Positions 1 through 25,410 of a DNA stretch of 25,410 nucleotides are shown piece after piece. The notes under the pieces are model-generated. The model saw only the letters and a program-made list of their open reading frames with translations. It was not told where the DNA came from and searched no databases. The DNA comes from a virus. Made by a program: the position numbers and the translations under genes. Position 1 is the first letter of the stretch. Every line of letters starts with the position of its first letter. The stretch lies in the IMG/VR virus record IMGVR_UViG_3300008516_000240, positions 1-25,410 of that record. One strand, 5' to 3'.

Positions 1-786
1 CCTGTCCGGGCGGGGCTCGCGCATGCTCATGGCCCCGACCTGGGCGAGAAAGTAATCCGGGTCGATGCCGGCCTTGACGGCCGCCGGCAGGTAGCGGCTG
101 GCGAGCTGACCGAGCTGCTCGATGCTGACCCGGCTGGTGTCGGCCGCCTGACTGGCGCGGGCGAAGAACGCCCGCATCGCCTGCGGCGTCCGCGCCACCC
201 CGGCCCCGTAGCCGGCGATGGCCAGACCGGCCATCGTCGCCCCGGTCGCGCCCTTGACAGCCATAGCCTGGAAGCCCGCCTCCTCCGTGGGCTGCCACAG
301 GGCCTTCGGTAAGGCGCTTTCAATCTCAAAGGCCGCGCCGCGGGCGGCCTCGGGGGCGATGCCGTACTGGGCCGCCTTCCGCCGCATCCAAGCGACGGTC
401 GCCGTGGGCGTCTCTCCGCGGATCCCGGCCAGGTTGACCGTCTGGGCTTGGCGGGTGAGGTCCACGTACTGCCGGTACGTCTGGGCCATGCGCTCGGAAA
501 ACTCACGTAGCCGCTCCTCGGCCCGCTTGATCATCCCGATCACCGCGGCGATGGCCAGGCCGGCGCCGATCTTCCAGTTCATAAAGGCGCGGACGTTGAC
601 CCCGGCCGCCGAGCCGAGGTCCTCTAGGCCCTCCTTGCCCTTGTCCGCGCCGTCCTTGACGTCCTTGCCGGCCTGCTTGCCGGCGCGGCCGACGGCCTTC
701 TCGCCCTCGGCGACCTTGCGCAGATCGCCCTCCGTGCGCCTCGCGCCGGGGCCGGTGACTCGGATTTTCAGTTCGTCGTCCGGCAT
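1..786 (-). CDS. Tape-measure-like tail protein, N-terminal part (runs off left edge)
   Basis: An open frame of 262 codons starts at the ATG at 786 and continues without a stop to base 1. The protein begins MPDDELKIRVTGPG, followed by a Lys/Gly/Asp-rich charged stretch (about residues 20-60). A short hydrophobic segment with the core AGLAIAAVIGM lies at about residues 68-78, and a long helical, Ala-rich region follows. It follows the tail tube-like and tail terminator-like genes, where a tape measure gene is expected. A tape measure sets tail length and acts in DNA passage. Only the N-terminus is visible, so a different large tail protein is possible. Repeat family B lies just upstream of the start. 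Confidence 0.6.
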   Translation of the reverse strand, partial: MPDDELKIRVTGPGARRTEGDLRKVAEGEKAVGRAGKQAGKDVKDGADKGKEGLEDLGSAAGVNVRAFMNWKIGAGLAIAAVIGMIKRAEERLREFSERMAQTYRQYVDLTRQAQTVNLAGIRGETPTATVAWMRRKAAQYGIAPEAARGAAFEIESALPKALWQPTEEAGFQAMAVKGATGATMAGLAIAGYGAGVARTPQAMRAFFARASQAADTSRVSIEQLGQLASRYLPAAVKAGIDPDYFLAQVGAMSMREPRPDR

Positions 787-803
787 TTTCCGTCTCGTCT
801 CGT

Positions 804-853
804 TTTGCCGCGACCCGACGGGAAGCGAGCTCCCCTACGGGTCGCGGTTAAAC
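804..853. repeat. Family B palindromic repeat, intergenic copy 1
   Basis: The inverted arms are GCCGCGACCC and GGGTCGCGG, the right one followed by TTAAAC, with an inner GGGAAGCGAGCTCCCC hairpin. It lies between the tail tube-like gene and the tape-measure-like gene without interrupting either. Confidence 0.85.
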
Positions 854-861
854 GCAACTCG

Positions 862-1719
862 TCACATATCCGCGGCCGGCGCGATCATCGTCGCGAACGT
901 GTCCGCGGCGCCCCACTCGCAGATCCCGCGGATGGCGAACGGCCGCAACGGGCCGCCGGCCTCCACCGCGGGGATCTCCAGCGGGGCCGGGGGCTCCACG
1001 AAAATACAGTTCTTCAACGTGAGCTTTTCGTTCGTCCCCGCCGCCCCCTCGGTGCCGATCACCAGGTTCGCCGCCGCCGCGCCGATCTTGGCCAGGGCGG
1101 CCAGCCAGTCGGCCTGGCCGGCGGCGGTGATCACGTCGGCGAAAACCTCGGCCGCCCCGAACTGCACGTACCCGCGGACTCCGCTGACCGCCAGCGGCCC
1201 GCCGCCCTCCACCGCCGGCACGCTGATCGGGGGGATCGGCTCGGTGAAATAGACGTTCGTCAGCGCGATGGTCACGTCGGCCCCGGCGGCGCCCTCCACG
1301 CCCAGTGTCAACGTGCCCTTGGCCGTCCCGATCAGGGCCAGGAGTTCGGCGTACTGGATGCCGTATAGCTCGACCGCCAGCTCGTAGTAGGTCACCAACG
1401 CCTCGGCCGGGCCCAGGGCCCCGGCGGGGCCCTGATTGACGCTGAACCGCGTGCCCGGAATGATCCGGGCGTGGACGCAGCCGGCGAGCGCGCCGCCGTG
1501 ATCGACGGTGCGCAGGCAATACGCCGTGTCGATGCAGCGGACCAGCGCGTCGAGCGTGCGGTACGTCACCAGGGACTCCGCCCGGCCCGTCGCCCCGGCT
1601 GCCCCCTGGTTGACCCCCGAGACGGCGCCGGGGGTCAGATCGACGGCGACCGCGCCGGCGATGGCGACTGTCGGATGCTTGACGTATCGAGCGGCGTAAA
1701 TGGTGTCTCCGGCTGCCAT
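862..1719 (-). CDS. Probable phage tail tube (major tail) protein
   Basis: This is a 285-residue protein starting MAAGDTIYAARYVKHPTVAI, with an AGGAG ribosome binding site just upstream. It is rich in Ala, Gly and Val with short beta-strand-like segments. Two similar halves are visible: a segment around VNQGAAGATGRAESLVTY is echoed by VNQGPAGALGPAEALVTY about 65 residues later, and a GTEGAAG/GVEGAAG motif recurs. No catalytic motif or membrane segment is seen. Its place between a tail terminator-like gene and the tape-measure-like gene suggests a structural tail protein forming the tube. The family assignment is by position and composition, not by a recognised domain. Confidence 0.55.
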   Translation of the reverse strand: MAAGDTIYAARYVKHPTVAIAGAVAVDLTPGAVSGVNQGAAGATGRAESLVTYRTLDALVRCIDTAYCLRTVDHGGALAGCVHARIIPGTRFSVNQGPAGALGPAEALVTYYELAVELYGIQYAELLALIGTAKGTLTLGVEGAAGADVTIALTNVYFTEPIPPISVPAVEGGGPLAVSGVRGYVQFGAAEVFADVITAAGQADWLAALAKIGAAAANLVIGTEGAAGTNEKLTLKNCIFVEPPAPLEIPAVEAGGPLRPFAIRGICEWGAADTFATMIAPAADM

Positions 1720-1736
1720 GTTGTGGCTCCTGTCCG

Positions 1737-1786
1737 TTTAGCCGCGCCCCGGAGGGAAGCGCTCCCCTCTGGGTCGCGGTTAAACG
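1737..1786. repeat. Family B palindromic repeat, intergenic copy 2
   Basis: TTTAGCCGCGCCCC and GGGTCGCGGTTAAAC form the inverted arms, with an inner GAGGGAAGCGCTCCCCTC hairpin. It lies directly upstream of the tail tube-like gene and next to a family A copy. Confidence 0.87.
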
Positions 1787-1796
1787 CACTGTTGTT

Positions 1797-1844
1797 CACG
1801 CGCGGTTAAGCGCGCGTGCCGGCACGCGCACTTAAGTGCGCGTG
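1797..1844. repeat. Family A twin-palindrome repeat, copy 1
   Basis: Two 22-bp palindromes with TTAA centres (CACGCGCGGTTAAGCGCGCG plus TG; CACGCGCACTTAAGTGCGCG plus TG) are joined by CCGG, giving 48 bp. The upstream gene's stop codon (1845-1847) abuts the element. Confidence 0.9.
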
Positions 1845-2285
1845 TTACGGTGTCTTCAACGGCCCTTCGAGTTTCAATGTCGCGGTCATCCAGGCCCCGA
1901 CGGGATTGTTCGAGACCTGGAACTGATACCAGAAGTCGATCCTGGGCCCCACGGCGATCCCGCCGGAGGCGCCGGCGGCGTTGAATGCGTTGAGCTTGCC
2001 CATCACCTCGCCGACGAGTTCCGTGATCGACTCGTCGGACTTCACGCCCTTCGCCCGGGTGCACAGCATCAGCAGCAGCCCCACGTGCCAATACTCCGTC
2101 CCGCCGGTGGTGACGATCTGGCGGACGGCGTCGGCGGGCACGATGCCCAACACCGGGACGCTCGGCTCGGTGAGCGGATTGATTATTCGCCGCTCGACCT
2201 TTTTCAGGACGCTCGACGTGACCAGGGCGCCCAGGTAGCTCGCCCCGGCCAGTGCGTCCAACGCGGTGTCTATGCTGTTGGCCAT
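1845..2285 (-). CDS. Tail terminator-like / tail completion protein
   Basis: This 146-residue protein begins MANSIDTALDALAG. A mixed alpha/beta pattern and the segment WHVGLLLMLCTRAKGVKSDE recall small neck or tail terminator proteins that cap the tail tube. No cysteine cluster, membrane segment or catalytic motif is seen. It sits between a gp10-like gene and the tail tube-like gene, the usual place for a tail terminator in long-tailed phages. The stop codon abuts a family A repeat and the start lies just downstream of a family C repeat, so both ends are bordered by repeats. Function is inferred mainly from position. Confidence 0.5.
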   Translation of the reverse strand: MANSIDTALDALAGASYLGALVTSSVLKKVERRIINPLTEPSVPVLGIVPADAVRQIVTTGGTEYWHVGLLLMLCTRAKGVKSDESITELVGEVMGKLNAFNAAGASGGIAVGPRIDFWYQFQVSNNPVGAWMTATLKLEGPLKTP

Positions 2286-2296
2286 TTCTCAATGCC

Positions 2297-2375
2297 GCCA
2301 CAGAGGCACAGAACTCACAGAGGTTTGTTTTCAAAAAGCAGAAGCCGTTCTCTGTGTCCTCTGTGTCTCTGTGGC
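2297..2375. repeat. Family C (ACAGAG/CTCTGT) inverted repeat, full copy 1
   Basis: The left arm GCCACAGAGGCACAG and right arm CTGTGTCTCTGTGGC are inverted copies, with an A/T-rich centre (TTTTCAAAAA). It fills the gap between the gp10-like and tail terminator-like genes. Confidence 0.88.
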
Positions 2376-2382
2376 CCTCTTC

Positions 2383-2985
2383 TCACCATTCGCCGATCCA
2401 TTCATGTATCACGTCACCCGCGGCGTCGGCGATATCCGGCGTCGCCGCCTCGGCGCCTTTGGTCAGCCAGTGGCGGGACTCGATGGTCACACTCGACACC
2501 AGGACCCAGTGCAGCTCGAAGCCCCGCACGTCGCCGCGCCTCATCAGCTCGCGGACCAGCAGGGGCGGCTTGCCCTTGCGTGGTATCAATGTCAGGTCCG
2601 GCATGTCGCGGGGGCTGCTGTACTGCTTGGCCTCCTCGCTGACGGGGATCGCCAGTGCCCGGGCGTTTTTCGGAACGATCGTCCCGCCACGCTCGAGGAT
2701 GCCGGCGTATTTGGCCGCCGGGCTGTTCGCCGGCACGCCGATGGCGGCCTCGGGTTTTTGGGCATCCACCATCCAGCCCATCAGCGACGCCGCCAGGCCG
2801 GAGGCCGGATGCCGCATCGTCAGTCCCAGCTCGCCCATGACGAGCTGCTCGCGGATCCGCTCGGCGCCGACCACCGCCCCGGCCAGCAGGGCCTGGCCGA
2901 ACACCTCGGACGCCCGCGCGGCGGCGCGCTGGTCGCGTGCGATCTGCCGCCGGGTCGAGGCCGGAATTTCCAGGCTTACGATCAT
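2383..2985 (-). CDS. HK97 gp10-like / virion morphogenesis protein
   Basis: The start chosen is the ATG at 2985 (MIVSLEIPASTRRQ), because GGAA lies six bases upstream. An in-frame ATG at 3003 falls inside a repeat and lacks a ribosome binding site. The product is 200 residues. The diagnostic segment is AAKYAGILERGGTIVPKNAR followed by ALAIPVS. It matches the pattern of gp10-like and Mu-like morphogenesis proteins, in which a Gly-Gly turn leads to Pro-Lys and ALAIP. Such proteins act at the head-tail interface or tail terminus. The gene is preceded by small helical proteins and followed by the tail terminator-like gene. The class is likely; the precise role is inferred. Confidence 0.7.
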   Translation of the reverse strand: MIVSLEIPASTRRQIARDQRAAARASEVFGQALLAGAVVGAERIREQLVMGELGLTMRHPASGLAASLMGWMVDAQKPEAAIGVPANSPAAKYAGILERGGTIVPKNARALAIPVSEEAKQYSSPRDMPDLTLIPRKGKPPLLVRELMRRGDVRGFELHWVLVSSVTIESRHWLTKGAEAATPDIADAAGDVIHEWIGEW

Positions 2986-3000
2986 TCCCATTTCCAGGAA

Positions 3001-3048
3001 CATGCGCAGTTAACTGCGCATGCCGGCACGCGCGATTAATCGCGCGTG
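3001..3048. repeat. Family A twin-palindrome repeat, copy 2 (supplies a stop codon)
   Basis: CATGCGCAGTTAACTGCGCA (plus TG) and CACGCGCGATTAATCGCGCG (plus TG) are joined by CCGG. The TTAA centre at 3036-3039 provides the TAA stop of the gene ending at 3036. The other edge carries an ATG in frame with the next gene. Confidence 0.9.
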
Positions 3049-3392
3049 TCTTTGAGTCGCGTCACCGTCAGCCGCCGGCTGCGCGTCGGCTTGCCGAGGG
3101 CCGCGACGGCCTCGTCGCCCAGGACCTTCCGGGCGGCCGCGACGTCGGCGCGGACGACCTCGAGGAACTGTTTGCCCGCCGCGCGCTTCAACGCCGCCAG
3201 GCTGGTGATGCGGATCGACTCGACGGTCAGGAGCTGGGCGATGTAGTGGTCGCCGCGCTCGACCGGGTCCTTGCGGCCGCTGAGCGCCTTGCGGACCACG
3301 CCGGCCAGCTTTTTCTCCGTCGCCGCCAACTCCGCGATCCGCTCGCGGACCTCGCCCAGCCTGTCGATTGTGCCTCTCAGCCCATCGTTCAT
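3036..3392 (-). CDS. Small helical phage protein (unknown)
   Basis: This 118-residue protein begins MNDGLRGTIDRLGEVRERIA and is predicted mostly helical, with a heptad-like N-terminal third (about residues 7-30) and a basic C-terminus. Its start overlaps the stop of the preceding gene (ATGA), so the two are translationally coupled. The last residues, DTRD, and the stop codon come from a family A repeat, so the ancestral C-terminus may have been different. No known family is recognised. Its place between a gp6-like connector and a gp10-like gene suggests a head-tail joining or assembly accessory role, which is inference only. Confidence 0.65.
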   Translation of the reverse strand: MNDGLRGTIDRLGEVRERIAELAATEKKLAGVVRKALSGRKDPVERGDHYIAQLLTVESIRITSLAALKRAAGKQFLEVVRADVAAARKVLGDEAVAALGKPTRSRRLTVTRLKDTRD

Positions 3393-3670
3393 GTTTTTCC
3401 TGCCTTCCGGCTTTTCGACCGCCGGTACTCGGCGAGGTTGCGCCGCCCGTCGGCCCGCCCTGCCACGGCCAGCCTGATCTGCTGCTGCTCCAGCCGGATG
3501 CCCTGCCGCCGATGCGCGATGTCGGCCTGGGCAAAGGCGATCATCCGCTGGTGTATTTTGATTGCCCGCCGGCAGGACTCGATCTCCAGGTTCCGCTGCT
3601 GGAACCAGATTTCCATCGCGGCCTCATACCCGTCCGCTTTCGATGCCGTCTGCTTTTCCCGCTTCGCCAT
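3389..3670 (-). CDS. Small helical phage protein (unknown)
   Basis: This 93-residue basic protein starts MAKREKQTASKADGYEAAME, with a GAGGTG ribosome binding site upstream of the ATG at 3670. It is strongly helical and rich in Gln, Arg and Ile (for example IRLEQQQIRL), ending in a Lys/Arg-rich tail. The TGA stop overlaps the start of the next gene by ATGA. A longer frame entering from upstream has no ribosome binding site and overlaps the connector gene, so it was not used. No family is recognised. The position suggests a small virion or assembly protein. Confidence 0.65.
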   Translation of the reverse strand: MAKREKQTASKADGYEAAMEIWFQQRNLEIESCRRAIKIHQRMIAFAQADIAHRRQGIRLEQQQIRLAVAGRADGRRNLAEYRRSKSRKAGKT

Positions 3671-3688
3671 GTTGCACCTCGTGATTGG

Positions 3689-3740
3689 GTTTCGCCGCGT
3701 CCCGCGGGGAAGCGCGCTCCCCTTCAGGTCGCGGTTAAAC
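3689..3740. repeat. Family B palindromic repeat, intergenic copy 3
   Basis: TTCGCCGCGTCCC and the right arm AGGTCGCGGTTAAAC flank the inner GGGGAAGCGCGCTCCCC hairpin. A half copy of family C follows directly. Both fill the gap between the connector gene and the small helical gene. Confidence 0.85.
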
Positions 3741-3744
3741 ATAA

Positions 3745-3772
3745 ACCTCTGTGGACTCTGCGTCTCTGTGGC
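3745..3772. repeat. Family C half repeat
   Basis: Only the right arm of family C is present (ACCTCTGTGGACTCTGCGTC followed by TCTGTGGC), adjoining family B copy 3. Confidence 0.75.
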
Positions 3773-3777
3773 TGTCG

Positions 3778-4515
3778 TCATCCGACTCTCCGTCCGTATC
3801 CGTCGATCATTCCCCGCCGCACGATCGGCAGCAGATCCACCGCGCCGATCCAGGAGACGTTCGCGCCCTGGGCGGACTGGCCCGAGGCCCCCGGCGTGGT
3901 GCGCCGGAAAAACTCGTGGGCACACTGCATCACCGCCCACTGGCGGATATCCGCCGGCAGGACGATCTCGTCGGTGGCCTCCCAGTTGGTCGCGTCGGCC
4001 GAGGGCAGGGTGGCGACGCCGGTGTGACCCGTCTTGGACTTGTACACGATGCCGCCGTAGATCACCCGGTCGCCGATGACGTAGGTGTCGGCGCTGACCC
4101 AGGCCTCGGCCGGGGTATAGCCGCCGGTGGCGGTCACCCGGACGGTCTGCACGCCGGGCAGCCACCAGCCGATCCGGTACAGGCCGCCGACCCCCGCATC
4201 GAGCTGGTAATCGGTATTGGCCGTCAGGGCCGTCGCCGCCGCGAAGTCGCCGTACAGGGCCTCCTTGACCTCGGTGATCTCGATCACCGGATAGGCCGGC
4301 AGCCACAGGACGTAGGTCCGCACTGGCGGCACGTTGAGCGTGACGACCAGGTCCTCGATCATCTCCAGGCAGGGCTCGGCCCCGGCCACCCGCCCGGCGA
4401 TCCGGGCCAGGGAGTCCGAGACGCCGGCGATGATGGCGTTGAGCACCGTGTCGTATTCGGTGTCGGCGCTCGCGATGCCCAGGTGGGCTTTCAGGTTGGC
4501 CAACGTGCATAGCAT
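3778..4515 (-). CDS. gp6-like head-tail connector protein with an inserted beta domain
   Basis: This 245-residue protein opens MLCTLANLKAHLGIASADTE, the typical helical N-terminus of gp6-like connectors (LxxLKxHLxI, then D-x-x-L). The rest of the connector fold is suggested by VEITEVK-like strands and a C-terminal helix near ADIRQWAVMQCAHEFFRR. Between about residues 143 and 183 there is an aromatic, Gly-rich insertion (DTYVIGDRVIYGGIVYKSKT, ending NWE). It resembles the small carbohydrate-binding (CBM5/12-like) modules found in phage structural proteins. Connectors join the portal to the tail. The upstream ribosome binding site is weak (GGAAAACAAAC). Confidence 0.7.
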   Translation of the reverse strand: MLCTLANLKAHLGIASADTEYDTVLNAIIAGVSDSLARIAGRVAGAEPCLEMIEDLVVTLNVPPVRTYVLWLPAYPVIEITEVKEALYGDFAAATALTANTDYQLDAGVGGLYRIGWWLPGVQTVRVTATGGYTPAEAWVSADTYVIGDRVIYGGIVYKSKTGHTGVATLPSADATNWEATDEIVLPADIRQWAVMQCAHEFFRRTTPGASGQSAQGANVSWIGAVDLLPIVRRGMIDGYGRRVG

Positions 4516-4529
4516 GTTTGTTTTCCACG

Positions 4530-4661
4530 TTTAGCCGCGACCCAGCGTCGAATAGCGTTTAGCCGCGACCCAGCGTCGAATAGCGTTTAGCCGCGACCCA
4601 TCGGGGAGCGCGGATGGCCCACGCGAATCCCAACGCGCTCGCCTGCGGCATCGCGGTTAAA
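4530..4661. repeat. Family B repeat with tandemly duplicated left arm
   Basis: A 28-bp unit beginning TTTAGCCGCGACCCAGCGTC occurs at 4530-4557 and exactly again at 4558-4585. A third left arm starts at 4586, and the element closes with TCGCGGTTAAAC at 4650-4661. The centre holds an unrelated sequence. Confidence 0.88.
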
Positions 4662-4663
4662 CA

Positions 4664-4924
4664 CTATTTGTCAGCGCCGCCGCGCTGCTGCTTGTCGCGG
4701 GGCGTCGGCTGTTGTTTGGCCTTGGGCAGAGCGGCATCGCCGTCGATGCCGACCTGTCCCGCCATGACGTGCGCCGGGACCAGGTCCCGGTGCATTCGGA
4801 ACCGGGCCAGCTTCGCGTAGGTTTTGCCGTTGTCTTTTACGCCGTCGAGCACGGCGACCACCTTCACCATGCCGTCGGCGTCGGCTTCGCTGCCCGCGGC
4901 TCGCTTCACTGCGTCGATGTCCAT
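4664..4924 (-). CDS. Small phage protein (unknown)
   Basis: The start is placed at the ATG at 4924 (MDIDAVKRAAGSEADADGMV) because GGGAG lies six bases upstream. An in-frame ATG at 4936 has no binding site. The product is 86 residues. An N-terminal acidic helix is followed by two short beta-like stretches (VKVVAVLDGV; YAKLARFRM) and a Lys/Gln-rich disordered tail. It lies between the decoration-protein region and the connector, and family B repeats border both ends. No family is recognised; a small virion accessory role is possible from position. Confidence 0.6.
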   Translation of the reverse strand: MDIDAVKRAAGSEADADGMVKVVAVLDGVKDNGKTYAKLARFRMHRDLVPAHVMAGQVGIDGDAALPKAKQQPTPRDKQQRGGADK

Positions 4925-4960
4925 GATGTCTCCCATCGCGATCCGTACGCGATTTCCGGG

Positions 4961-5012
4961 TTTAGCCGCGCCCCAGAGGGAAGCGCGCTCCCCTGCGGGT
5001 CGCGGTTAAACG
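4961..5012. repeat. Family B palindromic repeat, intergenic copy 5
   Basis: TTTAGCCGCGCCCCAGAGGG and the right arm GCGGGTCGCGGTTAAAC enclose the inner GGGAAGCGCGCTCCCC hairpin. It ends at the stop codon of the gene ending at 5013. Confidence 0.88.
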
Positions 5013-5297
5013 CTATTTAATCACGCCGACCCGCGCCCCGTCGGGCGCCGGGCCAACGTACTCGACTCGGCTGTCCGGGTGGCGATCGCAGATCGCCAGC
5101 GGGATCACCGCCCGCACCGGCGCGACTTTCTGCGGCCGGCGGGCGTGGGTCTCCGTGGGGGCGATCCGCACGCCGCCGAAACTGACGGCCTGCTTGACCG
5201 TCGCTATGACCAGGCCGTCGGCGTTGGCGACATTGCCCTTGGCCACGGCCTGGGCCTTCGATTTCGGATCGGCTAGTTTCGTTAGGTCCTCAGCCAT
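5013..5297 (-). CDS. Small phage protein (unknown)
   Basis: The start chosen is the ATG at 5297 (MAEDLTKLADPKSKAQAVAK), which has GGAGAG six bases upstream. An upstream in-frame ATG at 5384 lies in repeat-rich sequence with no binding site. The 94-residue product has a helical N-terminus followed by short beta segments (GLVIATVKQAVSFGGVRIA) and a Pro/Arg-rich middle. It lies directly after the decoration protein gene. No family is recognised and no catalytic motif is visible. Confidence 0.6.
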   Translation of the reverse strand: MAEDLTKLADPKSKAQAVAKGNVANADGLVIATVKQAVSFGGVRIAPTETHARRPQKVAPVRAVIPLAICDRHPDSRVEYVGPAPDGARVGVIK

Positions 5298-5322
5298 TGC
5301 ACTCTCCACTCGGCCCCAGGCG

Positions 5323-5344
5323 GGGGCCGCCCGAAAGCGGCCCC
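5323..5344. other. GC-rich perfect hairpin upstream of a small gene
   Basis: GGGGCCGC and GCGGCCCC form an 8-bp perfect stem with the loop CCGAAA. No T-run follows on either strand, so it is not a clear terminator. It sits in the 199-base gap between the decoration gene and the next small gene, which otherwise holds repeats. Confidence 0.6.
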
Positions 5345-5386
5345 GCGCCTCGGGGTCCGTCTTTGGATGTCCGGTTGTCAACACCC

Positions 5387-5452
5387 GCGCTCCCCTGCCT
5401 GCCCGCCATCCGCATGGCAGGTGGTTGGCAGGCGGGCGGGTCGCGGTTAAAC
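5387..5452. repeat. Family B half repeat interrupted by a second palindrome
   Basis: The right half of family B (GCGCTCCCCTGC then GGGTCGCGGTTAAAC) is split by a 39-bp palindromic insert at 5399-5437, which begins CTGCCCGCC and ends GGCAGGCGGGC. Removing the insert restores the exact family B sequence seen at 4984-5010. Confidence 0.85.
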
Positions 5453-5460
5453 ATCAAACG

Positions 5461-5491
5461 CCTTTCTCTGTGACCTCTGTGCCTCTGTGGC
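5461..5491. repeat. Family C half repeat
   Basis: The right arm of family C (TCTGTGACCTCTGTGCCTCT followed by GTGGC) lies between family B and the stop codon of the decoration gene. Confidence 0.75.
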
Positions 5492-5496
5492 AGTTG

Positions 5497-6780
5497 TTAC
5501 GGCGTCACCCATACGCACAGGACGTAGATCGCGCCGTCGCAGCCGCCGGCGGCGTCCTCGTTGGCGACCAGGTCGAGCGTGTCGCCGGCGGCGACGTCCT
5601 GTTCGGTATCGTCGAGATTGTCGAACAGGATCCTCGCCTTGTCGGCGATGGTGTTCAGCTCCTCGGTATCGAAGATGTTCGCCGCCGTGCCGTCGTTGTT
5701 CTGGAGGTTCCAGTCGTCGTCGGCGTGGGCGCCGGCGGCTTCCCGCTTGAACGCCCAGGCGTCCAGGACGCGAAGCTTCTTGCCCACCGGTACGGTGTAG
5801 CTGGTCGTGCCGGCCGCCGCGGGCTCGAAGATAACCAGGAACGGGATCGCGGCGTTGGCCGTCACGGCCTTGGGGACCGTGACGCCGAGGTCCTGGACGG
5901 TGTTGTCGTCGCCATCGACCGTCAGCGTATCGGCCACGCCGGAGGAGATCGTCGCCGTCCCGTCGGTCAGACTGCCGCCGGTCACCGCTCCGTCGGAGCT
6001 GATCGCCCCGTTGGCCTGGATGACGCCGGCGGTGGAGATGGTGGCGCCTGTGGCGCCGTAGCCGCCGCCGAAGGTCGCGGCGTTGGTGCAGACGATGTTG
6101 TCCGCCGTCGCCGCCCCGTCAGTCGTCAGTGCGCCGTTGCATTGGATCACGCCGGCGGTGCTGATCGTGGCGCCCGTCGAGCCGTAACCGCCGCCGAACG
6201 TCGCCCCGGTAGTGCAGACGATGTCCGCGCCGGCAGTGACCGTCCCGTCGGCCGTAAGGGCGCCGTTGGCCTGGACCACGCCGGCGGCGGAGATGGTCAC
6301 GCCCGTCGAGCCGTACCCCCCGCCGATGGCGGCGGAGGTCAGCGCCAGCCGCTGCTCGGCGACGCCCGGACTAACGAGTATGGTCACGTCCTCGTCGGCG
6401 CCGCTGGCGGCGGTCAGCGCAATCCCGCCCCAGTACTGGGTGGACGCATCATCCGCGTCCAAAACGAACGCCTTGCCCAGCGTCCCGCCGGTCAGCAGAT
6501 TGCCCACGGCGATGAGCTCGCCGGATGTCACCGTGCAGACCTCGCCGGCGGCGTGATAGTAGGTCTGGGCGTTTGTCGTCGCCTGCGTCATGGCGCAGAC
6601 GCCGACCACCGGATTGGTCGCCGCCGTGGCGTGGGCGATCGTGCCGGCGGCCGTCAGGTACACGAATCGGCCCGTGGTGACGGCGGAGGCGGCCTTTGCG
6701 TTGGGCGATTTCGCCAAACCGGGCGTCCAGGCGGCCGCGAGGATGGCGGCCGCAATCAAAATCAATGTCAGTCGCTTCAT
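5497..6780 (-). CDS. Probable capsid decoration (DUF2190-like) protein with signal peptide and tandem repeats
   Basis: The product is 427 residues. Residues 1-23 form a classic Sec-type signal peptide (MKRLTLILIAAAILAAAW, cleavage after GLA). Residues 30-140 (core TNPVVGVCAM, then a GELIAVGNLL segment) look like the DUF2190 capsid decoration domain. Residues 152-278 hold three tandem repeats of about 42 residues with the core GGGYGSTGATISTAGVIQ. The C-terminal 150 residues are Asp-rich and beta-like. The gene lies just downstream of the major capsid gene, as expected for decoration proteins. A cleavable signal peptide is unexpected for a protein assembled in the cytoplasm. A fibre-like or exported role is an alternative. 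Confidence 0.65.
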   Translation of the reverse strand: MKRLTLILIAAAILAAAWTPGLAKSPNAKAASAVTTGRFVYLTAAGTIAHATAATNPVVGVCAMTQATTNAQTYYHAAGEVCTVTSGELIAVGNLLTGGTLGKAFVLDADDASTQYWGGIALTAASGADEDVTILVSPGVAEQRLALTSAAIGGGYGSTGVTISAAGVVQANGALTADGTVTAGADIVCTTGATFGGGYGSTGATISTAGVIQCNGALTTDGAATADNIVCTNAATFGGGYGATGATISTAGVIQANGAISSDGAVTGGSLTDGTATISSGVADTLTVDGDDNTVQDLGVTVPKAVTANAAIPFLVIFEPAAAGTTSYTVPVGKKLRVLDAWAFKREAAGAHADDDWNLQNNDGTAANIFDTEELNTIADKARILFDNLDDTEQDVAAGDTLDLVANEDAAGGCDGAIYVLCVWVTP

Positions 6781-6800
6781 GTGTGCGCTCCTTCAAATTC

Positions 6801-6880
6801 GCCACAGAGACACAGAGTTCACAGAGAACAGCCTCGTCTTTTTCAAAAAGAAACCTCTGTGTCCTCTGTGCCTCTGTGGC
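6801..6880. repeat. Family C inverted repeat, full copy 2
   Basis: GCCACAGAGACACAGAGTTC pairs with CTCTGTGCCTCTGTGGC across an A/T-rich centre. It lies between the major capsid gene and the decoration gene. Confidence 0.9.
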
Positions 6881-6928
6881 CGTTTTCGCATTTTCGTTCT
6901 CACGTACTCTCGCCCGCCGGGGGCGGGC

Positions 6929-8278
6929 CTATGCCGCCGCCAGTGTGTTGATGGCGTTGGCGTCCGCCTCGGCCGCGTCGGCGTGGATGATGCCGCGGAC
7001 GGCCACGAGGCCCTGGTCGAACCACACGTGCTCGCTCGATGCGATCTCCACGCCGCGGATGGAGCCGAAAAGGTAGGCGCTGCGGAGATCTCCGAAGCAG
7101 GCGAACTTGTCGCCCGTCGCCACGGCCGACTCGGGCGGGAAGAGCTGGCCCACAACCCAGGGGTAGCCCTTGAGGATCCGCCGGCCGGCGTCGTCGGCGC
7201 GGTCCCGGAAGACCCAGCCGCCGGTGGTGGTCCGCAGGTCCAGGAACGCCTCGCGGACACTGAGATGTCCGTACCATTTCGCCTGATTGTAAAACATGCC
7301 GATGGTCAGGCTGCGGCTGAAGCTGCTCACGTCGCCGGCGTCCATGAGGGCGATGGTGGTGTGGCCCGTGGCGGCGGCCGCCGAGCCGAGCGTCGCTGAC
7401 TTGAGCAGTCCGGTGATGCCGCCGTAGGTGGCCGTCCCGTCGCCGTTGACGACGGCATTGTCCAGCGCGTAGGCGATCGCCAGGGCGATCTCCAGGCCGA
7501 TGAGCTGCCCGAGGTCCGCCAGCAGGGCCGGGTCCAGGAACATCTCACGCGTCACGGCCGTCAGCGCGGCGAGCTTCTCGGCGTGGAGGGTCACCGTGTC
7601 GAAGGCGATGCCGGACTGGTTGATGGTCGCCCCGGCCGCCGTCCAGTAGGCGTTCATGCCCGCGGTGCGTTTGGGGACCGTCACCGTCCCCATCGTCGCC
7701 AGCGCCACGCGGCGGCATTCCGGGAAAACGGTGCCGTAGGTCTCGACGTTGCGGATCAGCTCGCGAAGGTACAGATTGGCCACGAGTTCGGCGCCGATGC
7801 CGGTGGCGGCCTCGATGTCCGGCGTCGCCTTTTGCTGGGCGGTCTTGGCCAGGTCCTTCGTGTAGCGGGGCAGCTGGTCGGGCGTGAGCGGGGCGCCCTT
7901 GCAGCCGGCCAGGTGGACGGCCATGAGGGCCCCGAACTCGGCTGCCATGTCGTCGTCGTAGAAGGCCCTCCCGTCGGCCAGCATCTCGCGCCGGGCCGAC
8001 CGGCCGGGGACGATCACGCCGCCGGCCTTGGCCAGGCCCAGGCCCAGCTTCTCGAACTGCCGCCGCGCCTTGACCTCGGCGTCCAGGTCGGCGCGGAGCT
8101 GTGTGATCTGGGTCTTGAGTTCGTCCGTCGCCCCGTAGCCGGCGGCGGCGGGATCGGCCAGGAGCCTGGCCTGCTTTTCCAGCAGCACCGCGACCTTGCC
8201 GTCGTCGCGGGCCTCGCCCTTGCCGAACTCGTCGGCGAGCTCCGCGGCGTTTGCTTTCAATGCCTCTATCGGTGTCAT
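6929..8278 (-). CDS. HK97-fold major capsid protein
   Basis: The start is the ATG at 8278 (MTPIEALKANAAELADEFGK), placed six bases after AAGGA. An ATG at 8284 is too close to the binding site and a GTG at 8302 lies in a repeat. The 449-residue product has a helical, charged N-terminal region (about residues 1-110) resembling the delta scaffold domain removed by the protease. A HK97 capsid core follows, with motifs AALTAVTREMFLD, DNAVVNGDGTATYGGITGLL and a C-terminal KGYPWVVG and VRGIIHADAA. It builds the icosahedral shell. It follows the prohead protease in transcription order, as in HK97-type head modules. It is unlike the Mu T protein, which points to a hybrid head module. Confidence 0.9.
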   Translation of the reverse strand: MTPIEALKANAAELADEFGKGEARDDGKVAVLLEKQARLLADPAAAGYGATDELKTQITQLRADLDAEVKARRQFEKLGLGLAKAGGVIVPGRSARREMLADGRAFYDDDMAAEFGALMAVHLAGCKGAPLTPDQLPRYTKDLAKTAQQKATPDIEAATGIGAELVANLYLRELIRNVETYGTVFPECRRVALATMGTVTVPKRTAGMNAYWTAAGATINQSGIAFDTVTLHAEKLAALTAVTREMFLDPALLADLGQLIGLEIALAIAYALDNAVVNGDGTATYGGITGLLKSATLGSAAAATGHTTIALMDAGDVSSFSRSLTIGMFYNQAKWYGHLSVREAFLDLRTTTGGWVFRDRADDAGRRILKGYPWVVGQLFPPESAVATGDKFACFGDLRSAYLFGSIRGVEIASSEHVWFDQGLVAVRGIIHADAAEADANAINTLAAA

Positions 8279-8297
8279 GTTCATTCCTTCCAGGACC

Positions 8298-8377
8298 GCC
8301 ACAGAGGCTCAGAGTTCACAGAGAACGGCTTTGTCTTTTCAAAAAAGAAGCCTCTGTGTCCTCTGTGTCTCTGTGGC
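8298..8377. repeat. Family C inverted repeat, full copy 3
   Basis: GCCACAGAGGCTCAGAGTTC pairs with CTCTGTGTCTCTGTGGC across a TTTTCAAAAAA centre. It occupies the gap between the protease and capsid genes. Confidence 0.9.
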
Positions 8378-8382
8378 CGTTG

Positions 8383-9309
8383 TCATGTTTTCGTGGCGGC
8401 CTTGAGTTTCGCGGCCGCTCGCTTTATCGCGTCCTGCCCCTCACTGTCGCCGTGCTTGGAGCCGCCGTCTCCGCCGGCCGGGGCACGTAGCGGCGGGCTG
8501 GCAAAAGCTCCGAGCGTGTCTGACGACAGGCTGATCGCCTCGGCCAGCTCGCTGAGCCGGTCGAGGATGAGTGCTTGTCGATTCTCGATTTGCTCCAGGC
8601 GATCACTGAGCGCTCCCGTGCCGGTCGCGGTTAAACGATCGGCCAACTTGCCCGCCAGGTCGAACTCGGCCATGGCCAGCATGATCTCGGCGGCGATGGT
8701 GGTGGCTAGTCCCTCGTCGGCCGCGCCCATCGCCCCCGCCGCCCGCATGGCGGCCAGGGCCTCGGGGTTGGCGGGCACGGGGACGGCGGAGATCTCCAGG
8801 AGTTCCGCCTTGGTGATGTGCCAGACCCTCTTTAACCCTTGACTCGGCGATCCCCGCTCCGCGGGTGGCCGCTTCGCGGCCTCGGCGGCTTTGCCGCCGG
8901 CCGCCGTGTCAAGGGCCCCGCGGTTCAGGTCCTCCCACTTGCCGTCGATGGGAATGAAGCCCACGGAAAACGCCCGCATGTGGCCCTCGCGGTAGAGCTG
9001 CTCGTACTCGCGGCCCAGTGCCGTGCCGGCGAACTTCATCTTGAAGATCAGCCCCTTTTCGGTGGCGTCGATCGTGGACGCCGAGCCGATCACGGGGCTG
9101 CTGCCGCTGGCCAGGCGGTGCTGGTGGGTGGCCAGTATCACCGGGTTGGCGCGGTAGCCGTCCAGGCTCTCGCCCCACGCGCCGGGATCGATGATCTCGT
9201 TGTCGCGGTCCAGGGCCCCGGTCGAGGCCACGGCGATCAGCTCGTCGCCCTCGAAGCCCTTGACCTGGGCGAACATGAATTTCGTCTGCTTAATCTGTTT
9301 CTTGGCCAT
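8383..9309 (-). CDS. Prohead protease (HK97 gp4-like, peptidase U35)
   Basis: The start is the ATG at 9309 (MAKKQIKQTKFMFAQVKGFE), overlapping the portal gene end by 20 bases. A longer upstream frame is a shadow of the portal gene. The product is 308 residues. His62 and His64 in ATHQHRLASGS and Ser115 in MRAFSVGFIP fit the U35 His/Ser catalytic sites. The region LLEISAVPVPANPEAL is the conserved end of the protease domain. The enzyme removes scaffold from the capsid during head maturation. Two repeats are read in frame: family D (about residues 132-158) and half of family B (about residues 225-233). The Glu/Asp-rich helical C-terminus may be a scaffold. Confidence 0.88.
   Translation of the reverse strand: MAKKQIKQTKFMFAQVKGFEGDELIAVASTGALDRDNEIIDPGAWGESLDGYRANPVILATHQHRLASGSSPVIGSASTIDATEKGLIFKMKFAGTALGREYEQLYREGHMRAFSVGFIPIDGKWEDLNRGALDTAAGGKAAEAAKRPPAERGSPSQGLKRVWHITKAELLEISAVPVPANPEALAAMRAAGAMGAADEGLATTIAAEIMLAMAEFDLAGKLADRLTATGTGALSDRLEQIENRQALILDRLSELAEAISLSSDTLGAFASPPLRAPAGGDGGSKHGDSEGQDAIKRAAAKLKAATKT
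8611..8636. repeat. Family B half repeat inside the protease gene
   Basis: The sequence CGCTCCCGTGCCGGTCGCGG followed by TTAAAC matches the right half of family B with a few changes. It is read in frame as part of RLTATGTGALSDRL. Confidence 0.7.
8836..8915. repeat. Family D cloverleaf-like repeat, in-frame copy in the protease gene
   Basis: The outer arms CCCTTGACTCGGCG (8836-8849) and CGCCGTGTCAAGGG (8902-8915) pair with one mismatch. They enclose three perfect hairpins, each with a three-base loop: CCCGC/TCC/GCGGG, GGCCGC/TTC/GCGGCC and CGGCGGC/TTT/GCCGCCG. The frame stays open through the element. Confidence 0.88.
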
Positions 9310-11884
9310 TTCTGTTCTCTGCGTTCTCCGCGCCCTCCGCGGTTGGGCTGTATGCCGCGAAGCCGCGAGCGAGGATGTTCTGGAGGTCCTCCAGGACCAC
9401 GCTCGATGAATCGAGCGTGCCGGCATGCGTCCCGATGTCTCGGGACGCATGGGCCGCCGGCCGCATCCTGCGGCCGACGGCCAGGCACTGACAGTTCACG
9501 ATCTCGGCCGGCGGGCCGGCGGGGTCGCGGGGGTGATCGAGTTCGGCGCCGTTGATCACCCAGCGCTGGCCCAGGGGTTTGGGGTGGGCGGCGTACTCGG
9601 CCTCGGCGGCCACGTGGGCGGGCCGGCGCTCGCCGGGCCCGCGGGAATGGATCCAGATCTCGTGGGTGAACACGCCCGCCGCCTGGCGGGTCCGATGCCG
9701 GGCGCGGCTCATGGCCTGGCCCACAGAGTTGCGGGCGGTGGTCAGGGCCCGGCCCCGGGCCTGGCCGGAGACGGCCTGGACGCGGTCGGTCAATTCGCGG
9801 GCGGTCTCGCCGGCGTCCATGCCCTCGATGAGGGTGCGGCGGAGCTGGCCCCGCGTGGCGCCATCGACCACCGTCGAGAACCGCAGCGCGTCCGATCGTA
9901 TGGCCGCCGCGATGGCCGGGTCGGCCTGCATGACTACGCGGGCGGTCTGGGCGGCCTCGGCCGGCAGCGCCGCCTCGTGGATGGTCTGCTCGACGCCGAG
10001 CTTGCTGGCCTCGCCCTGGAATTTCTCCAGGCGGCCCCTGAATTTGCCGAGCTCGCTCGCGTCGTCGAATACCTCGACAAGGATCCTCGCGACGATGTCC
10101 GCGGGCGCCTTCGCCCCGCGGACATCCACGCGCGATGAATCGCGCGTGCCGGCATGCGCACTTAAGTGCGCATGGGGCTCGTCCGCAAGCAGCTTGCGGA
10201 CGAGCCGGCACTGGGCCGCGCCCCGCGCCGCGTACATGGCCGCCTGGCGCTTGGCCAGCGGGGCCCAGGATTTCTCCCAGGCTCGCCACACTCGCTCCGC
10301 GGCGGCCTTGACGAGGGACTCGTCAAGGTCGCCGCTCACGCGCGATGAATCGCGCGTGCCGGCACGCGCAGTTAACTGCGCGTGTGCCGCCTCCTCGCCT
10401 TCAGCGAGAGGCGGCAGAACTTGCCCCTCGACCGCCTCCTCGGCGGTCTGGATCGAGATCGGCAGGAAGCCCCGCTGGTGCCAGGTCCGCTCCGGCAGCC
10501 CCAGATCGCACCAATCGTCCAGGTCGGCCAGGGGGACGCCCATGGCCCACATATCCTTGACAGTCGATATCTGCGACCGCCGCAGGTCCTGGAAAACCGG
10601 CACCGACTCCAGGTCGAACCACGCCTCCAGGCGGATGTCGAATCGCGGGCAGATCTCGTTATCGACCGCGTCGGCGAACCCGTCCAGCATGGGGCCGATG
10701 GTGTCCTGCCAAAACCGTTTCAATTCCTCCTGGACGAACGCCTCACTCCGCCCCGGCGTGGCGAGGAACCCGGCCACGGAGGCCGGCACGTCGCAGATCG
10801 CGCAGATCTCCTCGCGCGAGAGTTGCTTGCCCTCGGCGAACACCATCTCCTGGAGCGTCTGGGCGACACTGTCGTGCTTGAGGCCGCCCCAGAGTATGGC
10901 CAGCCGCCGGGCGTTGAGCGGGCCCTGATGCCGCTGGGCCCAGGTGGTTTTCATCTGGGCGTCGAGTTCGGGATTGTAGGGGACGTCCGTGGACAGGACC
11001 GTGCCGGGCTCGCAGGAGTTGGCGAACATCGCCGCGTTGTACATCGAGGCGTTGTAGTCCGAGATGATGGCCAGGTTGCCCGGCACCCGCGGCGACAGCG
11101 CCCCGTGGGGGTCGTAGGGGTCGTATATTTGGAACGTGATACACTCATCGAGGGCGACGGGGTACTCGCCGCCCTGGGGGGCGCGGAACTTCCAGCCGGC
11201 GAGCCGCTCGACGCGGCCGGCCTTGCTGACTATCGGCGAGCTTTTGGCGCCGGGGATGACGTACATGGTGATGGGCCGCCGGCCCGCCATCTCGTCGAAC
11301 AGCCAGTGGACGCGGCCGTGGACGTCGAGGTTAATGGCGGTGGCCCGAATAAAATCGTTCCACCGCTGCTCGGGGTTGGGGCGGGCGACGAAATCGACGA
11401 GTTCGCCGGATTCGAGGATCTCGCCCTCGCGGGCCTTCGGCGCCGCGTCGAGCCCCTTGTAGCGGCAGATCGAGCGGGCGTTAATCCGGCCCGCCCGGAC
11501 GTGCTTGAGGCCCCACAGCGCCCTCGTCGCGGCCGCCTCGGCGACGCTCACGCGCAGGGGCACGCGGGCGAGATTGCCCGCCTTGACGGAGACGCAGCGA
11601 TTGAACCACAGGCTCTGCTGATACGGCCGGTCAGGCCCGCCGAGGCCGGACCCGCCGGCGCCGGAGACGTCGGCGCCGCGAATGAACATCTGGGCGTACT
11701 GGCTGAGCGTGAGCTTCGCCGCCGGACTGAGGGCCATCGCGGCCGTGGCCATCGCCTCGACCCTTGACTCGGCGGACCCGGCTCCGCCGGGGGCCCCGAT
11801 AGCATCGGGGCCGGGCGGCGTCGCCGCCCCCGCCGTGTCAAGGGCCCGGGAGAAAATTTCTCGAAATGTGCGGAACAAACCCAT
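9290..11884 (-). CDS. HK97-type portal protein fused to a Mu F-like head morphogenesis domain
   Basis: The start MGLFRTFREIFSRALDTAG has AGGA five bases upstream. The product is 864 residues. Residues about 60-450 are portal-like: a VKAGNLARVPLRV segment, NPEQRWNDFIRATAINLDVH, then DVPASVAGFL and a helical region ending VDNEICPRFDIRLEAWFDL. Residues about 520-810 resemble phage Mu F/SPP1 gp7 minor head proteins: a helical region leading to TTARNSVGQAMSRARHRTRQ, an IHSRGPGERRPAH segment, and NCQCLAVGRR. The portal forms the DNA entry ring; MuF-like proteins assist head assembly. Four palindromic elements are read in frame (residues about 14-42, 500-516, 571-587 and 811-829). The C-terminal tail comes from a family C-like repeat. 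Fusion versus readthrough of two genes cannot be decided from sequence alone. Confidence 0.85.
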   Translation of the reverse strand: MGLFRTFREIFSRALDTAGAATPPGPDAIGAPGGAGSAESRVEAMATAAMALSPAAKLTLSQYAQMFIRGADVSGAGGSGLGGPDRPYQQSLWFNRCVSVKAGNLARVPLRVSVAEAAATRALWGLKHVRAGRINARSICRYKGLDAAPKAREGEILESGELVDFVARPNPEQRWNDFIRATAINLDVHGRVHWLFDEMAGRRPITMYVIPGAKSSPIVSKAGRVERLAGWKFRAPQGGEYPVALDECITFQIYDPYDPHGALSPRVPGNLAIISDYNASMYNAAMFANSCEPGTVLSTDVPYNPELDAQMKTTWAQRHQGPLNARRLAILWGGLKHDSVAQTLQEMVFAEGKQLSREEICAICDVPASVAGFLATPGRSEAFVQEELKRFWQDTIGPMLDGFADAVDNEICPRFDIRLEAWFDLESVPVFQDLRRSQISTVKDMWAMGVPLADLDDWCDLGLPERTWHQRGFLPISIQTAEEAVEGQVLPPLAEGEEAAHAQLTARAGTRDSSRVSGDLDESLVKAAAERVWRAWEKSWAPLAKRQAAMYAARGAAQCRLVRKLLADEPHAHLSAHAGTRDSSRVDVRGAKAPADIVARILVEVFDDASELGKFRGRLEKFQGEASKLGVEQTIHEAALPAEAAQTARVVMQADPAIAAAIRSDALRFSTVVDGATRGQLRRTLIEGMDAGETARELTDRVQAVSGQARGRALTTARNSVGQAMSRARHRTRQAAGVFTHEIWIHSRGPGERRPAHVAAEAEYAAHPKPLGQRWVINGAELDHPRDPAGPPAEIVNCQCLAVGRRMRPAAHASRDIGTHAGTLDSSSVVLEDLQNILARGFAAYSPTAEGAENAENRNGQETD
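9311..9344. repeat. Degenerate family C-like half repeat at the portal C-terminus
   Basis: TCTGTTCTCTGCGTTCTCCG followed by CGCCCTCCGCGGTT is a GC-shifted relative of the family C right arm. It is read as AEGAENAENRNG at the portal C-terminus and lies just upstream of the protease start. Confidence 0.6.
9380..9394. repeat. Inverted repeat next to family A copy 3
   Basis: CTGGAGG and CCTCCAG form a 7-bp inverted repeat with one central base, inside the portal gene. It directly precedes a family A copy. Confidence 0.55.
9398..9451. repeat. Family A twin-palindrome repeat, copy 3 (in frame in the portal gene)
   Basis: The first palindrome, CACGCTCGATGAATCGAGCG followed by TG, has TGAA at the centre on the plus strand (TTCA on the coding strand) in place of TTAA. 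The second is a longer hairpin with 12-base arms CATGCGTCCCGA and TCGGGACGCATG around TGTC. They are joined by CCGG. It is read as DIGTHAGTLDSSSV. Confidence 0.85.
9452..9482. repeat. Triloop hairpin following family A copy 3
   Basis: GGCCGCCGGCCGCA and TGCGGCCGACGGCC form a 14-bp stem with one mismatch around the loop TCC. It lies in the portal gene and abuts the family A copy. Confidence 0.75.
10094..10126. repeat. Hairpin preceding family A copy 4
   Basis: GATGTCCGCGGG (10094-10105) and CCCGCGGACATC (10115-10126) form a 12-bp perfect stem inside the portal gene. It abuts a family A copy. Confidence 0.8.
10127..10174. repeat. Family A twin-palindrome repeat, copy 4 (in frame in the portal gene)
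   Basis: CACGCGCGATGAATCGCGCG (plus TG) and CATGCGCACTTAAGTGCGCA (plus TG) are joined by CCGG. It is read as HAHLSAHAGTRDSSRV on the coding strand. The centre that would read GAT-TAA is GAT-TCA. Confidence 0.9.
10176..10206. repeat. 31-bp perfect palindrome following family A copy 4
   Basis: GGCTCGTCCGCAAGC and GCTTGCGGACGAGCC form a 15-bp stem around a single central base. It lies inside the portal gene, one base after the family A copy. Confidence 0.85.
10306..10328. repeat. Triloop hairpin preceding family A copy 5
   Basis: CCTTGACGAG and CTCGTCAAGG form a 10-bp perfect stem around the loop GGA in the portal gene, eight bases before family A copy 5. Confidence 0.75.
10337..10384. repeat. 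Family A twin-palindrome repeat, copy 5 (in frame in the portal gene)
   Basis: CACGCGCGATGAATCGCGCG (plus TG) and CACGCGCAGTTAACTGCGCG (plus TG) are joined by CCGG. It is read as HAQLTARAGTRDSSRV, again with TTCA at the centre that would otherwise be a stop. Confidence 0.9.
10385..10416. repeat. Hairpin following family A copy 5
   Basis: TGCCGCCT pairs with AGGCGGCA, and inside it CTCGC pairs with GCGAG around the loop CTTCA with one bulged base. It abuts the family A copy within the portal gene. Confidence 0.75.
11761..11844. repeat. Family D cloverleaf-like repeat, in-frame copy in the portal gene
   Basis: The outer arms CCCTTGACTCGGCGG (11761-11775) and CCGCCGTGTCAAGGG (11830-11844) pair with one mismatch. 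The three enclosed hairpins, all with three-base loops, are CCCGGC/TCC/GCCGGG, GGCCCCGAT/AGC/ATCGGGGCC and GGGCGGC/GTC/GCCGCCC. Stem sequences differ from the other copy but the architecture is the same. Confidence 0.9.
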
Positions 11885-11895
11885 AACTGTCCTGT

Positions 11896-11919
11896 GCGGC
11901 GGGCCTTCCGGCCCGCCGC
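11896..11919. other. Strong hairpin upstream of the portal gene
   Basis: GCGGCGGGCC and GGCCCGCCGC form a 10-bp perfect stem with the loop TTCC. It lies between the portal ribosome binding site and the plus-strand cassette promoter. The nearest T-run (plus strand) starts 11 bases beyond the stem, so it is a poor terminator. It could limit interference between the opposing transcripts or be another repeat. Confidence 0.55.
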
Positions 11920-11947
11920 GGGGATGAATATTTTTTCATTTTCCGGG

Positions 11948-11975
11948 TTGACGCCGACTATACCACTGGTATAAT
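11948..11975 (+). promoter_or_regulatory. Near-consensus sigma-70 promoter of the three-gene cassette
   Basis: TTGACG (-35) and a perfect TATAAT (-10) are separated by 16 bases. Transcription would start near 11982, about 48 bases before the first cassette gene. It is one of the two best promoter matches seen in the window. Confidence 0.8.
11959..11973. promoter_or_regulatory. Candidate operator: TATACCA-C-TGGTATA
   Basis: A perfect 7-1-7 inverted repeat overlaps the spacer and the -10 box, where a bound repressor would block RNA polymerase. The XRE protein encoded two genes downstream is the obvious candidate ligand; this link is inferred. Confidence 0.65.
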
Positions 11976-12029
11976 AGGGGCGGAATGAGAACGACAAGCA
12001 AAAACCTTGGCAATCAAAAGGAGACGGCA

Positions 12030-12302
12030 ATGTCGCTGACCGACGAGCAGATCCAGCAGTTTCGAGACTGGTGCGACGAGGAGCTCGGCTATGGATTCAC
12101 CCCGCGCGGAGTCGCCGTCACGCACGAGACCGTCGATGATTTTATGGCCGCCTGCCGAACCATCAAGTGCCGCGAGGACCACCAAATGCCGAACGGCACT
12201 CGCGTCGTCCTTTTGACGGAGACGCAGAGGTATAAGGGCGAGCCGCGTCGCGATCTCATCATCGCGGATTTCGGCATCGCCCGGGCGGTCGCGGCGCTAT
12301 GA
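12030..12302 (+). CDS. Small protein of the cassette (unknown)
   Basis: The ATG at 12030 is preceded by AAGGAG at good spacing; an in-frame ATG at 11985 lies almost at the transcript start and lacks a site. The 90-residue product begins MSLTDEQIQQFRDWCDEELG and has a helical N-terminal half. The C-terminal half is beta-like (TRVVLLTETQRY; RRDLIIADFGIA). Its stop overlaps the next start (ATGA). It is the first gene after a strong promoter and is transcribed against the surrounding virion genes, as morons are. The arrangement, a small protein followed by an XRE protein, resembles toxin-antitoxin pairs, but no toxin family is recognised. Confidence 0.75.
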   Translation: MSLTDEQIQQFRDWCDEELGYGFTPRGVAVTHETVDDFMAACRTIKCREDHQMPNGTRVVLLTETQRYKGEPRRDLIIADFGIARAVAAL

Positions 12303-12508
12303 CTGCCGCGACTTTCGCGGCGGAGATCGTCGGGTTCCGCCGCCGCACAGGCTGGACCCAGGCGCGGCTCGCCGCCGCCCTGGGCGTGTCGGCAAACACC
12401 ATCGCCCGGTGGGAGCGGGGGGAGCGTACCCCCCGCTCGCCGGACACCATCAGGCTCGCGCTGCTGGCCATGGCCGGGCGCGACAAATCCAGGAGACGCA
12501 AACGATGA
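12299..12508 (+). CDS. XRE-family HTH regulator of the cassette
   Basis: A 69-residue protein consisting almost only of a Cro/CI-type helix-turn-helix: the segment TGWTQARLAAALGVSANTIA runs into RWERGERTP, covering about residues 17-45. A basic tail (KSRRRKR) follows. It lacks a dimerisation or oligomerisation domain, as many small autoregulators do. It overlaps both neighbours by ATGA and so is translationally coupled. It probably binds the palindrome over the cassette promoter. A GC-rich hairpin (12413-12438) falls within the HTH coding sequence. The fold is certain; the role as autorepressor or antitoxin is inferred. Confidence 0.85.
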   Translation: MTAATFAAEIVGFRRRTGWTQARLAAALGVSANTIARWERGERTPRSPDTIRLALLAMAGRDKSRRRKR

Positions 12509-12864
12509 CCACCCAGACCACCGAACTCGATGTCCTCGGATGCACGTTGCCTCAGTTGCGGGCAGCAACCCGCCGCCGCTGCATCGAGCAGCGAGCGAGC
12601 ACATCGTTTTATCCGCGGCTGAACGAAACGAATTACCCCGCCGCCTGGACCTACGGGAGCGGAGCGGGCGACGCCCGCACGAGCTGCCCCTACGACCGCC
12701 GCACGGAGCTCGCACGCGAGGAGGCCGTTCGGCAATTGACGGAGGAAATCCAGGACGCTGCCGACGATCGCGAGGATGAGCCGGCGGACCTCACTCGGCG
12801 ATTAGCCGCCATTCGCGCGGCGGCCGATGCCTGGCGGAGTTCCGAACCGACTGAGCCGTACTGA
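12505..12864 (+). CDS. Third cassette protein (unknown)
   Basis: The ATG at 12505 overlaps the HTH gene stop and has AGGAG nine bases upstream. The 119-residue product begins MTTQTTELDVLGCTLPQLRA. It has a middle rich in Arg, Tyr and Asn, and an acidic helical C-terminal half (LTEEIQDAADDREDEPADLT). No signal peptide, membrane segment or known motif is seen. It ends 35 bases before a strong intrinsic terminator, so the cassette is a self-contained transcription unit. A host-modifying or exclusion role would fit moron genes in general but nothing in the sequence proves it. Confidence 0.65.
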   Translation: MTTQTTELDVLGCTLPQLRAATRRRCIEQRASTSFYPRLNETNYPAAWTYGSGAGDARTSCPYDRRTELAREEAVRQLTEEIQDAADDREDEPADLTRRLAAIRAAADAWRSSEPTEPY

Positions 12865-12899
12865 AAATCGGCGTCAACACTTGTCAAAGATCTTTTTAG

Positions 12900-12933
12900 C
12901 CGCCCCGGCCTCATCGCCGGGGCGGTTTCTTCT
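12900..12933 (+). terminator. Intrinsic terminator of the three-gene cassette
   Basis: CCGCCCCGGC and GCCGGGGCGG form a perfect 10-bp stem with the loop CTCATC, followed on the plus strand by TTTCTTCT. It ends the cassette just before the convergent terminase gene stop. Confidence 0.85.
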
Positions 12934-12937
12934 CGCA

Positions 12938-14341
12938 TCAGGCAACACTGATATACGGCTGGGCCGGCCGGATCTGCCCGGCCCGCAGGGCCAGGGCGCA
13001 GGCCCATGCGATGTCGCAGTGGCTGCGGTCGTCGAGTGGGTTACCGGTCTCGGCCAACTTCAGGTTCGCCCCCTCGCCCTCCCGCTGGAGGGCGTACACG
13101 TCCGTGGCCACGAACTTCGCCGGCCCGCCCGTCGGCGGGATGGCCTGGCCCGCGTCGTCGTAGGTCGTCATCAGCAGCGAGCCGAGCTCGCGTTTCGATT
13201 TGCCGGAAAAGTCCAGCCCCTCCCAGCGGCCGGGATAGCGGGCCGCCAGTGTCTCGTTGGAGTCCATGCCCAACCCGGTCGAATCGCCCATGCCGACGCC
13301 GTCGCGGCGGGCGTCCATGGCCTCGCCGATGATCGTCCGCTGCAACGCGAACTCGGTATCGTGCATCACCACCAGCCGGCGGAGCCGCTTGAGGCCCGCC
13401 GGATCGGCGGTGTTGATCCACAGGACGCTCAGATGGCCCCGGCGGGCGACGTCCCAGCCCATCTCCGGCCGCCCGCCGTCGGCCAGGCCGGCGGCGGCCG
13501 CCCCGGCCCGCCAGCCCGCCCCGGCCTCGATCCGCAGCAGGTCGAAGGGCCGGCCGGCGCCCAACTCGCCGGCGGCGACGAGCTGGCCCCACTTGACCAG
13601 GGCCTCCAGGTCGCCGGAAAATTCCAGCTCGTACTCGCGCCGCCACCCAACCTCGTCGCCGTACACCCGCCGCAGATCCTCGATCGTGATCGGCCGGCCC
13701 CCCTCGCCCGTCAGGGGCATCCCCTCGGCGACGGCCTGGTGGATGTCCACGCGGTGGACGCTGTAGGTTTCGGGGGCGCTTACGAGTTCGAAAAATTTCG
13801 TGTTCTTGCCGCGGGGCGTGCTGATGACCACCACGCGGAATCCGCGCGTGGCGAGGGGAAACACGACCCGCCAGTGATCGTAACCGCCGCCGGGAAACAG
13901 GCCGAACTCGGTGAATATGATGTTGCCGGTCAGGCCGGCCAGTGTGTCGGGGTCGCGGCCGGGCAGGGCGGTCACCGACCCGCCGCCGGGCAGTGTCAGG
14001 GTGTGGGAGCGGCGCGAAAACCAGTGGTCGATCCAGCGATCGTACTCGCTGTACTCGGCGCTCGCCTGGCCGATCCCGCCGGTGATTTCCAACGCCCGCT
14101 TGAAAACGTCCGAGACCTTCACGCACTTGGCGAACGTCGCGTCGGCCTGGCGCTGGGTCAAGCTGACGATATACCAGTCCTGGCCCGTCCGCAGGGCGTG
14201 ATCGACGGCCAGAGCGGCGCTCGTGAAATCCTTGCCGGACTGGCGGCACCAGCAGGCGACCAGCACCCGCGCCGGGTCGGCAAAGAATCGCTGCTGGTAT
14301 GGGTACAGGCGGATGACGGATTGTTCGGTGGCGGTGGTCAT
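12938..14341 (-). CDS. Terminase large subunit (Mu gp28-like)
   Basis: The product is 467 residues. The ATPase half has a Walker A-like WCRQSGKDF (residues 31-39), a Walker B-type strand ending in Glu145 (GNIIFTEFGLF) and a coupling motif ISTPRGKN (173-180). The nuclease half has three acidic positions of the RNase H-like fold: Asp297 (EMGWDVARRGHLSVLW), Asp353 (GMGDSTGLG) and Asp443 (DDRSHCDIAW). It packages DNA into heads and cuts it. In Mu-like phages it follows the DUF3486 gene, as here. The next virion gene is 1 kb away because the plus-strand cassette lies between. No clear ribosome binding site is seen; tandem TGACG units precede the start. Confidence 0.9.
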   Translation of the reverse strand: MTTATEQSVIRLYPYQQRFFADPARVLVACWCRQSGKDFTSAALAVDHALRTGQDWYIVSLTQRQADATFAKCVKVSDVFKRALEITGGIGQASAEYSEYDRWIDHWFSRRSHTLTLPGGGSVTALPGRDPDTLAGLTGNIIFTEFGLFPGGGYDHWRVVFPLATRGFRVVVISTPRGKNTKFFELVSAPETYSVHRVDIHQAVAEGMPLTGEGGRPITIEDLRRVYGDEVGWRREYELEFSGDLEALVKWGQLVAAGELGAGRPFDLLRIEAGAGWRAGAAAAGLADGGRPEMGWDVARRGHLSVLWINTADPAGLKRLRRLVVMHDTEFALQRTIIGEAMDARRDGVGMGDSTGLGMDSNETLAARYPGRWEGLDFSGKSKRELGSLLMTTYDDAGQAIPPTGGPAKFVATDVYALQREGEGANLKLAETGNPLDDRSHCDIAWACALALRAGQIRPAQPYISVA

Positions 14342-14365
14342 GTTACGTCACGTCACGTCACATCC
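14342..14365. repeat. Short tandem GTCAC repeats before the terminase start
   Basis: Three GTCAC units in a row (TGACG on the coding strand) lie immediately upstream of the terminase ATG, where a ribosome binding site would be expected. Confidence 0.6.
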
Positions 14366-14380
14366 ATCCTGACACGAATA

Positions 14381-14408
14381 CGCGCTTCCCTACGGGGCGC
14401 GGTTAAAC
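14381..14408. repeat. Family B half repeat
   Basis: CGCGCTTCCCTACGGGGCGC followed by GGTTAAAC is the right half of family B. A family C half copy follows, both between the terminase and gp27-like genes. Confidence 0.8.
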
Positions 14409-14418
14409 AAATATCGCA

Positions 14419-14448
14419 ATCTCTCTGTGTCCTCTGTGCCTCTGTGGC
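14419..14448. repeat. Family C half repeat
   Basis: TCTCTCTGTGTCCTCTGTGC followed by CTCTGTGGC is the right arm of family C, ending just before the stop codon of the gp27-like gene. Confidence 0.75.
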
Positions 14449-14454
14449 GGTCTT

Positions 14455-15093
14455 TCACGCCGCGTCTCCGAAGACCGCCCGGCGGATCTCGGCGATCTGC
14501 TCGGGGGTGAGTCCGCGGCCGTCGGCGGCCGGGGCGGTCGCCGCCTTCATCTGCTCGTCGAATCGGCGCTGCATCTCCGCCACCCGCGCCCCGATCAGAT
14601 CCGTCTCGGCGGCCGTCTTCCGCAGCCGCCCGAGCACGTCGATCATCTGGATGATCTGCCCGCCCGTCAGGTCGCGCAGGGCCGCCGCCGGCAGCTCGCT
14701 CAATGCCTCGAACAGGACCTGTGCGGCCAGGGCCGTGCCGCCGGCCAGGACGTCGGCGACGCCCGCGGCCGTGGCGGCCTCCATCACCGCCCGCGCCCGC
14801 TCGGCGGCCAGCCAGATCGCCTCCTCGCGGTCGATCAGGGCCCGGCGGTTGCGGGCGATGCTCGAGCGGCCGACGCGGCAGCCCAGGTCGCCCAGCCAGG
14901 CGGTGAGATCGTCCAGCGTGTGCGTCTGCGTATCGCGCAGCCGCCGCTCGTACTGGGCCCACAACTTGTCGCGGGCGGCGCGGGCGCCCTCGTGAGCAGC
15001 CACCGCCTCCGGCGTGGGATCGGCCAGCCCCGCCTGGCGGCCGGCCAGGCGGGCTAACTCGTCGTACGGCTTGTAACGGGTCATCTTCGGCAC
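14455..15093 (-). CDS. Mu gp27-like (DUF3486) protein, probable small terminase role
   Basis: The product is 212 residues, starting at a GTG (15093) with GGAG 11 bases upstream; an ATG nine bases later (15084) is an alternative. The segment HTLDDLTAWLGDLGCRVGRS followed by SIARNRRALIDR matches the DUF3486 pattern, a helix-turn-helix-like N-terminus ahead of a long helical region. The remainder is helical (AEMQRRFDEQMKAAT). The gene sits directly upstream of the terminase large subunit, as gp27 does before gp28 in Mu-like phages. A small terminase or DNA-recognition role is widely assumed for this position but not shown here. Confidence 0.75.
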   Translation of the reverse strand: MPKMTRYKPYDELARLAGRQAGLADPTPEAVAAHEGARAARDKLWAQYERRLRDTQTHTLDDLTAWLGDLGCRVGRSSIARNRRALIDREEAIWLAAERARAVMEAATAAGVADVLAGGTALAAQVLFEALSELPAAALRDLTGGQIIQMIDVLGRLRKTAAETDLIGARVAEMQRRFDEQMKAATAPAADGRGLTPEQIAEIRRAVFGDAA

Positions 15094-15107
15094 GATTGTC
15101 GCTTCTC

Positions 15108-15155
15108 CATGCGCACTTAAGTACGCATGCCGGCACGCGCGGTTAACCGCGCGTG
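15108..15155. repeat. Family A twin-palindrome repeat, copy 6
   Basis: CATGCGCACTTAAGTACGCA (plus TG; one stem mismatch) and CACGCGCGGTTAACCGCGCG (plus TG) are joined by CCGG. It lies between the gp27-like and winged-helix genes. Both TTAA centres are intact. Confidence 0.9.
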
Positions 15156-15183
15156 GAACGTGCGCGAATCATCACGCACGTTC
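15156..15183. other. Hairpin at the 3' end of the winged-helix gene
   Basis: GAACGTGCG and CGCACGTTC form a 9-bp stem that overlaps the stop codon at 15172-15174 and abuts family A copy 6. It has no T-run. Confidence 0.6.
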
Positions 15184-15507
15184 GGCGCCCGTGAACTCGT
15201 CGATCTTCGCCCAGGGGCAGCCGGCGCGGAAAAAGTCCCGGCCACGGCTCTTGATTTTGTACCCCTTCATGGGCATGGGCCCGACGTCCGGCACGTCGTG
15301 GACGCCGATCATGCCGTCCTCGATCAGGTCGGCGATCTCGGCGTCGATCTCCTCGCGGCCGTAGGGCACGCGGCCGTCGGAGAAGGCGTCGTAAATGTGG
15401 CGGGCCAGGACGGCGATGTCGGGGCTGGCCGCGCCGCAGTTGTGCAGCACGTGCAGTATGACCTCGCGGATGGAGCGGCTACGCAGGACCGCGTGGCTGA
15501 GCGCCAT
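15172..15507 (-). CDS. Small winged-helix protein (Mu gp26-like, ArsR-type)
   Basis: The start chosen is the ATG at 15507 (MALSHAVLRSRSIREVILHV), which has GGAG six bases upstream. The 111-residue product looks like a winged helix: a helical part, IDAEIADLIEDGMIGVHDVP as recognition helix plus wing, and a final strand at KGYKIKSRGRDFFR. In Mu-like phages a small ArsR-type winged-helix gene lies between the DUF2730 and DUF3486 genes, exactly as here. Its role in those phages is not established. The gene overlaps the upstream membrane-protein gene by 29 bases, so the two are likely cotranscribed. Confidence 0.72.
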   Translation of the reverse strand: MALSHAVLRSRSIREVILHVLHNCGAASPDIAVLARHIYDAFSDGRVPYGREEIDAEIADLIEDGMIGVHDVPDVGPMPMKGYKIKSRGRDFFRAGCPWAKIDEFTGAERA

Positions 15508-15922
15508 TGTGTTTCTCCAGGGCGGCCATCCGGCCGCGCATGTTCTCAATCTTCCCCACCGCGTCGGTCACCCGGCCGTGGACCTGCTCGATGCGGTCGG
15601 CCTGGCGGCTATCCATCTCGTCCAGCCGCGTCAGCACCGCCTGCTGCGACCCGGCGGCGTCGGCTATGAGCCGGGCGATGTCGCCCCGGCTGGCGTAGTT
15701 GTGGGCGGCGCGGAGCTCGCACTCGGTGCGCTGCTGGCGGGCCTCGGCGATGGCGTCGGCGTGGTCGCGGTCGCCGGTTTCGAGCTTCTCCACCCGCTTG
15801 GCGATGTCGCGGAGCTGGTTTTTCAGGACAAAGACGGTGATCCCGCCGATGGCCAGGCCGATGATCACGGAGCTGATGAGCTTTTCCGCGATGCCCTCGA
15901 TGGAGATCTCGGCGAGGTTCAT
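15479..15922 (-). CDS. Membrane-anchored coiled-coil protein (Mu gp25/DUF2730-like)
   Basis: The product is 147 residues. An N-terminal membrane helix (about residues 14-34, core SSVIIGLAIGGITVFVL) is followed by a long charged coiled coil (RDIAKRVEKLETGDRDHADA onward). This layout matches DUF2730 proteins such as Mu gp25 and precedes the winged-helix and gp27-like genes in the same order as in Mu. It is also the shape of an inner-membrane spanin, which would place it in lysis; the order favours the gp25 reading. It is the first gene after the late promoter and starts just after a hairpin (15934-15950). Confidence 0.68.
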   Translation of the reverse strand: MNLAEISIEGIAEKLISSVIIGLAIGGITVFVLKNQLRDIAKRVEKLETGDRDHADAIAEARQQRTECELRAAHNYASRGDIARLIADAAGSQQAVLTRLDEMDSRQADRIEQVHGRVTDAVGKIENMRGRMAALEKHNGAQPRGPA

Positions 15923-15933
15923 GGGGCCCCCCT

Positions 15934-15950
15934 GGGCCGCGATGCGGCCC
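15934..15950. repeat. Triloop hairpin preceding family A copy 7
   Basis: GGGCCGC and GCGGCCC form a 7-bp perfect stem around the loop GAT. It abuts family A copy 7, as in the portal copies, and lies just upstream of the gp25-like start. Confidence 0.7.
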
Positions 15951-15998
15951 CACGCTCACTTAAGTGAGCGTGCCGGCACGCGCAGTTAACTGCGCGTG
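15951..15998. repeat. Family A twin-palindrome repeat, copy 7
   Basis: CACGCTCACTTAAGTGAGCG (plus TG) and CACGCGCAGTTAACTGCGCG (plus TG) are joined by CCGG. It lies in the late leader with both TTAA centres intact. The first stem carries paired changes (GCTCAC/GTGAGC) relative to other copies. Confidence 0.9.
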
Positions 15999-16204
15999 TG
16001 GCCGCGCGTGGGAAAAACGGTTGCCGCGGGGCCGGAACGCCCCGTCGGATCCTCCGGCGAGGATCCCCGCGGCCAGCCGCTACTCCCGGCGTCCATTCCA
16101 CGTCCATGCCTGTCGTCCGTGTCGGCCGCGACGTGGCGGCCCATCCATGGGTGTCGCGGCCGGCCGATCCCTCACGGCCCGACTCCGTCAGGCCGATAGG
16201 CTGG
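15999..16204. other. Non-coding leader of the late operon with stacked hairpins
   Basis: No convincing gene is seen between 15923 and 16300. The stretch holds family A copy 7 and a nested hairpin region at 16024-16072 (outer CCGCGGGG/CCCCGCGG; inner GGATCCTC/CGGC/GAGGATCC). The late promoter and a possible terminator complete it. Short frames here have no ribosome binding sites. Confidence 0.55.
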
Positions 16205-16234
16205 GTTATACCGGGATGACAGGTGCGGCGTCAA
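16205..16234 (-). promoter_or_regulatory. Near-consensus sigma-70 promoter for the late arm
   Basis: On the minus strand, TTGACG (16229-16234) and TATAAC (16205-16210) are separated by 18 bases. It points toward the gp25-like gene and the rest of the virion arm. It shares TTGACGCCG and GGTATAA with the cassette promoter at 11948, though without the complete palindrome. Confidence 0.65.
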
Positions 16235-16243
16235 CGGAATTCG

Positions 16244-16285
16244 AAAAAAAAAATCCGGGGATGTCGGACGACGGAGAAGCCGTCG
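16244..16285 (-). terminator. Possible weak terminator after the repressor operon
   Basis: On the minus strand a CGACGG/CCGTCG hairpin (16269-16285) is followed 15 bases later by ten T residues (16244-16253), with a 4-bp stem directly before them. The spacing is poor for an intrinsic terminator, so this is tentative. Confidence 0.35.
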
Positions 16286-16300
16286 GAGGGAATCGCGGGC

Positions 16301-16540
16301 TCAGCTTTCGCTATTGCTGGTAATCTGGCCTCGCAAAACCAGAAGGCACAACGCGCTAAGGAGCCAGGCCACGCTGTCCAGGGCGACCCGAATTGCCTCA
16401 AGCAGGCCGAGCTGATCGGCTGGCTCGCCCCAGCGTGGGCCGCGGAGGCCAGGGACGAAAAAAGCCCCCGCGAATGCCATCCCCGCCAGCAGTAAAAGGA
16501 TGAACCTCGCGTCGCGCCGCTTGTCTCTCTGGATGCTCAT
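16301..16540 (-). CDS. Small two-helix membrane protein cotranscribed with the repressor
   Basis: The 79-residue product has two membrane segments: residues 13-29 (FILLLLAGMAFAGAFFV) and about 50-70 (core LDSVAWLLSALCLLVL). A short charged loop lies between them and the N-terminus is basic. Its ATG overlaps the repressor stop codon (ATGA), so it is translationally coupled to the repressor and likely expressed in the lysogen. That context suits a superinfection-exclusion or other lysogen-expressed membrane protein. A holin is the alternative, since it is on the same strand as the late genes. No family is recognised. Confidence 0.65.
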   Translation of the reverse strand: MSIQRDKRRDARFILLLLAGMAFAGAFFVPGLRGPRWGEPADQLGLLEAIRVALDSVAWLLSALCLLVLRGQITSNSES

Positions 16541-16938
16541 GCGCCTTTCTCCTGGCCGCTCGCGGGCGGCTTGGCCGGGCCTTCCCCTGGGGCGACCGGG
16601 CGCGGCTTGAGCCGTTCTAATTCATCGGCCAGCCACTTGGCCCGCCACCGCTGAATCAATGCGTCCTTTAATTGCTCCTCGCTCGCCATCAGCAACGGAT
16701 CGTCGAGGCCGAACAGAAAGTCCAGCGACAGACCGTGCTCCCAAGCGACCTGCGCAATCCCGACGAGGTGTTGCAGGGACAAGCCCTTGGCGATGCCGCC
16801 CTCCAACCGCGTCAGGACGTCGTCGGAGCCGGCGCCGATGCGATTGGCCATCTGCGATTGCGTGAGGCCCGCCGCCTTGCGAAGCTGGCGCAGGCGGTGG
16901 CGAAATATCTCCAAGTGGGGACCAGGTTTGTGGTGCAT
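16537..16938 (-). CDS. XRE-family repressor-like regulator
   Basis: This 133-residue protein has an N-terminal Cro/CI-type helix-turn-helix (about residues 12-70): RHRLRQLRKAAGLTQSQMAN leads to a recognition segment at GSDDVLTRLEGG. A helical region (LVGIAQVAWEHGLSLDFLFG) and a Pro-rich tail follow. It lies at the divergence point between the two arms, opposite a second small HTH protein, which is the classic repressor/Cro arrangement. It probably keeps the early arm silent. There is no LexA-like protease domain, so induction would not be by self-cleavage. The binding site is not certain. Confidence 0.8.
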   Translation of the reverse strand: MHHKPGPHLEIFRHRLRQLRKAAGLTQSQMANRIGAGSDDVLTRLEGGIAKGLSLQHLVGIAQVAWEHGLSLDFLFGLDDPLLMASEEQLKDALIQRWRAKWLADELERLKPRPVAPGEGPAKPPASGQEKGA

Positions 16939-16957
16939 AATTTTTTTTCGCTTTTCT

Positions 16958-16987
16958 CTGGACGTATTCGCATTTTTCGAGTATCCT
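16958..16987 (+). promoter_or_regulatory. Candidate early promoter in the repressor/Ner intergenic region
   Basis: CTGGAC and TATCCT are separated by 18 bases upstream of the Ner-like gene. An imperfect inverted repeat (TATTCG, then seven bases, then CGAGTA) overlaps it and may be an operator. Both matches are weak. Confidence 0.35.
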
Positions 16988-17010
16988 CCGTGTTAGGTGA
17001 GAACGATCGC

Positions 17011-17316
17011 ATGAAACGCAGGTCCGCAAATCCCGGCCAAGGTCCATTCGACCGCGTAAAATGCGGGCCAAACGACATGGTATCACTTCCCGGCGCCCTC
17101 GTCAAGTCAAAAATTGTCGCCGCCGGCCTGACCATGGGGCAGGTGGCGGCGGCGGCAAATATTTCACGGCCGGCCCTGAGCAACTATCTCTCGGGCAGGC
17201 GCCGCAACTGGCGGGGGCAGATCGCAATCTGGATCGCGTTCCTGGACCTCACCGGCAGCAAGATCACCCTGGAAGCGTTCTGGGGCCAGCTGCTGACCGA
17301 AAGGATGGCCGGATGA
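17011..17316 (+). CDS. Ner/Cro-like HTH regulator
   Basis: The ATG at 17011 has AGGTGAGA upstream; a longer frame from 16672 overlaps the repressor gene and is rejected. The 101-residue product has a helix-turn-helix at about residues 29-60: IVAAGLTMGQVAAAANISRP then ALSNYLSGRRRN. It is divergent from the XRE repressor and first in the early arm, the place held by ner in Mu. Such proteins down-regulate early transcription. The stop overlaps the next start (ATGA). Whether it is Ner or Cro in type cannot be decided from the sequence. Confidence 0.78.
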   Translation: MKRRSANPGQGPFDRVKCGPNDMVSLPGALVKSKIVAAGLTMGQVAAAANISRPALSNYLSGRRRNWRGQIAIWIAFLDLTGSKITLEAFWGQLLTERMAG

Positions 17317-17528
17317 TAAATCCCATCAATCGCGCTACGCGGAAACTCTGGTGTGTGCAAATCCGATATGAAGATGACGACGGCGAGCACTACCTGGAGG
17401 TGCTTGGATCGGCGACTGACCTGTTGGCGGCTCGGGATGCCGCCACGCGGTGGTACGAAGCGTCGCGATTTGGGGCTTGCCCGGCCGAGATCGAAAGCAT
17501 TCGAGCGATCGGTGACAGACACTTTTAG
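17313..17528 (+). CDS. Small early protein (unknown)
   Basis: The 71-residue product starts MINPINRATRKLWCVQIRYE at an ATG overlapping the previous stop, with AAGGAT upstream. It has a beta-like N-terminal half (KLWCVQIRYEDDDGEHYLEV) and a helical second half (DLLAARDAATRWYEASRFG). The pattern resembles small single-domain phage proteins but no family is recognised. The stop codon borders a half copy of family C. Cotranscription with the Ner-like gene is likely. Confidence 0.65.
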   Translation: MINPINRATRKLWCVQIRYEDDDGEHYLEVLGSATDLLAARDAATRWYEASRFGACPAEIESIRAIGDRHF

Positions 17529-17529
17529 C

Positions 17530-17563
17530 TGTGTGACCTCTGCGCCCTCTGTGTCCTCTGTGT
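17530..17563. repeat. Family C half repeat
   Basis: GTGTGACCTCTGCGCCCTCT followed by GTGTCCTCTGTGTA is a diverged right arm of family C, between two early genes. Confidence 0.7.
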
Positions 17564-17581
17564 AAATGAAAGGGCTTGCCA

Positions 17582-17968
17582 ATGACGCCCCCAGCGAGCT
17601 TGCCGGCGGATAAATTCGACGTCCCCTGCGAGACCGGCGAGGCGGTGGTGATCCGGGCGACAATCCGCCCGGGGCGGATGCTATCGATCGGGCCGATCAC
17701 CATCCACTGGCGCGACGGCATCGTCGCCATCATCGGCCCCGGCCCGACCACCACCACCATCGGTCCCAAGTCCGGCTCCGGTGGCCGCGAGGGCGAGGTC
17801 GTCTCGGCCGCCCTGTCCGGCGGGCCCCTGCCGGAGATCGTCGATATTGCGCCGGCCCACGATGCGTTTAACCGCAACCCAGAGGGGAGCGCGGACCCCC
17901 GCCCCCCCGTCCTCCGCCTCGGCCCCGGCGGTGACTACGTCCGCGACGTGCATCCGGAGGATCTATAG
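17582..17968 (+). CDS. Small early protein with an in-frame family B repeat (unknown)
   Basis: The ATG at 17582 follows AAAGGG; a TTG two codons earlier is less likely. The 128-residue product begins MTPPASLPADKFDVPCETGE and is beta-like. It contains a motif also common in small phage DNA-binding beta proteins (ITIHWRDGIVAIIGPGPTTT), and the middle is Gly-rich. About residues 95-105 (AFNRNPEGSA) come from the left half of family B. The stop lies three bases before the transposase start. A DNA-transposition accessory role is possible from position but unproven. Confidence 0.6.
   Translation: MTPPASLPADKFDVPCETGEAVVIRATIRPGRMLSIGPITIHWRDGIVAIIGPGPTTTTIGPKSGSGGREGEVVSAALSGGPLPEIVDIAPAHDAFNRNPEGSADPRPPVLRLGPGGDYVRDVHPEDL
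17864..17893. repeat. Family B half repeat, in frame in the gene before the transposase
   Basis: GCGTTTAACCGCAACCCAGA followed by GGGGAGCGCG is the left half of family B. It is read as AFNRNPEGSA near the C-terminus of the small early protein. Confidence 0.78.
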
Positions 17969-17971
17969 TCG

Positions 17972-20206
17972 ATGTCTGACCCGGCCGCGACATCTGCGTT
18001 TAACCGCGATCCGGCGGGGAGCGCGCTTCCCTATGGGGCGCGGCTAAACCCGACGGCGGGCAGCTTCACCGTCGCCGAGGCGGCCGCCGTCCTGGGCCTG
18101 ACGGCCCGGCACGTCCAGCGGCTCTGCCGGACGGGCGAGATCGCCGCGACGCGCGGCCCCGCCGGCCAGTGGCTGATCCCCCCCGACGCTCATCCCGCCC
18201 TTCGCCTCGCTCGCGGCCGCCCCGTCGGGCCGGTGGGCATCGCCCGGCCCGACGGGGCTCCCGGCGAGCCGGGACTCGACTGCCCCGCCCTGGCCGGCCT
18301 GTCGGCGGCCAAGCGGGCGACCGTCCATGCCCGGTACCAGTCCGTCCGCAACTACGAGGCGGCCCTGCGCCATCGCCCCGCCGGCCAGACGGTCGGCCAG
18401 TTCGCGGACATGTGGGTCGCCGGCTGGAACCTCACCCGCCCCGATGGCCCCCGGCTCAGCGTCCCCACACTATACAGATGGCGCCGCCGCCTGGCCGCCG
18501 GCGGCGTAGCCGCCCTCGCCGACGGGCGGGGCTACTGGGGCCCGGCCGTGTGCAGCGGGGCGGCGTGGGACCTGTTCTCTGGCATGTACCTCTCGCAGGC
18601 CCGCCCCCACGTGCCCCGGCTGCACCAATACGTCGCCGCCCAGGCCCAGATCAACGGCTGGGACTGGCCCGCCCTGCGGACGGTCCAGCAGTGGGTTGCC
18701 GAGCGGCTGGACCCCAAACTCGCCGCCCTGGGGCGGCAGCCGAAAAAATTCCGCGACCGGCACAACCCCCACATCGAGCGCGACTGGTCACAGGTCCCCG
18801 CGATGGGCTGCTGGGTCGGCGACCACCGCCAGCTCGACGTGCTCTGGCCTCGCCATCTCTGGAACGCCCGCAAGCAGCGGTGGGACTGGCTGTACGCGCG
18901 GCCCTGGCTGACGATGTTCCTGGACGCCCGCTCCTGGATGCCGGCGGCGTGGAGCATCTGCTTCGACTCACCCGACGGCAACCGCGTCATGGCCGCATTC
19001 GCCCGCGGGGTGGCCGCGCACGGCCGCCCGGACAGATTGTATCTCGACAACGGCAAGGACTTTCGGATGGTCCGCTTCGCCGGCGGTCGGCGGCGGAACC
19101 CCCGCCGGGGCGAGAAGATCGTGCCCGAAAAGACCATCGCCCCCCTGCTGGAGGTCCTGGGCGTGGGTGTGACCTGGGCCCTGCCGTTCAACGCCCGGGC
19201 GAAGGTCGTCGAGCCGTGGTTCCGCATCCAGGCCGAACAGTTCGACAAGTGCTGGGAAACCTACTGCGGCCGCTCGCCGGAGGCCCGCCCCGAGGACCTC
19301 AAAAAGCTCCGCGGCAAGGCCGAGGCGGTCGCGGCGGCACACGCCGACGCCGAGACCATGGACGCCATCCGCTACCGCGGCGCCCCCCAGGCCGTCCGCG
19401 ATCGGCTGGTGCTGGAGCCGCTGGCCCGAGCGTTCGAGAGCTGGATAACCGCCGATTACGCTCGCCGCGAAAGCCCGTCGAAGGCCGCCGGGGGGCTATC
19501 GGCCGGCGCCGCGTTCCGGCAATTGCGGGCCGACGATTTCGCCGTCCGCCGCCCGGCGGCCGAGGACCTGGCCCTGCTGCTGCTGCCGTCCGTGGCCGTC
19601 CGCGTCGAGGCCAACGGCGTGTACGTCCGCCCGTTCGGCCGCCACTACTGGTCGGACGACGAGGAGTTTCAGCGGCGGCGGGGCGCCAGCGGCCGCGACG
19701 CAGCCCGAAAAATCGTGTACCGCTACGACCCCGACGAGCCCTCATTAATATATGTGTTCGACCGGCGGGGCAAATTCCTCTGCACGGCCGGGCCCTACAT
19801 CGGCGAGGGCGTGCACCCGTTCGCCGCGCCGGGCGGAGCCGACGCCGACAAGCTGGAGGCCGCCATCGTCCTCCAGCGGCGGACGGCCAAGGCGGCCCGG
19901 CGGCGCGTCGCCAGCCTCCACGACTTCGCAAACAACCATCTCCTGTTGGCGCACGCGGCGGCGGGGCGGCGAGATGAAACGCCTGCATCCGCCACCGCCG
20001 CCGCGCCGAGAGTGATGCAGTTTGAGCCGCACATCGCGGCCGCCGCCGCCGCCGGCCGCAAACAACAGGACCAGCGCGCCGCCCGCCAGGCGGCGCGGGA
20101 TTTCTTCACAAAGACCGGCACGGACGATGCCGGCGATCCGCCGGCCGCGGATGCCAAACCCCCCACGCGGGCGATCGACCTGCTGGGAGACAACGATGAT
20201 GGATAG
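17972..20206 (+). CDS. MuA-like DDE transposase
   Basis: GGAGGA lies nine bases before the ATG. The product is 744 residues, somewhat longer than Mu A. An N-terminal HTH of MerR/excisionase type lies at about residues 31-70 (FTVAEAAAVLGLTARHVQRL). The catalytic triad is Asp284 (GDHRQLDVLW), Asp359 (LYLDNGKDF) and Glu414 (AKVVEPWF). The spacings of 75 and 55 residues are close to Mu A (D269, D336, E392). A C-terminal region with charged helices follows. It inserts and replicates the phage by transposition. Family B is read in frame at residues 9-26 (core AFNRDPAGSALPYG). Two GC-rich hairpins at 18219-18274 fall in the linker after the HTH. Confidence 0.93.
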   Translation: MSDPAATSAFNRDPAGSALPYGARLNPTAGSFTVAEAAAVLGLTARHVQRLCRTGEIAATRGPAGQWLIPPDAHPALRLARGRPVGPVGIARPDGAPGEPGLDCPALAGLSAAKRATVHARYQSVRNYEAALRHRPAGQTVGQFADMWVAGWNLTRPDGPRLSVPTLYRWRRRLAAGGVAALADGRGYWGPAVCSGAAWDLFSGMYLSQARPHVPRLHQYVAAQAQINGWDWPALRTVQQWVAERLDPKLAALGRQPKKFRDRHNPHIERDWSQVPAMGCWVGDHRQLDVLWPRHLWNARKQRWDWLYARPWLTMFLDARSWMPAAWSICFDSPDGNRVMAAFARGVAAHGRPDRLYLDNGKDFRMVRFAGGRRRNPRRGEKIVPEKTIAPLLEVLGVGVTWALPFNARAKVVEPWFRIQAEQFDKCWETYCGRSPEARPEDLKKLRGKAEAVAAAHADAETMDAIRYRGAPQAVRDRLVLEPLARAFESWITADYARRESPSKAAGGLSAGAAFRQLRADDFAVRRPAAEDLALLLLPSVAVRVEANGVYVRPFGRHYWSDDEEFQRRRGASGRDAARKIVYRYDPDEPSLIYVFDRRGKFLCTAGPYIGEGVHPFAAPGGADADKLEAAIVLQRRTAKAARRRVASLHDFANNHLLLAHAAAGRRDETPASATAAAPRVMQFEPHIAAAAAAGRKQQDQRAARQAARDFFTKTGTDDAGDPPAADAKPPTRAIDLLGDNDDG
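17996..18049. repeat. Family B full repeat, in frame at the transposase N-terminus
   Basis: GCGTTTAACCGCGATCC and GGGGCGCGGCTAAAC form the arms around an inner GGGGAGCGCGCTTCCC hairpin. It is read as AFNRDPAGSALPYGARLN without any stop. Confidence 0.88.
18219..18274. repeat. Two adjacent hairpins in the transposase linker
   Basis: GCCCCGTCGGGCC pairs with GGCCCGACGGGGC around an inner GGGC/ATC/GCCC triloop (18219-18258). TCCCGGC/GA/GCCGGGA (18259-18274) follows immediately. They are read in frame as a Gly/Pro-rich linker (RPVGPVGIARPDGAPGEPG). Confidence 0.75.
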
Positions 20207-20288
20207 CCACAGAGACACAGAGTTCTCAGAGATTGCTTTTCCAAAACAAAAACAGAGCCGTTCTCTGAGAACTCTATGCCTCTGTGGC
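20206..20288. repeat. Family C inverted repeat, full copy between transposase and MuB-like genes
   Basis: GCCACAGAGACACAGAGTTC pairs with CTATGCCTCTGTGGC across an A-rich centre. It begins on the last base of the transposase stop codon and ends before the MuB-like start. Confidence 0.9.
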
Positions 20289-20328
20289 CGTTATCAAATC
20301 GAGGATGGATCCTCGCCCGAGGGTCCCG

Positions 20329-21465
20329 ATGAAAAACAAGGCGGCTGACCTGCTGAGGGAGGCATCGAAAATGGCCATGGAAGGGCCACTCACCGACGCC
20401 CAGCGGCGCGGAATCATCAGCCAGGTGGCCGCGATCCAGGCGGCCGAGGACATCAGCAATTCCGCCATCGCCCGGGCGGCGCTGCAATGCTCGCCGAGCG
20501 TCTGGTCGCAGATCCGCAACGGCACCTACGCCGGCGACGTGGACCGCTACCTGCACCGCGCCCAGCAGTGGCTGCGCGACCGCATCGAGCGCCGCGAGGC
20601 CCCGCCCACCGACTACGTCGCCACGCGGATCGGCCGGTCGGTGATGAAGATCTGCCGGCTGGCCTGGTCCGAGCCCACCATCGGGATCGTCGTCACCCCC
20701 AGCGGGGCCGGCAAGACCATCGCCCTGCGCGAGTTCGCCCGCCGGCGGGGCGAGCGGGCGATGTACCTGGCGGCGGGCGTCGCCTTCGCGACGCCGCGGG
20801 CACTGCTGTCCGAGATCGCCATCAAAATGCACCTGGACGTCGCCCCCAGCTACACCCTCGGCACCTACTACCAGTCCGTGCGCCAGCGGCTGGCCGACTA
20901 CTACGGCCGCGGGAAATTCGATCCCTACTGCGTGCTGGTGGATGAGGCGACCGCGCTGTACCCACAGTCCAAACATCTGCTGCGCAATCTGCACGACGAT
21001 CCCGACGTGCGGCTGGCCCTGGTCCTGGCCGACACCGCCCGACTCGACCGCGACCTCCGCGGCCGGACGGGCGCCGCCCAGTACGAGCAGCTCCGCAGCC
21101 GCGCCGGGGCCCAATACGTCCAGGCCGCCACCGACGAGATCTCCGCCGCCGACTCCACCGCCGTGGCCGACTCGATCCTGGCCGCCCTGGGCCACGGCAA
21201 GAAACTCCGCCGCGAGGCCTACAGCTACCTGCATCGGCTGGCACAGGGCGACGGCAAGTTGCGAAACGTCCAGCAGCGGCTGCACGCGGTCGCCGAACTG
21301 GCCCGCCAGAGCCGCTGCCGGGCCGACTACTCCGTCGCCCAGCTCGATTACGCCGCCGACATCGTCGGGGCGAAATGGCAGATGGACTGGTCCGGGCGGA
21401 CGCCGCCCTTCGGGGCGGGACAACAGCCACAGAGGACACAGAGCTCACAGAGAAAGGCCGGGTGA
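20329..21465 (+). CDS. MuB-like AAA+ ATPase (target DNA activator)
   Basis: The start chosen is the ATG at 20329 (MKNKAADLLREASKMAMEGP), with GAGGG upstream; the ATG at 20305 is too close to its site. The product is 378 residues. A helical N-terminal DNA-binding region (about residues 20-65; NSAIARAALQCSPSVWSQIR) resembles the MuB HTH. Walker A is TPSGAGKT (123-130) and Walker B is VLVDEA (202-207). A sensor-like segment (LALVLADTARL) follows. Such proteins bind target DNA and stimulate the transposase. The C-terminal tail QQPQRTQSSQRKAG is encoded by a family C half repeat and is probably not ancestral. Confidence 0.9.
   Translation: MKNKAADLLREASKMAMEGPLTDAQRRGIISQVAAIQAAEDISNSAIARAALQCSPSVWSQIRNGTYAGDVDRYLHRAQQWLRDRIERREAPPTDYVATRIGRSVMKICRLAWSEPTIGIVVTPSGAGKTIALREFARRRGERAMYLAAGVAFATPRALLSEIAIKMHLDVAPSYTLGTYYQSVRQRLADYYGRGKFDPYCVLVDEATALYPQSKHLLRNLHDDPDVRLALVLADTARLDRDLRGRTGAAQYEQLRSRAGAQYVQAATDEISAADSTAVADSILAALGHGKKLRREAYSYLHRLAQGDGKLRNVQQRLHAVAELARQSRCRADYSVAQLDYAADIVGAKWQMDWSGRTPPFGAGQQPQRTQSSQRKAG
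21426..21454. repeat. Family C half repeat encoding the MuB-like C-terminus
   Basis: GCCACAGAGGACACAGAGCT followed by CACAGAGAA is the left arm of family C. It is read in frame as PQRTQSSQR, and the next gene starts 12 bases after it. Confidence 0.85.
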
Positions 21466-21466
21466 G

Positions 21467-21691
21467 ATGGAACTGAATGCCGACACGTGGGAATCCGCGT
21501 GCATGGCGGTCTGGGGCAGATTTGCCAAGCGGTTTGACCGCTCCGAGCATCGGGCCATCGCCGAGTTCATTCAGAGCGGCAAACACGAGGTGGCGGCGAT
21601 TCTGAACGAGGCGGCCGCGGGCAAAGCGGCTTCGGAACAACAGCCACAGAGGACACAGAGTTCACAGAGACAGCAGAGAGTTGCTTCTTAA
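21467..21691 (+). CDS. Small early protein with a repeat-derived C-terminus (unknown)
   Basis: The 74-residue product begins MELNADTWESACMAVWGRFA and is a helical protein of about 55 residues followed by a tail EQQPQRTQSSQRQQRVAS. The tail is encoded by the left arm of a family C repeat and is nearly the same as the C-terminus of the upstream MuB-like protein. The start is preceded by AAAGG from the repeat. No family is recognised. Early expression with the transposition genes is expected. Confidence 0.6.
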   Translation: MELNADTWESACMAVWGRFAKRFDRSEHRAIAEFIQSGKHEVAAILNEAAAGKAASEQQPQRTQSSQRQQRVAS

Positions 21692-21725
21692 AAAAACGCC
21701 TCTGTGATCTCTGTGTCTCTGTGGC
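21643..21725. repeat. Family C inverted repeat, full copy 5
   Basis: GCCACAGAGGACACAGAGTT pairs with CTCTGTGTCTCTGTGGC around TTAAAAAAAC. The left arm is the C-terminal coding part of the upstream gene; the right arm ends 11 bases before the endolysin ATG. Confidence 0.88.
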
Positions 21726-21735
21726 AGTCTTTGAA

Positions 21736-22356
21736 ATGAAACAGCAACGGGACAAATTCTGGTGGATCGTGATAGTCGCCTACGGCGCGGTCGGCGTCTG
21801 GGCCGTCGCCGTTTTCGCGATCGCCATGGACAGATGCGAGTCGCGCACGGCCGGTCTCCCTCCACCGGCCACGGGGGCGGCGGAGGTCCTCCTCCTACCT
21901 CACCGCCGCCCCACGCGCGGCGCGGCATCGCCGCCGGCAACCCCTGGCAAGCCGGTGCCGGCGGCGACCGCGAGGGACGCCCGGGCCGTCCTTAAGGGCG
22001 GCCCGGCGCGGCCCTCAATCGCCGGACTGTTCGCGGCCCTCCGGGCGCACGAGAGCCTCGACGGCCGAAAACCCGTCGGCGACGGCGGCCGCAGCCTGGG
22101 CGACTACCACATCGGCCGGGCCCACTGGTCCGACGGCTGCGAGACCGGCCGGGTCAGTTGGCCCTACGACAAGTACGTCTGGAGCCGCCCCCACTGCGAG
22201 GCGGTAATGATCTGGTATTGGCTGCGTTGGTGTCCGCGGGCCCTGCGAGAGGGCGACTGGGAGACCCTCGCCCGCGTCCATAACGGCGGGCCCCGAGGGG
22301 CCGAAAAATCCTGCACGCTGACGTACTGGCGGAGAATCCAGGAGAGGCTGAGATGA
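21736..22356 (+). CDS. Membrane-anchored endolysin resembling i-type (destabilase) lysozyme
   Basis: This 206-residue protein has an N-terminal membrane segment (about residues 9-31, FWWIVIVAYGAVGVWAVAVF), a Pro/Ala-rich linker and a C-terminal domain (95-206). The domain contains AALRAHESLDG with Glu106, VGDGGRSLGDYHIGRAHWSD with Asp116, and RVHNGGPRGAEKSCTLTYWR. The last matches the i-type lysozyme pattern (RIHNGGPxGCxxxxTLGYW). Glu106 and Asp116 fit the Glu/Asp pair of that family. It would cut peptidoglycan, perhaps as a signal-anchor endolysin. A GTG at 21721 is an alternative start. The linker holds a 26-bp palindrome (21981-22006). It is in the early arm, an unusual place for lysis. 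Confidence 0.75.
   Translation: MKQQRDKFWWIVIVAYGAVGVWAVAVFAIAMDRCESRTAGLPPPATGAAEVLLLPHRRPTRGAASPPATPGKPVPAATARDARAVLKGGPARPSIAGLFAALRAHESLDGRKPVGDGGRSLGDYHIGRAHWSDGCETGRVSWPYDKYVWSRPHCEAVMIWYWLRWCPRALREGDWETLARVHNGGPRGAEKSCTLTYWRRIQERLR
21981..22006. repeat. Palindrome with TTAA centre in the endolysin linker
   Basis: CCGGGCCGTCCTT and AAGGGCGGCCCGG are inverted copies with one mismatch pair and a TTAA centre, read in frame in the disordered linker. It resembles half of family A in layout. Confidence 0.6.
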
Positions 22357-23180
22357 GCTACCGCGGCAACCTCGACAGGCTGGAGGCGGACGCCGAAACC
22401 GTCGTCGAGCGATTGCTGTCCGACCGCGCGACGATCACCTCGATCATGCGCGAGTACCACGTCGGCTACGGGCCGTTGCGGCGACTGTATCACGCACGCA
22501 CGACGGCGGCCCAGCGGGCCGAGGCCAGCCATCGCCGATGCGTGCGGGCCGGCAAGGCCGGCGGCTTCCAGGTCGGCCACGTCCCCTGTACTGCGGGGCG
22601 GCGAGGGATCCACCGCTCGCCCGCCACGGAGTTCAAGACCGGCTGCCTTCGTGGCCAGGCGGCCCGCAATTGGCGGCCGCTGGGCTCGATTACGGTCCGC
22701 AACGACAAGCCGCTCAAACGCCAGGCCGGCCAGCGAGGCCGGGCAAGGCGCCGGCGGCGCCGAAAATGGATCAAGGTCGCCGACGCCGGCCGCATCCAGG
22801 ACCGCTGGATACCCCTGGCTCGATACGTCTGGGCCCGCGCCCGCGGGCCGATCCCGCCGCGAATGTGTGTAATCCACCTCGACGGGGATACGCTTAATTG
22901 CTCGCTGGACAATCTGATGCTGGTGAGCCGGCGCGGTCACCTGGCGGCGCAGATGGCCCGGGACCCCGGCATGAATCGCCGCCTCCGGCGGGCGGCCGGC
23001 GCCGCCGCGAAGCTCCGCCACCATCGCAATCGGGAGCTGCGGCGGCTAAACGGCCCAGTCGCGACCGTCTGGGAATGCCGCGCCTGCGGAAACGAGATCG
23101 GTGGAAAGGTTGGACCCGGCCGTTGTAATAAATGCGGCGGCTCGGTCTTCGAGAAGATCGCCCGGAGGCTAACGGCATAA
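22353..23180 (+). CDS. HNH endonuclease-like protein with zinc ribbon
   Basis: This 275-residue protein overlaps the endolysin by ATGA. The N-terminal part has a helical segment (about 15-50) like a homeodomain or HTH. The middle resembles phage HNH proteins: an EFKTGCLRG segment, then WIPLARYVWARARGPIPPRM and CVIHLDGDTLNCSLDNLMLV, with His175 and Asn187 as the likely HNH residues. The C-terminus holds CRAC and CNKC pairs, a zinc ribbon. Such proteins may be free-standing homing endonucleases or domesticated nucleases, for instance helping DNA packaging. A target is not evident. Being in the early arm argues against a packaging role. Confidence 0.78.
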   Translation: MSYRGNLDRLEADAETVVERLLSDRATITSIMREYHVGYGPLRRLYHARTTAAQRAEASHRRCVRAGKAGGFQVGHVPCTAGRRGIHRSPATEFKTGCLRGQAARNWRPLGSITVRNDKPLKRQAGQRGRARRRRRRKWIKVADAGRIQDRWIPLARYVWARARGPIPPRMCVIHLDGDTLNCSLDNLMLVSRRGHLAAQMARDPGMNRRLRRAAGAAAKLRHHRNRELRRLNGPVATVWECRACGNEIGGKVGPGRCNKCGGSVFEKIARRLTA

Positions 23181-23428
23181 TGCCCACGGCCACAAAATTC
23201 CTGTTCGCCCCCTTCGACCGGCCGCTGGCCATCGGCGACCCCGAGCAGGTGCAGGCGGTCCAGGCCATGAACGGGCCGGATCTCTATTGCCCCGTCTGTT
23301 TCGACGTGCCCGCCGACTACGGCCGGCGGGCACGCCCGGGCCAGAGCTGCTTTCTCTGCGGTGTGGGCTGTTACGCCTGGGGGGCGGGGCACAAGGCGAC
23401 CAATGAAAGCGAAGCTCAAAAATCATAG
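23180..23428 (+). CDS. Small zinc-finger-like protein (unknown)
   Basis: The 82-residue product begins MPTATKFLFAPFDRPLAIGD at an ATG that overlaps the previous stop (TAATG), with GGAGG about 11 bases upstream. It has two Cys pairs, CPVC and CFLC plus GC, a probable zinc-binding site, separated by a short basic loop. No membrane segment is seen. It continues the run of coupled small genes in the early arm. The function is not recognised. Confidence 0.65.
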   Translation: MPTATKFLFAPFDRPLAIGDPEQVQAVQAMNGPDLYCPVCFDVPADYGRRARPGQSCFLCGVGCYAWGAGHKATNESEAQKS

Positions 23429-23633
23429 ATCGGACGCGCCAGCGGCCGAGGACCTCGGAGCCGCCCTCGACCGCTACGGCCTGCGAGCGTGGGCCCTGCG
23501 AGTCGGCTGGCCGGCGTGCCTGCGGTCGCCGGAGATGCGCATGGCACTTCGCGACGCGGGCTACCGCGGCGGCTCCGGCGCCGCCCGATCCGCCGTGCTG
23601 GCATGGATGCGAGCCAATGGCAAGAGCGATTGA
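23403..23633 (+). CDS. Small early protein (unknown)
   Basis: The 76-residue product starts MKAKLKNHRSDAPAAEDLGA at 23403, overlapping the previous gene by 26 bases. It is helical, with a weak helix-turn-helix appearance (LRSPEMRMALRDAGYRGGSG then AARSAVLAWMRANG). No family is recognised. Coding is supported by its fit in the overlapping series. Confidence 0.55.
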   Translation: MKAKLKNHRSDAPAAEDLGAALDRYGLRAWALRVGWPACLRSPEMRMALRDAGYRGGSGAARSAVLAWMRANGKSD

Positions 23634-23838
23634 CATCACCGAGGACGACCGGACCCTCGCCTGGGCCGTAGAGACCATCGTGGAGATGGTTATGGGCCTC
23701 GACCGGCCCGCCCTCAACCGCCTGGTGCGGCTCAGCCAGATCATGCCGCAGGACCAGTTCGAGGCCGAGTTCGGGGCCTCGCCCGAGTCGGTCCGGCGGG
23801 TGTGGTTCGTCCGCGACCGGTGGGGGCCACAGCAATGA
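23617..23838 (+). CDS. Small early protein (unknown)
   Basis: The 73-residue product begins MARAIDITEDDRTLAWAVET, overlapping the preceding gene by 17 bases and the next by ATGA. It is acidic and helical (IVEMVMGLDRPALNRLVRLS). No clear ribosome binding site or family is seen. It is kept because it fills the coupled series exactly. Confidence 0.6.
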   Translation: MARAIDITEDDRTLAWAVETIVEMVMGLDRPALNRLVRLSQIMPQDQFEAEFGASPESVRRVWFVRDRWGPQQ

Positions 23839-24089
23839 CCCAGACGATGCATTTCCTCGATCCCCGCCAGTCCAACCGGGCGGCGAGCTGCGTTCATTCG
23901 CTGCCGGGTTACGGCGAGTTCGGCAACGGCGTGTTCCTACCGGTTTATCTCTGCTCGCGAACGCGGGTCGCCGAGGACCTCCCGGTATGCCTGCTGATTC
24001 TCGGCGATCCGCTGACACGCTGCCCGCTGGAATGCACCCACTACTACCCCTACGTCGGCCACGAGGAGATCCCCGCGGAGCAAAGATGA
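23835..24089 (+). CDS. Small early protein (unknown)
   Basis: The 84-residue product begins MTQTMHFLDPRQSNRAASCV, with its start overlapping the previous stop by ATGA and its end overlapping the GemA-like start by ATGA. It has four Cys and a beta-like pattern (GVFLPVYLCS; VCLLILGDPL), with a His/Tyr-rich end (CTHYYPYVGHEE). It might bind metal. No family is recognised. Confidence 0.6.
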   Translation: MTQTMHFLDPRQSNRAASCVHSLPGYGEFGNGVFLPVYLCSRTRVAEDLPVCLLILGDPLTRCPLECTHYYPYVGHEEIPAEQR

Positions 24090-24523
24090 GCCTGACCAAC
24101 GGTCAAAAACGCGCCCTGCACGCCGCCGCCCGCATGGCGGGCGTGTCCGAGGCCGACCGCCGGCTGATCCAGCGGAACATCGGCGGGTTCCACTCGGCGG
24201 CCGACCTCACGGCGACGCGGTACGGGTTCATCTGTGTGATGGCCCATTACGAGGAGATGTGCGCCGGCCGCCTCGGCCACAACACACTCGGCTACTGGGC
24301 CGGCGAGGCCCGCCGCGCCGAGCCTGAGGACGCCCTGCGATACGCCATCCGCCGCGAGGCGGAGAGGCTGGGCTGGCGAGACGAGCAGGTGGACCGGTTC
24401 CTGGCCAGCGATCACATGTCCAGCGGCCGACACCGCCGCGTCCGCGACGCCCCGCCCTACTGGCTGCACCGGCTGCTGTCCGCCCTCAAAACCATGGCCG
24501 CTCGGCAGGAGGCCATCGGATGA
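24086..24523 (+). CDS. Probable GemA-like (Mu gp16, DUF1018) protein
   Basis: The 145-residue product starts MSLTNGQKRALHAAARMAGV. The opening (QKRALHAAARMAGVSEADRR) fits the DUF1018 start pattern of two helices before a loop, and the second half is helical (LRYAIRREAERLGWRDEQVD). GemA proteins modulate host gene expression and DNA supercoiling in Mu and sit in the early or middle region, as here. The match is by pattern only, without any alignment, so it is provisional. Both neighbours overlap by ATGA. Confidence 0.6.
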   Translation: MSLTNGQKRALHAAARMAGVSEADRRLIQRNIGGFHSAADLTATRYGFICVMAHYEEMCAGRLGHNTLGYWAGEARRAEPEDALRYAIRREAERLGWRDEQVDRFLASDHMSSGRHRRVRDAPPYWLHRLLSALKTMAARQEAIG

Positions 24524-24762
24524 TCGTGCGGGGCACACAATCTGGCCGGGGCGTGGTCCTGGTGATGACCCTGCCGGAGGCCCAGCGGATAGCGATGGCC
24601 CTCGCCCGCGGCTCGGCACTGGACGCCTACGGCGAGCGGATCCGACTCCAGGCGCTGCCCGCCATCAGCGAGTTGGCCTGGGGTGATCGTGATACCTGGC
24701 GGCGACTGCGTGGGGCCCGGACGGACGCCGATTCCATCCCCGAGTTTGGCCCGCCGAAGTAA
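24520..24762 (+). CDS. Small early protein (unknown)
   Basis: The 80-residue product starts MIVRGTQSGRGVVLVMTLPE, overlapping the GemA-like gene by ATGA. A beta-like N-terminus (GVVLVMTLPEAQRIAMALAR) leads into a helix, a pattern seen in small nucleic-acid-binding or antitoxin-like proteins. No family is recognised. It completes the coupled run of early genes. Confidence 0.6.
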   Translation: MIVRGTQSGRGVVLVMTLPEAQRIAMALARGSALDAYGERIRLQALPAISELAWGDRDTWRRLRGARTDADSIPEFGPPK

Positions 24763-24773
24763 AGCAGACCCCG

Positions 24774-25238
24774 ATGACCCACCTTCAACAGGGCGTTGAC
24801 GGACCGTCGAGGGCCCTCGCTGAGCGGGCCGATGATTACGGCCCCGGCGCCGATCGGCTCCGCCGGCCGCCGGCAGACCCCCTCGGCCAGCGCGGCCTGC
24901 CCGATACCCGGACCGAACTCGATGCGCTCCTGGCGGATCTCTGCGAACGGCTGCGTGTCGCCGGTGAGCGAGGATTGCCGGGCCCGCAATTGGCCCGCGA
25001 ACTCGGTCTGCCCGGCACGCGAGCCCTCCGGCTGCTAGTGGCCTACGGTCGCCTCCAGCGTCAGGTCCACCAACTGGTGGGGATCCCCGGCGGCCGATAC
25101 TACTGGGGCGACGCCCGCCCTGAGCTGTACGAACGGGCCATCCAGGACAACGAGCGACGTGGTCTCGACCATCTAGCGATCGCCGGCGTCCACCGCCGCC
25201 GGCCCGGTGGCCAGCTCGCCCTCGATTTTGTCGGCTAA
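24774..25238 (+). CDS. Winged-helix-like protein ending the early arm
   Basis: The 154-residue product begins MTHLQQGVDGPSRALAERAD with a disordered, charged N-terminus. From about residue 45 it looks like a winged helix: helices around TELDALLADLCERLRVAGER, then GPQLARELGLPGTRALRLLV and a wing ending GGRYYWGD. Its position resembles that of the Mu middle regulator Mor, but the sequence does not resemble Mor. A regulator of late or middle genes is a reasonable inference only. No clear ribosome binding site is visible. Confidence 0.6.
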   Translation: MTHLQQGVDGPSRALAERADDYGPGADRLRRPPADPLGQRGLPDTRTELDALLADLCERLRVAGERGLPGPQLARELGLPGTRALRLLVAYGRLQRQVHQLVGIPGGRYYWGDARPELYERAIQDNERRGLDHLAIAGVHRRRPGGQLALDFVG

Positions 25239-25410
25239 CCTGTCCCGGCACAGCCATTACACCGCCACCACACCCCCGCGACATTTCGGCGACATTTCCG
25301 CGACATACGCCCCGTAACCCCCGCTACCACCGTTCCCCCTCGCCCCCCGTTATCATCTGCGACTCACCACCCCCCCCATCGCTCTAACCCCTAACCGTAC
25401 CGCTGTTTCC
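25239..25410. other. C-rich non-coding stretch at the right edge
   Basis: No gene is seen here. The plus strand is strongly C-rich and G-poor beyond about 25311, with several runs of five to eight C residues. Three 11-bp direct repeats lie at 25278-25310. No phage end, terminator or RNA gene is recognised. Confidence 0.6.
25278..25310. repeat. Three 11-bp tandem repeats (GCGACATTTCN type)
   Basis: GCGACATTTCG, GCGACATTTCC and GCGACATACGC follow one another with no gap, so the GCGACAT core recurs every 11 bases, about one helical turn. The layout suits a protein-binding array on one DNA face. Confidence 0.8.

Follow-up and report, generated by a model that had tools for sequence, protein, structure and literature searches.

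The analysed stretch of DNA (the window; positions 1 to 25,410 of the IMG/VR record IMGVR_UViG_3300008516_000240, 25,410 nucleotides) is part of a Mu-like transposable phage, since it encodes both a transposase A and the transposition protein B. Its early genes run rightward and its structural genes leftward (Table 1). The late arm occupies the minus strand between 2.4 and 15.1 kb and contains, besides the genes given in Table 1, neck, head-tail adaptor and protease genes. Its true coding strand was found by frame composition; the plus-strand ORFs w9552, w10382 and w12827, which matched the related record L002 in tblastn, were dismissed as shadows of the minus-strand portal and terminase genes. 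The gene under study encodes a lysozyme-like protein and is situated away from this late arm, with the transposition genes (phrog_310, phrog_296) upstream and the HNH gene (phrog_1891) downstream, in accordance with the original prediction, which had been made from the DNA sequence alone. Its stop codon overlaps the start of the HNH gene in the ATGA at 22353-22356, and a GTG at 21721 represents an alternative start that would add five residues. The conserved early/middle gene further downstream occupies the place of gp16/GemA in Mu and matches phrog_286 weakly. Direct and inverted copies of a CACAGAG-type repeat are located at 17538-17562, 20206-20288, 21416-21456, 21633-21682 and 21700-21725, in or beside the gaps around the MuB and lysozyme genes, and peptide traces similar to this repeat (AENAE) occur in the related records L084 and L086.

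Table 1. Genes and protein features of the Mu-like phage in the window.
Feature	Position	Strand	Basis or remark
Major head protein, late arm	6929..8302	-	minus-strand ORF scan
Portal and head-morphogenesis fusion, late arm	9290..11884	-	minus-strand ORF scan
Terminase large subunit, late arm	12938..14341	-	minus-strand ORF scan
Terminase small subunit, late arm	14455..15093	-	minus-strand ORF scan
Protein with N-terminal transmembrane segment and coiled coil, encoded near the terminase small subunit, possible lysis partner	15479..15922	-	hydropathy, position
79-aa protein, two hydrophobic segments seen by eye, resembling a holin only in shape	16301..16540	-	head of late arm
Mu-type transposase A	17972..20206	+	phrog_310, 6e-71
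MuB-like transposition ATPase	20284..21465	+	phrog_296, 1e-33
i-type-lysozyme-like membrane-anchored protein	21736..22356	+	206 aa; sequence, PDB search, model
Single transmembrane segment, residues 9-31	21760..21828	+	hydropathy
Pro/Ala-rich linker, residues 32-93	21829..22014	+	sequence
Lysozyme domain, residues 94-206	22015..22353	+	alignment, profile search, model, structure comparison
Glu106, predicted as catalytic acid, opposite Glu34 of the leech enzyme	22051..22053	+	alignment
Asp116, predicted second catalytic carboxylate, aligned with leech Asp46	22081..22083	+	alignment
HNH endonuclease-like gene	22353..23180	+	phrog_1891, 7e-28; ATGA overlap with lysozyme gene
Conserved early/middle gene, position as gp16/GemA in Mu	23987..24523	+	weak phrog_286 match, E 0.014

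The lysozyme ORF proved to be real as described, which is confirmed by its sequence, its PDB matches and the profile. The protein starts with a short basic N-terminus that is followed by one strong transmembrane segment, the Pro/Ala linker and a C-terminal lysozyme domain of 113 aa. The residues K2, R5 and K7 together with one Asp precede the hydrophobic segment, from which an orientation with the N-terminus inside and the C-terminus outside is predicted. The best 20-mer of the segment begins at residue 11, has a mean Kyte-Doolittle hydropathy of 2.47 and contains eight Ala or Gly. For the 19-mer from the same residue a mean of 2.50 was calculated, the top value among the plus-strand ORFs scanned, and the membrane anchor proposed earlier is supported.

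When the window protein was compared as a single sequence with the PDB (phmmer), four distinct i-type lysozyme sequences were found at E-values of 6e-8 to 9e-5. The domain alone was also searched and was closest to i-type rather than to c-type, g-type, SLT or other lysozymes; its sequence matches in the PDB were confined to the i-type (destabilase) lysozymes. When the window protein was used as a single query against viral and genome collections, no relatives were returned, and short peptide patterns of the protein also missed the family, which was retrieved by the alignment with PDB chains. With patterns derived from this alignment, at least 569 related stretches were collected from the viral contigs of IMG/VR, and the 80 best were retained. 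The non-redundant set comprises 42 rows with less than 80% identity, except for L003, which was dropped by the automatic filter and re-added by hand, while L055 was left out because its ORF continues from a helicase. In this locus an ORF of 676 aa starting at 707 encodes a helicase-like protein that runs into the i-type lysozyme domain, and in its near relative L050 the lysozyme domain begins at its own Met.

The 42-row viral profile matched leech destabilase in the PDB at E 2.9e-22 and clam lysozymes down to 4e-16. Together with the four single-sequence matches, this indicates that the kinship with i-type lysozymes is not due to chance. The next family was c-type lysozyme at E 0.18, with most of these matches starting at their residue 35, opposite profile column 13, which corresponds to Glu106 of the window protein. 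All 42 viral rows match the Pfam family Destabilase (PF05497) at E <= 0.1 (best 3.5e-12), and seven also match SLT (best 2e-6). The profile search that had been recommended against the destabilase family was hence positive for the viral members, but the window protein itself stays below the Pfam gathering cut-off of 26.2 bits with 13.6 bits at full length and 15.8 bits for the domain alone; 18.2 bits were obtained for the homologue in L086. The window domain contains four cysteines and the median among the 42 viral domains is one, whereas 14 are given for destabilase in the available text of PMC10126035, so that the many disulfide-forming cysteines of animal i-type enzymes are missing from the window domain. 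Because it is poor in cysteines and scores below the Pfam cut-off, the domain is classed here as a divergent viral branch of the i-type (destabilase) lysozymes and not as a canonical member.

The conservation of the active site supports the kinship with i-type lysozymes. Profile columns 13 (Glu106) and 23 (Asp116) lie opposite positions 14 and 26 of the 8BBU chain, equated here with residues 34 and 46 of destabilase. According to the available text of PMC10126035, Glu34 and Asp46 form the muramidase dyad of the leech enzyme. Both carboxylates are invariant among the 42 non-redundant viral rows as well as in all 81 rows before the removal of near-copies. The patterns used to collect the viral homologues cover the HNGG and GxSxG blocks and neither carboxylate, although D116 is only two residues away from one pattern, hence the invariance was not forced by the selection. 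The block RVHNGGPRG...TLTYW, on which the earlier assignment was based together with the Glu/Asp pair, is present at residues 180-198. An AlphaFold2 model of the domain, built from the 42-row alignment, reached a pLDDT of 93.6 and a pTM of 0.87, with the lowest pLDDT (75-77) in model residues 11-30, which include the predicted dyad and its loop. With this model, ranks 1 to 6 in Foldseek were all i-type lysozymes. Superposition (VIA) gave Z-scores of 14.8 to 13.8 for the i-type chains, followed by lytic transglycosylases with 9.9; no other family of lysozymes or transglycosylases matched better by sequence or by structure, which would have spoken against the assignment. Collectively, the domain shares fold, family kinship and conserved active-site residues with i-type lysozymes, and Glu106 and Asp116 are predicted to be the catalytic pair of a muramidase. 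It has the catalytic Glu/Asp and the HNGGPxG and YW motifs in common with the animal enzymes (leech destabilase 8BBU/8BBW; clam 2DQA, 3AB6 and 4PJ2; PF05497), but differs from them by its membrane anchor, its four domain cysteines, a structural identity of 24-28% and the low Pfam score.

The transposase is shared with six other records at 39-46% identity. Across 80 transposase-bearing loci, the lysozyme was found in L086 only (L033 represents the same contig), where the order of transposase, MuB, lysozyme, HNH and gp16-like gene is the same as in the window. The records L002 and L084 span the same interval without the lysozyme gene, in L084 with a Mu Gam gene there (phrog_491, 1e-25). The lysozyme is therefore carried by two of the four records in which the interval is covered and is not essential to this type of phage. 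An independent capture of the gene by the window phage and L086 is not claimed, because the tree separates the two but a joint clade was not rejected (AU p 0.057).

Candidate partners for lysis were sought in the late arm. The transmembrane coiled-coil protein at 15479-15922 is encoded at the map position of the gp25 releasin in Mu. Counterparts, all on the minus strand and close to the terminase small subunit gene, exist in L002 (6247-6837), L083 (6882-7439), L084 (5442-6335), L085 (6643-7359) and L086 (5482-5859); they are alike in position and build, with a sequence match in L002 only. Among the six related transposable phages this protein occurs with or without the lysozyme. Its assignment as a DUF2730 releasin was rejected, because PF10805 was matched in none of the seven records at E <= 1 and is absent from the Pfam matches. 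The counterpart in L002 weakly resembles an Rz-like spanin (4.9e-5). No family match was obtained for the protein at 16301-16540, and neither of the two matched a named lysis family, though both may possibly be lysis partners of the lysozyme. In the late arm of L086, a 259-aa lipoprotein-like coiled-coil protein with an LTGC box recognised by eye (6431-7210, minus strand) is spanin-like in shape. No other peptidoglycan hydrolase was recognised among the window ORFs scanned.

The domain had been regarded as rarely noted in phages. This holds true for annotation, but not for occurrence, since the at least 569 matches in IMG/VR show that the destabilase-type domain is not rare in viruses. In a collection of 50,697 phage records, tblastn with the window protein gave no match, and three more typical family members as queries matched Cellulophaga and Microcystis phages (8, 8 and 1 records). 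One tblastn query against 72,556 plasmids found no family match. Among cultured Cellulophaga phages, an i-type-like lysozyme is encoded in L205 (4944-5375) and L207 (4962-5393). The lysozyme QQV89760.1 of the isolated tailed Cellulophaga phage Calle_1 has the same domain and carries the GenBank note 'Destabilise-like protein', while its homologues in phi38:1 and phi40:1 are annotated as hypothetical. It differs from the window protein by its flavobacterial host, an identity of about 25% to the viral profile and neighbours that include RtcB and a peptidase; no lysis gene is annotated around it.

In genome contigs, the 42-row profile detected 26 loci, mostly from Planctomycetota and Verrucomicrobiota, and those nearest to the window protein belong to two Planctomycetales MAGs (61% and 57%). 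Homologues were present in 5 of 392, 11 of 387 and 1 of 398 sampled genomes, centre genome included, from the phyla of L166, L172 and L171, respectively. The window clusters in the tree with L003, L004, L162 and L163 (99/91), and the host of the phage is probably a planctomycete. L162 and L163 have five and six genes in common with the viral loci, the lysozyme counted, and may be prophages. A search of 14 genomes showed the lysozyme and a terminase match together on one contig in three of them only, at a distance of about 6 kb in G545 and far apart in G520 and G004. The loci L164, L166 and L167 encode, near position 10000, i-type lysozymes with signal-peptide-like N-termini on long planctomycete contigs; no further gene is shared with the viral loci fetched, and these lysozymes are apparently bacterial genes. 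Two Pacearchaeota MAG contigs also carry i-type-like lysozymes (L182, 2798-3346; L184, 9806-10348), being either archaeal or mis-binned. Three animal rows are placed among viral and Pacearchaeota rows (97/79) in this tree, which has long branches, is unrooted and kept 124 columns, hence no claim on the origin of the animal family is derived from it.

The destabilase domain in phages is thus already known but unstudied in the literature searched, where no study of viral or planctomycete i-type lysozymes was found among open-licence PMC papers. In the available text of PMC10126035, a bacterial and viral metagenomic branch of Destabilase was noted but kept out of the tree. Destabilase is also found in the accessible part of PMC13237592 (PhaLP 2.0) among the rare domains of predicted lysins that are potentially lysin-associated or misannotated. 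The metagenomic members of the former and the domains of the latter presumably belong to the same branch as the window protein, but they are not characterised in the available texts, which describe neither host range nor anchor nor gene context.

A hydrophobic segment in front of the domain is common among the viral homologues. With a simple threshold on hydropathy it was called in 36 of the 42 rows, the window included, whereas among neighbouring proteins, judged on their first 60 residues, 16 of 183 had one. Four of the six rows without a segment have fewer than 15 residues before the domain at the chosen start, and two are sub-threshold. The families most often found within two genes of the viral copies are primase/helicase, DNA polymerase and RusA (102 proteins; first 25 of 105 families), and those around the closest copies are methyltransferases, primase and integrase (81 proteins; first 25 of 87 families). 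Two of 83 neighbours of the closest copies and 23 of 125 two-gene neighbours were not aligned; the latter are four L018 repeats and otherwise mostly antisense or very short ORFs, as judged by eye. Genes with hydrophobic segments were not enriched near the viral homologues (25 of 220 within 1.5 kb versus 92 of 706 further off), and a terminase gene was located within 5 kb of the lysozyme in none of 19 records (about 4.0 expected, sd 1.7; 2 if the records are circular). Hence, the viral copies do not reside in recognisable lysis cassettes, none of which was seen around the homologues examined.

In our opinion, the gene rather probably encodes an exported, membrane-tethered muramidase-type enzyme, most likely the endolysin, of a Mu-like phage that probably infects a planctomycete. 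The N-terminal segment would direct the lysozyme through Sec and hold it with the N-terminus in and the C-terminus out in the inner membrane, where Glu106 and Asp116 would cut the glycan strands of the host peptidoglycan. The endolysin might wait tethered at the wall and be released or become free to act once the membrane is perturbed late in infection, similar to the SAR endolysin gp22 of Mu. In this regard, the available text of PMC9239132 describes gp22 as membrane-tethered, with the lysozyme motif E-X8-D-X5-T and 10 of 20 weakly hydrophobic residues in its segment. The window phage resembles Mu as a transposable phage with an N-terminal transmembrane anchor after basic residues and with a coiled-coil membrane protein that is encoded close to the small terminase subunit. 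However, gp22 is a late gene, whereas the window lysozyme has an i-type domain and its gene lies in the early arm, with the structural genes on the other strand, i.e. outside a late lysis region, and DUF2730 was not found. The anchor has the basic residues of a SAR domain, but it is strongly hydrophobic, unlike a clear SAR domain. The endolysin role suggested before is likely, while the early placement and the lack of a recognised lysis cassette leave it unproven. Among the prokaryotic and viral members found, none has a known enzyme activity. As the contig is incomplete, a second endolysin may be encoded beyond it.

The main rival is an early-acting wall enzyme that would be exported during replication and would loosen or remodel the host peptidoglycan, prepare slow holin-independent lysis, or counter competing phages or neighbours. 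It is considered unlikely. In its favour, both carriers, the window and L086, have the gene in the early arm with MuB on one side and HNH on the other, and other viral homologues are most commonly surrounded by genes for primase/helicase, DNA polymerase, RusA resolvase and methyltransferase. The same direction is indicated by the distance from the terminase, with which the lysozyme shares the strand in 10 of 19 records compared to 17 of 19 for the DnaB-type helicase. However, the DnaB-type helicase is near no more often than chance predicts, as 5 of 19 records have it within 5 kb and 3.9 were expected, and the neighbour families were counted around the lysozyme copies alone. Moreover, some known endolysins are encoded among DNA-metabolism genes, for example gp3.5 of T7.

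It appears improbable that the gene is a moron or a lysogeny gene from which the host benefits, for instance one for an exported lysozyme used in competition, comparable to the signal-peptide i-type lysozymes that planctomycetes encode on their chromosomes. The apparently bacterial homologues in L164, L166 and L167 and the absence of the gene from two of the four relatives with the interval covered would fit such a role, but the window protein is membrane-anchored instead of secreted and its gene is joined to a phage HNH gene, and the family is widespread in viral contigs. Leech destabilase has isopeptidase as second activity, for which Glu34, His112 and Ser51 are the proposed residues in the available text of PMC10126035; a catalytically dead or non-muramidase relative, e.g. 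an isopeptidase or binding protein, is nevertheless very improbable here. Ser120 and His182 of the window protein align with Ser51 and His112 and would fit such a relative, but position 120 is Ser in just 36 of 81 rows and both muramidase carboxylates are invariant. An exported, tethered endolysin remains the preferred interpretation.

Environmental viruses encode a large family of such enzymes that has been little studied, and the window gene is one of its members. The i-type fold with few cysteines and a signal peptide or anchor is common in these viruses and is found among bacteria mainly in Planctomycetota and Verrucomicrobiota, while i-type lysozymes have otherwise been studied as immune and digestive enzymes of animals. 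The available text of PMC10945688 reports a planctomycete phage that is released without lysis, and the terms endolysin and lysozyme were not found in that text. As a speculation that we consider doubtful at present, many viruses of Planctomycetota and Verrucomicrobiota might use exported i-type lysozymes made together with early or replication genes and without a holin cassette, and the prokaryotic and viral branch might be nearer than any relative studied so far to the lineage from which the i-type lysozymes of animals arose. The question of the origin of the animal family is reopened, because the recent phylogeny in PMC10126035, according to its available text, set the viral and bacterial branch aside. 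The existence of peptidoglycan in planctomycetes was long doubted. If the above speculation is true, it would mean a holin-independent breach of the wall in exactly such bacteria, and if the lysozyme lyses cells, it would offer a way to study the opening of planctomycete cells by viruses as well as a disulfide-poor lysozyme scaffold.
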